Assembly (NCBI RefSeq): GCF_014644295.1
Contig: NZ_BMKK01000001.1
Coordinates: 558,001 to 622,000, forward strand
DNA: 64,000 nucleotides
Reading direction: 5' to 3'
Source of the DNA: Emticicia aquatilis
GTDB taxonomy: Bacteria > Bacteroidota > Bacteroidia > Cytophagales > Spirosomataceae
Position 1 is the first letter of the stretch. Each line of letters starts with the position of its first letter. The notes beneath the pieces were generated by a model. The model ran no database searches. It had not been told where the DNA came from and saw nothing but the letters and a program-made list of their open reading frames with translations. The translations under genes and the position numbers were made by a program. This document shows positions 1 to 64,000 of the stretch, in pieces.

Positions 1-900
1 ATGATACAACCATTTTATTTTACCAATCAAATTCAGCTTACCGTTGATGTGCTTAATGATTTGGTTCAATTCGGGAATCATGATAAAAAACGCAATCGGC
101 TCGCCGTTATGGTAGCCAAACCACATTAGTTCTTCTTCCAAAATCGGTTTCATGGTTTGCATAATGGCCGCTGCACGTTCAGGTGTCATTTCGCCAGCCG
201 ACATATTTTTTGCCCAAGCTTTATTATAAATAATGCGAAAATCTTCGGCAAATTTGGGTAATTCTTTCTTGCTTACATGCTTAAATTCGTAGCCCGGTGT
301 GTTGTAAATCCGATTAGCAATCTCGAATAATGCAGGGCGAACAACCTTTCGAGCCTCAACTTCGGGAATCGGCAACAGGAATGTGTATTGCTGGAAATAA
401 TCTTGAAAACCGTAATTCTCGAAAAACGCACGGTAGTATTTTTGGTGATAAAACATCCCCCAAGTTGGTTCGGCATCATGTGGGTCAACGTGCAGCCCCC
501 ACCAATTATCACGTTCGCCAAAATTCACTGGGCCATCCATAGCTTCCATGCCTCGCTCTTGTAGCCATGCTTTGCATTTATCAAACATCGCAAAGGCAAC
601 TTCTTGATTATCAATACATTCAAAGAAGCCCATGCCCCCAGTTGGTTGTTCGTTTTGGTTGGCAGTATTCGGGTTTACAAATGCCGCCACTCTTGCAATG
701 ATCTTACCCGAATTGTCAAGAGCCAACCAACGAATGCAATCGCCACCATCGAAAAGTGGATTTTTGGTGCGGTCAAAGATTTTTTCGATGTCGTTGTCGA
801 GCGGACGAATCCAATATTTATTGCCTTTATAGAGGCGTGAAGGAAACTCTAAAAATTCTTTTTGTAGCTTTCTGCTCTCTCCTACTTCAATGATTTGCAT
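1..900 (-). CDS. GNAT-like acyltransferase family protein (partial, C-terminus outside window)
   Basis: The reading frame starts at the ATG complementary to 898-900 (MQIIEVGESRKL...) and stays open for 300 codons to the window edge, so the C-terminus is missing. Visible landmarks are FPSRLYKGNKYWIRPLD near the start, then PTGGMGFFECID (about residues 89-100), GPVNFGERDNWWG (about 123-135) and ENYGFQDYF (about 164-172). I recognise this arrangement from a Bacteroidetes family of about 380-400 residues that is usually annotated as N-acetyltransferase. The substrate is unknown. The start is supported by a TAnnTTTG-type -7 box 23-30 bp upstream. Coding is seen directly, the family call is from memory of homologs, and enzymatic activity is not shown by the sequence. 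Confidence 0.75.
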   Translation of the reverse strand, partial: MQIIEVGESRKLQKEFLEFPSRLYKGNKYWIRPLDNDIEKIFDRTKNPLFDGGDCIRWLALDNSGKIIARVAAFVNPNTANQNEQPTGGMGFFECIDNQEVAFAMFDKCKAWLQERGMEAMDGPVNFGERDNWWGLHVDPHDAEPTWGMFYHQKYYRAFFENYGFQDYFQQYTFLLPIPEVEARKVVRPALFEIANRIYNTPGYEFKHVSKKELPKFAEDFRIIYNKAWAKNMSAGEMTPERAAAIMQTMKPILEEELMWFGYHNGEPIAFFIMIPELNQIIKHINGKLNLIGKIKWLYH

Positions 901-1323
901 ACTCTATTACTATTTATGAGTGCAAAGATAGTTTTTAGAGTTCTGAATTCTGAGTTTTGAATGCTGAGTTTTGTTCTTTTGCAGATTTTTAGGTAAGAAA
1001 ATCCATGTTTCGTATAGAAATAACCGAAAGTGATTGTTTAGTTTGTGGTTGGGGATTTACTACATTATGCTTCTATAACCACTAAAAAATGATATAAATG
1101 GTATCACGAAAAACAAGTTTAGCTCAAAACAATACAAAAGGTACTACAAAACTTTCGTATATTTGAGAGTTAATGGTAATGGTAGGACGCCCCTACCAAT
1201 ACGTAACATACAACTGACAACAAAACGTCAACACCTTTACAAAATAAAAAGGCTGCAACCTAATGTACAAGTTGACATAGTTACAGCACATTTTTGAACT
1301 ACTGAATTTTGAGAAGTCGGAAA
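901..1323. other. 423 bp intergenic region
   Basis: No convincing gene. It holds the -7 box of the leftward gene, a short direct repeat of GAATTCTGAGTTTT / GAATGCTGAGTTTT near 946-973, and a small hairpin at 1181-1197 (GGTAGG / CCTACC), which resembles a remnant of the dispersed palindromic repeats seen elsewhere in the window. The rest is AT-rich with no structure that I can name. Confidence 0.6.
923..930 (-). promoter_or_regulatory. putative -7 promoter box
   Basis: On the minus strand this reads TATCTTTG, an exact match to the Bacteroidetes -7 consensus TAnnTTTG, 23 bp upstream of the acyltransferase-like start codon. No convincing -33 TTG is visible 19-21 bp further upstream. Confidence 0.4.
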
Positions 1324-1671
1324 TTAATTTTGTTTTTGGACTGGTCGAACTTCTACTTTTCCGTTCTCTTCAAAAATAGGACACCCTTTTGAAATCTCTA
1401 CAGCTTCATTAATGTCTTTTGCGTTAATGATGAGATAGCCATTAACCATTTCTTTGGCTTCTATGAAAGGACCATCTGTCACGACTTTATTTTTTCCGTT
1501 TACCTGTTTACCACTGCGTTGAAGAGATTCGCCACCTGCAAGGATTCCTTTCTGACCAAGACCTTGCATCCAAGTTATCCATCTTTGAATGTATTCCATA
1601 GCTTCCTTGGAATCATTGGCATTATCGGGATGAGTGTCACCGCCTCTAAATAAAAACATAAATTTTTCCAT
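1324..1671 (-). CDS. YCII-related domain protein
   Basis: A 115-residue protein of the YciI/DGPF family: small alpha-beta dimers related to muconolactone isomerase and often found near sigma-factor or regulator genes. The hallmark DGPFIE is at residues 66-71, followed by KEMVNGYLIIN and the ISKGCP segment typical of the YCII fold. The protein starts MEKFMFLFRGG, with no signal peptide, so it is cytoplasmic. It is divergent from the HxlR regulator at 1770, sharing a 98 bp intergenic region, so it is a likely target of that regulator. No enzymatic role can be assigned. Confidence 0.85.
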   Translation of the reverse strand: MEKFMFLFRGGDTHPDNANDSKEAMEYIQRWITWMQGLGQKGILAGGESLQRSGKQVNGKNKVVTDGPFIEAKEMVNGYLIINAKDINEAVEISKGCPIFEENGKVEVRPVQKQN

Positions 1672-1769
1672 TTTGATTCGATTTTAATTGTTACTTTTAT
1701 TTACTTTTATAGTGTAAATATTCATTGTTAATATTTATTCTACAAGTAGGACTATAAACCAAAGTAAGT

Positions 1770-2153
1770 ATGAAAAATAATACTATTACTGTAAATCAAC
1801 AATTTAACGAAGAAAAAAAAATCGTTTTTGATGAAAATTCTTGCCCTGTCACTGCTACTATGCAGGTTTTAGGTGGGAAATGGAAGTGCATTCTCATTAA
1901 TGCTATCTATATAACATCCCCTGCAAGGTTCGGTGAATTGAAGCGAAGTGTAAAAGGAATAACTCAATCTATGCTTACTCAACAGTTAAGAGAGTTGGAG
2001 GATGATGGGATTATTAGTCGAAAAATTTATGCAGAAATTCCGCCAAGGGTTGAATATACACTCACTGACTTTGGGCTAAGCCTTTCGCCAATTATACAGA
2101 CAATGGCAGAATGGGGAAAGCAATACAGGCTTAACAATGAGTCAAAAAAGTAA
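1770..2153 (+). CDS. HxlR family winged-helix transcriptional regulator
   Basis: 127 residues with the HxlR/MarR-like arrangement. The N-terminal CPVTATMQVLGGKWK segment (Cys25) is followed by a winged helix with FGELKRSVKGITQSMLTQQL at about 54-73 and the wing IISRKIYAEIPPRVEYTLT. HxlR proteins bind DNA as dimers and frequently use the conserved cysteine to sense electrophiles, oxidants or aldehydes. Here the conserved Cys is present, but sensing is inference. It is divergent from the YCII gene, suggesting local control of that pair. A weak hairpin at about 2164-2187 follows the stop codon. Confidence 0.88.
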   Translation: MKNNTITVNQQFNEEKKIVFDENSCPVTATMQVLGGKWKCILINAIYITSPARFGELKRSVKGITQSMLTQQLRELEDDGIISRKIYAEIPPRVEYTLTDFGLSLSPIIQTMAEWGKQYRLNNESKK

Positions 2154-2344
2154 AAGTAAGAATGGCCTAAATGTAGAACATTTAGCCAAACCTTATCTAT
2201 AAAATATCCCCTTAGAACTGAGATTTTCTAATCCATTGACTTTTTTTCTAATATTAGCAAGATTTTGCCGAAAGTGTTGTTTATGACGACAGCCTCAAAC
2301 TAAGGAGAAAACAAATCAAATTTCACTATTAAAACTTTAAAAGC

Positions 2345-3031
2345 ATGACCCGTAAAGAATTTTGGAAATTATACGAAGAAAGAGATTCAGAAAAAATATT
2401 GCCAGTGCTTTCAAAGGCAAAAACTTTTGGCTTTAGTATGAAAGAATATGCTTTACAGTCGTCAGCTTTAAGGGATTACGAACAATTATATTTTTTATGG
2501 CAATTAAAAGCGAAAGCTTATACAGAAAATATAAAAGTGATTTTTGAGCGGTTTGAAAAGGGAGAAACGTACAAGGAAATTATGCTTGAAGAAGCGAAAG
2601 AAAAACAAAAAAAATTAGACTCGGTAAAAGCTGATTTGACGAAATTCAAATCGGTAAAGAAAATCCCATTTGGTGAAATTATCTTTGAGAAAAATGAGGA
2701 TAAAACCTATAAATTAACCTTACCTATATTACCTTACCTCATTGATGATTACATTTGTGAAAATGGAATTTTGGAATTTGACCCTCTTGAAATTACAGAA
2801 AAACACATCAACAAAGGTCGTATAGATTTTGAAGATGATACATTTGGTCAAAGTATATATCTTTTTGGTTCTCATAATCCCGTTGATTTGAATTTTATTG
2901 AGTTTAAAGGCACCTCCAAAAACAATATAAATATCGAGATAAATTTAGCCTTTCTTTTTGAATATGAAAGTAATGGGAAAGACCAGAAATTAGTTATTCC
3001 TCTGACTATTCCTAACATTTTCATTAATTGA
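2345..3031 (+). CDS. hypothetical protein
   Basis: A 228-residue protein starting MTRKEFWKLYEERD. I do not recognise a family. The N-terminal half is helical and charged, with a coiled-coil-like stretch at about residues 70-103 (EKGETYKEIMLEEAKEKQKK). The C-terminal half looks beta-rich with many acidic and aromatic residues. There is no signal peptide or membrane segment. It lies 23 bp upstream of the DUF1826 gene on the same strand and the two may be cotranscribed. The AT content and lysine-rich composition are slightly higher than in the neighbours, which could mean acquisition, but this is not decisive. Confidence 0.7.
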   Translation: MTRKEFWKLYEERDSEKILPVLSKAKTFGFSMKEYALQSSALRDYEQLYFLWQLKAKAYTENIKVIFERFEKGETYKEIMLEEAKEKQKKLDSVKADLTKFKSVKKIPFGEIIFEKNEDKTYKLTLPILPYLIDDYICENGILEFDPLEITEKHINKGRIDFEDDTFGQSIYLFGSHNPVDLNFIEFKGTSKNNINIEINLAFLFEYESNGKDQKLVIPLTIPNIFIN

Positions 3032-3054
3032 TTTTATTCGTGCATTTAGCCAAT

Positions 3055-3747
3055 ATGATAGATTCTTCTCAAGCCAAACATCAAATTCAATGTGTCACAA
3101 ATTTTCATGACCTTGTTTCTACGCCATTTAATCGAGAAATAAATGCGATTGGCTGGATACGGAATCTAAAAGGTGATTTCGCTGAGATTGTGAGTAAGGT
3201 AGAACAAAACGAAAATATAACGCTAATAGATGAAGTGCTACTCCGTGAACTTTCATTGAGCGAACAAGGAAATCTTGCTCGTGAAATTATACTAAATGAC
3301 TTGCAATTATTGACGGCACATGGTGCCGCTCCAGTTCTTAATGTGGTCAAGTGTTACGACAGAGACGATGACTTCCCGTTCTTTCCGACTGATGTTTACT
3401 CTTTCCATGTAGATAGGTCGCCTATACCAACCGATACTTTTTTATGTACTTATTACGGTGTTCCGAGTGATATATTGCCAAATTCAGAAGCCATACAAAA
3501 AATAACGATTCCCGAAATACGTGATGAACTCAAAAAACTATATGATGGAGACGATGAAGGTTTTGAAGCCTTTTTAACTGAAAATTTCTTTGACCTTCAC
3601 TATCAAGCGAAACCCAAGGCACACCCTATCAGCTTAGGTATCGGACACATCTGGAGGCTGGCGATAGATTATCCTGAAAGCAAAATTCCTCCATGCGTTC
3701 ACCGTGCTCCTAAGGAAAAAACTGAGCGGTTGTTGCTCATTTGTTGA
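3055..3747 (+). CDS. DUF1826 domain-containing protein
   Basis: 230 residues from the ATG at 3055. An in-frame TTG at 3028 is possible, but it overlaps the upstream stop codon and adds an unconserved stretch. The sequence follows the DUF1826 pattern: an opening INAIGWIRNLKGDFAEIV, a central TDVYSFHVDRSPIPTDTFLCTYYG, then FDLHYQAKPKAHP, GIGHIWRLAIDYP and a terminal PPCVHRAPKEKTERLLLI. The His, Asp and Cys residues in these blocks suggest a metal-binding or enzymatic site. In Proteobacteria this family is reported in zinc-responsive gene groups, but no zinc-related neighbour is seen here. The function is unknown. Confidence 0.8.
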   Translation: MIDSSQAKHQIQCVTNFHDLVSTPFNREINAIGWIRNLKGDFAEIVSKVEQNENITLIDEVLLRELSLSEQGNLAREIILNDLQLLTAHGAAPVLNVVKCYDRDDDFPFFPTDVYSFHVDRSPIPTDTFLCTYYGVPSDILPNSEAIQKITIPEIRDELKKLYDGDDEGFEAFLTENFFDLHYQAKPKAHPISLGIGHIWRLAIDYPESKIPPCVHRAPKEKTERLLLIC

Positions 3748-3800
3748 AACCAAACTCCCTCGCTCATAGTTACCAATAAAACCACTAATCAATCTAAACA

Positions 3801-4694
3801 ATGCGAATATTATTTACAGGCGGCTCGGGCAAAGCAGGAAAACACGTGATTCCGTACTTACTCGAACAAGGACATCAAGTGTTAAACGTTGACCTTACGC
3901 CTCTGAAACACCCAGGAGTAGATAACCTAATTGCCGATATTACTGACTCTGGACAAATGTTTAATGCCATGAGTTCATATACTGGCTTGCACGAACTCGA
4001 AGCGGGCAGTGGCGTGCCGAAGTTTGATGCAGTGGTACATTTTGCGGCCGTCCCTCGAATCTTAATCAAACCCGATAACGAAACTTTCCGAGTAAATACT
4101 GTTGGTACTTATAATGTAATTGAAGCAGCCGTAAAGCTGGGTATCAAAAAAATTATCATTGCATCATCAGAAACAACTTATGGAATCTGTTTTGCTGATG
4201 GCATAACCGACCCAAAAGTATTGCCATTGGAGGAAGATTACGACGTTGACCCAATGGATAGTTACGGTTTATCGAAAGTTGTGAATGAAAAAACGGCACG
4301 TGCTTTCCAACTACGTTCGGGCTACGATATTTACGCCCTTCGTATCGGAAATGTGATTGAACCGCACGAATATGCCGAACTTTTTCCGTATTATTTCAAA
4401 AATCCCGAAGTGCGTCGCCGAAATGCTTTTTGTTACATTGATGCACGTGATTTGGGGCAAATCGTAGATTTATGCCTGCAAAAAGATGGACTTGGTTATC
4501 AGGTTTTTAATGCGGGCAATGACCACAACGGAGCAATTATTCCGAGCAAAGAATTGGCCGAAAGATTCTTCCCGAATGTACCAATCACACGTGAATTAGG
4601 CGAACATGAAGCATTGTTTTCTAATCGTAAAATTCGTGAAGTATTAGGCTTCAAAGAACAACATAATTGGCGGAAATATGTACAATTAGATTAA
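3801..4694 (+). CDS. NAD(P)-dependent epimerase/dehydratase (extended SDR)
   Basis: 297 residues with a Rossmann fold. The nucleotide-binding motif GGSGKAG is at residues 7-13, an acidic Asp31 follows strand beta2, VHFAA is at 80-84 (NNAG-equivalent region), Ser123/Ser124 precede the active site, and the catalytic YxxxK is Tyr156/Lys160. The length and the late PHEYAELFPYYFKNP region fit sugar-nucleotide epimerase/dehydratase relatives, but the substrate cannot be read from the sequence. The DUF2200 gene begins 15 bp downstream and may be cotranscribed. Confidence 0.85.
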   Translation: MRILFTGGSGKAGKHVIPYLLEQGHQVLNVDLTPLKHPGVDNLIADITDSGQMFNAMSSYTGLHELEAGSGVPKFDAVVHFAAVPRILIKPDNETFRVNTVGTYNVIEAAVKLGIKKIIIASSETTYGICFADGITDPKVLPLEEDYDVDPMDSYGLSKVVNEKTARAFQLRSGYDIYALRIGNVIEPHEYAELFPYYFKNPEVRRRNAFCYIDARDLGQIVDLCLQKDGLGYQVFNAGNDHNGAIIPSKELAERFFPNVPITRELGEHEALFSNRKIREVLGFKEQHNWRKYVQLD

Positions 4695-4709
4695 AACTTA
4701 AGCGATTGT

Positions 4710-5066
4710 ATGATGAAAACACATGATGAACGTTTTGCCGAAATGACATTTGCTTCGGTGTATCCGCACTATATCGCCAAAGTAGAAAAGAAGGGAAGAA
4801 CCAAAGAAGAACTACTCCAAGTAATCGAATGGCTGACGGGCTTCGATGAGCAAAAACTCAAAGCCCAAATTGATGCGAAATCTACTTTTGAAACCTTCTT
4901 TGAGCAAGCTACACTAAACCCAAACGCCCACTTGATTACTGGGCTAATATGTGGCTATCGTGTTGAAGAAATTGAAAATTCTTTGACACAAAAAGTTAGG
5001 TATCTCGATAAACTCGTTGATGAATTGGCGAAGGGAAAAAAAATGGAGAAAATTCTAAGAAACTAA
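4710..5066 (+). CDS. DUF2200 family protein
   Basis: 118 residues with the DUF2200 signature: FAEMTFASVYPHYIAKVEKK at the N-terminus, the segment EELLQVIEWLTGFDEQKL, then LITGLICGYRVEEIENSLTQKVRYLDKLVDELAKGK. Members are small soluble proteins of unknown function in many bacteria. ATGATG at 4710-4715 gives two adjacent possible starts. It lies 15 bp downstream of the epimerase gene. Confidence 0.85.
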   Translation: MMKTHDERFAEMTFASVYPHYIAKVEKKGRTKEELLQVIEWLTGFDEQKLKAQIDAKSTFETFFEQATLNPNAHLITGLICGYRVEEIENSLTQKVRYLDKLVDELAKGKKMEKILRN

Positions 5067-5128
5067 TAGTTCCGAAAACCATCTTACCTGCTTATTTTAA
5101 ATACTGAGTAGGCAATCAATAAAATATT

Positions 5129-5181
5129 CCAGCAAAAACCATCAAACTATTGCTCAAAGAAATACCTCTACCAAGAAAAAT
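5129..5181 (+). repeat. imperfect 53-bp direct repeat, copy 1 (upstream of nitroreductase gene)
   Basis: It matches 6064-6116 at 45 of 53 positions with no gaps; both begin CCARCAAAAACCATCAA. It ends 72 bp before the nitroreductase start codon. The position corresponding to the -7 box in copy 2 reads TACCTCTA here. Confidence 0.8.
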
Positions 5182-5253
5182 CCTTTTCCGTGAGTTTAAA
5201 CAATAGGTTTAATAACTCACGCAAAAATTTAGTAATACATAATCAACAAAATA

Positions 5254-5979
5254 ATGACTTTAGCAGAAATAATCAATTACAGACGCTCCGTACGACACTA
5301 TAAAAACCTTCCGATTGACTCAGAAAAAGTAAAAAATTGTATCGAACTGGCCACTTTAGCACCCAATAGCTCTAATATGCAGCTTTGGGAATTTTATCAT
5401 GTAACGAATCCAGAAACGTTAAAACAACTCTCAGCAGCTTGTTTAGGCCAAATGGCAGCAACCACTGCCCAGCAAATGGTTGTGTTTGTGACAAGGCAAG
5501 ATTTGTACAAGAAAAGAGCAAAAACCATGATGGCGTTAGAAACCCAAAATGTGCTAAAAAATACACTTAAAGAGAAACAAGAGAAAAGAGTTAAACGCTG
5601 GGAAATGTATTATGGTAAAGTAATTCCGTTTTTATATGCACGCTTTTTAGGTATTTTGGGACTTATCCGAAAAATCATTGTAAACATCGTCGGGCTTTTC
5701 AGAGCAATTGTTTATCAAGTATCCGAAAACGATGTGAGGGTTGTTGTGCATAAAACCTGTGCTTTGGCGGCTCAAACATTTATGCTGGCAATGGCAAATG
5801 AAAAATACGATACTTGCCCAATGGAGGGTTTTGATAGTAAAAAAGTAAAAAGTATCTTGAATTTGCCTTTTGGGGCCGAAATCAATATGGTTATTTCCTG
5901 CGGTATTAGAGAAGAACAGGGCGTTTGGGGAGATAGAATGAGAGTTCCTTTTAATGAAGTGTATCAACGAATTGAATAG
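5254..5979 (+). CDS. nitroreductase family protein
   Basis: 241 residues with the FMN-binding RRSVRHY at 9-15 and the LAPNSSNMQLWEFYHV block at about 35-50, both typical of the FMN-dependent nitroreductase superfamily. The C-terminal half has HKTCALAAQTFMLAM and the MEGFDSKKV segment seen in this family. Between about residues 85 and 155 there is an insertion with basic helices and a hydrophobic stretch (VIPFLYARFLGILGLIRKIIV), which could be a membrane-associating hairpin and is unusual for the family. The substrate is unknown. The gene stands alone, and its upstream region is duplicated in front of the next gene. Confidence 0.87.
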   Translation: MTLAEIINYRRSVRHYKNLPIDSEKVKNCIELATLAPNSSNMQLWEFYHVTNPETLKQLSAACLGQMAATTAQQMVVFVTRQDLYKKRAKTMMALETQNVLKNTLKEKQEKRVKRWEMYYGKVIPFLYARFLGILGLIRKIIVNIVGLFRAIVYQVSENDVRVVVHKTCALAAQTFMLAMANEKYDTCPMEGFDSKKVKSILNLPFGAEINMVISCGIREEQGVWGDRMRVPFNEVYQRIE

Positions 5980-6063
5980 GCTTCAAATAATTTTCTGACT
6001 ATCAAGTTTGAATATCATCAGTGTTTTTCAACAGATACTAATGATATTATTAAATAAAAAAAT

Positions 6064-6116
6064 CCAACAAAAACCATCAAGCTATTGTTCTAAGAAATAC
6101 CTTTGCTAAGTAAAAT
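6064..6116 (+). repeat. imperfect 53-bp direct repeat, copy 2 (upstream of NIPSNAP gene)
   Basis: Second copy of the 5129-5181 element, 45/53 identical. It contains TACCTTTG (6098-6105), an exact Bacteroidetes -7 match, 32 bp before the NIPSNAP start codon. Confidence 0.8.
6098..6105 (+). promoter_or_regulatory. putative -7 promoter box
   Basis: TACCTTTG matches TAnnTTTG and sits inside the 53-bp repeat upstream of the NIPSNAP gene. No TTG is seen at the expected -33 spacing. Confidence 0.45.
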
Positions 6117-6137
6117 TCAACCCTTCAATTAAAAACA

Positions 6138-6884
6138 ATGAAAAAACTACTTCTATTGGTTGCTCTGATGAGTATCGGCAATTTTTTATTTGCACAAAAA
6201 CAAGATAATCGGTATTTTGAAATGCGTATATACTACTGCGAGCCAGGCCGTTTACCTAATTTATTGACTCGTTTCAGAGACCATACTACCAAAATTTTTG
6301 AACGCCACGGCATGACAAATATCGGCTATTGGGTGCCTGTGCAAAACGATAAAAATGCTTTGTATTATGTATTAGCTTACCCAAGCAAAGAAGCTCGTGA
6401 TGCTTCGTGGAAAGCTTTTGGTGCTGACCCAGAATGGAAAAAAGTAAGCGAAGAGTCGCAAAGAGATGGCAAAATTGTAGCCAAAGTTGAGTCAATTTTT
6501 ATGAATGCCACTGATTTTTCGCCAAAAATCAAAGGAAAAGTAAAAAATCCAGAACGTATGTTTGAGCTAAGAATCTATACTGGTACACCAAATAATATTG
6601 ATAATGTATTAGCTCGTTTCAGAAACCACACTACGAAACTTTTCAAGAAACACGGCATGGAAAACATTGCTTACTGGAAAAGTATCGAGAAAGAAGGTAC
6701 ACAATCGAGATTGGTTTATATCTTGGCTCACAAAAGCGAAGAAGCAGGAAAAGCTTCTTTTGATGCTTTCAGAAAAGATGAAAAATGGATAAAAGTACGT
6801 GACGAGTCGGAAAAAAACGGCAAAATCGTAGAAAAAGTAGAGTCTATTTACATGACTCCAACAGATTTCTCAACGATACGATAA
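6138..6884 (+). CDS. NIPSNAP family protein with two tandem NIPSNAP domains, exported
   Basis: 248 residues. An N-terminal signal peptide (hydrophobic LLLLVALMSIGNFLFA, cleavage near FAQ at 18-20) is followed by two homologous ferredoxin-like NIPSNAP domains, at about 25-130 and 135-245. Each carries the same blocks: FEMRIYYCEPGRLPNLLTRF against FELRIYTGTPNNIDNVLARF, HGMTNIGYW against HGMENIAYW, and KVESIFMNATDFS against KVESIYMTPTDFS. The duplication is obvious by eye. NIPSNAP proteins are dimeric alpha-beta barrel proteins of uncertain function, and exported forms are common in Cytophagales. Transcription probably ends at the hairpin at 6907-6936. Confidence 0.88.
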   Translation: MKKLLLLVALMSIGNFLFAQKQDNRYFEMRIYYCEPGRLPNLLTRFRDHTTKIFERHGMTNIGYWVPVQNDKNALYYVLAYPSKEARDASWKAFGADPEWKKVSEESQRDGKIVAKVESIFMNATDFSPKIKGKVKNPERMFELRIYTGTPNNIDNVLARFRNHTTKLFKKHGMENIAYWKSIEKEGTQSRLVYILAHKSEEAGKASFDAFRKDEKWIKVRDESEKNGKIVEKVESIYMTPTDFSTIR

Positions 6885-6901
6885 GATTTTAGGTCATCAA
6901 A

Positions 6902-6936
6902 AAAACAAAAGAGTCGGGCGAATGTCCGACTTTTTT
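6902..6936. terminator. bidirectional rho-independent terminator
   Basis: Stem AGTCGG (6912-6917) with CCGACT (6926-6931), flanked by an A-rich run on the left and TTTTTT on the right. It can therefore end transcription of both the NIPSNAP gene and the convergent gene at 6972-7568. Confidence 0.8.
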
Positions 6937-6971
6937 AGTGTTACTACCATGAAAATTTAAGACCATATTCA

Positions 6972-7568
6972 TCAAACCCGATTCAATGAAACCCTTACTT
7001 TTTTGCTCAGAAAAGGTTCTTGATTTTTTAGGTTATTGGGTGTTATGCTTTTACGAAAAACGATTGTTATGACAAAACTCATTTCATTTTTTTTCCAGAA
7101 ACCCTCAGTAAAAAGAAACGAATAATGATATGGTAACGTCTCTTTCACATTAGCAAGCAAATGAAAATCAAACAACTGTATATTTTTTGTATTCAAAGAG
7201 CCTCTCACTTTATATTGTTCTTCTTTACGAAACTTATTTTCGATTCTCAGCAAGCCATCAAATTTATCGGTTTCGATATACAAACGTCTTTTGTAGGGCA
7301 AGCCAATACTGTAAAAAATGCGTTCAAGCTTAGTATATGGCTCATATATTTCTAAACTTACTTTTTTTTCCATACTATCAGGTTCCATAAACTTTCCTGA
7401 CCATTTGCCCACCAATAAGGGTTTGTTTTCATCAAAACTATAAGCCCACGGATACGCTCTGCTATCGGTTTTATAGCTTACATAATAACCAACAACACCC
7501 ACAACACCAAACACAAGAGCAAACAATATAGTTAAAAACAAGGCCGTTAGAAAGTAAGCTAATTTCAT
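6972..7568 (-). CDS. hypothetical membrane-anchored protein
   Basis: 198 residues. A single N-terminal hydrophobic segment (about residues 4-30, FLTALFLTILFALVFGVVGV) anchors a roughly 165-residue C-terminal domain with the sequence LLVGKWSGKFMEPDS followed by beta-strand-like alternation, suggesting a small lipocalin-like or beta-sandwich domain facing the periplasm. I do not recognise a named family. It is 89 bp downstream of the lipocalin-like gene and may be read from the same long transcript. Confidence 0.7.
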   Translation of the reverse strand: MKLAYFLTALFLTILFALVFGVVGVVGYYVSYKTDSRAYPWAYSFDENKPLLVGKWSGKFMEPDSMEKKVSLEIYEPYTKLERIFYSIGLPYKRRLYIETDKFDGLLRIENKFRKEEQYKVRGSLNTKNIQLFDFHLLANVKETLPYHYSFLFTEGFWKKNEMSFVITIVFRKSITPNNLKNQEPFLSKKVRVSLNRV

Positions 7569-7657
7569 ATAAATAGCGTAGTTAAGTAAAATTCCTAAAT
7601 CTAAGCATATTTACAACTTTACACAATTAAAGTTTTTGTAAAGCGAGCCTATCTCAT

Positions 7658-8080
7658 CTATATTCGTTCGTATTTTATAACTAATCTTTTGGTTTTATTC
7701 AGTCCTTCGGCGGGAGTATAGGTGTGCGTCATTGTCATGGTTTTGCCAGAAAAACTTAGCTCATAGTTCGTATCCGTAGTTGTTTTTCCTACTTTCTGAC
7801 TAATAAAGAATTTATTACCTGTTTGCGTCCAGTTGGCTTCAATTTTCGGAAAAGACTCGCAGCCTTTCGGTAAAATCATGTAGTGTTTTCCGCCACTCTC
7901 AAAAACATATTTTATATCCGCACTGCACGGAAAGGCTACCGATAAATTCTTTTGCAAATCATCAGTTTTGCCATCGACATACTCCAAAATCGAAGATGTA
8001 CGTTTCCAAGTTCCCACAATATTCTGAGAAAAAGCGGGCATAAAACCACAAATAAGGCACAATAACATTAAGCTTTTCAT
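7658..8080 (-). CDS. exported lipocalin-like domain protein
   Basis: 140 residues from the ATG complementary to 8078-8080 (MKSLMLLCLICGF). A longer upstream in-frame ATG at 8143 would overlap the 3' end of the preceding gene and hide the signal peptide, so the shorter start is preferred. The signal peptide ends near AFSQ. The mature domain begins NIVGTWKRTSSILEYVDG and shows GGKHYMILPKG, NWTQTGNKFFI and a YELSFSGKTMTMTHTY strand, the pattern of short Bacteroidetes lipocalin-like proteins. It is the last gene of the seven-gene propeller operon, 22 bp behind the gene before it. The ligand is unknown. Confidence 0.75.
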   Translation of the reverse strand: MKSLMLLCLICGFMPAFSQNIVGTWKRTSSILEYVDGKTDDLQKNLSVAFPCSADIKYVFESGGKHYMILPKGCESFPKIEANWTQTGNKFFISQKVGKTTTDTNYELSFSGKTMTMTHTYTPAEGLNKTKRLVIKYERI

Positions 8081-8102
8081 AAGATTCTTGATTTTAAAAG
8101 TT

Positions 8103-9635
8103 TCATTCTTCAATTTTCTGTAAAAAAGTATTAGCGTTTCCACTGCTCGAAATAATCACATTTTTATCAAAAAAACCTGTAACTGAAAACGTTCCAAAGA
8201 CATTGAGTTTGGTACCATTTTTAACGACTTTCGAGCCAATATCATCGGCTGTGCTTCCACCATTTTTTACCCATTGAAAAGCTCCTGTATTGTCATATTT
8301 GGCAATAAAATAATCTTTTGTGCCGAAGGGATTTAGTGGTTTTGTACTGAAAAAGACAGTTCCTGTATAATAGCCAGTTTGATAAATATTTCCGTTGGCA
8401 TCAATAAAAATTCCTCTTGCTTCGTCATCTACTTGACCACCTGCTTTTATGACCCATTGGCTCGCTCCTGCCGAATTAAATTTTGCGATATAGGCATCTA
8501 AATAACTGTTCGTAGCCGTGATATTTGTTGTACCGAAAGTGGCTACATCGGCAAAACCTCCCGCCAAATAGGCATTCCCAGAACCATCAACCGCAACAGC
8601 ATTGCCCGTATCGGCATAGTTTCCGCCGCCACGTTTCACCCATGAAACCGTTCCGCTGGTGTTGTGTTTGGCAATAAAAGCATCGGAAGTACCTACAAAC
8701 GGGGGCGTAATGGCTGTGCCTGCATAGTTAAACGAACTACTGAAATTTCCTGCCACAAAAACATCGTTTGTTGAGTTAATGGCAATATCTCGAGCGAAGT
8801 CTTTGTAAGTACCACCGTAGGCATTTACCCATTGAATAGTACCAGTATTATCATATTTTGCCACAAAAATATCTTCATCGCCTGCTGAGGTGCGAGCATT
8901 AGCTCCAAAATTCGCAGTTCCTCTAAACGAGCCAACGATATACACATTTTGGCTACCATCAAGGGCGATTCCGTAACCGTACTCAAAGTTTGAATCGTTA
9001 CTCCCACCCTTTTGAACCCACTGTAAAACACCTGTTGAACTATATTTTGCCACAAAAATATCAGAGCCTCCTGCCGAAGTTAGATTGCCATTTCCAAAAT
9101 TGACAGTTCCCGAAAAATGACCAGTTACGTAAACATTTCCGCTGGCATCGGTTGCAATATCGTAAGCTTCGTTCCAACTACTCGTTCCGAAAGCTTTTGC
9201 CCAAACCAAACAGCCTTTTGAGTTGAGTTTGGCAAAATACATATTCAACGAACCCGAAGCTGTGAGTGTGGTATCGCAGAGCGTAATCGTTGAGCCAGAA
9301 AATGAGCCAGCTATATAAGTAAAGTCATTATCGGCCGCCAAACCATGGGTATAATGCAAAAAACCTCCCGTAATTGGCTGAGAAATAGTGGCTTTGGCAA
9401 CCGAACTACTTTTGGCAATATCGGAGCATTTCCACTGGCTACCATCATAAAAACTCAGACAATTGGTGCTTAGATTATAGGCCAGCATTCCTTTTTGTGG
9501 TGATGGAATAGCCGCCAACTGACTGTTTGTTAGCTGCGGAACTTGCACATTGTTTTGAGCCACATTGGCAAATTGAGCTTGGGTATTGATTGCAATAAAC
9601 AAGCACAAGAATGTATATAAATATTTGATTTTCAT
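8103..9635 (-). CDS. exported SBBP-type beta-propeller protein (paralog 4 of 4)
   Basis: 510 residues. The signal peptide YLYTFLCLFIAINTQAQ is followed by the shared N-terminal module (VPQLTNSQLAAIPSPQKGM, then CLSFYDGSQWKC). The rest divides into seven units of about 60 residues built on the same plan: DIATDASGNVYVTGHFSG, then FGN, then DIFVAKYSSTGVLQWVQKGG. Such SBBP repeats form beta-propellers, and seven units suggest a seven-bladed one. The last unit stops after its FLQKIEE strand, so the final blade is incomplete as written. No C-terminal type IX sorting domain is visible. It lies 23 bp after paralog 3 in the operon. A secreted or surface binding role is inferred; the ligand is unknown. 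Confidence 0.88.
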   Translation of the reverse strand: MKIKYLYTFLCLFIAINTQAQFANVAQNNVQVPQLTNSQLAAIPSPQKGMLAYNLSTNCLSFYDGSQWKCSDIAKSSSVAKATISQPITGGFLHYTHGLAADNDFTYIAGSFSGSTITLCDTTLTASGSLNMYFAKLNSKGCLVWAKAFGTSSWNEAYDIATDASGNVYVTGHFSGTVNFGNGNLTSAGGSDIFVAKYSSTGVLQWVQKGGSNDSNFEYGYGIALDGSQNVYIVGSFRGTANFGANARTSAGDEDIFVAKYDNTGTIQWVNAYGGTYKDFARDIAINSTNDVFVAGNFSSSFNYAGTAITPPFVGTSDAFIAKHNTSGTVSWVKRGGGNYADTGNAVAVDGSGNAYLAGGFADVATFGTTNITATNSYLDAYIAKFNSAGASQWVIKAGGQVDDEARGIFIDANGNIYQTGYYTGTVFFSTKPLNPFGTKDYFIAKYDNTGAFQWVKNGGSTADDIGSKVVKNGTKLNVFGTFSVTGFFDKNVIISSSGNANTFLQKIEE

Positions 9636-9658
9636 GGTTTTAATTCATTTTTTAATAC

Positions 9659-11269
9659 TTATTCAAAAATCCTTAATAGAAATATATCTTCTCCCGAAGG
9701 ACTGAGATTTGAGTAATTATTGGCTTGTAAATACTGCTCATCAAAAAAGGCAATTCCTCTGAAAAAACCCGTTGCGTAAAGATTCCCAAATCCATCTACG
9801 GCAATGGCGTTGGCACTTTCATCGTATTCTCCTCCCGATTTTTTGAACCATTGAAGTTCTCCACCCGAACTGTATTTGGCGTAAAAAATATCTCTATTAC
9901 CATTCGGCGTAGGCACAATCATATAGCCATCTAATGAAGGTGCGAATGTATAATTGGCTGCTACATAGACGTTTCCGCTGGCATCAACCGCTATGCTTCG
10001 GCCTTCTTCTTCACCGTTTCCGTTTGTTTGCTTAGCCCATTGAGCCACACCCGAACTATTGAATTTGGCCAAAAAAAAATTACCGTAATCATTCAAGTTT
10101 GGCGTAAGTGTAATGCCATTGCCAAAAGTGGCACCGTAGGCATAAGTTCCCGTAATGTACTGATTACCAGCAGCATCGAAGGCAATATCATTCACAATAT
10201 TAGAGTAACCCGCCACCGACTGTGTACGAAAAACCGATTGATAAGTGCCATTCAAATCATATTTTGCCACAAATCCATCGGATTGATTATTACCCGTTAT
10301 GGTATTTCCGCCAAAATCGGCTGGACTAACATACATACCCGTTATATACACATAACTACCATTCACCGCTACTTTTCGGCCTGCATCGTGGCTGTTTCCA
10401 CCTGCTCTTCTGGTCCATTGTTCAGCTCCCGAAGAGTTGTATTTAACCAAGAAAATATCATCATAGACATTAGCATTTGATGAAACAGAAGTTAGCGAAA
10501 GACTACCGAAGACGGATGTTCCTCTGAATGTACCGCTGGCATAAATATTACCAGAAGCATCAATTGCTAATCCATAACCAAAGGTTTTATTATCGTAAGT
10601 GTATGGCGATGCTCCACCTTTTCTCGACCATTGCACAATGCCATTGGCATTATATTTTATCAAGAAAAAATTATTTTCTCCAAGCGAATTAAGGGTATTT
10701 CCGTTTAAAGTAAATGAACCATTGAAATTTCCAGAAAAATAAACATTTCCTGCATTATCTACGGCGATAGCCATACCTTCGGCACTTTGACTTACGCCCA
10801 GTTTCCGTGTCCAAAGGCGTTGCCCGCTTGCATTATATTTAGAAATAAACGCATCGACATTCGTGGCTGTCAGAGTGGTATCGCCAATGGCTGCCGATTG
10901 AAAAAATGTACCAGCGAGATACATATTATTATTGGCATCGGTATAAACTTCGTAGCCTTTTTCGTTATTATTACTATTTCCTCCCATTTTTTGAGGCGTA
11001 AGAATCGGGGAGTTATTGCCTTGAACTTGATTAGTACATTTCCAAGAAACACCATCGTAGATTTTTAGACAATTAATGGTGTTATCAAAGACCGTCATGC
11101 CCACTTGTGGTGATGCAATAGCTTTGATTTGATTGATGGTCATTGACGGAATTTGAATGTTCCCTGCACTTCCAGGTGTAATGGTGATGGACTGTGCAAA
11201 AGCCCCCCCCGCCCCCAATGGGGGAGCCAGAAAGCTACCTAAAAACAAAATTAATGTCAGTTTTTTCAT
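9659..11269 (-). CDS. exported SBBP-type beta-propeller protein (paralog 3 of 4)
   Basis: 536 residues from the ATG complementary to 11267-11269 (MKKLTLILFLGSF). A longer in-frame start at 11317 lies inside the preceding gene and is rejected. The signal peptide is odd: its hydrophobic core is followed by APPLGAGGAFAQ, encoded by a GC-rich near-palindrome (11201-11228). Next come the shared module (IQIPSMTINQIKAIASPQVG, CLKIYDGVSWKC) and seven SBBP units, each with a DASGNVYVAG-like strand and a KYNSSGxxQW strand. The final unit ends DIFLLRIFE. The gap to paralog 2 is 4 bp. No sorting domain is seen. Confidence 0.88.
   Translation of the reverse strand: MKKLTLILFLGSFLAPPLGAGGAFAQSITITPGSAGNIQIPSMTINQIKAIASPQVGMTVFDNTINCLKIYDGVSWKCTNQVQGNNSPILTPQKMGGNSNNNEKGYEVYTDANNNMYLAGTFFQSAAIGDTTLTATNVDAFISKYNASGQRLWTRKLGVSQSAEGMAIAVDNAGNVYFSGNFNGSFTLNGNTLNSLGENNFFLIKYNANGIVQWSRKGGASPYTYDNKTFGYGLAIDASGNIYASGTFRGTSVFGSLSLTSVSSNANVYDDIFLVKYNSSGAEQWTRRAGGNSHDAGRKVAVNGSYVYITGMYVSPADFGGNTITGNNQSDGFVAKYDLNGTYQSVFRTQSVAGYSNIVNDIAFDAAGNQYITGTYAYGATFGNGITLTPNLNDYGNFFLAKFNSSGVAQWAKQTNGNGEEEGRSIAVDASGNVYVAANYTFAPSLDGYMIVPTPNGNRDIFYAKYSSGGELQWFKKSGGEYDESANAIAVDGFGNLYATGFFRGIAFFDEQYLQANNYSNLSPSGEDIFLLRIFE
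11201..11228. repeat. GC-rich palindromic element inside a signal-peptide coding region
   Basis: The coding strand carries GCTCCCCCATTGGGGGC followed by a G run, in frame within the signal peptide. It is related to 12756-12796: the 17-bp core differs at two positions, and both are followed by GGGGCTTT. The base composition contrasts sharply with the AT-rich surroundings. Confidence 0.65.
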
Positions 11270-11273
11270 GGTT

Positions 11274-12839
11274 TTATTCTTTGATTTTGTAGAGATAAAA
11301 TCCTCTTTGCGAGCCACTTGTAGAGGTCAATAATGTGCCACCGAAAGAAGCCGACTGCAAGAAATAGCCAGTAGCATAGATTCCGCTGGGTGTGTAAGCG
11401 ATGCTCAGACATCGGTCGTTGTTGGCTCCTCCTCCTTTTGTTATCCAATCAATTTTTCCTTCGGAGTCATATTTGGCAATGAAAATATCTAATTTCCCAA
11501 CCGTAGTAAGGTCGTTTGTACCAAAACTAACGCATTTCTGAAAAGCTCCCGCCACCACACAATTTCCCGAATTATTGGCCGAGATATTCAAATAAATTAC
11601 ACCATCTTCATTCGTTCGCCCTGCGTGATTGAGCCAAGCTAAAACCCCAGCCGATGAAAATTTGGCGATGAATGCCCCTCTTGCCAAACCATCGGGGTCT
11701 TGGGTAGTATTTGCGTAATTATCGACCGATAAAGTAGCACCTCCGTAAGTTCCAACTAAAAAGACATTCCCTTGACTATCAGTGGCTACGTCTCGGCCAA
11801 TATCATCGCTGTTTCCACCTATTCGGTTTTGCCAAAGTGCGTTGCCATTGGTATCATATTTTACGATAAAGGCATCATTTTGGAGTATGGCAGTTACATT
11901 ATTAGTCGTGGCATTGTTGCCAAAGTTAGCCGAGCCATTAGTGCTGCCTGTAATATAAAAATTTTCGCCTTCTACTTCGAGGCTTTCGGGTCGGTCGTTG
12001 GCAATTCCCCCCGCTCTTTTTGCCCAAATTTCGCTACCATCAATCGACGAAAGTTTCAGAATAAAAATATCATCTTGCCCGATATGATTTAAAGTTGTGG
12101 TATTGAAAGCCGTAGAAGTGGTATAAACTCCTGTCACAAAAATCATGAGTCCGTTGGTTACTCCGATTTCTTTTACTTGTACAAAATCGGTATAATCTAC
12201 TCGCCAACCATAAGTACCGTTGGCGTTGCGTCGTTGAATACGGTTTACATGAACAATATTATTAGGCGAGGTTGCATATTGCTGATAATAAGCAAAATAG
12301 ATATTTCCATAGGCATCTACTTCCAAATCTATCATCGAAGCCCCTGCTTCCGAAACTGCCCAAAGAATACTGCCTTCTGGTGAAAATTTGATGATGAACA
12401 CGCCTTCAGTATATTGTTGAAGCACGGCATCGTAAGAAGTAAAATTATAGCTTCCATAAGTGGCGGTTGCATAAAAACTTCCCCCAACGTAAACATTTCC
12501 AGCGGCATCGGTGGCTATGCTTACTCCAATGTCATCGTTTGAATTATTCCCGATTCGCTTGGCTGATTGGTTGCTCGGTGTGATGCCTTTGGTAGAACTC
12601 GTACAAATCCATTCGGTGCTGTTGAAATATTTAATACATTTGGCATCAGTATCGAAAACCATCATGCCTTTTTGCGGTGAACTGATTGCCAAAACTTGGT
12701 TACTCGTCAGGCTCGGCAAACGCATATTATTGGGCGTAAACGTACTCTGTCCGAAAGCCCCGAAGCGTCGGTCGCCCCAGCCCCCGATGAGGGAGCTTAT
12801 TATGATGTTTAATGTCAGATATATCAATAATTTTTTCAT
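11274..12839 (-). CDS. exported SBBP-type beta-propeller protein (paralog 2 of 4)
   Basis: 521 residues from the ATG complementary to 12837-12839 (MKKLLIYLTLNIIISS). An open frame extending upstream to 13007 lies within the preceding gene and is a shadow. The signal peptide has an inserted IGGWGDRRFGAFGQ segment encoded by a GC-rich element (12756-12796). The shared module follows (LPSLTSNQVLAISSPQKGM, CIKYFNSTEWIC), then about seven propeller units. Units 2 and 3 are more diverged, and the last ends GFYLYKIKE. It lies 5 bp after paralog 1 and 4 bp before paralog 3. An exported binding or adhesion role is inferred. Confidence 0.87.
   Translation of the reverse strand: MKKLLIYLTLNIIISSLIGGWGDRRFGAFGQSTFTPNNMRLPSLTSNQVLAISSPQKGMMVFDTDAKCIKYFNSTEWICTSSTKGITPSNQSAKRIGNNSNDDIGVSIATDAAGNVYVGGSFYATATYGSYNFTSYDAVLQQYTEGVFIIKFSPEGSILWAVSEAGASMIDLEVDAYGNIYFAYYQQYATSPNNIVHVNRIQRRNANGTYGWRVDYTDFVQVKEIGVTNGLMIFVTGVYTTSTAFNTTTLNHIGQDDIFILKLSSIDGSEIWAKRAGGIANDRPESLEVEGENFYITGSTNGSANFGNNATTNNVTAILQNDAFIVKYDTNGNALWQNRIGGNSDDIGRDVATDSQGNVFLVGTYGGATLSVDNYANTTQDPDGLARGAFIAKFSSAGVLAWLNHAGRTNEDGVIYLNISANNSGNCVVAGAFQKCVSFGTNDLTTVGKLDIFIAKYDSEGKIDWITKGGGANNDRCLSIAYTPSGIYATGYFLQSASFGGTLLTSTSGSQRGFYLYKIKE
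12756..12796. repeat. GC-rich palindromic element inside a signal-peptide coding region (second copy)
   Basis: The coding strand holds GCTCCCTCATCGGGGGC, then a spacer with CGACCGACGC, then GGGGCTTTCGGACAG. It aligns with 11201-11228 over the 17-bp core (two differences) and over the GGGGCTTT end, with about 13 extra bases between. Confidence 0.65.
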
Positions 12840-12844
12840 GGCAT

Positions 12845-14329
12845 TTATTCTTTTATTCTCAGCAAAAACATAGAGTTTGCTTGGGAAGTAGTAAGCGAAA
12901 CCGAACCAAAGGTGAGGTTCCCAGTCGTAAAACTTCCTGCAATCCAGACCGATTTTCCTTTGCCAGTGGCGATTGCATTGAGTGTTGCCTTTGTTTTGGT
13001 TGTCCAAATTACCTCATTGGCTTTATTTCGTTTGAGAATAATGGCTTGTGGGAGAATAGGTGGACAAACCTCATTAGTCAATGGGCAGGGCAAAGCTTTT
13101 ATATTGTAGATATTATCGTTCGTAATCATGGTTTGTTGCTCTGAATAATACCCTGAATTGGAAAAACCTTGTTGAGTTGAATTCAAAGAACCATTTGAAG
13201 CATTGATTTTAAGCTCGATTGCATTTCCATAAGCAATATAGTTTTGAGGACTTACGCAAGAATTGTTGTTTACAATTACGCTCTCGTTGTAATAAAGGTG
13301 ATTGGCATTGAAACCCACCAAAAGAATCAGATTACCTTCGGCATCAATTCTGTGAAGTGAGACATGCGTAATAGCATCATCAATAGCATTAGCTTTAAGG
13401 TTTTGAAATGTTTTTATCCATTGAAAAGTACCATTGGCAGAAATTTTACCCACAAAATGCTTTCGATTGGTAGTAGAAAGGACAGCAGTAGGGTCTGTTC
13501 CGCCCGAAAAATCAAAACTTCCACTATAAAAGTAGCCTGTGAAATAGCAATTATTGGCAGCATCGGTAAACGTTCCATCAATAAAAATATCGCCAGCACA
13601 GGCATGTTTTACCCAAAGTAGGTTTTTGTTGGCATCGTAGGCAAATACTCCATTATTGTTGGGTGGATTAGTGCCATTTGGACAACCAAAAGTAATATTA
13701 TTGATAGTTTGGCTATAACCTTCGATTCTTTGATAGCCATAGACATTGCCGTTTGGAGCGAAAGTTGGCTTAGAAAAAGGTAAATCATTGGTATTATCAC
13801 GTAAACCATTTGCCAAAAACTTATTACCTCCCACAAATACATTTCCAGCATTGTCGATTGACAAAGGCCCATAGCTCGTACCATTTCCCAAATCATTTGC
13901 CCAAAGTATTTGCCCATCGGCGTTAAATTTCACCAAAGCCACATAAGAAGCAATCGGGTGGCTATTGGTAAACGTCTGACTGCCATAAGTTACCGTACCA
14001 CGGTAGGTTGTCAGCACATATACATTGCCGTTGGCATCGGTTTTCATATCAAAAACATTATCGTTATTGTTGGCATTTCCTCTGAAAAGTGCCATATTTT
14101 GACTTTCAAAATTGGAGCTTTGTGCATTTCCACTTCCCCATTCTGTACCATCAAAGGTGCGTAAGGTTTTCAGTTCATAATCAAAAACTATCATGCCTTT
14201 TTGTGGAGAAACAATAGCTTGAATCTGCGAACTTGAAAGGCTTGGAATCTGCAAATTATGGCTCGAAATCGTGGAAGATTGGGCGAAAACCATTTGCCCA
14301 AAGAGTAATAATAGAATTATTTTGTTCAT
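12845..14329 (-). CDS. exported SBBP-like beta-propeller protein (paralog 1 of 4, diverged)
   Basis: 494 residues. A normal short signal peptide (MNKIILLLLFGQMVFAQ) is followed by the shared module (LQIPSLSSSQIQAIVSPQKG, then LRTFDGTEWG). About seven repeat units can be laid out (TDANGNVYVLTTYRG, SIDNAGNVFVGG, TDAANNCYFTGYF and others), but the middle ones are degenerate and contain Cys-rich loops (about residues 215-250 and 380-425). The final unit ends FLLRIKE as in the paralogs. The ATG directly follows the TAG stop of the M43 protease gene (0 bp), indicating translational coupling. The function is inferred as for the other paralogs. Confidence 0.83.
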   Translation of the reverse strand: MNKIILLLLFGQMVFAQSSTISSHNLQIPSLSSSQIQAIVSPQKGMIVFDYELKTLRTFDGTEWGSGNAQSSNFESQNMALFRGNANNNDNVFDMKTDANGNVYVLTTYRGTVTYGSQTFTNSHPIASYVALVKFNADGQILWANDLGNGTSYGPLSIDNAGNVFVGGNKFLANGLRDNTNDLPFSKPTFAPNGNVYGYQRIEGYSQTINNITFGCPNGTNPPNNNGVFAYDANKNLLWVKHACAGDIFIDGTFTDAANNCYFTGYFYSGSFDFSGGTDPTAVLSTTNRKHFVGKISANGTFQWIKTFQNLKANAIDDAITHVSLHRIDAEGNLILLVGFNANHLYYNESVIVNNNSCVSPQNYIAYGNAIELKINASNGSLNSTQQGFSNSGYYSEQQTMITNDNIYNIKALPCPLTNEVCPPILPQAIILKRNKANEVIWTTKTKATLNAIATGKGKSVWIAGSFTTGNLTFGSVSLTTSQANSMFLLRIKE

Positions 14330-15436
14330 CTAATTACAATATGGGTTTGGTTTTAAATTAACTCTTCCACCATTGCTTGGCGAAAAACGAGTGTTGGAGT
14401 TAATGAGTATTTTTTTTGATTGCAACGTAAAATTGGCAGTACCGTTTACGATAAAATTACCTCCATTCGGAAATATGCGATACAAATCACGGCTGATTCC
14501 TGTTGTAACCCCAGTCGAATAAGTTTGGCTCCCGAGTTCGGTATAGGTTTCTTGTGCAGTAATAAAAAAGAACCCAAGAGTATTTGTCAAAACATATCTC
14601 ATCCTATCGCCTTGTTCGGTTGTGAAATTATTTCGGCATGCCCTAACCCCATAAGCCATAATATTGCTAACATCTGGCATATATGGAGTATTACATTCAT
14701 CCAACTTTGTACCAGTATATACACAGTCAGAGGTATTCGTCGCCAAATAACCATTATTATCGTCGGGGTCGGCAGGCGTGCTACAAAGAAAATCACCATC
14801 GAATTCACAATCTTTACACGCATTTGTTCTCGATACACTTTCTGCTCCAAAAGATGTTTCAAATGTATGATACAAGCCAAACACATGACCCAATTCGTGT
14901 GCCATTGTAGATATATTTTCGCTATTAGGTTCGTCTAAAACACTACCCACTAAGCTTATATATGCACTATTATTGGGTATATTATAGGCAGTTCCATTCA
15001 ATTGAGTTTGTCCAGCAACCAAATTTAAATGAACAAATACATTCAGATACCCCGCAACTCTGTATGGGTCAAGTTCACTTTCTTCAGTATCTATATCCTG
15101 AAAATTGAGGTCACTATTATTAATTTGTCTGATACCACCCAATACGAAGCAAATACCATGTGGTGCATACTGATTGAAAGTATTTTGTAGTTGTCTGTAA
15201 ATTTCAGAGTCAAGGGTAGCACGGCTACTACCATTGTTTTCGGCAAATACTGTAAAATATAGTTTTATGCACAATGGAGCGGTTAATTGGGCTTCTTTCA
15301 GTAAAAACGTTTGCATATTTTTACTCGAAATTCTGTAAGGTATTGTAGGCGTTTTAGTACCACAAACTCTTGGTTTTTCTTGAGCGTTTACTAAAATTGC
15401 ATTGGCAAAAAATAGTAAAAAGATTACCTTTTTCAT
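14330..15436 (-). CDS. exported M43-type (pappalysin-like) zinc metalloprotease
   Basis: 368 residues. The signal peptide VIFLLFFANAILVNAQ is followed by a catalytic domain with the extended zinc site HELGHVFGLYH at 180-190 (ligands His180, His184, His190; general base Glu181), the FLCSTPADP block at 217-225 and the Met-turn NIMAYG at 258-263. These are the hallmarks of MEROPS family M43 (metzincins). The cysteine-rich region ACKDCEFDGDFLC probably forms disulfides, as expected outside the cytoplasm. No type IX sorting domain is visible, so the protein may be periplasmic or use another route. It is second in the seven-gene operon and could process the propeller or fibre proteins; that is inference. 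Confidence 0.9.
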   Translation of the reverse strand: MKKVIFLLFFANAILVNAQEKPRVCGTKTPTIPYRISSKNMQTFLLKEAQLTAPLCIKLYFTVFAENNGSSRATLDSEIYRQLQNTFNQYAPHGICFVLGGIRQINNSDLNFQDIDTEESELDPYRVAGYLNVFVHLNLVAGQTQLNGTAYNIPNNSAYISLVGSVLDEPNSENISTMAHELGHVFGLYHTFETSFGAESVSRTNACKDCEFDGDFLCSTPADPDDNNGYLATNTSDCVYTGTKLDECNTPYMPDVSNIMAYGVRACRNNFTTEQGDRMRYVLTNTLGFFFITAQETYTELGSQTYSTGVTTGISRDLYRIFPNGGNFIVNGTANFTLQSKKILINSNTRFSPSNGGRVNLKPNPYCN

Positions 15437-15446
15437 GCTTATCTCC

Positions 15447-16751
15447 TTATTTTAGTGTTTTAACTTGCTTTTTGAGTTGCTCAATTTCAGTATTTTGCTC
15501 AATTACATAGAGAGTCAACTCTTCGATTTTTTGCATCATTTTTGTTGTTAACTCTGCCAGTTTTACTCCGTTTTTCTGAATCTCCTCAGCACTTGGCACA
15601 TCGGGTAGATGCTTATTTTCATTGATAAATCTTGCTACTTCTGAAAGTGGTTTCAACCTAAATTTTTCATCAAAAACATAATCGGCCCAACCTGTTTCTA
15701 CAATCACTTCATTGGCTTTCATCGTACCATTTACTTCCAATTTGTAAAGCGTCGGATAACGCCCGATACCCACTTTTCCTCCAGCTTCCACATCACTAAT
15801 GATTACATTTGAGCCATTTTTACCTCCTCTGATGTAAGTATCCTGATTCGCACCATAGTTAAAATGATTGAAATAGGAAGTACCTCTGATAGCAGCATTA
15901 CCAGTTATATCAAGATTATAAGCTGGTGTAGAATTATTGATACCTACTTTACCATCGTCCATAATTACCATTCGTAAGGCATAATTTGTCGAAAACATCA
16001 GTCTTTTTGCTGGGTCGCCCCCAACTATTGGCGGTACACCAATTTCTAAACCATAATATCCAGCTGGATTAAATGGGTTATTCGTCCATGCTCGTAAGAA
16101 ACCATACTGAGCATTGGAAATACGGTCATTAAAAATCATTAAACTATTTGTACCATCAACTTTGATTAGTTGCTCGCCTGTCGAGTACAAATGGAGCTTG
16201 TATTCAGGTGTAAAGTTGGTTCCAATACCCACATTCCCTCCAAAGGGGTTTAAGACTAATTTACTTGGAGAACTATTTAAAAGGTTTCGGGCAAAACTCT
16301 GAATTTTATTGCCATCTAATTTTGTGTATGCCGCATCACCTGTAGAATTATTGATTGTCATACTTCCACCAAAGTAGTCGCCTAAAAGGCTATTATAAGA
16401 TAGTGCAGGAGCAGAGAATTTTGCATCACCATTGACCTCAAGTTTGAATGAAGGATTACTTAACCCAATTCCAACATTTCCAGTATTTGTATTTTCAAGA
16501 TTGATACCGTTTTCGACCCAGCCAACACCACCAGTTTTAAGGCTTATCCATGCTGTGCCATTCCAGTATTTCATCACATTTAAATCTTTATCAAACACAA
16601 CTGTACCCTTTGGCTGATTAGTGAGGGCATCAATAAATGCCGTAGTAAATTGCGGAACAGAGATTCCTTGACTGGGGCGAAGTTCGACACTCTGAGCGAA
16701 TCCCTCAAACCCCACCGCAATCATTAATGAGAATAGTATTATTTTTTTCAT
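15447..16751 (-). CDS. exported tail-fibre-like protein with C-terminal coiled coil
   Basis: 434 residues. A signal peptide (KIILFSLMIAVGFEGFAQ) precedes the shared operon module (ISVPQFTTAFIDALTNQPKG, then MKYWNGTAWISL). Repeats of the type TGNVGIGLSNPSFKLEVNG and GKVGINNSTPAYNLDITGN follow, a collagen-free fibre motif common in Bacteroidetes proteins and phage tails. The C-terminus has VIVETGWADYVFDEKFRLKP, then NKHLPDVPSAEEIQKNG, then a leucine-heptad coiled coil (about residues 395-434). It probably forms trimeric fibres, but no S74 autoprotease residues were identified. It is the first gene of the operon and is preceded by a long leader with a palindrome at 16823-16859. Confidence 0.82.
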   Translation of the reverse strand: MKKIILFSLMIAVGFEGFAQSVELRPSQGISVPQFTTAFIDALTNQPKGTVVFDKDLNVMKYWNGTAWISLKTGGVGWVENGINLENTNTGNVGIGLSNPSFKLEVNGDAKFSAPALSYNSLLGDYFGGSMTINNSTGDAAYTKLDGNKIQSFARNLLNSSPSKLVLNPFGGNVGIGTNFTPEYKLHLYSTGEQLIKVDGTNSLMIFNDRISNAQYGFLRAWTNNPFNPAGYYGLEIGVPPIVGGDPAKRLMFSTNYALRMVIMDDGKVGINNSTPAYNLDITGNAAIRGTSYFNHFNYGANQDTYIRGGKNGSNVIISDVEAGGKVGIGRYPTLYKLEVNGTMKANEVIVETGWADYVFDEKFRLKPLSEVARFINENKHLPDVPSAEEIQKNGVKLAELTTKMMQKIEELTLYVIEQNTEIEQLKKQVKTLK

Positions 16752-16822
16752 GGTATAAAAAATTATGATTTTATGCGTTCACAATTTGTGTTTTTGAATA
16801 CTCACAGACAAAAGTTTAGTAC

Positions 16823-16859
16823 CCCTACTTCATGACACATTCACGGTCATTACGTAGGG
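16823..16859. promoter_or_regulatory. two-tier palindrome upstream of the propeller operon
   Basis: Nested inverted repeats: CCCTAC (16823-16828) with GTAGGG (16854-16859), and inside them ATGAC (16832-16836) with GTCAT (16846-16850). Both pairs have 3-nt spacers and share a 9-nt centre. It lies 72 bp before the operon start codon, downstream of a minus-strand TAATTTTG -7 candidate (16867-16874). It could be a leader hairpin or an operator. Confidence 0.5.
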
Positions 16860-16866
16860 TTTAAGT

Positions 16867-16874
16867 CAAAATTA
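16867..16874 (-). promoter_or_regulatory. putative -7 box of the propeller operon
   Basis: On the minus strand this reads TAATTTTG, an exact TAnnTTTG match 116 bp upstream of the first gene of the operon. A T-run, not TTG, is present 20 bp upstream. Confidence 0.35.
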
Positions 16875-16947
16875 GCAGCTAAAACAAGGCTTAAAAAGCA
16901 AAAAGGGGCAGACTACACGAATTGGGGTAAACAACAAAGGCACAGAA

Positions 16948-17778
16948 TCAGACTTCGACAATTCCAAACTTACGCTCGGGCGATTGGGTATCTTGCATAT
17001 AAAAACTGGCGGGAGTCATTCCAGTAAACTCTTTATAATCTCGCACTAAATGTTGGTAATCATAGTACCCACAATCGAGAGCGATGCTGAGCCAATCTTT
17101 ATTCGGGAAGGCATTTTTCATTCTAAAAACCTTATCGAATCGAATGATACGAGCAAAATATTTTGGGTTGATACCGATACGTTCATTGAAATTTCGTTCA
17201 AATTGTTTGGCACTCAAGCATGCTTCTTTTGCCAACCAATCGAGCGAATAACTATTGACATTTTGAAGCATAGCAATTCCCACTTTATCAATCGGGCGAA
17301 TTTCGTAGGCTGATTTTTTGAGCAAACCCAACAAAAACTCTTCTACAACTGGAATCATCTTTGGGTAATCTTCGATACTGCTCAGACGTTCGTTCAAAGC
17401 CTTTGCTCCATTGCCCAAAACCGCTTCTGCATCAAAATACTGGTTATTCAAATCTATCGTCGGAATGCCCGTCAGACGATACAGTCCACCAGGTTGAAAC
17501 ACAACCTGAACCATCAGAAAATCTTTACCTACGTGCCTGTGGCTTACCACATTTTGCTGCCCAATGAGTGCCGACCGCACAGAAGGTAGCACTCGACCAT
17601 CTTCATAAGTTACTTTTTCGGAGTCTCTTGGATAAAAACTCAAAGTTACTTCTGGTCGAGGCGGATACGCTTTGGCAGGCGGTAAGGTACTATCGGTAAA
17701 TGACAAGTGCATAAACCGATACATCCGTACGTGCTGCTGCAAAGCTAAACTGGGCTGTAAATCATAAAAAAATGGCAT
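16948..17778 (-). CDS. AraC family transcriptional regulator with DUF6597-type N-terminal domain
   Basis: 276 residues. The N-terminal domain (about 1-165) has the PPRPEVTLSFYPRD, SALIGQQNVVSHRH and FQPGGLYRLTGIP blocks of the DUF6597 sensor found in Bacteroidetes AraC regulators. The C-terminal AraC domain (about 170-260) shows two helix-turn-helices: LDWLAKEACLSAKQFERNF and WLSIALDCGYYDYQHLVRDY, the latter followed by FTGMTPASFY. It is a paralog of the regulator at 19043-19873. The cupin gene ends 42 bp upstream, so the two are probably cotranscribed. The inducer and targets are unknown. Confidence 0.88.
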   Translation of the reverse strand: MPFFYDLQPSLALQQHVRMYRFMHLSFTDSTLPPAKAYPPRPEVTLSFYPRDSEKVTYEDGRVLPSVRSALIGQQNVVSHRHVGKDFLMVQVVFQPGGLYRLTGIPTIDLNNQYFDAEAVLGNGAKALNERLSSIEDYPKMIPVVEEFLLGLLKKSAYEIRPIDKVGIAMLQNVNSYSLDWLAKEACLSAKQFERNFNERIGINPKYFARIIRFDKVFRMKNAFPNKDWLSIALDCGYYDYQHLVRDYKEFTGMTPASFYMQDTQSPERKFGIVEV

Positions 17779-17820
17779 GGCTCTATGATTTTTTAGTCAA
17801 TTTACCAAATTTAGCTTCAA

Positions 17821-18369
17821 TTACAAAGTAATCGGTGGGCCAACTACTTTCATGCCATGTGCCTGATGAATTTGCTGAACCAATTCGGGCGTTGGTGGGC
17901 CTTGCAACTCATTCATTTTCTTGAAAAATTCTTCCATTTTTCCCGCAGGTTGCAGAAAATATACCAACTTTCCTTTATCCGTTAATTGCAACCATGTGTG
18001 CGGCACTGCCCTTGGTAAGAAAATTGTATCACCCGCTTTTAAGGTTGAACGTTCGTCGCCTACTTGAAACAAAAACTCGCCCTCTACTACATAAAAAATC
18101 TCGTCTTGGTCGAAATGAACGTGCAGTTGAGGTCCAATTTTTTGAAATCCAACGTACTCAAAAACTGATAGCTGACCATCAGTATCTTTGCTCGAAATCT
18201 TTACATCGTTGGGGTTTACACCTCGGTACTTAATAGGTTGATTAAATCGGTCTTTACCCGCTCCTACCGTAAAACTTTTTGCGGAGCGATTTCCGTCTGT
18301 CAATTTTGCTGGGTTCGCAATTACTGGAAAAGCGGCCAAAGAAGCCTGAATGAAGTTTCTGCGTTGCAT
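17821..18369 (-). CDS. cupin domain-containing protein, probably exported
   Basis: 182 residues. The N-terminus MQRRNFIQASLAAFPVIA has twin arginines before a moderately hydrophobic stretch, resembling a Tat signal of the kind seen in exported redox or metal proteins. The cupin core carries HVHFDQDE and, later, LPRAVPHTW, giving the metal ligands His83, His85, Glu90 and His124 in the classic HxH(x)4E...H order. EGEFLFQVGDE and LKAGDTIFLPR are the two cupin motifs. It is probably a small metal-dependent cupin of unknown substrate. It is followed by an AraC regulator 42 bp downstream. Confidence 0.85.
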   Translation of the reverse strand: MQRRNFIQASLAAFPVIANPAKLTDGNRSAKSFTVGAGKDRFNQPIKYRGVNPNDVKISSKDTDGQLSVFEYVGFQKIGPQLHVHFDQDEIFYVVEGEFLFQVGDERSTLKAGDTIFLPRAVPHTWLQLTDKGKLVYFLQPAGKMEEFFKKMNELQGPPTPELVQQIHQAHGMKVVGPPITL

Positions 18370-18457
18370 CGTTTTTTGATTTATTAGGTTCGATAAATAT
18401 TTCGATACAAAGTTTCACTATCAGCGGGATATTTTAGTGGTAAAAAATCGACATTCT

Positions 18458-18970
18458 TTAATCTTGCTTCGGCATTTTATTTACAGGATTGCTTCGTTGG
18501 GCTTGCTCTACCACTACCACGTTTTCTACGGCTGTTAAGAGCCATTTATCTGCTTTTTTCACAAAAACCAATAGTTTTAAATTATCAGCTTCTGGGTATA
18601 AAGTACCCGATGGCGAACTATAAGCCCCAACTCGCTGCAACAAATGCACCACCATCACATCTTTCGTGACAGCCCTAAAATGTACACTTTTCTTGGTTAG
18701 CGTAACATTCTTAAACATTCCTTCATGAAAAACTTGATGAGCGTATTGAATCTCACGGCGGTTTTTCCACCACATACCTACTACGTTTACCCAATCGCAA
18801 TCTTCGGTGGCGTAGTTGGCAATATCATCGTAATTGTGGTTATTCCAACTCGCAATCAAAGCATCGACTTGCTTATCAACTGCCATTTCGTCGGGAGTTT
18901 TAGCTTGAGCAAAAAGTATGTTTGATAATAAAATCAGGAAACAAAAAGAAACTAATTTTCTCATAATCAA
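18458..18970 (-). CDS. SgcJ/EcaC-type NTF2-like protein, exported
   Basis: 170 residues, or 168 if the second Met (18964) is used. The signal peptide is LVSFCFLILLSNILFAQ. The remainder has an NTF2-like/SnoaL cone fold: DALIASWNNHNYDDIANYAT, CDWVNVVGMWWKNRREI, VHFRAVTKDVMVVHLLQ and KWLLTAVENVVVVEQ, which matches the SgcJ/EcaC family. Such proteins are often annotated as oxidoreductases, but no catalytic role is evident. It lies 72 bp downstream of the second AraC regulator on the same strand. Confidence 0.83.
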   Translation of the reverse strand: MIMRKLVSFCFLILLSNILFAQAKTPDEMAVDKQVDALIASWNNHNYDDIANYATEDCDWVNVVGMWWKNRREIQYAHQVFHEGMFKNVTLTKKSVHFRAVTKDVMVVHLLQRVGAYSSPSGTLYPEADNLKLLVFVKKADKWLLTAVENVVVVEQAQRSNPVNKMPKQD

Positions 18971-19042
18971 TTATTTATGTTTAATTCTTGATTACAAAAT
19001 TAGCGGATGGGTAGTTGCTGGAATAGTACAAATACGACAAGT

Positions 19043-19873
19043 TTAGTAGTAAAGCTGATTACGAAGCGAAAAAGGAGTTGTATGAAATTCGTTTTCTATA
19101 ATCGAAGGAGAAACGCCACAGAAGGCCTTAAAATCTCGAATCAAGTGCATTTGGTCGAAGTAGCCACATTCGTGGGCAATGGTTGTCCATTTGATATTAG
19201 GTGTGCTTTCTTTCATCACCCAAGCCTTAGCAAAGCGAGTTTGACGAATAAAAAACTTTGGAGAAACCCCTACTCGCTGCAAAAATTGGCGTTCTAACTG
19301 TCGGTTGCTCACACAGGCTTGTGAGGCAATAGCATCAACATTTACAAGTCCGCCATCTTTCAAAATCATTGGCAAAACGCTATCTATCGGCAGTCTGCTA
19401 CGCAGTTTATGGAGTTTTTTCAGTAGAAAATGCTCAACAATTTCTTTCAATTTATCGGGTGATTGGGTTTCGGCCAATTGCTCATTGATAAACTGAATTT
19501 CTTTGTCCAAAATATATGTACTATCCAACGATTCATCAACGGGAAATTCATTCATCGAAATCCCCAACAAACGATACAACCCACATGGCTGAAAACCAAC
19601 TTTCACTGTAAAATTAGAATGGTGCATTTTCAGCTTGATTCTATTAACCTGCGGGCCAACCAAAATGCTACGATTGAGTTTTACCTTTTTGTTGGTAGTC
19701 AGATATTCGCTTTCGGGAGCTTCAAACGGATAGAAATAAAGACATTGCTCAGGCAATGGTGGAAACGAAAACTCAGGGCGAGGCAGATTTCGGTCTAATT
19801 CAAAGCGAAAAACCATGATATTATTCACAAATTCGCTCAAAGCGGGGTGCGGTTTGTAAATTTTATGAAACAT
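19043..19873 (-). CDS. AraC family transcriptional regulator with DUF6597-type N-terminal domain (second copy)
   Basis: 276 residues, the same length and layout as the regulator at 16948-17778. Sensor-domain blocks are FSFPPLPEQCLYFYPF, RSILVGPQVNRIKLKMHHS and GFQPCGLYRLLGIS. The AraC domain has VDAIASQACVSNRQLERQFL and WTTIAHECGYFDQMHLIRDF, followed by FCGVSPSIIENEF. The start is ATG at 19871-19873 (MFHKIYKPHPALSEF). It is probably linked to the SgcJ-like gene downstream. The effector is unknown. Confidence 0.87.
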   Translation of the reverse strand: MFHKIYKPHPALSEFVNNIMVFRFELDRNLPRPEFSFPPLPEQCLYFYPFEAPESEYLTTNKKVKLNRSILVGPQVNRIKLKMHHSNFTVKVGFQPCGLYRLLGISMNEFPVDESLDSTYILDKEIQFINEQLAETQSPDKLKEIVEHFLLKKLHKLRSRLPIDSVLPMILKDGGLVNVDAIASQACVSNRQLERQFLQRVGVSPKFFIRQTRFAKAWVMKESTPNIKWTTIAHECGYFDQMHLIRDFKAFCGVSPSIIENEFHTTPFSLRNQLYY

Positions 19874-19911
19874 AGTTTTCGATGAATTTTATTAGAAATT
19901 TACACTTTTTG

Positions 19912-20769
19912 CTACAATTCGGCAATAATATTTTTTGAATATGTCCGAGAAACTGGCACAATCTCGTCGGTATCGTGTAAATGCAAGCGATAACCTTGGG
20001 CATTGCCCGAAACCCGACTTACTTTTTTGAGATTGACCAAATAAGAGCGATGACACCTCCGCAAAGTAGGAATAGACTCTACTTGAGCTTCAAGCCGAGT
20101 GAGCGTATTGCGTAAGAGTTTTTTCTGGATTCGGTTTTGTTGGGTAAAAAACACAGTCGAATAATTATCGTCTGATTCAATAAAGAGCAGATTTTCGGGC
20201 GAAAGCGTTACACTATCTCGCTGATTTTCAGCAAATAACTCAATAAATTCTCTTTTGATTTCTTCTTTTCGTTCAACACTTAAAACCGTTGAAGGTCGAG
20301 AATACTGCCGAACATTCCGTACATAACGGAACATCACGAACGACACCGCAGGGAAAAAACTCACCGAAACCGTAGCAAAAAGCATAAAAACGAAAGTTTC
20401 GGACGAAAAAGGCAGGTCAGAAATAAGGACTGTATAAAAATAATTGAAAACCGTAATGAGCGAAATCAGACTTACAACAAATGTCACTTCATGTTTAATT
20501 TTCCAGTTTTTTTCAGAGAAAACGTTTGGTAAAAGTCGGCCAACTCCCTCAATCATAATTAAAACCGAGAATGAAGTAATGAAGCCATAACCAGCCAAAA
20601 AAGCATAATAAAGCCACTGATTAGGCGTAATATCTTGAATCTCGAAAGGCTTAAAAACCGCCAAAAATATAAACACAAATATGCCTGACCACACAACCAA
20701 TGGAGCATTGTGCCTCCCAGAAGTGTAGGCCATATACGGCTGGTTTATTATCTCTTTAATTCGATTCAT
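19912..20769 (-). CDS. membrane-bound LytTR family DNA-binding regulator
   Basis: 285 residues. Four predicted membrane helices (about 24-43, 52-74, 90-113 and 125-147) form a membrane sensor region without a receiver domain. They are followed by a cytoplasmic LytTR domain (about 180-285) with the features LLFIESDDNYSTVFF, LRNTLTRLEAQ, LRRCHRSYLVNLKKVSRVSG and IVPVSRTYSKN. This one-protein architecture is common in Cytophagales and resembles DUF-type membrane LytTR regulators. The signal is unknown. panC ends 34 bp upstream on the same strand. Confidence 0.87.
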   Translation of the reverse strand: MNRIKEIINQPYMAYTSGRHNAPLVVWSGIFVFIFLAVFKPFEIQDITPNQWLYYAFLAGYGFITSFSVLIMIEGVGRLLPNVFSEKNWKIKHEVTFVVSLISLITVFNYFYTVLISDLPFSSETFVFMLFATVSVSFFPAVSFVMFRYVRNVRQYSRPSTVLSVERKEEIKREFIELFAENQRDSVTLSPENLLFIESDDNYSTVFFTQQNRIQKKLLRNTLTRLEAQVESIPTLRRCHRSYLVNLKKVSRVSGNAQGYRLHLHDTDEIVPVSRTYSKNIIAEL

Positions 20770-20803
20770 GGCATGAAATTAAGAGATAACAAGGGAATTT
20801 TGG

Positions 20804-21646
20804 CTAAAAAACAATATTATCTATTAAACGGACGCCCCCCAAGAAAGCCGCAACACATAAAGCAGTCTTTCCATCGACAATTTTTGCTTCGATTGGTAGC
20901 AAAGTATCAAAATCAGCAGCCTCGAAATATTCTAATTCAAATGCTGGAAAACTGGCAAAATGCTCATTAACAGCCGTTTGCATTTCAATTACACTCGCTC
21001 CACTTTGTAGTTTTTCTTTAGCCAAATTTAAAGCTTTATATATCTGCGGAGCTAAAGCACGGGCTTCGGGCGAAAGACGTGTATTGCGTGACGACATCGC
21101 CAAACCATCGGTTTCTCGCAAAGTCGGACATGGAATTATTTCTAAATCGAAACTTAAATCTTGCACCATTCGTCTGATAACCGCCACTTGTTGCAAGTCT
21201 TTTAGTCCGAAGTAGGCTTTTTGGGGTTTTACTATATTGAAGAGTTTACTCACTACAATTCCAACACCATTGAAATGCCCAGGTCGAAATTTACCTTCCA
21301 TAACTGTTTCCAACGTTCCGAAATCCATTTTTAGTTGTGGCAAACTCGGATACATTTCTTCGGCCGACGGAGCAAAAACAACATCACAACCTGCTGGAAG
21401 TAGCATTTCACAGTCACGTTCGAGTGTGCGAGGGTATTTTTTCAAATCTTCGGGATTATTAAACTGCGTAGGATTTACGAAAATACTGCAAACCGCCAAA
21501 TCGTTTTCGGCTTTTGCTCGCTCAATCAATGAAATATGTCCTGCGTGCAAAGCACCCATCGTAGGCACAAAACCAATGGTTTTTCCTGCTTTTTGCTGAG
21601 CTTTTAAGTATTGTTGTGTTTCTGTGATTGTATTGAGAATTTGCAT
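20804..21646 (-). CDS. panC: pantoate--beta-alanine ligase
   Basis: 280 residues from the ATG complementary to 21644-21646 (MQILNTITETQQYL). An earlier ATG at 21670 is possible but adds unconserved residues. PanC joins pantoate and beta-alanine using ATP, the last step of pantothenate synthesis before CoA. The nucleotidyltransferase motif PTMGALHAGHISLI gives the HxGH signature. FVNPTQFNNPEDL, the GKFRPGHFNGVGIVVSKLFN block, PQKAYFGLKDLQQ and the MSSRNTRLSPE segment (KMSKS equivalent) are all present. Length and motifs are normal for the family. It acts in the cytoplasm. Confidence 0.96.
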   Translation of the reverse strand: MQILNTITETQQYLKAQQKAGKTIGFVPTMGALHAGHISLIERAKAENDLAVCSIFVNPTQFNNPEDLKKYPRTLERDCEMLLPAGCDVVFAPSAEEMYPSLPQLKMDFGTLETVMEGKFRPGHFNGVGIVVSKLFNIVKPQKAYFGLKDLQQVAVIRRMVQDLSFDLEIIPCPTLRETDGLAMSSRNTRLSPEARALAPQIYKALNLAKEKLQSGASVIEMQTAVNEHFASFPAFELEYFEAADFDTLLPIEAKIVDGKTALCVAAFLGGVRLIDNIVF

Positions 21647-21843
21647 TTTAAAGGTCTGTTTGTCGGTCAAAATAAGGAAGTGTCACTTTTTTTGCTCAAA
21701 TATAATCAGATAAAATTAGAAGTTTAATTTTTTGCTATTTCTACGCTCTGACTGAAGTGGAACTTCGCTCCACAGACACAACTTTACATTTTCATAACGT
21801 CTTGATAATAGGCAGTTTACATTCTTTGCGGTATTTTGTTAGC

Positions 21844-22686
21844 ATGAAAAAACACAAGCATTTTCGCACAATAGTGCTTTCCGACATACATCTTGGTACG
21901 AGTGGCTCTAAGGCTAAAGAAGTAACCGAGTTTCTGAAACAATACCGTTGCCAAAAACTCATCTTAAACGGTGATATAATTGATGGCTGGGCATTGAAAA
22001 AATATGGTAACTGGAAGAAAAAACACACGTCATTTTTTAGGGTTGTGCTGAAAATGATGGACAAACACGATACTAAAGTGGTGTATTTGAGAGGAAATCA
22101 CGATGATTTTCTCGACCAAATTCTACCTTTAGTTGTGGGTAAACAGTTTCAGATTCGCCGAGATTATATCCTCAACTCGGGTGATAAAAGGTTCTACATT
22201 ACTCATGGAGATGTTTTTGATAGCATCACAACAAACATGAAATGGCTGGCTCACTTGGGCGATTTAGGCTATACTTTCTTGCTTTGGCTCAACAAAAACT
22301 ACAATGCTTACCGAGAATGGCGTGGCTTGCCTTATTATTCGCTTTCGCAGGTGGTGAAGCAAAAGGTAAAAATGGCAGTCAGCTATGTGAACGACTTTGA
22401 AGAAAAACTGGCAGATTTGGCCAAAGCAAAAGGTTGCGATGGTATCATTTGCGGGCATATTCACCAACCAGCAATCAGAGAAATAAATGGCATAACTTAC
22501 CTAAATTCAGGCGATTGGGTAGAAACTATGTCGGCTCTCGTTGAAGATTTTGATGGAAAATGGAGCTTGGTATACTATTCAATCAGTGATGATATTTCTA
22601 CCTCAAACACTGATTTTGACGACGATGAAGAAGACGAAGGCACTATTGAGAAATTCGTTCTACCAAGAATTGCAGCTTCTCTGTAA
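21844..22686 (+). CDS. UDP-2,3-diacylglucosamine diphosphatase-like metallophosphoesterase
   Basis: 280 residues from the ATG at 21844 (MKKHKHFRTIVLSDIHLG). An in-frame ATG at 21757 adds 29 unconserved residues. The five calcineurin-like metallophosphoesterase motifs are present: DIHLG (Asp14, His16), GDIIDGW, GNHDD, THGDVFD and GHIHQPA. The HHKRDYI-type basic patch and the order of motifs fit the LpxH-like family, which hydrolyses UDP-diacylglucosamine in lipid A synthesis in bacteria lacking classic LpxH. Exact substrate specificity is not proven. The C-terminus is acidic (DFDDDEEDEG). A glycosyltransferase gene follows 59 bp downstream, consistent with envelope glycolipid work. Confidence 0.82.
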   Translation: MKKHKHFRTIVLSDIHLGTSGSKAKEVTEFLKQYRCQKLILNGDIIDGWALKKYGNWKKKHTSFFRVVLKMMDKHDTKVVYLRGNHDDFLDQILPLVVGKQFQIRRDYILNSGDKRFYITHGDVFDSITTNMKWLAHLGDLGYTFLLWLNKNYNAYREWRGLPYYSLSQVVKQKVKMAVSYVNDFEEKLADLAKAKGCDGIICGHIHQPAIREINGITYLNSGDWVETMSALVEDFDGKWSLVYYSISDDISTSNTDFDDDEEDEGTIEKFVLPRIAASL

Positions 22687-22745
22687 AGTATTCTATCACC
22701 AGTTTTCAGTAGGCATTACATAGCAAAATACTCTTTTAGGACTTT

Positions 22746-23888
22746 ATGAAATATCTTTTTATTATTCAAGGAGAAGGGCGTGGGCACCTAACACAGGCCA
22801 TTGCTCTGAGTGAAATATTGAGCAAAAACAATCATCAAGTGGTTGGGGCATTGGTTGGTTCGGCCGACGGGAAGAATGTTCCTTCTTTTTTTACCGAGAA
22901 ATTTCAGTTTCCAAGTTTCTCATTTGCGAGTCCATGCTTGGTTTATTGCAAGAAAACCAAAAGCCTTGATGTTCGTAAAACCCTTACCAGCAGTATTCTA
23001 AAACTAAAAACATATATTTCGAGCCTCCGAAAAATTAACACCACTATCAATCAACTGAACCCTGATGTTATCATAAATTTTTATGACGTTTTGGGCGGAA
23101 TCCATCAATTTTTATTTCGTCCACAAGCACCTATGGTTTGCATAGCTCACCAATATTTACTACTCAACCCTGACTTTCAACACCCTAAAAAACATTGGCT
23201 TGATAAATTTTTGGTCAACACCAATACACACATTACAGCTTTGGGAGCAGCAAAGAAGTTGGCTCTTTCATTCACACCTTTCAACAATTACGAACAGCAA
23301 GCTATTTACACTATTCCACCACTTTTACGCACCGAAATCACCCAGATTTCACCCACAACCGAAAACTATATTTTGGTGTACATGACCCAACATACTTTGG
23401 CAGATGAACTCATCAAGTGGCACGCAAAAAATCCGAAAGTGATGGTGCATTGCTTTTGGGATAAACCACAAAATACAGAAGTGTTTAAATATTCAAGAAA
23501 CTTGCATTTTCATCGAATAAATGGGCCAAAATTCTTAGAAATGATGCAAAACTGCAAAGGTTTGGTCACTACGGCAGGCTTCGAGTCGGTCTGTGAAGCA
23601 ATGTATTTAGGGAAACCAACGATGATGATTCCAGTACCGAAACACTACGAACAAGCCTGCAACGCCCTCGATGCCAAACGTGCAGGTGCAGGAATTACAG
23701 GCAATAGATTTGACTTGGCTGCTTTCCTAAACTATATTCCGCAACATCAAGATATTAGCTCTGATTTTCAGGCATGGCATAGCCGTAGTTCTTTTTTATT
23801 TCTGCGAGAAATTGAGAGTATTTTTGAAAATAACAATCAAATTTCGGTCGATATTTTGGGGGCATCAATGGCTGGTATTAATTCGTGA
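22746..23888 (+). CDS. glycosyltransferase (GT28/MurG-like fold)
   Basis: 380 residues. The N-terminus MKYLFIIQGEGRGHLTQAIA carries the GxGRGH donor-site loop of GT-B enzymes such as MurG and MGDG synthases. The C-terminal domain has TTAGFESVCEAMYLGKPTMM followed by PVPKHYEQACNALDAKRAG, the nucleotide-sugar binding E-x7-P-x4-Q pattern. The acceptor is unknown. It follows the LpxH-like gene on the same strand, so a glycolipid or lipopolysaccharide step is plausible. Its 3' end overlaps the convergent amylase gene by 11 bp. Confidence 0.83.
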   Translation: MKYLFIIQGEGRGHLTQAIALSEILSKNNHQVVGALVGSADGKNVPSFFTEKFQFPSFSFASPCLVYCKKTKSLDVRKTLTSSILKLKTYISSLRKINTTINQLNPDVIINFYDVLGGIHQFLFRPQAPMVCIAHQYLLLNPDFQHPKKHWLDKFLVNTNTHITALGAAKKLALSFTPFNNYEQQAIYTIPPLLRTEITQISPTTENYILVYMTQHTLADELIKWHAKNPKVMVHCFWDKPQNTEVFKYSRNLHFHRINGPKFLEMMQNCKGLVTTAGFESVCEAMYLGKPTMMIPVPKHYEQACNALDAKRAGAGITGNRFDLAAFLNYIPQHQDISSDFQAWHSRSSFLFLREIESIFENNNQISVDILGASMAGINS

Positions 23889-25230
23889 AAATAGACGCAC
23901 CAAATGCGGGAATTTCAATGTTTATCGAACGCTGATTTACTGTAATAGCCTTTGATGAATCTAATCCATCTTTCAGTATCATACCATCGGGTAAATCAAG
24001 CGATATTTTTAGTGCAACACTAGTTTCAGCGGCATTTACGGCCACTACCGCAAAGGACGAATCTGTAAATCTCAAAAATACAAACTGTTGATGCGAAAGG
24101 TGCAATTCTTTGTATTTGCCCACTTGAAGTGCCAAACTCGTTTGACGAATAGCAGCAAGTTTTTGAATATAATGATAAATCGGAGGATGCAGATGGCTTA
24201 ACAAAACCTCAAGCGATGGACGAAGCACAGCATCATCTTTACCCTTCTTTCCACGCACTGCTCTTTCGCTTCCGTAATAAACAGATGGAATGCCTGGCAT
24301 ACCATACAAAAGAGCATGAAGCGGAAAAAGATGAGCCTCATTTCGTAATACACTGGCTACTCGGCTCACGTCATGGTTATCGGCAAAATTATAAAGTTGT
24401 AAGTGTTTATAAACGCCATGTTCACCAAATTGTCGGTTGAAAGTGTAGGCAATCTCGTAATAATTAGCATCATTATGACTTGAATATAAACCCTTATAGG
24501 CTTCATAATTAGTGGTCGAATCAAGCATTTGGTCATTAGCTAATTGGTTATAATCACCGTGAATCATCTCTCCCATTAACCAAAAATCGGGTTTCTTTTT
24601 TCGGCAAAAATCGGCCAATTCGGCCAAAAAATTTTTATCCATTACCTCGGCTACATCAAGGCGAAGTCCATCAATACCAAAATCATTTATCCACATTTCT
24701 ACCGCTCCGAAAATATGGTTTTTAACTTCCTCATTTCGCAGATTTAGCTTTACCAAACTATAATAACCACTCCAGCAATCATAGCTAAAATTATCGCCAA
24801 AAGGACTATGTTTATTAAAATCAACTCCCGAAAACCAATCTTTAAAACGAGATGATTCACCATTAGCCAATAAATCTCTAAATGCCCAAAAATCTCGCCC
24901 AACATGGTTAAAAACTCCATCAAGCACCAGTTTCATACCATTTTGGTGCAATTCTTGACTCAAAACTTTCAAGGTTTGATTAGTTCCCAATCGCTTATCA
25001 ACATGATAATAATCAGCCGTGTCATATCCATGCGTACTTGATTCAAACAGTGGGCCTAAATACAAGGCATTACATCCCAAATCTTTAATGGTCGGAATCC
25101 AACCGTGGATTTTATTGAGCCGTTCTACTGGCTGCCCCCACCCCTCTCCACAAGTTGGTGCCTCACATAGCCCCAATGGATAAATATGATAAAAAATAGC
25201 TTTTGAAATCCAAGAATTCTGTTGATTCAT
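23878..25230 (-). CDS. GH13 alpha-amylase family protein
   Basis: 450 residues, no signal peptide, so it is cytoplasmic. All four GH13 regions are visible: DGVFNH (104-109), GLRLDVAE (188-195, nucleophile Asp192), GEMIHG (220-225, acid/base Glu221) and FADNHD (282-287, Asp287). The N-terminal FYHIYPLGL is typical of a clade of short GH13 enzymes in Bacteroidetes and Firmicutes. A likely substrate is a small alpha-glucan or maltodextrin. A TetR regulator gene lies 136 bp upstream, and a TetR-like operator sits in front of the gene at 25246-25263. The exact specificity is unknown. Confidence 0.9.
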   Translation of the reverse strand: MNQQNSWISKAIFYHIYPLGLCEAPTCGEGWGQPVERLNKIHGWIPTIKDLGCNALYLGPLFESSTHGYDTADYYHVDKRLGTNQTLKVLSQELHQNGMKLVLDGVFNHVGRDFWAFRDLLANGESSRFKDWFSGVDFNKHSPFGDNFSYDCWSGYYSLVKLNLRNEEVKNHIFGAVEMWINDFGIDGLRLDVAEVMDKNFLAELADFCRKKKPDFWLMGEMIHGDYNQLANDQMLDSTTNYEAYKGLYSSHNDANYYEIAYTFNRQFGEHGVYKHLQLYNFADNHDVSRVASVLRNEAHLFPLHALLYGMPGIPSVYYGSERAVRGKKGKDDAVLRPSLEVLLSHLHPPIYHYIQKLAAIRQTSLALQVGKYKELHLSHQQFVFLRFTDSSFAVVAVNAAETSVALKISLDLPDGMILKDGLDSSKAITVNQRSINIEIPAFGASIFTN

Positions 25231-25245
25231 TTCTGTAAATTAAAT

Positions 25246-25263
25246 ATACCTACCGTTCGGTAT
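25246..25263. promoter_or_regulatory. putative TetR-type operator upstream of the amylase gene
   Basis: ATACC (25246-25250) and GGTAT (25259-25263) form an inverted repeat around TACCGTTC, which itself contains the perfect TACCG-TT-CGGTA palindrome (25251-25262). The site is 16 bp upstream of the amylase start codon and just downstream of a minus-strand TACTTTTG -7 candidate (25271-25278), a good position for repression by the neighbouring TetR protein. Confidence 0.6.
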
Positions 25264-25270
25264 ATAAATG

Positions 25271-25278
25271 CAAAAGTA
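25271..25278 (-). promoter_or_regulatory. putative -7 box for the amylase gene
   Basis: On the minus strand this is TACTTTTG, matching TAnnTTTG. The transcription start would fall on or beside the palindrome at 25246-25263. The -33 position reads CAT, not TTG. Confidence 0.4.
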
Positions 25279-25366
25279 AAAATAATTTGAATAATGAAAT
25301 GATTTATTGCAGAAATATTTTGTGATTGGAGAGTAGATAAGTCAAAAATGGTTGCCGCAAGGCCAA

Positions 25367-25954
25367 TTACGAATAAATTCCGTAAGAAAATTGGCGGATA
25401 ATTTCGTATTTGAGCTGGGGTGTAAGTTGGCCCGTTTTATTTTGTAAAAAACGAGCAATTACCGAATGAATAAGGCTCAGAAAGCCCATTGCATAAAGTT
25501 GTTTTCGGCCTGCCATGTTTCCGTGATTTTCTACGGCACACTCAAATAAGGTCTCGAATAACTGATATTGTTGATTCAGAAATGGTAATGCAACCTCATA
25601 GGCATCGCTTTCAATGGGCAGATTTTCTAAAGTGAGCAGAAGTCGGTAGCAAATGGGCTTTTGCTCTGCAAAATTGAAATAAACATCAACTACTTTTTCT
25701 AAAGAAAGTGGCAAATCGCCAATGTAGTCGGTAGCAGTGCTGAGTTGAGAAAGAAATGGGGTGAAGTTTTCGGAAATAATAGCCGTAAGTAAACCTTCTT
25801 TACTACCAAAATAGTGGTAGAGTGTTGGCTTAGAAATTTTAGCCATTTCGGTGATTTCACGAACAGAAACAGCATCATAACCACGCTGTGCAAATAATTC
25901 TAATGCACACGAAATAATAAATGTTCGGTTATTTATAGGGCTGTTTGGCTGCAA
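25367..25954 (-). CDS. TetR/AcrR family transcriptional regulator
   Basis: 195 residues. The N-terminal TetR helix-turn-helix (about residues 8-55) reads FAQRGYDAVSVREITEMAKI followed by SKPTLYHYFGSKEGLL, a near-canonical pattern. The C-terminal ligand domain (about 75-195) is helical and not specific. It lies upstream of, and codirectional with, the amylase gene, whose promoter carries a TetR-like palindrome, so autoregulation or local repression is likely. The ligand is unknown. Confidence 0.9.
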   Translation of the reverse strand: MQPNSPINNRTFIISCALELFAQRGYDAVSVREITEMAKISKPTLYHYFGSKEGLLTAIISENFTPFLSQLSTATDYIGDLPLSLEKVVDVYFNFAEQKPICYRLLLTLENLPIESDAYEVALPFLNQQYQLFETLFECAVENHGNMAGRKQLYAMGFLSLIHSVIARFLQNKTGQLTPQLKYEIIRQFSYGIYS

Positions 25955-26023
25955 AATGCTAACTCAATTTTTGTTTCTAACGCTATTCGTAGGCAATTTA
26001 GGAAGTAATGTTTAAATATTAGT

Positions 26024-26062
26024 ATTTCATGGTATGAAAACACCTAAATCATACCATGAAAT
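26024..26062. repeat. perfect inverted repeat between TetR and phosphatase-family genes
   Basis: ATTTCATGGTATGA (26024-26037) and TCATACCATGAAAT (26049-26062) form a perfect 14-bp stem with an 11-nt loop. It lies just past the 3' end of the minus-strand gene ending at 26071. No long T-run follows on that strand, so it may be a 3' stabiliser or a weak terminator, or an upstream operator for the TetR gene. Confidence 0.6.
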
Positions 26063-26070
26063 GTAACTTT

Positions 26071-27153
26071 TTATTTAAAAATACTTGAAATAAATTTCCC
26101 TGTTGGCTTATTTTCAGTTGTTGAAGCATTCGAGAACTCATACCCCAGCAGCTTCGCTGCCGTCTTAGCAATCTGATTTTGAAATAATTGCCCTTCCGTT
26201 TTTACTTCGCCCAAAGCAGGTGTATCTGGTCCAATGGCGGCCATCCAAATTTGGTAACAATCGGCTACTTTTTGCCCGTGGCTTGTCCATTGTGATTTGT
26301 TTTTATCGCCTCGTCCGTGGTCGGTTAAAATCAAAAATGTGGTTTTCCCTTTATATTCAGGGGTTGACTGGCAATAACTCCACAAATCTCCGATAAATCT
26401 ATCAGCAGTATTAGCAGCAAAAAGGTATTCATCGTATTTTCCTTCGTGGGCAAATTCATCTGTTTCGTCAAATGATAAAAAGAACACTTTTGGTTTATTT
26501 TTCTGGATGTATTCTTTGGCTAAATAGTAGGTAATGAAATCATGACGGTCGCTGGCGAGACTTGGATAATTTTTCAAAATCTCATTCAATAACTCTTCTT
26601 TTTGGGTCAAATTTCCTTTTACTAAATCTTTGGCTGAATTTACAGGAATACCACTACGCCTATCATTAATAATATACGGAAAAGCGTCCCATGTGGTATA
26701 AGCTGCCACCTTATTTTTTAATTTTGGTTGGTTATTCAGGAACTCCAAAACGGTCATATTTTTATTATACTTTTTATCATTTGAATTAATGCTGTCATCG
26801 GCATAACCGCTCAAAATTTCGTTATAACCAGGATACGAAAACCAATAAGGGTTCATGACATTTACTTTATTTCCTGCCCAACGATTGCCATAAAGTTGGC
26901 CTTCTTTGACTACTGTATTCCACATAAATGGCATCAGTTTCTGACGGCTTTCTTCCGCAGTTTTTCCAACAAAATTATTTTTGATTCTATCACGATTTCT
27001 CACGAATTTATCATCTTTCAAAATCGTGGTATCGACTCCACCAAAAACTTCTTGCCAACGAAAACCATCGGTTGTGATGATGAAAATATTCTCGGTTTTG
27101 TTTTGGGCAAATACCGAAAAACTAAGTAGTATGAGTAGGAATGTTTTTTTCAT
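26071..27153 (-). CDS. periplasmic alkaline phosphatase superfamily protein (phosphodiesterase/phosphatase-like)
   Basis: 360 residues with signal peptide TFLLILLSFSVFAQ. Metal-site motifs of the alkaline phosphatase/NPP superfamily are TTDGFRWQEVF (Asp29), the nucleophile region WFSYPGYNE (Ser106 in the position of the NPP threonine), FDETDEFAHEG (Asp and His ligands), TDHGRG (Asp, His) and TSHGQK (His). This fits type I phosphodiesterase, phosphatase or phosphonate-hydrolase relatives. The substrate cannot be told apart from sequence. It overlaps the PhnZ-like gene by 4 bp (ATGA type), implying translational coupling and a role in organophosphorus scavenging. Confidence 0.83.
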   Translation of the reverse strand: MKKTFLLILLSFSVFAQNKTENIFIITTDGFRWQEVFGGVDTTILKDDKFVRNRDRIKNNFVGKTAEESRQKLMPFMWNTVVKEGQLYGNRWAGNKVNVMNPYWFSYPGYNEILSGYADDSINSNDKKYNKNMTVLEFLNNQPKLKNKVAAYTTWDAFPYIINDRRSGIPVNSAKDLVKGNLTQKEELLNEILKNYPSLASDRHDFITYYLAKEYIQKNKPKVFFLSFDETDEFAHEGKYDEYLFAANTADRFIGDLWSYCQSTPEYKGKTTFLILTDHGRGDKNKSQWTSHGQKVADCYQIWMAAIGPDTPALGEVKTEGQLFQNQIAKTAAKLLGYEFSNASTTENKPTGKFISSIFK

Positions 27154-27710
27154 TTGTTTGATAAATAGATGTTTATAAGATTCATGAAGTGGTCTAAGGT
27201 TGGCAACTGCATGGCTTCAACTTTGGCAGCTTCGTCCCAGCGTCGCATTTTTATAATAAGTTCAAAATAAGGATTTTGTTCAAAATTTTCTGCTTCATTT
27301 TTGGTCATTCTTCCACCTTGAAACATCAACGTTTGCTTACTCGCCTCCGAAAGAGCCTCGTAATAATCTTCATCAATATATGTCAGATACCGCTTTGCAT
27401 TTACATGGTTTTCAACCAAAACAGCTATTTTCTCACCAAAACCTCGTTCACGAAGCCAATCAGCCGCTACTGATTCATGGTCTTTTCGGCCGTAAACTTC
27501 CATTAATTCCTCTTCGGTTTCGGCAGGGAATAAATGTCCTATATCATGCAAAAAGGCAGCAATTTGTACTTCTTCATCGTAGCCTTGTCGTTCGGCCAGA
27601 ATGGCAGCTTGGGCGGCGTGTTCGTACTGACTGACGTTTTCGCCGTAATACTCGCCATCTCCTTGACCTTCAAAGAGTTGACGGATTTCTGAAATTGTTT
27701 TTTGATTCAT
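27150..27710 (-). CDS. phnZ: PhnZ-like HD-domain phosphonate oxygenase
   Basis: 186 residues. The HD-domain ligands are His31, His55, Asp56, His78, His102 and Asp159, whose spacing closely follows that of PhnZ (His34, His58, Asp59, His80, His104, Asp161, from memory). The YYGEN motif supplies a Tyr21/Glu24 pair like PhnZ Tyr24/Glu27. PhnZ is a mixed-valent di-iron oxygenase that splits 2-amino-1-hydroxyethylphosphonate into glycine and phosphate. The basic residues after NHVNAKR may bind the phosphonate. No partner phnY gene is seen in the window, so the substrate could be taken up preformed. It is translationally coupled to the phosphatase-family gene. The exact substrate is inferred. Confidence 0.8.
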   Translation of the reverse strand: MNQKTISEIRQLFEGQGDGEYYGENVSQYEHAAQAAILAERQGYDEEVQIAAFLHDIGHLFPAETEEELMEVYGRKDHESVAADWLRERGFGEKIAVLVENHVNAKRYLTYIDEDYYEALSEASKQTLMFQGGRMTKNEAENFEQNPYFELIIKMRRWDEAAKVEAMQLPTLDHFMNLINIYLSNK

Positions 27711-27731
27711 ATATCTTAAATTAAACCAAAG

Positions 27732-27761
27732 AAAAGCGGAGCTAAAACTAACCCCGCTTTT
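27732..27761 (-). terminator. likely terminator after susD
   Basis: AAAAGCGG (27732-27739) pairs with CCGCTTTT (27754-27761). On the minus strand the 3' side is followed by a short T-rich stretch. It separates the SusC/D transcript from phnZ, although readthrough is possible. Confidence 0.55.
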
Positions 27762-27789
27762 GAAAAACTAAACCTATGATGCTAAATTT

Positions 27790-29385
27790 TTATTTTAATA
27801 ACCAAAGCATATCATTGATGTCGTCTTTTCCAGCGAACTGGCTATCAATGGCTGCTTTATAGTTATTTGCGTTGGTCGTACGCTCCGATAATGGGTATTG
27901 CCAACGAATAGCGATACGGTTCGAGTTTCCGTTTCCTACACCTGCATAGAATTTAGGGAAACCCGTACGACGCCAGTTGAAATATGCTTCCATACCAGAG
28001 TTCATAAAGAACGCTAAGTATTTTTGGGTAAGAATCTGCTCTTGACCTTTGGTTGTTTTTCCTGCGTATTTTACGGATGTTTGAGCATAGTATTTCTCAA
28101 AATCAAAATCAATGGTGAAAGTGGCTAAATCGGCTGCTTCACGGCCACCCGTTCTTGAATAAGTCATGGTATTTGAGCCATTTTTCACGCCATAGAAATC
28201 CATTGATGCTTGAATACCTTTTTTGTACCATGCTTCTGTATCGCCCGTAGCCCAACCTAAATGATAGGCTTCTGCAATATTGAAACACATTTCAGGATAC
28301 CCAACAATGAATGTAGTTTCGGCCACGTAATTACGATAATAACGATAACGATTTTGGAATGAATAAACACCCGGAGCAAAACCAGCACCATTATTGCGAC
28401 CTGCTTTTTCGCTCATATCGGTCAAATCTTCTGCCGAAGACGCACCCACATACGCACTATAATCTGATGGTTTCTTACCAGCTTTTAGTTCTGCACCTGC
28501 TGGTTCACAAGTAATCATCACACGTGGGTCGTTCATCAACGACAATGGCTCTACATAAGCCTTTGCCATATTCTGACGAGTGGCATCAAAACCAAAATTA
28601 TCAGGGTTTGATGGGTATTTATTGAAGTTATTATACGTGTATTGTAAGCTTTCCGAAACACTACTCAACAACGGAAACTTGGTAGGATTTCCCATCATTT
28701 CTGCAAAACGTGCCTTCACATTCAAATCTGCGTCAGCTTCTTTTTTGCTCAATGCCACCAAAACTCTCAATTTGTAGGCGTTAACAGCTTTTTGCCATTT
28801 ACGCACATCGCCACCGAAATAAAAATCGCCATTTACTGAATTTTCTCCTTTTGTAATCAATGCGGCCATATCGGTATTGGCATCGTCGAGCCACTTTAAA
28901 ACTTGTACGAAAATTGCTTTTTGTGTATCGTACTTAGGAGAAATATTTTCGATACCTTTCAAGGCTTCGGTCATTGGCAAATCGCCCATACGGATTGTCA
29001 TTTCGTAGAAGAAAAACGCACGGAAAAATTTACCCAAAGCACTGTATCCGTTCACATCTGCCAAACCTGCACGCTTGGCTTCTTCTTCCATTTTAATTAC
29101 ATTTTTGAGCGTATTGTAATGATTTGAGCCTGATGTCCAAGTATATTCGTTGGTTGCGTAGTAGTTGTAGTTTGAACAATAAAACTGATTCCAACGCATT
29201 TCGGCACTAAACGGGCGACCGATGTTATTGAACATATCAGATTCTACACCTTGAAGTACCAACGATGCTGGCACATTTACTGGGCGGTTCGGGTCTTTTT
29301 CGAGTTCCTCGAAAGATTTTTCGCAACTGCCCAAAGTAAGAGCTGCTACTGCGAAAATTGATGTAAATATTTTATTTATTTTCAT
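27790..29385 (-). CDS. SusD/RagB family outer-membrane lipoprotein
   Basis: 531 residues from the ATG complementary to 29383-29385 (MKINKIFTSIFAVAALTLGSC). An earlier ATG at 29412 lies in the repeat region and is not used here. The lipobox LGSC places the acylated Cys at residue 20, followed by EKSFEELEKDPNRPVNVP, characteristic of SusD-like proteins of the SusD_2 (PF12771) type. It probably caps the SusC channel and captures ligand at the cell surface. It sits between phnZ and SusC, so phosphonate-containing ligands are an attractive but unproven cargo. A structured repeat separates it from SusC. Confidence 0.92.
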   Translation of the reverse strand: MKINKIFTSIFAVAALTLGSCEKSFEELEKDPNRPVNVPASLVLQGVESDMFNNIGRPFSAEMRWNQFYCSNYNYYATNEYTWTSGSNHYNTLKNVIKMEEEAKRAGLADVNGYSALGKFFRAFFFYEMTIRMGDLPMTEALKGIENISPKYDTQKAIFVQVLKWLDDANTDMAALITKGENSVNGDFYFGGDVRKWQKAVNAYKLRVLVALSKKEADADLNVKARFAEMMGNPTKFPLLSSVSESLQYTYNNFNKYPSNPDNFGFDATRQNMAKAYVEPLSLMNDPRVMITCEPAGAELKAGKKPSDYSAYVGASSAEDLTDMSEKAGRNNGAGFAPGVYSFQNRYRYYRNYVAETTFIVGYPEMCFNIAEAYHLGWATGDTEAWYKKGIQASMDFYGVKNGSNTMTYSRTGGREAADLATFTIDFDFEKYYAQTSVKYAGKTTKGQEQILTQKYLAFFMNSGMEAYFNWRRTGFPKFYAGVGNGNSNRIAIRWQYPLSERTTNANNYKAAIDSQFAGKDDINDMLWLLK

Positions 29386-29406
29386 TTTTTGTAGCTGTTT
29401 AATATA

Positions 29407-29490
29407 CCTCACCCCCTCGCTTCGCTCGACCCCTCTCCTCGAAGGAGAGGGGTGGCATTTCTGACCTTAGGAAGAAATGACGGGGTGAGG
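29407..29490. repeat. multi-hairpin palindromic element between susC and susD
   Basis: Outer arms CCTCACCCC (29407-29415) and GGGGTGAGG (29482-29490) enclose a perfect 10-bp hairpin CCCCTCTCCT / AGGAGAGGGG (29430-29439, 29443-29452) and a second stem CATTTC / GAAATG (29456-29461, 29474-29479), drawing a three-way junction. It is GC-rich against an AT-rich background. It lies in the mRNA between susC and susD. Confidence 0.8.
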
Positions 29491-29505
29491 TGTAACGTAA
29501 TTATC

Positions 29506-32500
29506 TTAAAAAGTAAAGTTCAAATTAATACCGTATCTGCGAGTTGAAGGTGTTTGCAAACCAGAGCCACCGTCGCCAATATATTGGTTTAAGTCGATGT
29601 CTTTTTTCTCAGCGAAGTATAATAAGTTTCTACCCACAACCGAGATTGAAGCATTTCTGATTTTATTACCAAACCACTTTTCTGGTAAAGTATAACCCAA
29701 TACAACTTCACGTAACATTCCGAACGAACGGCTCATCAAGTTGCCTTCGTCTGAGTTATAATAACGACTTACGTAATCTTGTACAAATTGCTTCGTTGTA
29801 TTCGGAGTATATTGTAGCTCAGCATAGTTTGTGATTTTGCCATCTGCATCGTATTTGATAGCTACGCCATTTGATACAACAACACCTTCTCCAACGTAGG
29901 CTTTTACACCCAAATAATCTTGATAACGTGCTTCAGCAAATTTGCCAGTTGTGGTTTCGATATGGCGGCCACCACGGAATGTTTGACGTTGGATATAATT
30001 TGAAATAACTCCACCGATACGACCATCAAACTGGAAACTCATATTGATGTTTTTATAGTTAAATCGGTTATTGATACCGAATACAAATTTAGGATTGATA
30101 TAGCCCAAAAACTGACTTGTTGGATTATAAATTGGGCGTCCAGAAGCATCATTAATAATCTGTCCATCAGGAGTTTTGGCAAATGCACGACCATAGAATT
30201 TATCCATTCTATCACCTACTTTCAAGAATGTATTCAAACTATTTACTCCTGGGTAAATTTCGGTCAAAACTTCTTTGAAAGTAGAGTAGTTGGCTACTAC
30301 ATCCCAGCTAAAATTAGTGGTTTTGATTGGCGAACCTGTAATGGCTAATTCCCAGCCAGTTTTTTGAGTTTTGATACCATTCACCAAAGCCGAAGTATAA
30401 CCTGTTGCTGATGAAATTGGTAAAGAGAAGATTTTCGGACCTTCATCAGAAATGAAATACGTCAAGTCAAATCCAAGACGGTTTTTTAATACTTTAAAAT
30501 CAAGACCAATTTCAGTTTGTGAAGTAGAACTTGGCTGTAAATTCGGGTTATTTAAAGCACTCGTAAAATATCCAGCAGGTTGGTTATTATAAGCAAATGG
30601 CGTAGAATAAACCGCTGAGTTTGAGTACGCTGGGCCATCATAAGGCGAATAATATTGGTCGCCATAGCCAATCGGATTGCCGTCACCCGTTAAGGCTGGT
30701 GTTGTACCGATTGTCGAGCGAGTCAAGCCATCTTTTACGTTGGCATACGACGCACGAACTTTTAGATAAGAAATAAGCTCAGGTACTTTTACATAATCAG
30801 AAATAACTGTTGAAAGTGAAACCGATGGGTAAAAGAAGGTATTATTTCCTGAAGGTAATGTTGAAAGTTTATCTACACGACCAGTTGTAGCAAGCGTCAA
30901 GAAATTTTTATATGAAAAGTCAGCTGAATAATATGCCGAGTTTACACGCATTGCCGAAGCAAAATTGGCCGTACGAACAGGATTCGATGAGTTATTGAAG
31001 TTGTATAAACCCGGAACATTCAAATAATCAGTCGAGCCGTATTGTGAGTTATACTCGAAAGTACGAATGTTTCCACCAGCCCAAACTTTAGCATTAAAGC
31101 CTGAGAATAAGTCTTTATCGAATTTAATCAAGACATCGGTATTGTTCTCGAATAAATTACGACGGTCTTCACGGTAATCACCACGACGCTCATCACGACC
31201 GTAAGCACCCGCCGAATAAGGCATTTTTTCGCTACGGAATAAGTTCCAAGTAGTGATTTGCGAACGAACAGAGGCTTCTAAATAATCTGTTAATTTATAA
31301 GTTAAAGCAGCTTGACCAATGATGTCTGACTTTTGGTGTCCACGCAACCACTCATAACTCATAAAATATGGGTTATTGTAGCGTTGGTATTCGGCATAGA
31401 TTTGTTGGATACCTTCTTTACCTGGCTGCCAATAATTACGCATATCGTCCACATTCCAGTCGGCACCAGCCCAAAGGGTCATGTTGTAGATAATTGAGTT
31501 AGGGCCATAGTTTACGTCAGGAATGTTTGGCGTATATTGACGATTATACTGTAAGTTTGAAGTAAACGAAAGTTTTTTCGAGAATTTATAATCGGCTGCT
31601 ACATTGAAGTTAGTGATATTCAATTTAGTATTCGGAACAATACCACGCTGCGAAATCTGAGAAGTAGAAAAACGCAAATTATACTTATCACCCGTTGAAG
31701 CTACCGAGATATTATTTGTCGCAAGAATACCCGTTTGTAAAAAACGCTCTAAGTTGTCTTTTCCACGAGCTACCCACGGAGTACCATTTCTTTTTCCAGT
31801 AACTGGGTCAATTGGGCTATCGTACTGAGGAATTAGCTGCCCTTCAAATTTTGGACCCCAACCACCATCATAATCACCATCATTCAAACCACCACCTTTA
31901 CCATCTACAAAAGCATAGCGACCGTGGTCACCTGGGCCATATTCATCTTGTACTTTCGGAATTGCGTAAAAACCTCTATCAAACATTGTCGAAGAGTTTA
32001 CATCCACCGAAAAGCCACGTTTATCTTTCGTTCCACGTTTGGTTGTAATCAAAATCGCACCATTTTTTCCACGGAAACCATACAAAGCCGATGCCGAAGC
32101 ACCTTTCAAAACTGAGTATGTGTCAATGTCATCGGGGCTAATATTCCAAGTATCTGAGTTAATAGGCACACCATCTACTACATATAAAATCTCGCTATTA
32201 CCACGCAATGAAATATTTGGCTTACGAAGCATTTCTTGTTGAATACCAACCGTCAAACCAGCCACTTTACCAGCAAGAGCATTAATGGCGTTTGGCTCAC
32301 GTGCTTTAATGGTAGAAGCACCATCAACCGACTGAATAGCATAACCAATGCGACGAGCATCTTTTTTGATACCCAAAGCCGTTACTACCACCTCATTCAA
32401 CGTTTTAGTATCTTCTTGCAAAGTAAGGTCAATAACCGTCTGATTACCAACGGTTTGCTCTTGAGTTACGAATCCAATTGCAGAAACTACCAAGACCGAA

Positions 32501-32727
32501 CGAGCAGAAACATTACTCAATTTGTAGCTTCCGTTAGCATCCGAATTAGTTCCTTGATTAGAGCCTTTCACGAGTACACTCACCCCAGGAATTGGGTCTC
32601 CGTTTGGAGCAGAAATTTTACCACTTACACTTTGGTTCTGAGCATTGGCATACATTACAGCCAACAACAAACAAAACACAATTCTGATGAAACCAGTGAA
32701 TCTGGTTTTGAGTAGAGATTTGTTCAT
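29506..32727 (-). CDS. SusC/RagA family TonB-linked outer membrane protein
   Basis: 1073 residues. A signal peptide (IVFCLLLAVMYANAQ) precedes a carboxypeptidase-like regulatory domain (VSGKISAPNGDPIPGVSVLV), the TonB box-containing NEVVVTALGIKKDARRIGYA segment, a plug domain (about 120-230) with PNISLRGNSEILYVVDGVPI and ASALYGFRGKNGAILITTK, and a long beta-barrel ending NLNFTF. All are hallmarks of SusC/RagA proteins. It imports oligomers or large ligands together with SusD. Its start is preceded at 32806-32815 by a minus-strand GACCTTTGCA box. Substrate specificity is unknown; neighbours suggest phosphonates. Confidence 0.95.
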   Translation of the reverse strand: MNKSLLKTRFTGFIRIVFCLLLAVMYANAQNQSVSGKISAPNGDPIPGVSVLVKGSNQGTNSDANGSYKLSNVSARSVLVVSAIGFVTQEQTVGNQTVIDLTLQEDTKTLNEVVVTALGIKKDARRIGYAIQSVDGASTIKAREPNAINALAGKVAGLTVGIQQEMLRKPNISLRGNSEILYVVDGVPINSDTWNISPDDIDTYSVLKGASASALYGFRGKNGAILITTKRGTKDKRGFSVDVNSSTMFDRGFYAIPKVQDEYGPGDHGRYAFVDGKGGGLNDGDYDGGWGPKFEGQLIPQYDSPIDPVTGKRNGTPWVARGKDNLERFLQTGILATNNISVASTGDKYNLRFSTSQISQRGIVPNTKLNITNFNVAADYKFSKKLSFTSNLQYNRQYTPNIPDVNYGPNSIIYNMTLWAGADWNVDDMRNYWQPGKEGIQQIYAEYQRYNNPYFMSYEWLRGHQKSDIIGQAALTYKLTDYLEASVRSQITTWNLFRSEKMPYSAGAYGRDERRGDYREDRRNLFENNTDVLIKFDKDLFSGFNAKVWAGGNIRTFEYNSQYGSTDYLNVPGLYNFNNSSNPVRTANFASAMRVNSAYYSADFSYKNFLTLATTGRVDKLSTLPSGNNTFFYPSVSLSTVISDYVKVPELISYLKVRASYANVKDGLTRSTIGTTPALTGDGNPIGYGDQYYSPYDGPAYSNSAVYSTPFAYNNQPAGYFTSALNNPNLQPSSTSQTEIGLDFKVLKNRLGFDLTYFISDEGPKIFSLPISSATGYTSALVNGIKTQKTGWELAITGSPIKTTNFSWDVVANYSTFKEVLTEIYPGVNSLNTFLKVGDRMDKFYGRAFAKTPDGQIINDASGRPIYNPTSQFLGYINPKFVFGINNRFNYKNINMSFQFDGRIGGVISNYIQRQTFRGGRHIETTTGKFAEARYQDYLGVKAYVGEGVVVSNGVAIKYDADGKITNYAELQYTPNTTKQFVQDYVSRYYNSDEGNLMSRSFGMLREVVLGYTLPEKWFGNKIRNASISVVGRNLLYFAEKKDIDLNQYIGDGGSGLQTPSTRRYGINLNFTF

Positions 32728-32805
32728 AAAAGATGATTAGAATTATTTGGGTTTATCGTGTTGTTTCCAGCAAAAAGTAGGTGTTGAATGCTGAAAATTT
32801 GATGG

Positions 32806-32815
32806 TGCAAAGGTC
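32806..32815 (-). promoter_or_regulatory. putative -7 region of susC
   Basis: On the minus strand this reads GACCTTTGCA, one mismatch from TAnnTTTG at its 5' end. The same 10-mer occurs 55 bp upstream of the second TonB receptor gene (43514-43523). Confidence 0.35.
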
Positions 32816-32890
32816 AGTATGTCTTATGACTTGAATATGAAGTCTATTTTAAGCTATTGTGAAGTAATTGGGCGATTTGTTAGGTTTTTG

Positions 32891-33691
32891 TTAAATTGAT
32901 AAAAAAGAAGAGACCTTCTCTATCCATTTTTCAAGATTTCTTGTATATATGAGCCGATACTCAGCTATTAAACTGGCGTATTTTTTCTGAAAAGCTTCGG
33001 TCATTTTTTTGTTCACAGCAGCATCTCTTAGCACACATTCAAAATTATTCACTCTGCCTACAAATAGGCGATAGTCGTTACTGAGTGGCGTGTTATACTT
33101 CAAATGAAACTTTTCATTCGTATAGAACTCTACGGCAGTTTCATTAATTGCCAAGCCCTTCGCTAACCAATTTTGCTCACGACAAAGCCCTTCGTACTTA
33201 AAATATCGACCCGAAAACAGGCCATTCTTTTTATTAGCAGATGCTTCAGTATAAAACAAATAGTGGTCAGGTTGCTCAATATCAACGTAGAATTGTCGGG
33301 CATTCATGGTTTCGAGCCATTGACCGACGCTTAAAGGTTGATTTGAGTTGAGAAATAAATCGAAAACTACTTCTGTCCCTTGGTGTTCGAGCAATAGTGC
33401 AACGTGAAACCCCCAAGTAAGCAAACCATTTGGCGAAATACCATTGGGGTCAGGTAGCAGAATCGTTTGTTTAGAATCTTCTCGGTAGCGTGTGGGTGCA
33501 TAAATCCAAATCTTTTTATGTTGCACGCCATAGCTACGTAAAATCAAAGAGGCTATATGATTAACATTGTGGCAATTGCCCTGCTTGTAATCAAATAGAG
33601 GCGAAAGATAATATTTGAGTTCTTCTAAATAATATTCAAAATAACTATCGGTAATTCGAGAAAGTCGGCTATCGGTATTGGGTAAAACCAT
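32891..33691 (-). CDS. protein-glutaminase (glutamine deamidase) family protein
   Basis: 266 residues. It resembles the Gln_deamidase_2 (PF18626) group related to Chryseobacterium protein-glutaminase. The putative catalytic triad is Cys40 in QGNCHNVNH, His96 in TWGFHVALLLE and Asp111 in VVFDLFLN. Such enzymes deamidate glutamine side chains of proteins. Unlike the secreted Chryseobacterium enzyme, no signal peptide or propeptide is visible, so a cytoplasmic target or a small-molecule amidase role is more likely. It is divergent from the PhnX-like gene. Its function in the phosphonate locus is unknown. Confidence 0.65.
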   Translation of the reverse strand: MVLPNTDSRLSRITDSYFEYYLEELKYYLSPLFDYKQGNCHNVNHIASLILRSYGVQHKKIWIYAPTRYREDSKQTILLPDPNGISPNGLLTWGFHVALLLEHQGTEVVFDLFLNSNQPLSVGQWLETMNARQFYVDIEQPDHYLFYTEASANKKNGLFSGRYFKYEGLCREQNWLAKGLAINETAVEFYTNEKFHLKYNTPLSNDYRLFVGRVNNFECVLRDAAVNKKMTEAFQKKYASLIAEYRLIYTRNLEKWIEKVSSFLSI

Positions 33692-33771
33692 TGTAGTTTT
33701 TTCGGCAAAAATATGCCACTAAAAATACATCGTTTCTACCTTCACTATTAAGTATTTGTTAATTATATCGG

Positions 33772-33783
33772 GCTAATATTAGC
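33772..33783. promoter_or_regulatory. perfect 12-bp palindrome upstream of the PhnX-like gene
   Basis: GCTAATATTAGC is self-complementary, and a related half-site GCTAAT recurs about 40 bp downstream (near 33814). It lies in the divergent promoter region between the glutaminase-like and PhnX-like genes. This is a possible operator, but it could also be chance in AT-rich DNA. Confidence 0.35.
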
Positions 33784-33864
33784 TTAACAATTTGTTTATA
33801 TTTCGATAAAATCAAGCTAATTTTAAACGTTTTACTTTGTCGTGCAAAAAAACAAAAATCAAAA

Positions 33865-34605
33865 ATGCTACCGATAAAATTAGTTGTCTTTGATATGGCT
33901 GGCACAACCGTGCAAGACAAAAAGGAAGTCGAAACCTGCTTTGCTCGTGCTTGTGCCGAAACTGGCCTACAAGTGTCAGAAGAGCGAATTTTAGCCCTAC
34001 AAGGTTATTCAAAAATCGAAGTTTTCAAGCTCCTCTGGGATGAGCGAATCGGGCAAAATCACCCCGAATACGACGAAAACGTGGTGTATTCGTACGATTA
34101 TTTCCGGCTGATTCTCGAAGACCACTATAAATTTAATGATGTTTTACCAACTGATGGTTGCTTAGAAATATTCGATTTTTTACGCAAAAACGATGTAAAA
34201 ATCGCCTTAACGACTGGTTTTTACAGAAAAGTAACCAACATCATTCTCGAAAAACTCGGCTGGCTCGATGGTTTAGAATTTAACTACGTAAATACTACGG
34301 GCAAATCTGTGATTGATGTTTCTATCGCCAGCGATGAGGTTGCCAAAGGACGCCCCGAACCCCTGATGATTCAGAAAGCCATGAAGCTCATGAGTGTGGT
34401 TGACCCATACGAGGTAATTAATATCGGCGATACTCCTTCCGACCTCAAATCTGGCTTAAAAGCAGGGTGTCGTTTATCGTTGGGAGTTACAAATGGCACG
34501 CACACCCACGAACAGCTACAATTTATTCAGAATAATGGTTTGCTTACTTCCTTGCGTGAGCTCCGCCCAATTATCGAAAATATTAGTGTTTTAAACGAAG
34601 CCTAA
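33865..34605 (+). CDS. phosphonatase-like (PhnX-type) HAD hydrolase
   Basis: 246 residues, HAD superfamily. Motif I is FDMAGTTV with nucleophile Asp10 and the Ala12 typical of phosphonatases. Lys50 in GYSKIEVF lies 40 residues after the nucleophile, matching the Schiff-base lysine spacing of phosphonoacetaldehyde hydrolase (Asp12, Lys53 in PhnX, from memory). ALTTGFYRKV (motif II), GRPEPLMI (motif III) and NIGDTPSDLKSGLKAG (motif IV) are present. It probably cleaves phosphonoacetaldehyde into acetaldehyde and phosphate. The stop is immediately followed by the ATG of the FAD oxidase. Close relatives are known as the TIGR03351 PhnX-like group. Confidence 0.85.
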   Translation: MLPIKLVVFDMAGTTVQDKKEVETCFARACAETGLQVSEERILALQGYSKIEVFKLLWDERIGQNHPEYDENVVYSYDYFRLILEDHYKFNDVLPTDGCLEIFDFLRKNDVKIALTTGFYRKVTNIILEKLGWLDGLEFNYVNTTGKSVIDVSIASDEVAKGRPEPLMIQKAMKLMSVVDPYEVINIGDTPSDLKSGLKAGCRLSLGVTNGTHTHEQLQFIQNNGLLTSLRELRPIIENISVLNEA

Positions 34606-35751
34606 ATGAAAAACTTTGATTTAATAATTGTTGGTGGAGGCATCATGGGGGCGTTTCATGCGTATCACGCAACCAAACTCGGCAAGAGTGTCCTTATCTT
34701 AGAAAAAGACAATTATCCTGTTAGCTCAACTGTTCGTAATTTTGGCCAAGCCGTACCGTCAGGGTCATCGGGCAGATGGTTCGACTACGGACGTAGAAGT
34801 CTTGAAATATACCAAGATATTCAGTCGAAATTTGATATTTCAGTTCGTAGAAATGGCACTATCTATGTCGCTTCCGACGATACCGAGTGGACGCTGGCCA
34901 ACGAATTATTCGCTATTCATCAAAGCAAAGGCTATGCTTGTAATCTACTTTCCAAAAGGCAGTGTTTAGAGCAGTATCCCGAATTAAAAAGTGAATATGT
35001 AAAAGGTGCGATTTATTATCCAAACGAAGTAAGTATCGAGCCAAACTTATTGATTTATAAAGTTTTAGATTATTTACAAGAACAACACAAAGTTGCGTAC
35101 AAACCCAACTCTACCGTGATTGACTGCCAAGAAATCAATGGAAAAGCTGAGGTACTGACAGCCACAAAAGAGAAATTTTCAGCCGAAAAAGTCATCATTT
35201 GCAGTGGATATGTTTTCAATTTACTTTTTCCAGAAACCTACGCTAAAAGCGGACTGATTGTAAGCAAACTACAAATGATGCAGACAGTTCCGATGAAAAA
35301 CGTTTCGCTGAAAGGTAATATTCTCACAGGACTTTCAATCAGACGATACGAGTCTTTTGAAGAATGTCCATCTTGTAAAAATAGTACAATACCAGACCAC
35401 TACACCGAACTCAAAAAATGGGGTATTCATATACTCTTTAAGCAAGCCATTGATGGCTCAATCATCATCGGCGATTCGCATGAATATGCACCAGTTGGCA
35501 AAACTGATGAGCTGGGTTTTGATACAAAAGACTATGTTAATAAACTGATGCTCAAAGAAGCCGAACGCATCGTCAACTTCCCTGTCAATCAGATTGCTCG
35601 CACTTGGGCGGGTTTCTATGCTCAACACCCCAACGAGATTTTTGAGCATAATATTTCGCCCAATATTCATATTTTTACGGGTATCGGTGGCAAAGGGATG
35701 ACCACCAGTGCGGGTTATGCCGAACAAAATATAAGGTGTTTATATTGTTAG
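34606..35751 (+). CDS. FAD-dependent amine oxidase/dehydrogenase of phosphonate metabolism (TIGR03364-like)
   Basis: 381 residues of the DAO/glycine oxidase family. The dinucleotide-binding GGGIMG lies at 10-15, Glu34 follows beta2, the STVRNFGQAVPSGSSGRW block follows, and the C-terminal IFTGIGGKGMTTSAGYAE signature completes the FAD site. It begins at the base after the PhnX-like stop codon. Members of TIGR03364 cluster with PhnX-like genes. Recently characterised relatives oxidise 2-aminoethylphosphonate-type amines, including N-methyl forms, to phosphonoacetaldehyde (from memory, not verified). This would feed the neighbouring hydrolase. The exact substrate is inferred from context. Confidence 0.83.
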   Translation: MKNFDLIIVGGGIMGAFHAYHATKLGKSVLILEKDNYPVSSTVRNFGQAVPSGSSGRWFDYGRRSLEIYQDIQSKFDISVRRNGTIYVASDDTEWTLANELFAIHQSKGYACNLLSKRQCLEQYPELKSEYVKGAIYYPNEVSIEPNLLIYKVLDYLQEQHKVAYKPNSTVIDCQEINGKAEVLTATKEKFSAEKVIICSGYVFNLLFPETYAKSGLIVSKLQMMQTVPMKNVSLKGNILTGLSIRRYESFEECPSCKNSTIPDHYTELKKWGIHILFKQAIDGSIIIGDSHEYAPVGKTDELGFDTKDYVNKLMLKEAERIVNFPVNQIARTWAGFYAQHPNEIFEHNISPNIHIFTGIGGKGMTTSAGYAEQNIRCLYC

Positions 35752-35782
35752 AGGGCCTTCGGCTTCGTAATCACATAACCTC

Positions 35783-35810
35783 GTAGAGACGTAATATATT
35801 ACGTCTCTAC
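35783..35810. repeat. perfect 28-bp palindrome (dispersed repeat)
   Basis: GTAGAGACGTAATA (35783-35796) followed directly by its exact reverse complement TATTACGTCTCTAC (35797-35810). This sequence type recurs in intergenic regions of many Cytophagales genomes (from memory). It lies in the gap between the convergent oxidase and DUF5690 genes. Confidence 0.8.
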
Positions 35811-35823
35811 CAAATGAAATAAC

Positions 35824-35857
35824 AAATTTGGCACACCTTGAAGGTTGTGCCAAATTT
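35824..35857. terminator. bidirectional terminator-like hairpin
   Basis: AAATTTGGCACA (35824-35835) pairs perfectly with TGTGCCAAATTT (35846-35857), with a 10-nt loop. It lies between convergent genes, with T-rich sequence on the right. It probably ends both transcripts. Confidence 0.7.
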
Positions 35858-35861
35858 ATTT

Positions 35862-37172
35862 TCACCCAATCGGATTATATTCTGATTCTTTTGAGGGCGA
35901 AACTTGCCACCATAACTTCCCTTTTAGGTATTTATTTGAGAAGTAAAAAAGCTGAATGATGAGTAGAACAAAACAAACGAATGAGATGATATAACTAAAA
36001 GTCATCAGAATATTCACGAAAGCAACTTTTTTCAAGAAAAACTCACGGTAAAGCAGCAAAACTACACTACCCAAATAGCCTACGGAATCACAGATATAAA
36101 CCAAGAAACCCACGTTTCCACGAGCTTTAAAGAGAGCAATGAGTCGCTCGAAAACAACCGTTTGAATCAATAAATAAGGTAAGAAAAGTCCAATTCCCAA
36201 ACTCAACATCCAAGTTTTAGGCGTAATTAATTGCTGCTCAAATACCCACGTAGTTCCGCCACAAAGCATTACGGCCACAAGCATCATACTCGAAAAAGTA
36301 AGATATGACCGAAAATTATTTTTGATAAAGGCATTGAGAGCAATCAAACTCACCACAACCAAACCAATGATTGTCTCGGTTGTCGAAAAAATGCGTTTAT
36401 CAAATTGTGGGTCTATTTCTCGCCAAACCTCCACCGCAAAATTATCTCGGAAATCACGCATAGTGGCCAACAACAAATAAGTACCGATGAAGCAAATAAG
36501 TCCCAATCCAAACTCTTTTATTATCAATGACTTATCGGACTGACTCATGGCAACACGCTTGTTTCTTAGCGTTAAATCTTCGGAATTAGGCGGCGGAATT
36601 TGAGCCAACATCCAAACAAAAAACAGGAAAAATGGCAAGAAGATTAGCCCAATTACAACTGGTAAATGAAACTCAGTTAAGTGAAATGTTTCTTGCAGAT
36701 AAAGGTAAATGGTTTTCAACACACCCGAAGTCATTACTAAATTGAGGCTCAGACCAAGTGCCAAAAACTCAGTCAGTTTTCGGCCTTCCAAAAAACTAAA
36801 TATTACGCCCCAAACCATTCCCAATGGCAAACCATTCAGAAACAAAAACATAAAATTATACGGAAAAGGTACCAAAGCAAAAGCCAGTAAAGCACTTTCG
36901 GCAAAAGCTATTAAGCTAATAATCAACAAGATACGTTTCTTCTCCTTTAATTCAGCAATAACTTTGATTCCTATAATTTTTGACAGCATATATCCAAAAA
37001 CCTGCGAAATTATCAAGATACTTTTATAGCCAACGCCCCAAAGTTCGTAGCTTTCATAAAGCCCCGTTGTGAATGGTTTTCGGAAGGCGTACATACAAAA
37101 ATATGTACCAAAAGCAGCAATAATGCACCAAATCACGAGTAGCACCTCTGATTTTTCGAGTAGTTTTTTCAC
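35862..37172 (-). CDS. DUF5690 family multi-pass membrane protein (MFS-like transporter)
   Basis: 436 residues with about 12 predicted hydrophobic helices. The N-terminal WCIIAAFGTYFCMYAFRKPF motif and the next GYMLSKIIGIKVIAELKEKKR (loop 2-3 basic motif) fit an MFS-like fold. DUF5690 proteins are found in Bacteroidetes beside the TIGR03364/PhnX-like pair, so an inner-membrane importer of aminophosphonates is the simplest role (inference). It is convergent with the oxidase gene. The terminal helices end FSNKYLKGKLWWQVSPS. Confidence 0.8.
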   Translation of the reverse strand: MKKLLEKSEVLLVIWCIIAAFGTYFCMYAFRKPFTTGLYESYELWGVGYKSILIISQVFGYMLSKIIGIKVIAELKEKKRILLIISLIAFAESALLAFALVPFPYNFMFLFLNGLPLGMVWGVIFSFLEGRKLTEFLALGLSLNLVMTSGVLKTIYLYLQETFHLTEFHLPVVIGLIFLPFFLFFVWMLAQIPPPNSEDLTLRNKRVAMSQSDKSLIIKEFGLGLICFIGTYLLLATMRDFRDNFAVEVWREIDPQFDKRIFSTTETIIGLVVVSLIALNAFIKNNFRSYLTFSSMMLVAVMLCGGTTWVFEQQLITPKTWMLSLGIGLFLPYLLIQTVVFERLIALFKARGNVGFLVYICDSVGYLGSVVLLLYREFFLKKVAFVNILMTFSYIISFVCFVLLIIQLFYFSNKYLKGKLWWQVSPSKESEYNPIG

Positions 37173-37363
37173 ACTAAATTGTTGATTGAAATGAGATAAA
37201 ACAGATTGATAATCTGTCGTTTTACGAATCCTGGGAGGTGCTAAAATCTTTATAAAGGTCAGAAACCAATATAAACTCAGAATTACGGCAGTGTTATGCT
37301 TAGATTAGATTTTTGGTGCAAAACTGGTGGATAATATGTTTTTCGATTTTCAAAGAATGCCCT

Positions 37364-37371
37364 TACCTTTG
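37364..37371 (+). promoter_or_regulatory. putative -7 box for the DUF4494 gene
   Basis: TACCTTTG matches TAnnTTTG exactly, 42 bp before the start codon. TTT rather than TTG is found 20 bp upstream at the -33 position. Confidence 0.5.
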
Positions 37372-37412
37372 TTAAGTTAAATTTTTGCTTACTAAAAAAT
37401 AATCCAATAGCG

Positions 37413-37907
37413 ATGTCGAATTGTTGGTATCAAGGAAAAATCCGCTACCAGAGGGTAGATGAAAAAGATAAAACCATAAAAATCACCGAAGTATATTTAG
37501 TCGATGCCGTTTCATATACCGACGCCGAAGCTCGTATTTATGAAACGGTGGCCACAAATACACCTGATTTTCAGTTGTTTGGACTTTCAAGAATGAGAAT
37601 CCACGAAGTGTTTTTTGTGGATGAAGGCTCAGAGAAATGGTTTAAAGTAAAAGTAAACTTTATTAGTTTCGACGAAAAAGCCCAAAAAGAAAAACGCACG
37701 GCCTACACGATGCTCATTAACGCCGATAACCCACTCTTGGCGTACCAACTGATTTCGGAAAGACTCGGTACGGTTGAAGATTACGAAATTACTGACGTAA
37801 ATATTACCAATATCTTGGAGGTTGTGCCATACGAAAGCCCAGAAGAAAAGAAACTAAAAAGTGGTAATTTCAAGCCATTGGCCGAAGTAATGGCGAATGC
37901 AGAATAA
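37413..37907 (+). CDS. DUF4494 domain-containing protein
   Basis: 164 residues. The characteristic blocks are CWYQGKIRYQRVDEKDKTI, ITEVYLVDAVSYTDAEARI, HEVFFVDEGSEKWFKVKVNF, then ISFDEKAQKEKRTAYTMLIN and YEITDVNITNILEVVPYE. DUF4494 is widespread in Bacteroidetes and its function is unknown. It is soluble and cytoplasmic. It is monocistronic, followed by two hairpins (37912-37938, 37950-37978). Confidence 0.92.
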   Translation: MSNCWYQGKIRYQRVDEKDKTIKITEVYLVDAVSYTDAEARIYETVATNTPDFQLFGLSRMRIHEVFFVDEGSEKWFKVKVNFISFDEKAQKEKRTAYTMLINADNPLLAYQLISERLGTVEDYEITDVNITNILEVVPYESPEEKKLKSGNFKPLAEVMANAE

Positions 37908-37911
37908 AATC

Positions 37912-37938
37912 GTAGCACAAGTCTCCAACTTGTGCTAC
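37912..37938. repeat. palindromic repeat after DUF4494 gene
   Basis: GTAGCACAAGT (37912-37922) and ACTTGTGCTAC (37928-37938) form a perfect 11-bp stem with loop CTCCA. It is of the type dispersed in Cytophagales genomes. Confidence 0.75.
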
Positions 37939-37949
37939 AACACAAAAGA

Positions 37950-37978
37950 AAAAGTCAGAGGCAAAGCCTCTGACTTTT
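37950..37978 (+). terminator. rho-independent terminator after DUF4494 gene
   Basis: AAAAGTCAGAGGC (37950-37962) and GCCTCTGACTTTT (37966-37978) form a perfect 13-bp stem with an AAA loop ending in a T-rich tail. Confidence 0.8.
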
Positions 37979-38092
37979 CTGATTTTAACACCAATATGAA
38001 TCAATTGAACTACCGAAGTAGTTGATTCAAGTCTCAGCCATAAGCTGATAATCTTTTTGTTTGCACAAATATTTTTATGAATTAAGTTGGTT

Positions 38093-38125
38093 AACGTCGG
38101 CAGGGTTTTGAACCCTGCCGACGTT
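38093..38125. repeat. perfect palindromic repeat, 15-bp arms
   Basis: AACGTCGGCAGGGTT (38093-38107) and AACCCTGCCGACGTT (38111-38125), with loop TTG. It lies 16 bp past the 3' end of the lipoprotein gene (minus strand), so it may also act as its 3' hairpin. The element at 59373-59403 shares the ACGTC-GC outer arms. Confidence 0.8.
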
Positions 38126-38140
38126 GGTGGAAATAAGTAA

Positions 38141-38683
38141 CTACTTCCTCCCCACCCATTCGTTTATTTTCTTATCATAAACCAGTGTTGAATCTGGCCA
38201 TTCGATGTAATGTTTCATTCCTAAATATTTGTCCAAATTGCCTGTTTTTATCAGTTCTTTGAACAAAAACGCCCCTCTTTCTTTCACCAATACTTCTTCC
38301 AAATGAGGCGTATTTACTACTTCTTCAAAATCGGTTGGCATTAATGAATGCTGCTTTAATCTAAATTTTCCTACTACTCCTCTTCGGTATTTGAGGGTAT
38401 TTCCAACTGGGCGAATCAGGAAAAAATAATGTGTACTGTCGGGAGCGATGTAGTAGTTTTCGAGCGAAAACTTGGGTAAATTCTGAACATAATATTTTCT
38501 AAATTGTGGTTCGAATCTCGTAGCGTTTGTTGCGTATGGTGGCTTTAGATATATGTATGTAATGATGTTTGTAAGTAAGGTATCTCGTTCGGTGTCGCTG
38601 TAATATTTGCTTACTTTATTGCTGTTATTTTGGCAAGCAAACATCACTACTGAAATCAGCAGAAGTAAGATTTTGGTTTTCAT
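38141..38683 (-). CDS. hypothetical lipoprotein
   Basis: 180 residues from the ATG complementary to 38681-38683 (MKTKILLLLISVVMFAC). A longer upstream frame runs through the palindromic repeat at 38712-38745 and is rejected. The lipobox MFAC places the modified Cys at residue 17. The mature part has KYYSDTERDTLLTNIITYIY, DSTHYFFLIRPVGNTLKYRRG and a C-terminal HYIEWPDSTLVYDKK. No known family was recognised. It probably faces the periplasm. It lies downstream of the beta-helix lipoprotein gene. Confidence 0.7.
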   Translation of the reverse strand: MKTKILLLLISVVMFACQNNSNKVSKYYSDTERDTLLTNIITYIYLKPPYATNATRFEPQFRKYYVQNLPKFSLENYYIAPDSTHYFFLIRPVGNTLKYRRGVVGKFRLKQHSLMPTDFEEVVNTPHLEEVLVKERGAFLFKELIKTGNLDKYLGMKHYIEWPDSTLVYDKKINEWVGRK

Positions 38684-38711
38684 ATTGGTGTAGTTTGTTG
38701 TATTTTTTAAA

Positions 38712-38745
38712 TAACCTTTCCGAAACCTAAGTTTCGGAAAGGTTA
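38712..38745. repeat. palindromic repeat between two lipoprotein genes
   Basis: TAACCTTTCCGAAAC (38712-38726) pairs with GTTTCGGAAAGGTTA (38731-38745), with a 4-nt loop (CTAA): a perfect 15-bp stem located in the leader of the 38141-38683 lipoprotein gene. Confidence 0.78.
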
Positions 38746-38810
38746 ATATTTGAGCTGAATAAGCAATTTTCATTCGCTCATTCTATAATTCGCTCATTCA
38801 CTCATTAATT

Positions 38811-40571
38811 TTACTTCACATATTTGATAGACTGTGGGTTAAATTCAGCCCAAGTTTTTGTCCAGTCAGTATCTTTAAATGCACCTACGTAATCAGTCTT
38901 ATCGAAGAATGCAGGCAATGTTGCTGGTAGAGCAGCACCGATTAATGTTTCGGCTGTTCCAGTTGTAAGAGTAAAGGTTGGAGTACCTGTTCCCCACAAT
39001 GTTGAGCTTAAACCAGTTTTGCTTGTGTTATCTAAAATTTTATTACCTTTCAATGCTTTAAACCAGTTGGTTGGCGTTTGTGTACCAATTAAGATAGCAG
39101 TTGCAGCAGTATTTTGCTCTATATCCGATACTGCAAAACCTTTAGGGTTAGTAGCAAAACCTTGTCCCCAACCGTTTGTTCCCCATCCATCTACACCAGC
39201 CAATACAACGTTTTGTAAGTCGATGTCACCTTTAGCAGCGTTTCCTTTAGCATCACCTCTTTGGCTATCAATATATACGCCATTCGGATAACCCGTAATG
39301 AAAGTATTATAGATTTTTAGTTTACAGTTTCTTCTTAATTGAGCACCATTTTGGAACTGTACGTTGATAGAAGTTTCAGCTTTACCTTTTGCACCGATAA
39401 TCGAAACGTTTGCCCAAGTTGCTGATGTAAATGGCGTGTTTGCAGAACCGTTAGCATCATTATCAACCTCGAAACCATTTGAACCCGATTGGTCAGCCTG
39501 AGTTGTTCCACGAATACCTACTGCATATTGTACATTTCCGCTATAACCGTTATCGTTATCAAAATCATCATCTAAACCACGGTAAGCGATTAAGTGCTTA
39601 CAGTTTACAGTTCCACCAAAAAACTCAAATGAATCATCAAGACCATAAGAAGCTTGTACGTAGTCAACTGTTGTTCCGCTACCTACCGAACCAAACGTGA
39701 ATGAGTTTACCTCTTGATTTGGATTGATTGGAATACCTGCATATTCAATACGAACATATTTCAACGAGCCTGAGTTATCAGCTGCATCATTTCCACCGTG
39801 GAATGCACCGTAACCACCTTCTAACTCACGGTTAGTTTTGTCATCTGGCAAGTTGTTTGGAGCTTTACCACAGATAACTAAACCACCCCAATCGCCAGCT
39901 TCTTTCTCACCTGGATTTCTTTCTGATGTCATTACGATTGGCTTATCAACTGTTCCGTTTGCAATGATTTTGCTACCACGTTGAACCACCAAAGTACCTT
40001 TTGAAGCACGGTCGCCGATGATAACTGTACCTGGCTCGATTGTAAGAGTACCTGTTTTTGTGATTGTTCCGAAAACATCTTCCTGACCCACACGTACAAA
40101 ACCAACCAATTTGTAGATTTTATCTGCTGTCCAAGTTACGTTTCCTTCTAAGTTACCTCTTACCTCAACAATTGGTGTTGGTGGCACAGCCGAAACGGTT
40201 ACAGGAATAGTAGTAAGGCTCGACGATTGATTATTGTTATCTAAAACTTGTAATGTAAAGTTTACAACCGTTCCAGCCGCTAAATTTTCAACTGTATATT
40301 CTTTGGTATAAGTCGTTGACGTTTCGCCAGCGAAAGTCTTTGTATCAAAAGCAGCACCATTTTTCAAAACCGTAACTGTCTTTAAGCCACCTGGAGCAGA
40401 AATATTAGCCGTAAGCGTAACCTTAGCACCCGGAACACCTGAAAGTGCAGCACCAGTCGAAACCGTTGGAGCAGGAGCAATCTCTTCTTCTTTTTTACAA
40501 GCTGTAAATGCCAATGTCATCGAAAACATTACCAGCAAAGCTTTTGTAATTTTTGATTGAATGAATTTCAT
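38811..40571 (-). CDS. beta-helix-like surface lipoprotein paired with a TonB receptor
   Basis: 586 residues from the ATG complementary to 40569-40571 (MKFIQSKITKALLVMFSMT). The lipobox is LAFTAC, with Cys near residue 25. An Ig-like region (about 35-135) precedes a long repetitive region with GTLTIEPGTVIIGDRASKGT, GDWGGLVICGKAPNN, ELEGGYGAFHGGNDAADN, SLKYVRIEYAG and ASYGLDDSFEFFGGTVNCKH, as in right-handed parallel beta-helix proteins of Bacteroidetes. The family is commonly located beside TonB-dependent receptors, as it is here (38 bp gap). I infer a surface-exposed ligand-binding partner. The ligand is unknown. Confidence 0.8.
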   Translation of the reverse strand: MKFIQSKITKALLVMFSMTLAFTACKKEEEIAPAPTVSTGAALSGVPGAKVTLTANISAPGGLKTVTVLKNGAAFDTKTFAGETSTTYTKEYTVENLAAGTVVNFTLQVLDNNNQSSSLTTIPVTVSAVPPTPIVEVRGNLEGNVTWTADKIYKLVGFVRVGQEDVFGTITKTGTLTIEPGTVIIGDRASKGTLVVQRGSKIIANGTVDKPIVMTSERNPGEKEAGDWGGLVICGKAPNNLPDDKTNRELEGGYGAFHGGNDAADNSGSLKYVRIEYAGIPINPNQEVNSFTFGSVGSGTTVDYVQASYGLDDSFEFFGGTVNCKHLIAYRGLDDDFDNDNGYSGNVQYAVGIRGTTQADQSGSNGFEVDNDANGSANTPFTSATWANVSIIGAKGKAETSINVQFQNGAQLRRNCKLKIYNTFITGYPNGVYIDSQRGDAKGNAAKGDIDLQNVVLAGVDGWGTNGWGQGFATNPKGFAVSDIEQNTAATAILIGTQTPTNWFKALKGNKILDNTSKTGLSSTLWGTGTPTFTLTTGTAETLIGAALPATLPAFFDKTDYVGAFKDTDWTKTWAEFNPQSIKYVK

Positions 40572-40633
40572 TGTTTTTTTGCGATACGTCGCCACGATTT
40601 TGGTTTAAGATTCTGGAGTATTGTTTGAGTAAA

Positions 40634-43459
40634 TTATTTCTTGCTAAATGTATAAGCCACACCCAATGAATAAACTCTACCCGCTCTGTACGACTGAATC
40701 ACTTGGTCTTGATTAATGTCGAACTTGCCATCTTGGTTACCATCTTGAAGCACTAAGTTTCTGGCATTCAAAACATCAGTGATACCACCTTTCAAGACCA
40801 AATTTTTGCCAATTCCTTTCGAGAAAGTTACGTCAACAACGTTTCTTGGCATTTCGTACCAGTCTGGATATTGGTAGCCGTAGTTGTTACCTACTGCGTA
40901 GATACGCTTACCAATTACGTTATATAAAATATTGATTTGTAATTGTTTTTTGGCATCGTTATAACCCAAACCACCGTTGATTACGTAAGGAGATTGTCCT
41001 TGAAGTGGGCGATTATTCGATTGATTAGCGGCGATGTCAGAACTCAATTTTACACGGCTATAAATAAATGCTGCATTGAACGTAACATTGAGTTTGTTTA
41101 AGAACGGAGAGCTTGTTAGGCCTTCCAACGATTTGCGAGTTTCGAGTTCGATACCTGAGCTAAATGCACTGGCAGCATTGGCAAAGCTAAGGTTCGGGTT
41201 AGAGCCACTGGCAAATACAACCTCAATCGGATTTGTAAATTTCTTGTAGAAAGCTGCAATACTTACCACTTCGGCAGGTGTTGGATAAAACTCGTAGCGG
41301 AAGTCAACATTTTGTACTTGAGCATTTCTGAGGTTTGGATTTCCCGTGATATTACGGTTATTCACAAAATCATAGAACGAAAACGGAGCAATCTCACGGA
41401 ATTCTGGGCGGTTCAATGTTTGGCCATAAGCTACACGAAGCAATGATTTTTCCGAGAAATTATACGTAACGTTGGTCGATGGTAAAATGTTAGTTTTAGG
41501 GTTATTATACTTCAGTGGATTATTCACTAAATCGTAGCTATCTAATTTTTGTGTGTTGTTTTCTACTCTTACGCCAACAATAGCATTCAATTTTTTAGTC
41601 AGAGAATAATTTCCCGAAACATAATATGCCAATAATGTATTCTTTGCGGTATATGAATCATTCGGGTTTGTTTGTTCGTCAATTTTTACACCCGTTGTGT
41701 TGTTGATATTACCTGGTGCAAAGATTTGCTCGATTGGTAAACTTCCTATGTTAAAATTAGCACTACTTGCTTGTACATAACCTAAATTACGAGCATCAAA
41801 TTGGCGGTCTTTCAATTCATAATATACGCCAGCTTTCAATTCAAGTTCTTTGTTATCTTCTTTCTGAGCTGCTTTCTTCACCACAATTTTCTGTACTAAA
41901 TTTACACCTGCTGTATAAGAAGCCTCTGTCATTTGAATATTCGTACGGCCTAAATTGAAAGTCTGAGCCGAACCTTGTGGTACTAATAAAATCGGAGTTG
42001 TACCATCTAAATTGTATCTAAAACGCTTGTAATCAGGTTGGTCACGGTATGAATTATTATAACCTACTACCCAATCAATATTTGTTTTGTCTTTTACGAG
42101 TGTGTGTTTTCCAACCAATTGACCCGAATAAATACCACGATAAACTTGGTCGAATGAACGGATATTCCATTTATTACCACTATCAAAACCTGTACGGTTC
42201 ACAAACTGTCCGTTGCTTAATTGATTGAAAAGGTTTTTAAATTCAATCGTATTTTTTTCGTTCAATCTAAATGCCCAGTTGTGTAGCACACCCAAACGAA
42301 CAGCGTGAGTATATTGCTTATCGTTGAAGTTGAAAACCTCGCCCGCTTCGCCATTTTTCATGATTTGACTAAATTCGTAGTCATTACGTTGCATTTCAAA
42401 GTTTGTATAGCTATTGCTATAATTTACGGCCGAAAAATTACCGATTTTAAGTTCACCTTTCTGAATTTTAAAACCACCAGTCATCGAAAAACGGAGGTCA
42501 GGAAGAGCTTTTGACTGTAATGGAGTCCAGTTGTTTTTCAACATCTGACCAATTTGTGCCAAACGGTCAGCACCAGCATTGATGATGTCGGCTTTAGTAG
42601 CAGGGAAATATTTTGGTAAATCGCTGTATCCATCGTTGAAACCTGTCCAATAGTTAGCACCGTGTTGTGGCTCGTAGAAATCTTTGCTTGTTGTACCTTC
42701 ACGGTACGAACCACCCATATCAACTGTCAAGAAATTTTGGTCAGGAATACTCTTTGTGAAGATTTTCACAACACCACCCGAAAACTCGGCAGGAAGTTCA
42801 GCAGCTGGACTTTTGAAAACTAAAATACGGTCGATTTGATTACTCGGAATGATGTCGAACGAGAATGAACGCACATCAGTTTCCATTGAAGGCGTAAATA
42901 CATTATTCAACATTACTGTATTATAACGCTCATTTAAACCTCTAATATTAATGAAGCGATTACCGAAGATTGTTACACCCGGAACACGCTTAACTACCTC
43001 AGCAGCGTTGCGGTCAAGTGTTTTACCGATTTGAGCAGAAGAAATACCACTCACAACCATTTGAGATGCCTTAATTTCGGAAATCACCGAAACCTCAGTT
43101 CCTGTGATGCGGTTAGCTACAACTTTTACTTCTTGTAGTACCACTTTATCTTCTTGAATCGTAGTATTGATTTCAATTACCTTATCGGCTTCTACGTTTA
43201 TTTCGATTTCTTTAGTTTTATACGAAACATAAGAAATAACAACTTTTTTCTTACCTACTGGTACTTTGGCAATCGAAAAGAAACCATTGATATCAGTAGC
43301 AGCTCCGAGAGTCGAGCCATCTATTTTTACAGTTGCTCCGATGATGTCTTCATCAGTTGCAGCATCTTTGATTGTTCCACGAACAACCCCGTTTTGGGCA
43401 AAAGAAATAATTGAGAAAAGAAAAAAGAATAGAAACGAGACTTTAAATTTGGAGTTCAT
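40634..43459 (-). CDS. TonB-dependent outer membrane receptor
   Basis: 941 residues. The signal peptide VSFLFFFLFSIISFAQ is followed by a carboxypeptidase-regulatory-like domain (GVVRGTIKDAATDEDIIGAT), a plug domain (about 120-235) with VVKRVPGVTIFGNRFINIRG and LNNVFTPSMETDVRSF, and a beta-barrel ending VYSLGVAYTFSKK. It is shorter than SusC and lacks the SusC-type plug signature, so a non-polysaccharide cargo is possible. It is upstream of the beta-helix lipoprotein and downstream of GDPD. A GACCTTTGCA motif sits 55 bp upstream. A role in uptake of phosphorus compounds is inferred from neighbours only. Confidence 0.92.
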   Translation of the reverse strand: MNSKFKVSFLFFFLFSIISFAQNGVVRGTIKDAATDEDIIGATVKIDGSTLGAATDINGFFSIAKVPVGKKKVVISYVSYKTKEIEINVEADKVIEINTTIQEDKVVLQEVKVVANRITGTEVSVISEIKASQMVVSGISSAQIGKTLDRNAAEVVKRVPGVTIFGNRFINIRGLNERYNTVMLNNVFTPSMETDVRSFSFDIIPSNQIDRILVFKSPAAELPAEFSGGVVKIFTKSIPDQNFLTVDMGGSYREGTTSKDFYEPQHGANYWTGFNDGYSDLPKYFPATKADIINAGADRLAQIGQMLKNNWTPLQSKALPDLRFSMTGGFKIQKGELKIGNFSAVNYSNSYTNFEMQRNDYEFSQIMKNGEAGEVFNFNDKQYTHAVRLGVLHNWAFRLNEKNTIEFKNLFNQLSNGQFVNRTGFDSGNKWNIRSFDQVYRGIYSGQLVGKHTLVKDKTNIDWVVGYNNSYRDQPDYKRFRYNLDGTTPILLVPQGSAQTFNLGRTNIQMTEASYTAGVNLVQKIVVKKAAQKEDNKELELKAGVYYELKDRQFDARNLGYVQASSANFNIGSLPIEQIFAPGNINNTTGVKIDEQTNPNDSYTAKNTLLAYYVSGNYSLTKKLNAIVGVRVENNTQKLDSYDLVNNPLKYNNPKTNILPSTNVTYNFSEKSLLRVAYGQTLNRPEFREIAPFSFYDFVNNRNITGNPNLRNAQVQNVDFRYEFYPTPAEVVSIAAFYKKFTNPIEVVFASGSNPNLSFANAASAFSSGIELETRKSLEGLTSSPFLNKLNVTFNAAFIYSRVKLSSDIAANQSNNRPLQGQSPYVINGGLGYNDAKKQLQINILYNVIGKRIYAVGNNYGYQYPDWYEMPRNVVDVTFSKGIGKNLVLKGGITDVLNARNLVLQDGNQDGKFDINQDQVIQSYRAGRVYSLGVAYTFSKK

Positions 43460-43513
43460 AATTGATATTGGTGTAAATAACCTTTATACGATTTGGTGTA
43501 TCTTATTTTCGAC

Positions 43514-43523
43514 TGCAAAGGTC
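43514..43523 (-). promoter_or_regulatory. putative -7 region of the TonB receptor gene
   Basis: On the minus strand this is GACCTTTGCA, identical to the 10-mer upstream of susC (32806-32815) and close to the TAnnTTTG -7 consensus. Confidence 0.35.
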
Positions 43524-43591
43524 TGAATCCAATGTTAACTAATTGTTAAGTCAATGTTACGAGTTAATTATGATTATGAAAACGAGTACTT

Positions 43592-44392
43592 CTACCTAAG
43601 GTTTCTCTTCGATAAATACTCAAGCAATTCTTTGGGCTTATCAGTCTGTAAAGCCCTGATATTAAATCCAATAGCAGTCTCCCAACCTTGTGGAGTATCA
43701 TCATCGCCCAGTGTATCGAGCCAAATTGGAATATTAATTTCGGTGAGTTTTTGAATAATTTCTGGTGAATATGTTTTGACATTTCCATCTAAAACCGATG
43801 CAGGAAAGCTCAAAACAAAGGCTTCAAACTCGAAAGGTGATTTGATATTTGAAGAGGGACTCGTAATGACGGGAATCGTTGGAGCGAGTTTTTTCCATTG
43901 AAAAATCTGCTGTGGCGAACAATAAACCACTACCCGCTCACGCATTTGGTATTTGTCCAACATACCGATAATTTTTTCGGGGTCGGCGTCTTTAATATCC
44001 AAATACAGATTTATTTTTCCCTTTGCTTCCATCAGAAACGAAGAGAAAGTTGGCGGAGAAATTTCGGTGCCTTTAATTTTCAAGTTTCTAAAATCAACTG
44101 TTGAAGTAGCCGAAACTTTACCTTTGCCATCGGTTGTTCGTTCGAGGTTTGCATCGTGCATTACTACTGGCACACCTTCGAGCGTCGTTCTGATATCAAC
44201 CTCCACATAATCTACCCCCAATTCGATGGCTTTTCGGAGCGATTCTAAGGTGTTTTCGGGAGCATCGACATGAAAACCCCGATGGGCTATCACAATAAAT
44301 GGATGATTCGTTTTCGGAAAAACAGTTTTTGACTGTGCAAATACAACACTCGGAAGCACCAAGAGTAATATTTTGATAATGAAACATTTCAT
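43592..44392 (-). CDS. exported glycerophosphodiester phosphodiesterase
   Basis: 266 residues with signal peptide IIKILLLVLPSVVFAQ. The GDPD catalytic set is complete: AHRG (His37, Arg38), PENT (Glu46, Asn47), VEVD (Glu64, Asp66) and MHD (His79), followed by the small GDPD-insertion ERTTDGKGKV. It hydrolyses glycerophosphodiesters to glycerol-3-phosphate and an alcohol, in the periplasm or outside the cell. It precedes the TonB receptor gene by 132 bp. A TAACTTTG -7 candidate lies at 44418-44425. It fits a phosphorus-scavenging context. Confidence 0.93.
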   Translation of the reverse strand: MKCFIIKILLLVLPSVVFAQSKTVFPKTNHPFIVIAHRGFHVDAPENTLESLRKAIELGVDYVEVDIRTTLEGVPVVMHDANLERTTDGKGKVSATSTVDFRNLKIKGTEISPPTFSSFLMEAKGKINLYLDIKDADPEKIIGMLDKYQMRERVVVYCSPQQIFQWKKLAPTIPVITSPSSNIKSPFEFEAFVLSFPASVLDGNVKTYSPEIIQKLTEINIPIWLDTLGDDDTPQGWETAIGFNIRALQTDKPKELLEYLSKRNLR

Positions 44393-44417
44393 GGTTTAGG
44401 TCGATTTTTAAAACCCT

Positions 44418-44425
44418 CAAAGTTA
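44418..44425 (-). promoter_or_regulatory. putative -7 box for the GDPD gene
   Basis: On the minus strand this reads TAACTTTG (TAnnTTTG), 26 bp before the start codon. No TTG is seen at the -33 spacing. Confidence 0.4.
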
Positions 44426-44654
44426 CACACCTGCAACTTCGGCGACCTTGTGTCTGAGGTTATGAATTTGTTAAGTTTCGATAAAAATTGCACCTAAAAG
44501 AGTAATAATTGTATTATAATAGGTTTTTCGGATTTCGGCCAAACATTTTAAAAAACTAAAGATTTTTCAAACATTTTGGCTTAATTTTGGGGATAATTTG
44601 AGCGTAGAGAAATACGCTATCTACTTTATCAGCAATAAATTAAATAGTACAACA

Positions 44655-46142
44655 GTGGAAATCATACACGAAAAAAACCTCGGAACTAAGCAAAAGGCAT
44701 TGCGTATCAATATGAATAAGCAAATCTATGGTAGCTTTGCTGAAATCGGTGCTGGACAAGATGTAGCCGCCAACTTCTTCAAGGCGGGCGGTGCTTCAAA
44801 AACTATTGCGAAAACGATGTCGGCCTACGACATGACTTTCTCAGATGCCATCTACGGAGTCATGGAAAACGGGCGTTATGTATGCGAGCCTCGACTCATG
44901 AGTATGCTCGACCACGAATACGGACTTTTGATTGAGCGTTTGGGCGAAAAACGTGGCAATGACTCTACCTTCTTTGCTTTTTCAGATACCGTTGCGGCTC
45001 TCAATTATCATAAAAACAACGATGCTCACGGCTGGATGGGCGTAAGATTTCAGCTCACACCGCACGGCGAATACAACGATATTATCTTGCACGTAAAAAT
45101 GCTCGATAACGATAGCATTCTCCAACAACAAGCACTCGGAACGCTGGGCGTAAACTTAATGTATGGTTGTTTTTTTTATAACCAAGACCCCGAAATTCTA
45201 TTGTTATCGTTGATGGATGACCTCGCACCCGACCGAATCCAGATTGATATGATTCGTTTTGAAGGGCCTGACTTCAAGCACGTCGATAATCGTTTGATGA
45301 GCTTACATTTAGTGAAGTACGGTTTCTCGGACATTGCACTTTTTGGTGCCGATGGCAAAAACTTGCAGCCTTCAGAAGTACTTTTCCGCAAGCACGCTTT
45401 GGTTTTGCGTGGGCGTTTCCGTCCGCTCGTAAACGTACATTTGGATATGCTCGCCAACGGAAAGAAACAATTTATGCGTGAGCCAGATGTGGATAAAGAA
45501 CGAGTAGTGGTGCTTTCAGAAATTACGCTGCAAGGCTTACAAAGAGATGATGCCGAAATCGACGAAAAAGATTTCCTCGACCGTGTAGATATTCTCTGCT
45601 CGATGGGGCAAATGGTGATGATTTCGAACTACCAAGAATACTATAAATTGGTGGCGTATTTATCGAAAATCACGAAATTGAAGATGGGTCTGATTATTGG
45701 CTATCCAAACCTACAATATATTTTCGAGGAAGAACATTACAAAGACCTCCCAGGTGGAATTTTGGAATCGTTTGCCACACTTTTCAGTCGAAACCTCAAA
45801 CTTTTCGTTTATCCAACCTACCAAAACAACAATATCATGAACTGCATGAGGTTTAATCCACCAATGCACTTGATTGATTTGTATCGTTATCTGATTGCCA
45901 ATAATAAAATCGAAGATATTCATCATTACAACGAGGCTAATATGAATATCAATACCAATAAAACGCTTGAATTAATCAAAAGTGGTGAGGAAGGCTGGGA
46001 AGAAAACGTGCCTGATGAAGTAATAAAAATGATTAAAGACCGTTGTCTATTTGGTTTCCCATGTGTAGTTATTCCGGGAGTGCCGGGGCCTGCACACGCC
46101 AAAGAAAACCAAGAAGTAGCCATCGAAACAGATGATGTATAA
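44655..46142 (+). CDS. conserved protein of unknown function (often misnamed nicotinate-nucleotide adenylyltransferase)
   Basis: About 495 residues if the GTG at 44655 is used (MEIIHEKNLGTKQKAL). A TTG at 44598 and an ATG at 44712 are alternatives, but 44598 would fall within 10 bp of a TAATTTTG -7 box at 44582-44589. Landmarks are INMNKQIYGSFAEIGAGQDV, FFKAGGASKTIAKTMSAYDM, FFAFSDTVAAL, HGWMGVRFQLTPHGEYNDI, LMYGCFFYNQDPE and IPGVPGPAHAKEN. Relatives are conserved in Bacteroidetes and other phyla and, from memory, carry misleading names. No HxxH nucleotidyltransferase motif or TonB features are visible. It has no signal peptide. It is followed 44 bp downstream by an exported Ig-like protein. 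Confidence 0.78.
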   Translation: MEIIHEKNLGTKQKALRINMNKQIYGSFAEIGAGQDVAANFFKAGGASKTIAKTMSAYDMTFSDAIYGVMENGRYVCEPRLMSMLDHEYGLLIERLGEKRGNDSTFFAFSDTVAALNYHKNNDAHGWMGVRFQLTPHGEYNDIILHVKMLDNDSILQQQALGTLGVNLMYGCFFYNQDPEILLLSLMDDLAPDRIQIDMIRFEGPDFKHVDNRLMSLHLVKYGFSDIALFGADGKNLQPSEVLFRKHALVLRGRFRPLVNVHLDMLANGKKQFMREPDVDKERVVVLSEITLQGLQRDDAEIDEKDFLDRVDILCSMGQMVMISNYQEYYKLVAYLSKITKLKMGLIIGYPNLQYIFEEEHYKDLPGGILESFATLFSRNLKLFVYPTYQNNNIMNCMRFNPPMHLIDLYRYLIANNKIEDIHHYNEANMNINTNKTLELIKSGEEGWEENVPDEVIKMIKDRCLFGFPCVVIPGVPGPAHAKENQEVAIETDDV

Positions 46143-46186
46143 ATGTGGCAATTACACTTGCTAATTTGTAAAAATCAACAACAAAA

Positions 46187-47755
46187 ATGAAATTTAAAAT
46201 CCTGACAATTAGTATATTAGTATTTTTTTCGTACCAAATATTTGCACAAGAAACACCCAAAATATTACTACCAGCAGGAAAAGAATGGACTCAACTCAAA
46301 GAAGGGTCTGAGGTTTCTTTTGAACTAAAAGTAGAAGGAAAAAATTGCGAAAAATTCCGTTTCACGATTCCCCAAGGTAAACTCGACGGCATGGCTTTCG
46401 ACTCACTCGGGCGATTTACGTGGACTCCCCCCTATTCGATGGTCGATAGGCTCGATTCTTATAAATTCCAGCAGGTAATCTTCGAGGCAAAGTGCGATTC
46501 TACCAACGAAACCATTTCTTCAAAAGTCGAATTTCGTATTCAGCACGTCAATCGTAGCCCTGTGATTCGAGATTTGAAGCCTTTTTATGTACAGTATAAT
46601 ACCAATAATGTCTATAAAATCGACCGTGACTTTGTGTATGACGAAGACAATGACCCGATTGTAGTGATTCCATCATTTGAGTCGATGCCCGAAGGAATGA
46701 AAATGACTTCGCAGGGCGAAATCTCGTGGTCGCCGTCATTGACACAATTCAAGAAGTTAAAAGACAAAACACTCGATGGAAATCCGATGTTTTTGGAGTT
46801 TTATGTAGAAGACCAACCCGCTAAAACACAATCGAAAGGGCGTTTGAAAATCGAAGCCACTCAAATTGATTTACCGCCCGAAATTGTGGTTGTGCCGAAA
46901 GATAATGTTTTCAAGATAAAAGAAAATCAGACCATCAATATTCGATTCTATCTATCAGACCCCAACGGCGATGATGATATTCAAGAATTTGACTTTCTGA
47001 CTGATAATCCGAACGTTAGCAAGAAAAATTTAATCAAAAATACCTCTAATCAATACGAGTTTACGTGGCAACCTGGCTATGATTTTGTGAAAGACCCACT
47101 CGACTCGCTCGGCTTTAACATCGACTTTTTTGTGTTGGATAAAACAAAAAAACGTGATGTGAAAACCATCAGATTCGTGGTAAAAAATGCCATCAACGAA
47201 GCTGAAACTGACTTGAAACTATATAATTTGTATCGTGGTACGCTCCTACGTGGTTGGGAATTGCTCGAACAAATGAAAGAGAAAGAAGACGAACTCAAAA
47301 AAGCCTATATCAGAGCAAAAAAAGGCAAGAAAAACCGCTCGGTTATCAATGCTTCGCTCGGTGCAACCACGAGTTTATCATCGGTTTTTGTGCCAAAAGA
47401 TAAACCCGACCAACAACGTCTAATTTCGACATTGGGTGGTACGACCGTATTAACCATCGGTACGCTCGAAGCTACCGAAGTAATTGGTCGCTCGATGAAA
47501 GACATTATCGACCGCCTCAATTATATCATCGAAAAGAAGAATGAATTGCAAAGCAAAGGCGATATTTTTGCTCGTGATTTTGCTCTAAAATCGTCTCGTC
47601 GTGGGCCAGATTTTATCAGAAAAGTTGATGATTTTATGAATGTTATGAGCTTAAAAGGCTTAGTAGTACTTGATTTAGATGCCGCTTGGGAACCAAAAAA
47701 TAAAGCAACCGACGCCAATATCAAGAAAGTATTCAAAGATTTTAATGCTGAATAA
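46187..47755 (+). CDS. exported protein with cadherin/Ig-like domains
   Basis: 522 residues. The signal peptide ILTISILVFFSYQIFAQ is followed by two or three beta-sandwich-like units. One carries KLDGMAFDSLGRFTWTPPYS, another PEGMKMTSQGEISWSPSLTQ and the third DFLTDNPNVSKKN / YEFTWQPGYDF, which recall putative Ig domains of the cadherin-like type. The C-terminal 180 residues are helical and basic (LEQMKEKEDELKKAYIRAKK) with a glycine-rich segment and no sorting signal. A cell-envelope structural role is possible. It is probably cotranscribed with the upstream conserved protein and the NTF2-like gene 31 bp downstream. Confidence 0.72.
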   Translation: MKFKILTISILVFFSYQIFAQETPKILLPAGKEWTQLKEGSEVSFELKVEGKNCEKFRFTIPQGKLDGMAFDSLGRFTWTPPYSMVDRLDSYKFQQVIFEAKCDSTNETISSKVEFRIQHVNRSPVIRDLKPFYVQYNTNNVYKIDRDFVYDEDNDPIVVIPSFESMPEGMKMTSQGEISWSPSLTQFKKLKDKTLDGNPMFLEFYVEDQPAKTQSKGRLKIEATQIDLPPEIVVVPKDNVFKIKENQTINIRFYLSDPNGDDDIQEFDFLTDNPNVSKKNLIKNTSNQYEFTWQPGYDFVKDPLDSLGFNIDFFVLDKTKKRDVKTIRFVVKNAINEAETDLKLYNLYRGTLLRGWELLEQMKEKEDELKKAYIRAKKGKKNRSVINASLGATTSLSSVFVPKDKPDQQRLISTLGGTTVLTIGTLEATEVIGRSMKDIIDRLNYIIEKKNELQSKGDIFARDFALKSSRRGPDFIRKVDDFMNVMSLKGLVVLDLDAAWEPKNKATDANIKKVFKDFNAE

Positions 47756-47786
47756 TACTCATCAACAACAAAAATAAAATAATGAT

Positions 47787-48245
47787 ATGAAGGGATTCTT
47801 CAAGAGGCTGTTGCTATCATTTTTATTCATGCAAAGTAGTAATATAGTTTTTGGTCAGACCAAACAAGATAGTTTAGCTATCAAACAAGCCGCACTTGAC
47901 TACATAGAATCGCAGCATAAGCCTAATCCAAGCCAAATGGAAAGGACTTTACACCCAAGAATGGTGAAGCGAACTTTTTGGAAAGACAAAGCAACAGGTA
48001 AAGACTATGTACGTGAAACAACTACGGAATCAATGGTGCTTTTGGCCGAAAGTTATAACCGAAATGGAGATAAATTTCCGAGTTCGCCCAAAAAAGAAGT
48101 GCTTTTACTTGATGTTTCGGAGCGTACTGCCTCAGTAAAATTAATAGCCGACGAATGGATTGATTATATGCACATTGTTAAGATAAACGGTTCTTGGAAA
48201 ATAATTAATGTGCTTTGGCAGTATAAAGACACCAAACAGCATTAA
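47787..48245 (+). CDS. exported NTF2-like (lumazine-binding-like) protein
   Basis: 152 residues with signal peptide LLLSFLFMQSSNIVFGQ. The mature protein has an NTF2-like fold: KQAALDYIESQHKPNPSQME, RTLHPRMVKRTFWKDKA, EVLLLDVSERTASVKLIAD, then DYMHIVKINGSWKIINVLWQ, as in the Lumazine_bd_2 (PF12893) group. The function is unknown. It ends the short operon and is followed by a strong terminator at 48276-48308. Confidence 0.82.
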   Translation: MKGFFKRLLLSFLFMQSSNIVFGQTKQDSLAIKQAALDYIESQHKPNPSQMERTLHPRMVKRTFWKDKATGKDYVRETTTESMVLLAESYNRNGDKFPSSPKKEVLLLDVSERTASVKLIADEWIDYMHIVKINGSWKIINVLWQYKDTKQH

Positions 48246-48275
48246 TTAGACCCGATTGAAATTTTATTATTCTGT

Positions 48276-48308
48276 AAAAAACTTCAAAAGCAATTTGAAG
48301 TTTTTTTT
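48276..48308 (+). terminator. rho-independent terminator
   Basis: ACTTCAAA (48281-48288) and TTTGAAGT (48294-48301) form a stem extended by flanking A and T runs, followed by a long T tract. It ends the 44.6-48.2 kb transcript. Confidence 0.85.
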
Positions 48309-48399
48309 GTTTACCGTTTATCCAAATTTCTACCAAAAAATCAAATTTTAGCATAGTTTTGCTCAAAAAACCTTAGTTTCCTACAAAAAATTATCAGCT

Positions 48400-49533
48400 A
48401 TGCTTTACAAAAAACTACTTTCTAAACAATTCTCATTGATTGTTTTGGGAGCTTTGCTTGCTATGGGCAAAGTCTCGGCTCAAGCCATCAGGATTCCTCA
48501 GAACACCAATTTCCCAAGTTCGATTGGTCGAACGGTTGGGGCAACTACCATCGAAATCAAATATAATTCGCCTGGAGTAAAAGGTCGAGAAGGAAAAATC
48601 TGGGGAACAGATATTGCACCTTATGGCTTTACGGTGCTGGGTTACGGCTCAAACGTGCAGTCGCCGTGGCGAGCAGGGGCCGACGAATCCACAACAATTT
48701 CGTTTTCGACTGATGTAAAAGTTAATGGCAAACCACTTCCAGCGGGAAAATATGCACTTTTCATGGCAGTTTATGCCGATTCATGTACTTTAATTTTCAA
48801 TAAAAATACCGATGGTTGGGGTAGTTATTTTTACAGAGCCGACTTAGATGTTTTACGAGTAAAAACCATTCAGCAGAAAAATCAGCCAAATCTTCAAGAA
48901 CGACTTATTTATAGTTTTGCCAATCAAACGGCCGAATCGGTAGAAGTAGCTTTAGAATGGGAACGTTGGAAGATACCGTTTAAAGTTGAAGTTGATTTGA
49001 AAAAAACTACTTTGGCCGATATTCGCCGACAAATGAGCGGTGCGATTGGTTTTGACCCCGCCAGCTTAGAAGCGGCCGCAACGTGGTGTTTGATGAACGA
49101 TTTGAATTATGAAGAAGCACTAAACTGGATAAATTCGGCCAGCGACCCAAATTTGGGTGGTGTAAATGGTTTCCGAACACTTTCTACGAAATCGAAATTG
49201 CTTGAAAAATTGGGCAAAACAGCCGAATCTGCTAAAGTTTGGAATGAAGCCATTGAAAAAGCCACCGTAATGGAACTCCATTCTTATGGCCGACAACTTT
49301 TGGCACAAAAGAAAACCAAAGAAGCAATGGCCATTTTTGAAAGTAATTACAAGAAAAACAATGGTGCATGGCCCACAAATGCAGGTCTGATGCGAGGTTA
49401 TTCGGCCGCTGGCGACTTGAAAAAGGCCCTCGAACACGCAAAAATTGCTCTAACTCAAGCCCCAGACGAAACAAATAAAAAATTTATCGAATCAGCTATT
49501 AAACAATTAGAAGCAGGACAAGCTTTGAATTAA
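48400..49533 (+). CDS. DUF2911 domain protein with C-terminal TPR region, exported
   Basis: 377 residues. The signal peptide (about 1-27, ending KVSAQA) precedes DUF2911 (about 30-200), with PSSIGRTVGATTIEIKYNSP, GREGKIWGTDIAPYGFTVLG and FSTDVKVNGKPLPAGKYALF. The C-terminal 150 residues form TPR-like helices: LDKTAESAKVWNEAIEKAT and DLKKALEHAKIALTQAPDE. DUF2911 proteins are common exported proteins of unknown function in Bacteroidetes. The Arr-like gene begins 7 bp downstream, so the two form one operon. Confidence 0.87.
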   Translation: MLYKKLLSKQFSLIVLGALLAMGKVSAQAIRIPQNTNFPSSIGRTVGATTIEIKYNSPGVKGREGKIWGTDIAPYGFTVLGYGSNVQSPWRAGADESTTISFSTDVKVNGKPLPAGKYALFMAVYADSCTLIFNKNTDGWGSYFYRADLDVLRVKTIQQKNQPNLQERLIYSFANQTAESVEVALEWERWKIPFKVEVDLKKTTLADIRRQMSGAIGFDPASLEAAATWCLMNDLNYEEALNWINSASDPNLGGVNGFRTLSTKSKLLEKLGKTAESAKVWNEAIEKATVMELHSYGRQLLAQKKTKEAMAIFESNYKKNNGAWPTNAGLMRGYSAAGDLKKALEHAKIALTQAPDETNKKFIESAIKQLEAGQALN

Positions 49534-49540
49534 TCAACAA

Positions 49541-50284
49541 ATGGAATTTAGCCCTTTCAATAGTATTGTTAAACTCTGCATTCAAGGCATGAGCTTGGAA
49601 GAAAATGGCAAACTTGAAGATGCAAGTAGCATTTTTCGTCAAGCATGGAACGAAGCAAGCAACGATTTCGAGCGATTTCTTGCTTCATTTTATATTGCCC
49701 GAAACCAAACAAATGTCTCTGAACAATTAGGTTGGTATCAAAAAGCTTTAGAATTGGCTTTAAAAGTAAATGATGATTCGGTAAAGGCGGCGTTTGTTCC
49801 TTTATACAGAAGCATTGCCAAATGCTTTGATGCTTTCAATGATTCTGAAAACTCAAAAAAGAACTATGATGCTGCCGATTCATTCGATGATAAACCAACT
49901 GACAGTGGGCCTTTTTATCATGGAACAAAAGCAGATTTAAAGGTCGGAGATTTTCTGATAGCAGGACACGAATCTAATTATAAGTCAGAGTTTATCATGA
50001 ATCACATTTATTTTACTGCCTTAGCCAGTGGTGCAGGACTTGCGGCAGCATTGGCCAAAGGAGAAGGAAATGAGCGAGTTTATGTAGTTGAGCCTACGGG
50101 AGAGTTTGAGAACGACCCTAATGTTACAAACAAAAAATTCCCAGGAAATCCGACTCGTTCGTATCGTACACAAACGCCACTTAAAATTGTTGGAGAGATT
50201 CAAGATTGGCAGAAACAAATGCCTCAAGAACTACAAAAATGGAAAGAAAAATTAGATAAGAATAAGGGTGAAATTATTAATTAA
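49541..50284 (+). CDS. arr: TPR-Arr fusion: rifampin ADP-ribosyltransferase family protein
   Basis: 247 residues. The N-terminal 110 residues are helical and TPR-like (IQGMSLEENGKLEDASSIFR, GWYQKALELALKVNDDS). The C-terminal domain (about 120-247) matches Arr, the NAD-dependent rifampin ADP-ribosyltransferase: GPFYHGTKADLKVGDFL, SNYKSEFIMNHIYFTAL, NERVYVVEPTGEFENDPNVT, then KKFPGNPTRSYRTQ and VGEIQDWQ. Arr inactivates rifamycins by ADP-ribosylating the C21 hydroxyl. The usual Arr is about 140 residues, so the N-terminal extension is the notable feature. No signal peptide: it is cytoplasmic. Its activity on rifampin is not proven by sequence, and it could act on another substrate. Confidence 0.87.
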   Translation: MEFSPFNSIVKLCIQGMSLEENGKLEDASSIFRQAWNEASNDFERFLASFYIARNQTNVSEQLGWYQKALELALKVNDDSVKAAFVPLYRSIAKCFDAFNDSENSKKNYDAADSFDDKPTDSGPFYHGTKADLKVGDFLIAGHESNYKSEFIMNHIYFTALASGAGLAAALAKGEGNERVYVVEPTGEFENDPNVTNKKFPGNPTRSYRTQTPLKIVGEIQDWQKQMPQELQKWKEKLDKNKGEIIN

Positions 50285-50322
50285 TTCAACTTGGTTTTTA
50301 TTGATTTGTAATAAAACCTAAC

Positions 50323-50376
50323 TTTTAGTATCCTCAACATTGTCTAAAAAAATAGGCAATGATGAGGGTACTAAAA
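50323..50376. terminator. bidirectional hairpin between Arr-like and XRE-pentapeptide genes
   Basis: TTTTAGTATCCTCA (50323-50336) pairs with TGAGGGTACTAAAA (50363-50376) with one G-T pair. An inner ATTG / CAAT stem extends it. It lies between convergent genes, so it probably ends both transcripts. Confidence 0.75.
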
Positions 50377-50436
50377 ATTCAGTTTCGATATATTCTGTTT
50401 TAGCTACTATTCTACTTTAATTCTGCTTATCAAACA

Positions 50437-51333
50437 TCAAGATACTAATACTACTCCTGTTAAATCTGCTTTTCCATACTTCAAAACTTCATAAGTAATT
50501 CTATCAGCTTGACAATCAATGAATTTGATACGTTTCAAGTCGTTGTATTTAAAGAATGTATTTATAAGTTTTACGTTTTGAAACGTAACTTTTGAAAAAT
50601 TACATTTCTCAAACGAACAGTCTTTGATTACACCTTCAAAAACTACATTCACAATTCTTGTGTCAAAAAATAAGGTGCGATTCCACACTGTATTAGTAAT
50701 TATATTTTTCTCAAACCCTCCAGATTTAATCGTTACATCTGTTAAATCAGTTTCTGTTAAATCACAATTGTAGATGTAACTTCCTGAAAATTCAGTTTCG
50801 TTCAACAAACATCCCTTAAATGAATTATTAGCCAAATTATTCTTTAGAAAGTGGCTTCTAAAAATAGTTGAACCCGAAAAATCGCAACCATCGAAATTAT
50901 TATTTTTCAGTATAAGACCAGATAAATCTGACCCTAAAAATTTACAATCTTTCATATTAGAAAAACTGAATTTTTCTTGCAGATTTTTTAAACCCGAAAA
51001 ATCAACATTCACCCAATTGCCCTCCGACATGTTCCAATTAAGTGTCTTTTTCGGTATTTCGCTCGATACTCCTTTTAAATGATTATCCGAAAACTCAGAT
51101 GTTACCACATCATTTTTTATAGATTGAAAGTTATCTGAAAAATAGTTGAGGTCAACACCAAGTATTTCTGCAAGGCGATTTAAGGTTGAAATATCTGGCA
51201 TAGATTCGCCACGCTCCCATTTACCTACTGCTTGAGCACTTATAGCTACCTGCTGTGCAAGCCCTACTTGCGAAAGATTAATTTTCTTTCTTGCTTCGAC
51301 AATTTTATTGCCAATTGATTTAGAATTTAGCAT
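50437..51333 (-). CDS. XRE family regulator fused to a pentapeptide repeat domain
   Basis: 298 residues. An N-terminal HTH_3 domain (about 6-65, ARKKINLSQVGLAQQVAISA then AVGKWERGESMPDISTLNRL) joins a pentapeptide repeat region (about 110-298) made of A(D/N)LxX units such as CKFLGSDLSGLILKNNNFDG and GCLLNETEFSGSYIYNCDLT. This architecture occurs in Bacteroidetes. The right-handed beta-helix may mimic DNA or mediate protein contacts, as in Qnr-type gyrase protectors, but a regulatory or binding role with the HTH is the first guess. It is convergent with the Arr-like gene. The target is unknown. Confidence 0.87.
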   Translation of the reverse strand: MLNSKSIGNKIVEARKKINLSQVGLAQQVAISAQAVGKWERGESMPDISTLNRLAEILGVDLNYFSDNFQSIKNDVVTSEFSDNHLKGVSSEIPKKTLNWNMSEGNWVNVDFSGLKNLQEKFSFSNMKDCKFLGSDLSGLILKNNNFDGCDFSGSTIFRSHFLKNNLANNSFKGCLLNETEFSGSYIYNCDLTETDLTDVTIKSGGFEKNIITNTVWNRTLFFDTRIVNVVFEGVIKDCSFEKCNFSKVTFQNVKLINTFFKYNDLKRIKFIDCQADRITYEVLKYGKADLTGVVLVS

Positions 51334-51620
51334 CGTTTTATTATGTTTTTTTGATGCTACAAAATTATTTTACTTGGCTATCGCCTTACAAATAAAACCG
51401 ACTACTTGTAGTTGTTATTACACCACTTTTAGTTGTTTTTGGCAACAAAAGGTGGTTTTCTGCAATTTCTCAACCTCTTAATTTGATGTGAGGTTATTCA
51501 AATAAGAAAATGGCGAGAATATCTATCTATTTAGGTATATATATTTTTGGTCCTTGACTATTCCTTTAAGTCAAATGCACCCCAATTCTCATATATAACA
51601 TTTTATACAAACGAATAGAA

Positions 51621-53144
51621 TCACATCTTCATCAAAGCCACATAAGTTTCTATGCCATTCCAGATATTCTGAATTCTGATATTTTCGTTTTCGGCGTGTT
51701 GGTTATTATCGTGATTGGCAATCGGAACGGTGATAGTTGGCGTTGCCAAATATTTCTCGAATAAAAATAGTGGTAAACTTCCGCCCAAACTTGGCATCAA
51801 AACTACCTCTTCGTTGGTGCTTGACTTCACAGCTTTTATCACATTTTGGGCAATCGGCAAATCCATTTTTGTGCGTTGAGCGTTATAGCCCTTACCCGTT
51901 GTTACGCGTGCAATGAGCGGATATTTCATACGTTCTTCATCAGTAATGCTCTCATTTTGAGTAACATAATATCCTTGAGCTTTAATATGGTCAATCACTT
52001 TTTGTGCTTGACGCTGGGCATCATTGCCCAAAACTAAACGTAAATCTAAAGCTGCCGTTGCCGAAACTGGAATCACGTTGGCGGCCATTTTGCCCACATT
52101 GGCACTCGAAATTCCATTGATATTGAGCGATGGCAAGTTTATCAATTCAACCAACGATTTCCCGCCACCTTCGGCACGCATAAAACCTAATTCGTTTCGC
52201 ATTTGCTCATCAACTGGCGGCACTTTGGCAATGGCTTTTTTCTCGGTTTCGGTAAAAGGAACAACGTCATCGTAGAAATCTTTTATCAAAACTCGGCCAT
52301 TATCGTCTTTCATCGAAGCCAGTAATTTTGATAAAAGCATTGCTGGATTTGGAGCCCAATTGCCGTAGTGTCCGCTGTGCAATGGACGTTTTGAAGCATA
52401 AACCTTTACCTCCATATTTACATCGCCACGCACCCCAAAAACAACTTGTTTTTTGCCCGACTGATGCACTGGGCCATCGCAAATCACCCAAAGGTCTGAT
52501 TTGAGTTTGTCTTTGTGTTTTTCGAGGATTTCAGATAAATGCGTCGAACCAGCTTCTTCTTCACCCTCAAAGAAAAACTTGATATTTACACTTGGTTGAA
52601 TTCCCAATTTTGTCAAAACCTCATAAGCAGTCAGAATCGAAAAAACACCTGCTTTATCATCTGACGCACTTCGGCCATAAATTCGCCATTCGGGATTGAT
52701 TTTTTCGTTGGCTTTTGGTGCAGGAATTATCTTTCCTCCTTTTTCGAGCGAAGCATCTAAAAACACCGATTTGAAAGGCTCGATTCCTTCGGCCCACTGA
52801 TTTGGATTAACTGGTTGGCCATCGTAATGAGCATAGAAAATGACAGTTTTGGTAGCATTTGGTACGTTTACCTCACCATAAACTGCTGGCGGAACACCCT
52901 TTGTGGTAGCATCTAATAATTGAGTCTTAATGCCACGGGCTTCCATCATTTTCACGATGTAAGTAGCTGTTTTCTGAATCCCGATAGTATCATAAACAAC
53001 ATTGGGAATCGAAAGTAACCCCATAAACTCGCTTAAAAGTGCATTTTCGTTAGCTTTTCGGTAATTTCTGGCTTGTTCAACCAATGGACTTTGAGCGGAG
53101 GCAAAGCCTGTAATCAATAATAAAGGTAATAGGTAGCGTTTCAT
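51621..53144 (-). CDS. exported M20 family metallopeptidase (dipeptidase-like)
   Basis: 507 residues with signal peptide YLLPLLLITGFASAQ. The catalytic blocks of the M20/M28 zinc hydrolases are present: VIFYAHYDGQP (His, Asp), GRSASDDKAGV (Asp ligand), FEGEEEAGSTHL (Glu pair) and a late IANHDNNQHAENENIR block. Length and domain order fit the M20A/D carboxypeptidase and dipeptidase proteins of Bacteroidetes. It lies 28 bp downstream of the ABC permease gene on the same strand, so it probably belongs to that operon, and it is periplasmic. The peptide substrate is unknown. Confidence 0.9.
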   Translation of the reverse strand: MKRYLLPLLLITGFASAQSPLVEQARNYRKANENALLSEFMGLLSIPNVVYDTIGIQKTATYIVKMMEARGIKTQLLDATTKGVPPAVYGEVNVPNATKTVIFYAHYDGQPVNPNQWAEGIEPFKSVFLDASLEKGGKIIPAPKANEKINPEWRIYGRSASDDKAGVFSILTAYEVLTKLGIQPSVNIKFFFEGEEEAGSTHLSEILEKHKDKLKSDLWVICDGPVHQSGKKQVVFGVRGDVNMEVKVYASKRPLHSGHYGNWAPNPAMLLSKLLASMKDDNGRVLIKDFYDDVVPFTETEKKAIAKVPPVDEQMRNELGFMRAEGGGKSLVELINLPSLNINGISSANVGKMAANVIPVSATAALDLRLVLGNDAQRQAQKVIDHIKAQGYYVTQNESITDEERMKYPLIARVTTGKGYNAQRTKMDLPIAQNVIKAVKSSTNEEVVLMPSLGGSLPLFLFEKYLATPTITVPIANHDNNQHAENENIRIQNIWNGIETYVALMKM

Positions 53145-53172
53145 TTGTTAGATGGTTGATGTTTCAACAAAC

Positions 53173-54846
53173 TTACTCCATTCTTACTTTTTCCCAACCT
53201 ACTTCACGGTATTTTTTGAATAAATATAAAGCCAAAGCCAACTGAATAAGCATAAAAACACCAATCACATAAGGCACTTGCATGAGTATATAATGCACAA
53301 AACCGATGATTCCAGTAAGAAAAATATAAGCCATGTTTCGGATAAAACTGCCACCGCCATTTTTCTTGATTTCGGTCGAAAAAGGCAGTTCGTTGCTCAT
53401 GCCAATTGATAAGAGTAAATCAAGATTTGTAATTGTCAGCATTCCGAAGAGTAAATCATCAAGCAAATTTACACCCCAAATAATTGATAAAATTATGCTC
53501 AACAAAACGGTAATCGGTAAAAGAAATTTTACCATGATTGCCCGAAGTGAGCCGCTCAGTATTTCGCCAGGCTTACTGATTGGGGCGAGTTCGTAAGGCC
53601 ATGCTGCTTTAAAATCTTCTGATTGCGAAATCTGACTTCTAATGGTCAACAAAATTGTTCCGCACAAATAAATTACGACGATTGCAATACCTGTTGATTC
53701 TCTGAGATGTTCGATTTGCTGCATAAGGCCTCCTTCGCTTCGCCCAGTACCAATCATAAAAACAGGATAAATGAGCAGATAAGCCAACGAAGGATAGATT
53801 CGGAGTTTAAACTTGCGGTCACGAGACGTGATTTTCCAAACAAATTCAAAAGCACCTCGCTCCATTGCCGTACCTGTAAAGATACTCGACAGTGTTTCGA
53901 CCAAGCCTTTTTTTGCAACTTTATTTGGTGTTTTTTCTTGGCGTTTAGCAATATCCATCCCTGCAATTTTTTGGTTAAATACTCCCGAAAAAACATTATT
54001 TACCAAGAAAACCACCATAAATGGCGTGGTCAGAGTAAGGAAAAGAAACAGAAATTTAGTAGAATCAAACTCGTGTTTGATAATCACATTCATGCTATTT
54101 CCCATCCAGATTGGCGGCACAAGAAAATGCCACCATTGTACTTTTGTATCAATTCCATTCATCAATGCTTCCATATTAACCAATCGGCCAACCAAGCGAT
54201 AGCCTCCCATGAATATAAAGGTCAGTATGATTTGAAAGGTATTAATAACATTACGGAGGCGTTCTTCGCTCGTAAATTGCATCAAAACCAAGTAAAAAAT
54301 ATTGGTCAGAAAAACTATCAAAATCAAACTTAATAGACTGATAATCAGGAAAGAAATTGCTGCTAAAACCCCGTATTTTATTACTGATACAATAGCAAAC
54401 GGTAATGCCAAAGCGAGCATCATCGAAAGCAAATACATCAGAATATGCGTGATACGAGCAATGAGCAGCGTGCGGTCGTCGATGGGGCGAGGCAGTAAAA
54501 CGGCATTATCGTTAGAGTCGAGAATAACCGCCGAAAAGTCGGTGATGAGGGTCATGGCCAGCATAAACATCATTACCGCAAAAACCAAAGAATATGCCGC
54601 TGTAACCGATGCAGAAAAATAAATTAGCAGCGAAAAAGCACTGGCCATGACAAAATAAAGAAACAAAGTAAGCAAAAGGGTATTATTCGATTCGCTTTGT
54701 TTTTTATTCCATTGATTGAACCTTGCTCGGCGATTATCCATTTTGAGTTTTACTTCAACAATAGCCACCAACTGCTCAAAATTTACGCCCAAACGTAGAA
54801 AAATTGGGCGAAGCAGAAAAAGTATTTTTATGTAGAAATTTATCAT
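53173..54846 (-). CDS. ABC transporter permease-like membrane protein
   Basis: 557 residues. Twelve or so hydrophobic segments are spread along the sequence in two groups (about 60-265 and 370-550), with large loops between. It has the features FVMASAFSLLIYFSA and AVILDSNDNAVLLPRPID. It lacks nucleotide-binding motifs and lies 20 bp downstream of the ATP-binding gene, so it is the membrane subunit of a two-gene ABC system. The start at 54846 gives MINFYIKILFLL. Substrate and direction of transport are unknown, but a drug or lipid exporter is plausible. Confidence 0.83.
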   Translation of the reverse strand: MINFYIKILFLLRPIFLRLGVNFEQLVAIVEVKLKMDNRRARFNQWNKKQSESNNTLLLTLFLYFVMASAFSLLIYFSASVTAAYSLVFAVMMFMLAMTLITDFSAVILDSNDNAVLLPRPIDDRTLLIARITHILMYLLSMMLALALPFAIVSVIKYGVLAAISFLIISLLSLILIVFLTNIFYLVLMQFTSEERLRNVINTFQIILTFIFMGGYRLVGRLVNMEALMNGIDTKVQWWHFLVPPIWMGNSMNVIIKHEFDSTKFLFLFLTLTTPFMVVFLVNNVFSGVFNQKIAGMDIAKRQEKTPNKVAKKGLVETLSSIFTGTAMERGAFEFVWKITSRDRKFKLRIYPSLAYLLIYPVFMIGTGRSEGGLMQQIEHLRESTGIAIVVIYLCGTILLTIRSQISQSEDFKAAWPYELAPISKPGEILSGSLRAIMVKFLLPITVLLSIILSIIWGVNLLDDLLFGMLTITNLDLLLSIGMSNELPFSTEIKKNGGGSFIRNMAYIFLTGIIGFVHYILMQVPYVIGVFMLIQLALALYLFKKYREVGWEKVRME

Positions 54847-54866
54847 TTTGTGTAAGGTGTGGAAAT

Positions 54867-55637
54867 TTAACGGTTCATTACTTGGATAAATTCTTCGGCC
54901 AGTTGTACGTGTTCGTTATTGCCCGTTAGTTGGTTGAAAATCTGTTCGAGCGAACCCGTTTCTCGCTGAGATTTCAACTCCTCAAAAGTACCGTTGGCAA
55001 TGATAGTTCCTTTATTGATAAGTACGATTCGGTCAGAGATTTTCTCGACTACATCCATGATATGCGAGCTATAAAAAATGGTTTTTCCAGCGTGTTTAAG
55101 CTGTGAAAGTATTTCTTTGACCAAAATCACGGCATTGGCGTCGAGACCAGAGAGAGGCTCATCTAAAAATATCACTTCGGGATTATGCAAAATGCCCGAA
55201 ATCAATAATACTTTTTGTTTCATACCTTTCGAGAAAGTCGTCATGCGGTCGTCTCGTTGGTCATAAAGGGCAAAAAGCCTGAGTAATTCGGTGGCTTTTT
55301 CTTCGATTTGGTCGGTTTCTAATTGATACAAACTTCCCAAAAACCGCAGATACTCCATCGGCGAAAGCGTATCATACAACGAAGCATTTTCGGGGACATA
55401 ACCAATTAAACGTTTCACTTCCATTGGGTTGGTTTTTACGTCAAGCCCCATCACTTCAACACTTCCAGCATAATCGGGAATCATTCCGATTAGGATTTTA
55501 ATTGTCGTAGATTTACCTGCTCCATTTGGCCCGATGTAGCCGATAATTTCGCCCGAATCTACTTCTAAATTAACGTCTTTCAAGACCAAACTACTGCCAT
55601 ACGCCTTTTGCAAATTACTGATTTTGATTGCCTTCAT
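54867..55637 (-). CDS. ABC transporter ATP-binding protein
   Basis: 256 residues. Walker A GPNGAGKST is at 36-44, the Q-loop region GYVPENASLYD at 79-89, the ABC signature FSKGMKQK at 135-142 (a noncanonical version of LSGGQ), Walker B VIFLDEP at 155-161 and the switch His in SSH. It is the first gene of the ABC-peptidase operon (55637 to 51621). It is of the export-type family and hydrolyses ATP to drive the adjacent permease. Confidence 0.93.
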   Translation of the reverse strand: MKAIKISNLQKAYGSSLVLKDVNLEVDSGEIIGYIGPNGAGKSTTIKILIGMIPDYAGSVEVMGLDVKTNPMEVKRLIGYVPENASLYDTLSPMEYLRFLGSLYQLETDQIEEKATELLRLFALYDQRDDRMTTFSKGMKQKVLLISGILHNPEVIFLDEPLSGLDANAVILVKEILSQLKHAGKTIFYSSHIMDVVEKISDRIVLINKGTIIANGTFEELKSQRETGSLEQIFNQLTGNNEHVQLAEEFIQVMNR

Positions 55638-56024
55638 TGTTGGATTAAAATAGGTTGTGAAATAAAAATGAAATGTAGAAGAAGTGGTTTAAATTTCCAA
55701 TCAAAATACTGACAATCGGTCGTTTTTAATGTAATTTACTGTTTTTTGCTCCATTTTCGCCTCAAAAATGCCATTTTTCTACCGATGATTCTAAAAAGCC
55801 TTTCACATCTACACAATCCTACCTTTTGTCATCTTCTGATAAATTTCTACATAAAGTTCTTGACTCGTATTGTTTTTTTTCATACGTTAGATTAATGAAA
55901 GTTCTTTGAAAGAGCAGAAACAAGATATAAAATCGAAGACGTGAGCGATTGTTGGCTTTAGACCTCAGATTAATATCTTGAATCTCAGTAGTTTATGTAA
56001 TTATTCACTCTAAATTAGTGTGTT
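55638..56024. other. 387 bp intergenic region
   Basis: Divergent region between the ABC operon and raiA. It presumably contains both promoters, but I see no TAnnTTTG box that I could defend, no strong hairpin and no open frame worth calling. Confidence 0.6.
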
Positions 56025-56384
56025 ATGAAGATTCATGTGCATGCAGTCCATTTCGACATCGACCCTAAATTGGTCGGATTTATCCAAAACAAATTAAACA
56101 AATTAGAAACCTTCTACGACAAATTTATTAGTGGTGAAGTTTTTCTGAAATTAGACAAAGGAGATAGTAATAAAATTCACAAAAAGCACATTGAAATCAA
56201 GTTGAGTGTTCCGGGTAGCACCATTTTTGCAGAAGAAAAAGGCACAACGTTTGAAGAAGCAACAGACTTAGCTCTTGAAGCTCTCAAGTCACAAATCAAA
56301 AAATTTAAAGATAAAAGAAACGAAGTTGAACATAAAAAACGAGAAATTCCGGCAGAAGAAGAAGTTGTAGAAGACGATTTCTGA
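56025..56384 (+). CDS. raiA: ribosome hibernation-promoting factor / ribosome-associated translation inhibitor
   Basis: 119 residues with the RaiA/HPF fold: MKIHVHAVHFDIDPKLVGFI, NKLNKLETFYDKFISGEVFL, KHIEIKLSVPGSTIFAEEKG and TFEEATDLALEALKSQIKKF. It binds the 30S subunit decoding region and stalls translation in stationary phase. It is the short type without the C-terminal dimerisation domain of long HPF, but it carries an acidic tail (EEEVVEDDF). A hairpin terminator follows at once. The start is the first ATG after an AT-rich leader. Confidence 0.93.
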   Translation: MKIHVHAVHFDIDPKLVGFIQNKLNKLETFYDKFISGEVFLKLDKGDSNKIHKKHIEIKLSVPGSTIFAEEKGTTFEEATDLALEALKSQIKKFKDKRNEVEHKKREIPAEEEVVEDDF

Positions 56385-56392
56385 TAAATATA

Positions 56393-56429
56393 AAAAGGGC
56401 GTAAATCTGATTGGTTTACGCCCTTTTTT
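56393..56429. terminator. rho-independent terminator after raiA
   Basis: GGGCGTAAA (56397-56405) pairs with TTTACGCCC (56415-56423), followed by TTTTTT. A short A run on the 5' side suggests bidirectional action toward the convergent gene at 56502. Confidence 0.85.
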
Positions 56430-56501
56430 GTTTGGGATAAGTGTGGCACATTTCAAAAATATGCCACACTCCCGTTTGCAATAGGCTTATGCAATAAGCT
56501 C

Positions 56502-57335
56502 CTACCTCCGATTTACCCGATAAATCTTGCGTTGCTCATTGGTCATTACAAAATCGGTATCGTTTACATACGCAATCGACTCCATCTGATTTCTACCGAT
56601 TTTTATACATGTTTTCGGTTTAGAAAAATCAATTTTCCCATCTGAAATCTCAAAAACATAGATTTTACCGTAAGAAAGTAACGCAAATTCTTTCCCGTTT
56701 GGACTAACGTCGGCAGAAGTTACTGGGCTTTTTAAGAATATACTTTGTTCGGGCAAAATTGCATAATCGCCCGCTTTATCGGGCAAGCTGTAAAGCTGAG
56801 TTTGGTGCTTACGTGACCAATCTTTCGAGAATAAATAGAGTTTTCCGCTGTACCAAAAAAATGCTTCGCAATCAAAAATCTTATCTTTGGCAGGAAAATG
56901 GTCTTGGTCGGCGTAATGATAAGTTATTTTTTCAGTTTTGCCATTTCTGAACTTATAAATCGTGAGGTCTTTGCGGTTTTGGCCGTTATTACCAAAGTCT
57001 CCTACATAAATATTTCCCTTATCATCTTTGGTCAAGTCTTCCCAATCAATATTTCTTGAATCATTCACCAAAAGTGTATCAAAAACACGTCCTTGTTCGC
57101 CAATCATGTAGAGTTCTGTATTCCCACCACTATCGTTTATTGTCCAATAATAGTTTTCTTGCCAAGCTTTTGCCAAGCCCGAACTTTCGTTGATACAAGT
57201 GGGCATTCTGCCTGTTTTCGTAATCTCGTATTCGCTTTTTGCCCTTCTAAAACCACTTTTTTGTATTTCGCTGTGGCAATTACAAGTAGCAATTTTGAGA
57301 GAAAACAAGAACATATAGAATTTATAAAGAAACAT
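56502..57335 (-). CDS. hypothetical protein with SdiA-regulated/NHL-like beta-propeller features
   Basis: 277 residues. The N-terminus (MFLYKFYMFLFSLKIATC) looks like a weak export or lipoprotein signal. The body shows NESSGLAKAWQENYYWTIND, DSRNIDWEDLTKDDKGNIY, VGDFGNNGQNRKDLTIYKF, DCEAFFWYSGKLYLFSKDW and the final NQMESIAYVNDTDFVMTNEQ, similar to SdiA-regulated or NHL-type propeller proteins of Bacteroidetes. Binding to a small molecule or phosphoester is conceivable, but nothing is proved. It stands alone, convergent with raiA and divergent from the AI-2E gene. Confidence 0.7.
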   Translation of the reverse strand: MFLYKFYMFLFSLKIATCNCHSEIQKSGFRRAKSEYEITKTGRMPTCINESSGLAKAWQENYYWTINDSGGNTELYMIGEQGRVFDTLLVNDSRNIDWEDLTKDDKGNIYVGDFGNNGQNRKDLTIYKFRNGKTEKITYHYADQDHFPAKDKIFDCEAFFWYSGKLYLFSKDWSRKHQTQLYSLPDKAGDYAILPEQSIFLKSPVTSADVSPNGKEFALLSYGKIYVFEISDGKIDFSKPKTCIKIGRNQMESIAYVNDTDFVMTNEQRKIYRVNRR

Positions 57336-57451
57336 AGCCGAAGGAATGGTTTGCTAAATCAACGAGAAAAATTTGAAATTGGCTAACAAGATAGTTAATT
57401 TTGAAAAAACCTGTCAATAAAACAACGAATTATCTCCCAAAAACTTTATTT

Positions 57452-58528
57452 ATGAAGATGAAAACATTTCAGCAGCCTTTCCCTACACGACTCGCCTACG
57501 TACTGATTTCGTTGGTGATTATCATCTTCGGAATGTATATGCTCAAAGACCTACTTATTCCACTTACTTTCGCAGGAATCTTTGCATTGCTGTTGCTACC
57601 TGTTTGTCAGTTTCTTGAGAGATTGCATTTTCCACGCTGGTTGGCCATTACGATTGCTATTTTGCTAACACTCGGCATTCTGATTTCACTTTTCTATTTG
57701 GTTTATATTCAAATAATGGATTTTGAAGAAATTTTGCCACAATTAAGCGAAAAAGCCGAAAAGTTTTACGCTGATATTCAAATCTATATCCGTCGCAATT
57801 TCCATATTAGCCGTACTCAACAAAAAGTTGAGGGCAAGAAATATTTGACAGAATTTTTGAAAAGCAACAGTGATATTTTGGGAAATACGCTATCGACAAC
57901 TACTGGACTTTTGGGTAATCTGACGCTTATTCCACTCTACATTTTTCTGATGTTGCTTTACCGAGATTTCATTAAAGTATTTTTCTATAAAGCATTTAGT
58001 TCGGTAAGTAGCCACCGAGTAAATGTGGTCTTGAAGAAAATCAAAAACGTGGTCATTGATTACATGGTGGGTTTAATAATGGTTATCGGAATTATTGGAA
58101 TCTTGAATACCATCGGACTTTATATCTTAGGCATCGACCACGCCATTTTCTTTGGCTTTTTGGCTTCTTTTTTGGTGCTTTTACCATATATTGGTATTGC
58201 GATTGGTTCGCTTTTGCCGATTCTTTTTGCATTGATTACCAAAGATAATCCACTTTATGCAGTTGGTGTGGCTTCCTTATTTGCCACTATCCAATTTCTT
58301 GAAGGAAATTTTATCACACCATATATAGTTGGCTCAAAAGTGAGCATCAACTCAATGGCAGCCATTATCTCATTAATACTTTTTAGCTCGCTTTGGGGAA
58401 TGGGAGGCTTGGTTTTAGCCTTACCCCTAACGGCTATTATCAAAGTAATTTTTGATTCGGTCGAAGGCCTAAAACCTTTCGGTTTCCTACTCGGTGACGC
58501 CGACCACGTTGATGTAAAAGTTAAATAA
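57452..58528 (+). CDS. AI-2E family transporter (PerM/UPF0118)
   Basis: 358 residues from the ATG at 57452; the next ATG (57458) is equally possible, and a TTG at 57401 is unlikely. About eight transmembrane segments: RLAYVLISLVIIIFGMYML, LLIPLTFAGIFALLLLPV, WLAITIAILLTLGILISLF and others. A long central loop (about 110-150) is followed by the FVYKAFSS... and GFLASFLVLLPYIGIAIGSL features, then the conserved GNFITPYIVGSKVSINSMAA signature near the C-terminus. Family members have been proposed to export autoinducer-2 or to act as ion antiporters. The substrate here is unknown. Confidence 0.88.
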   Translation: MKMKTFQQPFPTRLAYVLISLVIIIFGMYMLKDLLIPLTFAGIFALLLLPVCQFLERLHFPRWLAITIAILLTLGILISLFYLVYIQIMDFEEILPQLSEKAEKFYADIQIYIRRNFHISRTQQKVEGKKYLTEFLKSNSDILGNTLSTTTGLLGNLTLIPLYIFLMLLYRDFIKVFFYKAFSSVSSHRVNVVLKKIKNVVIDYMVGLIMVIGIIGILNTIGLYILGIDHAIFFGFLASFLVLLPYIGIAIGSLLPILFALITKDNPLYAVGVASLFATIQFLEGNFITPYIVGSKVSINSMAAIISLILFSSLWGMGGLVLALPLTAIIKVIFDSVEGLKPFGFLLGDADHVDVKVK

Positions 58529-58545
58529 GTTGAGTTATCAGGGAA

Positions 58546-58620
58546 GTGGTTATTGGGAAACTGGTTATTGGGAAACTGGTTGTTAACAACCAATAACAAG
58601 TAACAAGTAACCAATAACAA
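58546..58620. repeat. short tandem repeats and inverted repeat between convergent genes
   Basis: Two tandem copies of the 15-bp unit GGTTATTGGGAAACT plus a partial third, then GTTGTTAACAACC and AAGTAAC/CAATAAC repeats. GGTTATTGG and CCAATAAC make a self-complementary hairpin. It may act as a bidirectional terminator between the AI-2E and pseudouridine synthase genes. Confidence 0.6.
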
Positions 58621-58621
58621 A

Positions 58622-59314
58622 TCACACCATCCCGATTTCGGTTAGAATTCTTGTAAACTCATCGCTCATGGGGGCAGTAATATGAATATTTACCCCTGTG
58701 ATTGGGTGAACAAAACTCAGCTCGCTGGCATGAAGTAGCATGGTATTTAGCCCAAAACGCTGCTCAAACATCTTGTTGTGTTTGCATTCTCCGTAGGTTT
58801 TATCGCCAATTAAATAATGGCGTAATTGTGCAAAATGCCTTCTAATTTGGTGCATTCGGCCAGTTTCGGGCGTAATTTCGGCTAACGAATATCGTGAAGT
58901 TGGGTAGCGACTTACTTCTATTTCCAGCTCAACTTGCTTCAAACATCTAAAATGTGTTACGGCATCTTGTAGTGTTCCATTTTCTTTCGCCAGAGGTCGG
59001 TCGGTCATGCCCGATTCGGGCAAATACCCACGCACCAAAGCTAAATATTTTTTCTGTGTAGCATGATTTTCAAATTGCATTTTCATGGCTTTATCGACTT
59101 CGGCCGACAAAGCAAAAAGCAACACGCCCGAAGTTTTACGGTCGATTCGGTGGCACGGACTCACCCAACAATTGAGTTGGTCACGTAGCAACTGTAATGC
59201 AAACACACTTTCTTCGGCAGCAATTGATGAGCGATGCACCAATAAATTATGTGGTTTGTTGATAGCTACCAAATATTCGTCTTGGTAAAGAATGGGAAGT
59301 ACGGTGTCTTGCAT
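58622..59314 (-). CDS. truC: RluA/TruC-type pseudouridine synthase
   Basis: 230 residues. The family signature HRIDRKTSGVLLFALS holds the catalytic Asp58. LVAINKPHNLLVHRS opens the core, and TGRMHQIRRHFAQLRHYLIG plus GDKTYGECKHN form the later RluA motifs. The short length (no S4 domain) and the HHL-like N-terminus agree with the TruC subgroup, which modifies U65 of tRNA, although rRNA targets cannot be excluded. A TACCTTTG -7 box lies 23-30 bp upstream. Confidence 0.9.
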   Translation of the reverse strand: MQDTVLPILYQDEYLVAINKPHNLLVHRSSIAAEESVFALQLLRDQLNCWVSPCHRIDRKTSGVLLFALSAEVDKAMKMQFENHATQKKYLALVRGYLPESGMTDRPLAKENGTLQDAVTHFRCLKQVELEIEVSRYPTSRYSLAEITPETGRMHQIRRHFAQLRHYLIGDKTYGECKHNKMFEQRFGLNTMLLHASELSFVHPITGVNIHITAPMSDEFTRILTEIGMV

Positions 59315-59336
59315 GTATGCTCATTGAAAATTTCGA

Positions 59337-59344
59337 CAAAGGTA
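59337..59344 (-). promoter_or_regulatory. putative -7 box for the pseudouridine synthase gene
   Basis: On the minus strand this reads TACCTTTG, matching TAnnTTTG, 23 bp upstream of the start codon. Confidence 0.45.
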
Positions 59345-59372
59345 CGGAAGAATTAGTTAACCTCGGTCATTC

Positions 59373-59403
59373 ACGTCAGCATGGCTCGAGACCATGCCGA
59401 CGT
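59373..59403. repeat. palindromic repeat upstream of membrane protein gene
   Basis: ACGTCAGCATGG (59373-59384) pairs with CCATGCCGACGT (59392-59403), with one mismatch and a 7-nt loop. It shares the ACGTC..GC arm ends with the repeat at 38093-38125. Confidence 0.7.
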
Positions 59404-59511
59404 TTGTTTGGAAGGCAACTATCGAATTTCTTGTCATTTGCTAAGTAGATTTTATTTTTTGCGGTTAATATTTGTGTATCGAATCAAAATACATCTTTTT
59501 ATGCACTCATT

Positions 59512-60189
59512 ATGCACTCACTCGATACAATTCCTGCTTATGTTGCTATTAGTTTCACGGCAACGACCTTACTCAGTATTTGGTTATTTTTCAAAGCGAC
59601 AAATCATTCAAAGCAAACGCTCATATTCTTAATTTCGTGGGCGATTCTGCAAAGTTTTGCTGCCCTAAGTGGCTTATACTTAAACACTTCTGCCGTTCCA
59701 CCACGAATTTTGCTATCGCTTTTGCCTGTTTTTATTTTCATCGGAGTACTTTTTAATTCTCAGAAAGGAAAAGCATTTATTGATAGTCTGAGTCTCGAAA
59801 AACTCACTTTGCTTCATACAGTTAGAGTACCTGTCGAGATTGTGCTATATTGGTTATTTCTGCATAAGGCTATCCCACAATTAATGACTTTTGAAGGTAG
59901 AAACTTTGATATTTTGGCAGGAATCACAGCACCTATTATTTATTACTTCGTTTTTGTAAAGAAAAAACTGAGCCACAAAATACTTTTAGGCTGGAATATT
60001 GTGTGTCTTTTGTTGCTCATCAATATTGTGGTCAATGCAATTTTGGCTTCCCCAGTGCCATTTCAGCAATTCGCTTTTGAGCAGCCTAATATTGCGATAC
60101 TTTATTTCCCGTATAATCTACTGCCGAGTGTGGTTGTGCCTTTGGTATTGTTTTCGCATTTGGTGGTGATTAGGCGATTATTGAAGTAA
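59512..60189 (+). CDS. hypothetical multi-pass membrane protein
   Basis: 225 residues with six or seven hydrophobic segments, among them VAISFTATTLLSIWLFF, TLIFLISWAILQSFAAL and LLSLLPVFIFIGVLF. No family was recognised. The alternative ATG at 59501 lies in another frame. Polar positions such as VPVEIVLYWLFLHKAIP may line a pocket. It stands alone between the pseudouridine synthase and Imm10-like genes. Confidence 0.72.
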   Translation: MHSLDTIPAYVAISFTATTLLSIWLFFKATNHSKQTLIFLISWAILQSFAALSGLYLNTSAVPPRILLSLLPVFIFIGVLFNSQKGKAFIDSLSLEKLTLLHTVRVPVEIVLYWLFLHKAIPQLMTFEGRNFDILAGITAPIIYYFVFVKKKLSHKILLGWNIVCLLLLINIVVNAILASPVPFQQFAFEQPNIAILYFPYNLLPSVVVPLVLFSHLVVIRRLLK

Positions 60190-60346
60190 TTTTTCAATAT
60201 TTCCTCACAACTTTTAATGTTTCTCTACTATTTTCTCTAAAATTTACAGCCTTCATTTCTAATTCATTATTATGGTTTTATCTTGCAATAGAATCTTAAA
60301 AAGTTTTGTGTTGTAAATATAATTTTAGAATGAAATAAACTCAGCG

Positions 60347-60727
60347 ATGAAATTTAGTGCTTCTGCCGTCAATATTTCTAAAGATGAAAATGATATTCTA
60401 ATGATTGGTTTTCTTGAAGATGAAAACTATGATAATTATGTAGTTATCCAATTTTCAAACGATTTTGAGGAACAAGATAAATCATTTAATTGGTCAAAAT
60501 ACTACTTAGAGTTGAGTAAGTTAGGGGGGTGTTATAGTTGTATTGATACAATCATCTTAACAAAAAAACACTTTGAAATTAGTTTAAATGATTACGGAAA
60601 AAAGGTCTTAAATTATGATAAAATAAGCATCAGTTATGATATTAGCTTAGAAGAGTTTACTAAACTTCAGAAGTATATCAACATTATATTTAAGGATGAA
60701 GAGAAGATAGTTTTAAAAAGTCTTTAA
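60347..60727 (+). CDS. Imm10-like immunity protein
   Basis: 126 residues. The pattern NDILMIGFLEDENYDNYVVI, FNWSKYYLELSKLGGCYSCI, TIILTKKHFEISLND and ISYDISLEEFTKLQKYINII matches the Imm10 family (PF15588, from memory), whose members protect against secreted or contact-dependent polymorphic toxins. No toxin gene is seen in the 64-kb window. The gene is AT-rich and lysine-rich relative to its neighbours. The call is tentative. Confidence 0.6.
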   Translation: MKFSASAVNISKDENDILMIGFLEDENYDNYVVIQFSNDFEEQDKSFNWSKYYLELSKLGGCYSCIDTIILTKKHFEISLNDYGKKVLNYDKISISYDISLEEFTKLQKYINIIFKDEEKIVLKSL

Positions 60728-60770
60728 ATTTAAAAAATAACCTTTACTTTCATCAAAAACACCTAACCCA

Positions 60771-62078
60771 ATGCCACTAAAACCTACCTTAAAAACCGAA
60801 ATACTGGCGGGAGTTTCTACCTTCTTGGCCACGATGTATATTATTGTTGTCAATCCTGCCATTTTGAGTCAATCTGGAATGTCGTTTAATGGTGTACTTA
60901 CGGCCACCGTTTTATTATCATTCTTTTGTAGTTTGATGATGGGCCTCTACGCCAAAAACCCAATCGTAGTTGCCCCAGGCATGGGAATGAACGCTTTTTT
61001 TACGTTTACAGCCGTGAAAGGCATGGGGATTTCGTGGCAAGTAGCATTGGGAGCAGTTTTTTGGGCAGGCATTATCTTTCTTTTGCTATCTATTTTCAAT
61101 GTCCGTACCCAAATCGTCAAGGCTATTCCGAAGCAATTACGCTACGCAATCTCGGCAGGAATCGGGCTTTTTATTACACTTATTGGTTTTGCTAATGCCA
61201 AGTTTATTGTACCAAATCCAGCCACGATGATTGGCGGTGCGAGCCTGCACGACCCCATCGTCATTACTTTTCTGATTGGCTTGGCCATCATGATGATAAT
61301 GCTCACGAGGCATATTCAAGGTGGAATCATCATCGGAATTCTACTGACAACGCTCATTGCTATTCCAATCGGAAGATGGTGGGGCGATGCCTCAGCCATT
61401 AATTTCGGACAAAAAACTTTGGTTACTTGGCAAGGTGTTTTTTCTGCACCTGACTTTAGTTTAATGTTTCAACTTGATATTATCAACTCGCTTAAAATAA
61501 GCCTTTTACCTGTCATTTTTGCTTTTGTCTTTACTGATTTATTCGATAGTCTTTCCACGTTTGTGGGCGTTGCCGAAGCAGCCGATTTATATGATGAAGA
61601 TGGCGAACCACGAAACATCAAACAATCGCTTTTGACCGATGCCGTAGCTACAACAATGGGCGGTTTGCTCGGAACAAGTCCAGGAACGGCATTTATTGAG
61701 TCTGCGGTAGGCATTAGTCAAGGTGGGCGAACGGGTGTAACGGCCATTACAGCAGGTATTTTATTTCTACCATTTATGTTTTTATCGCCACTTCTGAGCA
61801 TTATTCCTGCTATAGCCACTGCTCCTGCTTTGATTGTGGTTGGAGTTTTGATGATGAAACCCGTCACGAAAATCAATTGGGATAAACTCGACGATGCCAT
61901 TCCTGCATTTTTAGCAATGGTCTTGATTCCGTTTACTTATTCCATCACGCAGGGTATCATTTGGGGATTTTTGTCATGGACGATTATCAAACTCATCAAC
62001 GGAAAAGCCAAAGAAGTTTCGTGGATGCTGATAATCATTGATATTTTTGCAATTTGGGCATTGTATTTAGGGCATTGA
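60771..62078 (+). CDS. NCS2 family purine (guanine/hypoxanthine) permease
   Basis: 435 residues, 12-14 transmembrane helices. Family signatures are LAGVSTFLATMYIIVVNPAI, VAPGMGMNAFFTFTAVKGMG, ADLYDEDGEPRNIKQSLLTD and the central TTMGGLLGTSPGTAFIESAV, the latter typical of the AdeQ/GhxP/PbuG branch. It imports hypoxanthine/guanine or adenine with protons. It precedes the exported nucleosidase gene by 66 bp; together they fit purine salvage. Confidence 0.92.
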   Translation: MPLKPTLKTEILAGVSTFLATMYIIVVNPAILSQSGMSFNGVLTATVLLSFFCSLMMGLYAKNPIVVAPGMGMNAFFTFTAVKGMGISWQVALGAVFWAGIIFLLLSIFNVRTQIVKAIPKQLRYAISAGIGLFITLIGFANAKFIVPNPATMIGGASLHDPIVITFLIGLAIMMIMLTRHIQGGIIIGILLTTLIAIPIGRWWGDASAINFGQKTLVTWQGVFSAPDFSLMFQLDIINSLKISLLPVIFAFVFTDLFDSLSTFVGVAEAADLYDEDGEPRNIKQSLLTDAVATTMGGLLGTSPGTAFIESAVGISQGGRTGVTAITAGILFLPFMFLSPLLSIIPAIATAPALIVVGVLMMKPVTKINWDKLDDAIPAFLAMVLIPFTYSITQGIIWGFLSWTIIKLINGKAKEVSWMLIIIDIFAIWALYLGH

Positions 62079-62144
62079 TTGTTTACCACGGAGTTTCTCG
62101 GAGTTTAGCACAGAGTTTATAAATTTGAACAATACTATTTTACT

Positions 62145-62942
62145 ATGAAGATTAAAGTTATTTTTTTTATAATATTCTCATTTTCAGCAACTTCCTTCGC
62201 TCAAAGAATTGCGATTTTGGGAGCGATGACCGAAGAAGTAGAATTGCTTCAATCGCAGTTGAAAGGGGCAAAAACTAAGGAAATTTTAGGGTTTAAGTTC
62301 AAAACTGGCAAGCTCAACGGTAAAAAAGTAGTTTTGGCTGAAACTGGTATCGGAAAAGCAAATGCCAGCATCGTTACGGCTTTGATTATCAAGGAGTTTT
62401 CGCCAAAAACAATTATTTTTACGGGCGTTGCGGGTGCGGTAAATCCAGATTTGAACCAAGGAGATATTCTGATTGGCCGACGACTCTCGTACCACGATTA
62501 TGGGCGATTGACCAACGATAGTTTGAAGTTCTACCCAACTCGCAATCCACATACTAAGCAGCTTAATCCGCAATTTTTCTTGTCTGATTCTACTTTAATT
62601 ACAGTGGCTAATAAGGCCGCAAAAGGCATCGAACTCAAGAAAATAACGGCTGATTCGCCCCAACCGAGAGTTTCGGCAGGAACTATCGTCACGGGCGATA
62701 CGTTTGTAGCTTCAAGTATAGCAGTGGCGGGTTTCCGCAAAAATTACCAAGCCGATGCCACCGAAATGGAGGGTGCCGCCGTTGCCCAAATTTGTTTTCA
62801 GCAAAATTTACCTTTCTTGATTATCAGAAGTATCAGCGATAAAGCCAACGAAGCTGCTCCTGCCGATTTCCAAACATTCAAAAAAGTAGCTGCCGACAAT
62901 TCGGCTATTTTAGTAAAAGCAATTATAAAAAATTTAGAATAA
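62145..62942 (+). CDS. mtnN: exported 5'-methylthioadenosine/S-adenosylhomocysteine nucleosidase
   Basis: 265 residues with a clear N-terminal hydrophobic signal (VIFFIIFSFSATSFAQ, cleavage after AQ), which is unusual for this normally cytoplasmic enzyme. The core begins RIAILGAMTEEVELLQSQLK, with Glu31 in the place of the catalytic Glu of MtnN. The phosphorylase-like features ETGIGKANASIVTALII, FTGVAGAVNPDLNQGDI, ATEMEGAAVAQICF and IRSISDKANEAAPADF (catalytic Asp) are complete. It cleaves MTA or SAH to adenine and a thioribose product, probably in the periplasm. It is downstream of the purine permease. The PatB-type gene follows 7 bp later. Confidence 0.87.
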   Translation: MKIKVIFFIIFSFSATSFAQRIAILGAMTEEVELLQSQLKGAKTKEILGFKFKTGKLNGKKVVLAETGIGKANASIVTALIIKEFSPKTIIFTGVAGAVNPDLNQGDILIGRRLSYHDYGRLTNDSLKFYPTRNPHTKQLNPQFFLSDSTLITVANKAAKGIELKKITADSPQPRVSAGTIVTGDTFVASSIAVAGFRKNYQADATEMEGAAVAQICFQQNLPFLIIRSISDKANEAAPADFQTFKKVAADNSAILVKAIIKNLE

Positions 62943-62949
62943 AAATTTC

Positions 62950-64000
62950 ATGACTTACGATTTCGACGAACTCATTGACCGTACCAATACCGATAGCTTT
63001 AAGTGGGATAAATACAAAGACCGAGACATCATTCCGCTTTGGGTGGCTGATATGGATTTTAAGGCAGCTCCTCCAATTCTGAAAGCCCTCGAAGATGTGA
63101 CCAAACAAGGCGTAATTGGCTATTGGCACGCACCCGATGAGTTGGCCGATGTAATTGTGAAACGCCTTGACGAACGCCACAACTGGAAAATCGAAAAAGA
63201 TTGGATTGTGTATCTACCTGGGCTTGTGCCTGGCCTGACGCTTTCGAGCATGGTTGTGGGCAATGAAGGCGATGAAATAATTACGACTGTGCCTGTGTAT
63301 GGGCCATTTATGAAAGCCCCCGAAGCAGCCAAAAAGAAGCTCGTAAAAGTTCAAATGAAACTCGAAAACAACCGTTGGACGCTTGATTTTGATGCCATTC
63401 GTGCGGCAATCACGCCACGCACACGTATGTTTATGTTATGTAACCCGTATAATCCTGCGGGAACGGTTTTCACGAAAGAAGAACTGCAAACATTATCGGA
63501 TATTTGTTCCGAACATAATATTGTAATTTGTGCCGATGAAATCCACTGCGATTTGATTCTTGATGAGAACAAAAAGCACGTTTCGATAGCTACACTGAGC
63601 AAAGAAGCTGAAAATCAGACAATTACACTACTTTCACCGAGTAAAACTTTTAATATTGCGGGCTTGGGTTGCTCATTTGCAGTGATTCCAAATGATGAAA
63701 TCCGTGCGAAATTTGCCAATCTAAAATATATCGTAGAGCCAATGCCTTCGGCGTATGCCTATCAGGCAGCTTTAGCGGCTTATCGTGATTGTGACGAGTG
63801 GCATGAGCAATTATTGGCTTATTTACGCAAAAATCACGATTACGTTTTACAAGAAATGAACGCCTTTGCGGGCTTTAGTATGCAACCTCTCGAAGCCACC
63901 TATTTGGCTTGGATTGATACCCGTGAAAGTGGTATTGATAACATTGCCAAAGTTCTCGAAAATGCTGGTGTTGGTATCTCAGAAGGTGGTTTTTTCTTTG
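62950..64000 (+). CDS. PatB/MalY family PLP-dependent C-S lyase / aminotransferase (partial, 3' end outside window)
   Basis: 350 codons are visible from the ATG at 62950 (MTYDFDELIDRTNTDS) to the window end, without a stop. Fold-type I features are PLWVADMDF, VYLPGLVPGLTLSSMVV, CNPYNPAGTVFTKEEL (Asn169 region), CADEIHCDLIL (Asp196) and SPSKTFNIAG with the PLP lysine Lys232. The family cleaves cystathionine or cysteine conjugates to pyruvate, ammonia and a thiol. It lies 7 bp downstream of the nucleosidase gene, so one operon is likely, linking purine/sulfur salvage. The last part of the C-terminal domain is missing. Confidence 0.88.
   Translation, partial: MTYDFDELIDRTNTDSFKWDKYKDRDIIPLWVADMDFKAAPPILKALEDVTKQGVIGYWHAPDELADVIVKRLDERHNWKIEKDWIVYLPGLVPGLTLSSMVVGNEGDEIITTVPVYGPFMKAPEAAKKKLVKVQMKLENNRWTLDFDAIRAAITPRTRMFMLCNPYNPAGTVFTKEELQTLSDICSEHNIVICADEIHCDLILDENKKHVSIATLSKEAENQTITLLSPSKTFNIAGLGCSFAVIPNDEIRAKFANLKYIVEPMPSAYAYQAALAAYRDCDEWHEQLLAYLRKNHDYVLQEMNAFAGFSMQPLEATYLAWIDTRESGIDNIAKVLENAGVGISEGGFFF

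Follow-up and report, generated by a model that had tools for sequence, protein, structure and literature searches.

The closest described relatives of the locus analysed here are the PUS of plant-associated Flavobacterium, reported in 2020, in which SusCD-like pairs (PusCD) are associated with phosphorus scavenging (Lidbury 2020, PMC8115612). In that paper, the SusCD-like pair is accompanied by periplasmic phosphoesterases in place of CAZymes, PUS are defined by induction upon phosphate depletion, and low-phosphate PusCD clusters are reported to be co-localised with phosphonate-degrading enzymes. Because this co-localisation was already on record, the statement in our preliminary description of the locus that no SusCD system dedicated to phosphonates had been described is only partly right. 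The available portions of four further papers (PMC11892949, PMC9426549, PMC10752948, PMC8812569) contain nothing on a phosphonate SusCD system.

Other known systems also share parts with the locus. Hydrolytic AEP clusters without phnW combine phnX with pbfD (PMC10590968), and here, too, a TIGR03364 (PbfD-type) oxidase is joined to a PhnX-type hydrolase with no PhnW over cut-off. However, our locus adds SusCD, a putative periplasmic esterase, and DUF5690, and its hydrolase scores below the PhnX cut-off. In the oxidative route of PhnY and PhnZ (structures 4mlm and 4n6w for PhnZ), the HD oxygenase is of the PhnZ type and shares its ligands with the one found here, but no PhnY-type hydroxylase (PhnY/TmpA) is linked to this locus. 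Starch and glycan PULs of the SusCD type follow the same locus logic, with a SusC-SusD pair, a surface lipoprotein, a periplasmic hydrolase, and an inner-membrane carrier, whereas the present locus carries C-P cleaving enzymes and no glycoside hydrolase.

The locus lies in a window of 64,000 nucleotides from Emticicia aquatilis (contig NZ_BMKK01000001.1) and comprises the following features, numbered from the first nucleotide of the window.

26071 to 27153, minus strand: alkaline-phosphatase-superfamily phosphoesterase (PF01676), proposed periplasmic esterase freeing the phosphonate head group
27150 to 27710, minus strand: PhnZ-like HD oxygenase of the di-iron type (TIGR03276), with cleavage of (R)-1-hydroxy-2-aminoethylphosphonate as its proposed role
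27790 to 29412, minus strand: SusD-like surface lipoprotein (SusD-like_2, PF12771)
29506 to 32727, minus strand: SusC/RagA-type TonB-dependent outer-membrane channel (TIGR04056, TIGR04057)
32891 to 33691, minus strand: Gln_deamidase_2 domain protein (PF18626), first gene before SusC
33772 to 33783, no strand: candidate operator, the perfect palindrome GCTAATATTAGC, weak and chosen after inspection
33865 to 34605, plus strand: PhnX-like (phosphonatase-like) HAD hydrolase, below model cut-offs, with hydrolysis of phosphonoacetaldehyde as its proposed role
34606 to 35751, plus strand: FAD-dependent amine oxidase of the PbfD type (TIGR03364), a proposed source of phosphonoacetaldehyde from N-methyl-AEP or AEP
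35862 to 37172, minus strand: DUF5690 MFS-fold inner-membrane protein (PF18943), through which the freed aminophosphonate is proposed to enter

Each of the eight genes proved to be an open reading frame where the preliminary description places it, and its 4-bp overlap between the esterase and PhnZ-like genes and 0-bp junction between the PhnX-like and TIGR03364 genes were found as well. The SusC-like and SusD-like genes lie side by side, 93 bp apart, and both products score over cut-off: 487.9 bits for SusC with TIGR04056 (cut-off 368; TIGR04057 is also exceeded) and 200.5 bits for SusD with PF12771 (cut-off 27). An LGSC lipobox can be read by eye in SusD, for which an alternative ATG start nine codons in gives MKINKIF. 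As described earlier, Pfam finds no glycoside hydrolase among the eight genes. A GH13-type alpha-amylase gene (23878 to 25230) lies just outside the locus, beyond a TetR gene and about 0.9 kb past the esterase. The locus thus resembles PUS in that organophosphorus enzymes, namely an alkaline-phosphatase-superfamily esterase and three phosphonate-type enzymes, are co-localised with SusCD without CAZymes, and comparison supports the PUL-like build proposed before, free of glycoside hydrolases. It differs from PUS in that a defined set of PhnZ-like, PbfD-type, PhnX-like, and DUF5690 genes is found again and again alongside a single SusC clade, across several families of the phylum.

The association of SusCD with phosphonate genes is, in these sequence comparisons, far above chance. 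Within 10 kb of TIGR03276, a SusC/SusD pair is present in 23 of the 32 order genomes that carry a PhnZ-like gene (TIGR03276 being over its curated cut-off in only 18 of the 32) and at 10 of 11 further loci of the phylum sample, compared with about 12% expected from the density of SusC genes in the host, which has 43 (the share of its genome within 10 kb of one of them). The pairing recurs in six families of the order as well as outside it. In a scan anchored on SusC, a PhnZ-like, PhnX-like, or TIGR03364 gene lies within 10 kb at 7 of the 10 loci whose SusC identity is at least 44%, versus none of 70 generic SusC loci from the same scan, 39 of which had nearly full flanks. Likewise, PhnZ or TIGR03364 is found in 25/27 order genomes with a close SusC versus 19/167 without one. 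On this recurrence and the generic control, chance adjacency of SusCD was rejected, and comparison supports the proposal that the pair belongs with the phosphonate enzymes. At three full-context order loci (L040, L054, L056), another TonB receptor replaces SusCD.

The SusC protein belongs to a clade with 42 members (support 1.0). PhnZ, PhnX-like, or TIGR03364 genes lie within 10 kb of 29 of them, and all 29 belong to a subclade of 36 (support 0.83). For the other seven members of this inner clade, two of which are on contigs shorter than 8 kb, no phosphonate gene is that close. Among the seven are Dyadobacter L145 and members of one genus (g5; L062-L064), whose SusC, 75% identical, is on a different contig from the oxidase/PhnX/DUF5690 cluster of that genus.

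We consider it likely that the locus is a phosphate utilisation system dedicated to phosphonates and organised like a PUL. The sequences show which families the proteins belong to, that catalytic residues are kept, and that this SusC clade repeatedly accompanies these enzymes; the SusCD cargo, the esterase substrate, transport by DUF5690, and any control by phosphate are inferred. Natural 2-aminoethylphosphonate is mostly esterified, in lipids and glycans. SusC/SusD would take an esterified aminophosphonate across the outer membrane, either a phosphonolipid or a glycan that carries 2-aminoethylphosphonate, its N-methyl derivative or its 1-hydroxy derivative, and the periplasmic esterase would cut the P-O ester to yield a free small phosphonate. 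DUF5690, with its predicted fold of organophosphate antiporters, might then move this phosphonate into the cytoplasm. There, PhnZ could split the 1-hydroxy form to release phosphate, while the PbfD-type oxidase could convert AEP or N-methyl-AEP to phosphonoacetaldehyde for phosphate release by the PhnX-like hydrolase. With no linked PhnY-type hydroxylase, the hydroxylated PhnZ substrate would need to be taken up ready-made or produced elsewhere. Taken as a whole, the earlier interpretation is partly supported, and the recurring pairing of SusCD with C-P enzymes suggests a means by which phosphorus could be recovered from phosphonates that form part of larger molecules.

The esterase passes the Metalloenzyme model PF01676 (26.6 bits, cut-off 24.3), carries an N-terminal signal peptide as read by eye, and keeps Asp29, Ser106, Asp232, His236, Asp278, His279, and His292 in 16/16 sequences. 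Its AF2 model matches LtaS, phosphonoacetate hydrolase, sulfatases, and ENPPs, but because the mean pLDDT is a modest 69, these matches support the superfamily only. A sequence search of PDB chains gave no match at E up to 0.1. Counting profile scores over 150, phosphoesterases lie within 10 kb of PhnZ at 17 of the 30 loci scored in the order and at 8 of the 11 from the phylum sample, compared with none of the 70 generic SusC loci, and one of these phosphoesterases is a phosphocholine-specific phospholipase C over cut-off. Because phosphoesterases recur in this manner, the SusCD cargo is probably an esterified aminophosphonate.

The same esterases, being of several kinds that include relatives of PC-PLC and GDPD, also fit the most serious competing explanation, in which a PusCD-type system takes up organophosphates in general (phosphodiesters or phospholipids with any head group) and the phosphonate enzymes are a side branch dealing with whatever part of the uptake is phosphonate. 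None of the six SusCs in the sister group is linked to phosphonate genes, and a PF13350 phosphatase is the next gene in the three sister-group loci scanned, so the receptor family may serve organophosphates in general. The Flavobacterium PusCD clusters are also linked to PMEs and PDEs as well as to phosphonate enzymes (PMC8115612). However, phosphonate enzymes are the commoner neighbours around the inner SusC clade whereas the esterase type varies, and SusCD is present at 10/11 of the loci that were anchored on PhnZ outside the order. We give this explanation a substantial minority chance of being correct.

Returning to dedicated phosphonate use, both C-P-cleaving cytoplasmic branches that had been predicted are encoded, as judged by comparison. 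The PhnZ-like protein scores 219.4 bits with TIGR03276 Phn-HD (cut-off 214.6) and the FAD oxidase 362.1 bits with TIGR03364 (cut-off 285.1), both models being "hypothetical equivalogs". C-P cleavage by PhnZ and by PhnX is established chemistry in relatives. The alignment of the PhnZ-like protein with PhnZ 4mlm is full-length (E 2.4e-39), and the di-iron ligands are aligned and conserved. His55, Asp56, His59, His78, His102, Lys106, Arg156, and Asp159 are identical in 44/44 sequences, His31 and Glu24 are conserved in 43/44, and Tyr21 in 42/44, while positions 22 and 157, next to conserved 21 and 156, vary. The oxidative branch proposed earlier needs correcting in that PhnZ requires a hydroxylated substrate and the window contains no PhyH-type (PhnY-like, PF05721) hydroxylase gene; PF05721 is found at seven places elsewhere in the host genome.

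The PhnX-like protein passes Pfam HAD families, falls below the leading NCBIfam model (TIGR03351, 166.1 versus a cut-off of 218.9), and fails the PhnX equivalog TIGR01422 (93.6 versus 220), and is therefore named PhnX-like. It aligns with PhnX 2iof (E 2.8e-10), with Lys50, Arg163, Asp189, and Asp193 in 43/43 sequences and Asp10 in 42 (one gap). We take Asp10 to be the nucleophile and Lys50 the cap-domain Schiff-base lysine, with Arg163 presumably replacing the usual lysine. Neither an over-cut-off PhnW, an ABC phosphonate-binding protein (PF12974), nor C-P lyase PhnJ was found in the host assembly. The lack of ABC uptake is not general, as 8/32 PhnZ genomes match PF12974, four of them weakly.

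The oxidase group had been described as proposed to supply phosphonoacetaldehyde. That product stands, but it is no longer only proposed: PbfD enzymes (TIGR03364) oxidise N-methyl-AEP and AEP to phosphonoacetaldehyde and release methylamine or ammonia (PMC10590968). The supply of these products could instead be the purpose of the locus, making it a nitrogen- or carbon-scavenging system for aminophosphonates with phosphate as a by-product, and the recurrent regulator is an HTH-cupin protein. We regard this as unlikely, in that the recurrent phosphoesterases point indirectly to phosphorus and the PusCD complexes described in the literature are responsive to phosphate depletion (PMC8115612; also indirect). 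Even less probable is that the substrates of the PhnZ-like, PhnX-like, and FAD enzymes are not phosphonates and that the locus has nothing to do with C-P bonds. The sub-threshold PhnX-like score and the hypothetical status of TIGR03276 and TIGR03364 would allow this, but the catalytic residues checked are kept, and in similar clusters of two relatives validated AEP enzymes are substituted as over-threshold equivalogs: PbfA in L077, from a genus without PhnZ, and PhnW, phosphonoacetaldehyde dehydrogenase, and PhnA in L244. The most improbable explanation, that SusCD is a glycan importer lying beside phosphonate genes by accident, can appeal to chance neighbours among 43 host SusCs and to the nearby GH13 gene, but founders on recurrence beside TIGR03276 in six families and outside the order and on the unlinked generic loci.

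For the phosphonate-dedicated reading, the inner-membrane step would fall to DUF5690 (PF18943, 475 bits, cut-off 25), on which a literature search returned no paper. Its AF2 model (pLDDT 90) has an MFS fold, in keeping with the membrane transporter proposed earlier, and appears closest to organophosphate antiporters: the top Foldseek matches are SLC37A4/G6PT (E 1.4e-7, TM 0.65/0.73), and TM with GlpT 1pw4 is about 0.67. DUF5690 differs from these organophosphate:phosphate antiporters in lacking significant sequence similarity to them or to other MFS carriers; a search of PDB chains with its profile gave no match within an E limit of 10, and hhalign to PgtP-like MFS gave 0.3% probability. Residue-level matching to GlpT failed. 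By eye, Arg31-Lys32 and Arg239 resemble what we take to be their GlpT counterparts, Arg45-Lys46 and Arg269, and Arg31 and Arg239 are conserved in 52/52 sequences. In three SusC-clade genomes without any DUF5690 match (G087, G101, G177), a PgtP/GlpT-like MFS gene lies beside the cluster instead, as it does at locus L148. DUF5690 alone was rejected as a marker, with no recognised SusCD pair within 10 kb at 20 loci of DUF5690 genes elsewhere, a control softer than it appears because the SusD profile used represents one type. Counting SusC alone, three of the 20 (L102, L105, L114) have one within 10 kb, and L111 has a PhnX-like neighbour.

More broadly, and tentatively, as a nearly even prospect, we propose that TonB-driven uptake of phosphonates bound to polymers or lipids extends across Bacteroidota, by way of a single dedicated SusC clade and a phosphono-ester hydrolase in the periplasm. 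DUF5690 would then represent a class of aminophosphonate carrier not recognised before. If true, Bacteroidota could use high-molecular-weight phosphonates without ABC phosphonate transporters, the SusC clade that predicts phosphonate genes would be a metagenome marker for such consumption, the PUL concept would extend beyond carbon, and DUF5690 would gain a testable function.

The Gln_deamidase_2 protein (46.2 bits with PF18626, cut-off 25) has a relative, among the mapped loci, only in Emticicia aquatica (L146), in the same place. Between its gene and the divergent PhnX-like gene, the 173-bp intergenic region contains GCTAATATTAGC, which recurs with one change in the same region in Emticicia. 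Of 163 upstream regions, 17 contain the word TAATATTA, whereas 20 shuffles gave 4.75 on average and 8 at most; because the word was chosen after inspection, it is no more than a lead for a shared operator. Further AT-rich words are enriched too, such as AAAGTTTA, in 18 of the 163 upstream regions versus a mean of 3.0.

The eight adjacent genes of the preliminary description are present in the window where they had been placed, within contig 1 of the 6.75-Mb, 36-contig host genome:

26071-27153, minus strand: AP-superfamily esterase
27150-27710, minus strand: PhnZ-like protein
27790-29412, minus strand: SusD
29506-32727, minus strand: SusC
32891-33691, minus strand: Gln_deamidase_2 protein, between the divergent promoter and SusC
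33865-34605, plus strand: PhnX-like protein
34606-35751, plus strand: TIGR03364 oxidase
35862-37172, minus strand: DUF5690 protein

TIGR03351 is the sole leading family model missed among these genes; the PhnX-like protein scores 166.1 against its cut-off of 218.9. Emticicia aquatica, one of the named relatives that turned up, keeps the entire block in identical order, with Gln_deamidase_2, TetR, and alpha-amylase genes as part of it. The TetR gene (25367-25954) comes after the esterase in the window. The Gln_deamidase_2 protein is without an evident signal peptide, and among mapped loci its relative occurs in Emticicia only.

The pairing of SusC/SusD with phosphonate enzymes is well supported as an association by genome comparisons; the proposed transport function and any regulation by phosphate are putative. 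Among the 194 genomes of the order set, the PhnZ-like model TIGR03276 matched at E <=1e-10 in 32, of which 18 exceeded the curated cut-off. Up to 20 kb was fetched around each match, with the window itself used for the host, and locus genes were mapped with profiles made from the proteins of the window and related sequences. A SusC/SusD pair lies within 10 kb of TIGR03276 in 21 of the 30 order loci scored by script; in two loci outside that set (L034 and L051), match coordinates place a pair adjoining PhnZ, bringing the order total to 23/32 loci spread over six families. In six of the nine misses (L036, L052, L053, L057, L059, and L061) the contig is short or ends nearby, and the three with full context (L040, L054, and L056) have another TonB-dependent receptor adjoining. 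Among 395 genomes sampled from the phylum, TIGR03276 matched at E <=1e-30 in 17 (eight over cut-off), and a SusCD pair is present within 10 kb in 10 of the 11 loci fetched, which were those new to the analysis; the miss is L245, and in L237 the contig start cuts SusC. The host carries 43 SusCs over cut-off, and 12.1% of its bases are within 10 kb of one. The binomial p for 23/32 at this rate is 7e-15, a value that is indicative only because the rate derives from a single genome and because of the kinship among the genomes.

The association is also seen when SusC is the anchor. An alignment search of genome contigs with SusC sampled at least 80 loci; among the matches listed, 10 are at least 44% identical to the window SusC and the other 70 are generic (25-31%). 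PhnZ-like, PhnX-like, or TIGR03364 genes occur in the 10-kb flanks of 7/10 close loci versus 0/70 generic loci among the matches listed, where 39 of the 70 generic loci are at least 22 kb long and the remainder have shorter flanks. The three close loci lacking phosphonate genes among these same matches come from a Dyadobacter (L145) and from two MAGs of Chryseobacterium, L152 and L153 (the contig of L153 is 5.9 kb long). In the order set of 194 genomes, PhnZ or TIGR03364 is found in 25/27 with a close SusC (E <=1e-150) and in 19/167 without, where SusC presence is a lower bound because four candidates were scored per genome (Fisher 2e-17, ignoring kinship of genomes).

In a FastTree phylogeny built from 183 SusCs, the window SusC belongs to a clade of 42 (support 1.0). 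Phosphonate genes are linked to 29 of these, every one of which falls in an inner clade of 36 members (support 0.83). The corresponding clade in a 174-SusC tree (support 1.0) has 22/35 linked. Because many members were sampled through PhnZ, these linked shares are inflated, and the SusC-anchored test is fairer. A neighbouring set of 12 SusCs includes 10 linked members at a weaker node (0.70), and the clade of 42 contains none of the host SusCs that served as background (30 of its 42 others). The six members of that clade outside the inner 36 (L065, L066, L071, L072, L152, and L153) include none linked to phosphonate genes. In the three scanned (L071, L072, and L152), a PF13350 tyrosine-phosphatase-family gene is next after SusC, and this sister group may represent a SusCD system that handles a different organophosphate.

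The PhnZ-like protein aligns end-to-end with the PhnZ structure 4mlm, and eleven ligand and substrate positions are kept in 42-44 of 44 sequences. When the PhnX-like protein is aligned to the PhnX structure 2iof, Lys50, Arg163, Asp189, and Asp193 are present in 43/43 and Asp10 in 42. PhnZ cleaves (R)-HAEP, the (R)-1-hydroxy form of 2-aminoethylphosphonate (AEP). The best functional evidence is the swapping of enzymes within clusters of one kind. The five sampled genomes of genus g5 are without PhnZ, and locus L077 of this genus encodes PbfA over threshold (730.6 against a cut-off of 525); PMC12366243 gives (R)-HAEP as the PbfA substrate. Locus L244 has over-threshold PhnW, phosphonoacetaldehyde dehydrogenase, and PhnA adjoining SusCD, an AP-type esterase, PhnZ, and DUF5690, and no PhnX-like gene was seen in this mapped locus. 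The TIGR03364 family includes a characterised PbfD enzyme. According to PMC10590968, PbfD enzymes supply PhnX with phosphonoacetaldehyde by oxidising N-methyl-AEP and AEP, and phnW is absent from most PbfD2-subgroup clusters. PhnJ and PF12974 gave no match in our search of the host genome, and PhnW gave none over cut-off.

Phosphoesterases are also recurrent neighbours of PhnZ, and six kinds were distinguished: AP-type, PF01663, PF04185 with a beta-propeller, calcineurin-like, GDPD-type, and phosphocholine-specific phospholipase C. They are near PhnZ in 17/30 scored order loci and 8/11 phylum loci versus 0/70 generic SusC loci among the matches listed, a comparison made with profiles derived from phosphonate loci and thus biased toward matches there. 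This esterase variety beside recurrent C-P enzymes suggests that an esterified aminophosphonate is the shared part of the cargo. Large proteins (about 820-930 aa) with beta-propeller matches and a PF04185 phosphoesterase domain recur in phosphonate loci:

L048, 6630-9374
L054, 6886-9690
L236, 13369-15828

The DUF5690 protein is predicted to have an MFS fold (model pLDDT 90). The top PDB matches of this model are the glucose-6-phosphate exchanger SLC37A4 and GlpT, the latter at a TM of about 0.67; sequence methods detect no relation between DUF5690 and MFS carriers. In three genomes (G087, G101, and G177), DUF5690 has no match and an MFS gene lies beside the cluster. The best NCBIfam relatives of the replacement gene scanned in L037 are PgtP and GlpT, below cut-off, and relatives of this gene occur in L051 and L074. 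A Hymenobacter locus (L148) also carries a PgtP/GlpT-like MFS gene beside its cluster. DUF5690 is also found outside phosphonate clusters (L095-L114), including a second host copy (G000:C11:178268-179401, L107). Of these 20 loci, L111 alone has a PhnX-like gene nearby and a recognised SusCD pair is absent from all, so the family may serve other functions or carry different cargos. No paper naming DUF5690 was found in the literature searched.

The preliminary description knew of no SusCD system dedicated to phosphonates. This holds in that we found none defined by phosphonate enzymes in the open-licence full-text literature; however, PMC8115612 already notes phosphonate enzymes beside PusCD, the SusCD-like phosphate utilisation systems (PUS) of Flavobacterium. 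An organophosphorus SusCD is not a new idea.

Several features of possible regulatory relevance were also observed. A perfect palindrome, GCTAATATTAGC, lies at 33772-33783 inside the 173-bp divergent promoter region, and the block around it looks conserved in E. aquatica. Its core, TAATATTA, shows modest enrichment 5' of genes across mapped loci. Phosphonate loci of both the order and the phylum repeatedly carry an HTH-cupin regulator (e.g., L038, 18620-19207); in the window, the 10 kb on either side of PhnZ yielded none.

Adjoining the locus, at 38141-44392, is a second cluster with a putative role in phosphorus uptake, which also contains a small putative lipoprotein:

38811-40595: beta-helix-looking lipoprotein, judged by eye
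40634-43459: TonB receptor
43592-44392: GDPD gene

This cluster resembles PUSIII of Flavobacterium, which combines a TBDT with a polygalacturonase-like lipoprotein and is induced by low phosphate, according to PMC8115612. Receptors profile-related to that of the second cluster adjoin phosphonate genes in four loci (L040, L056, L078, and L080).
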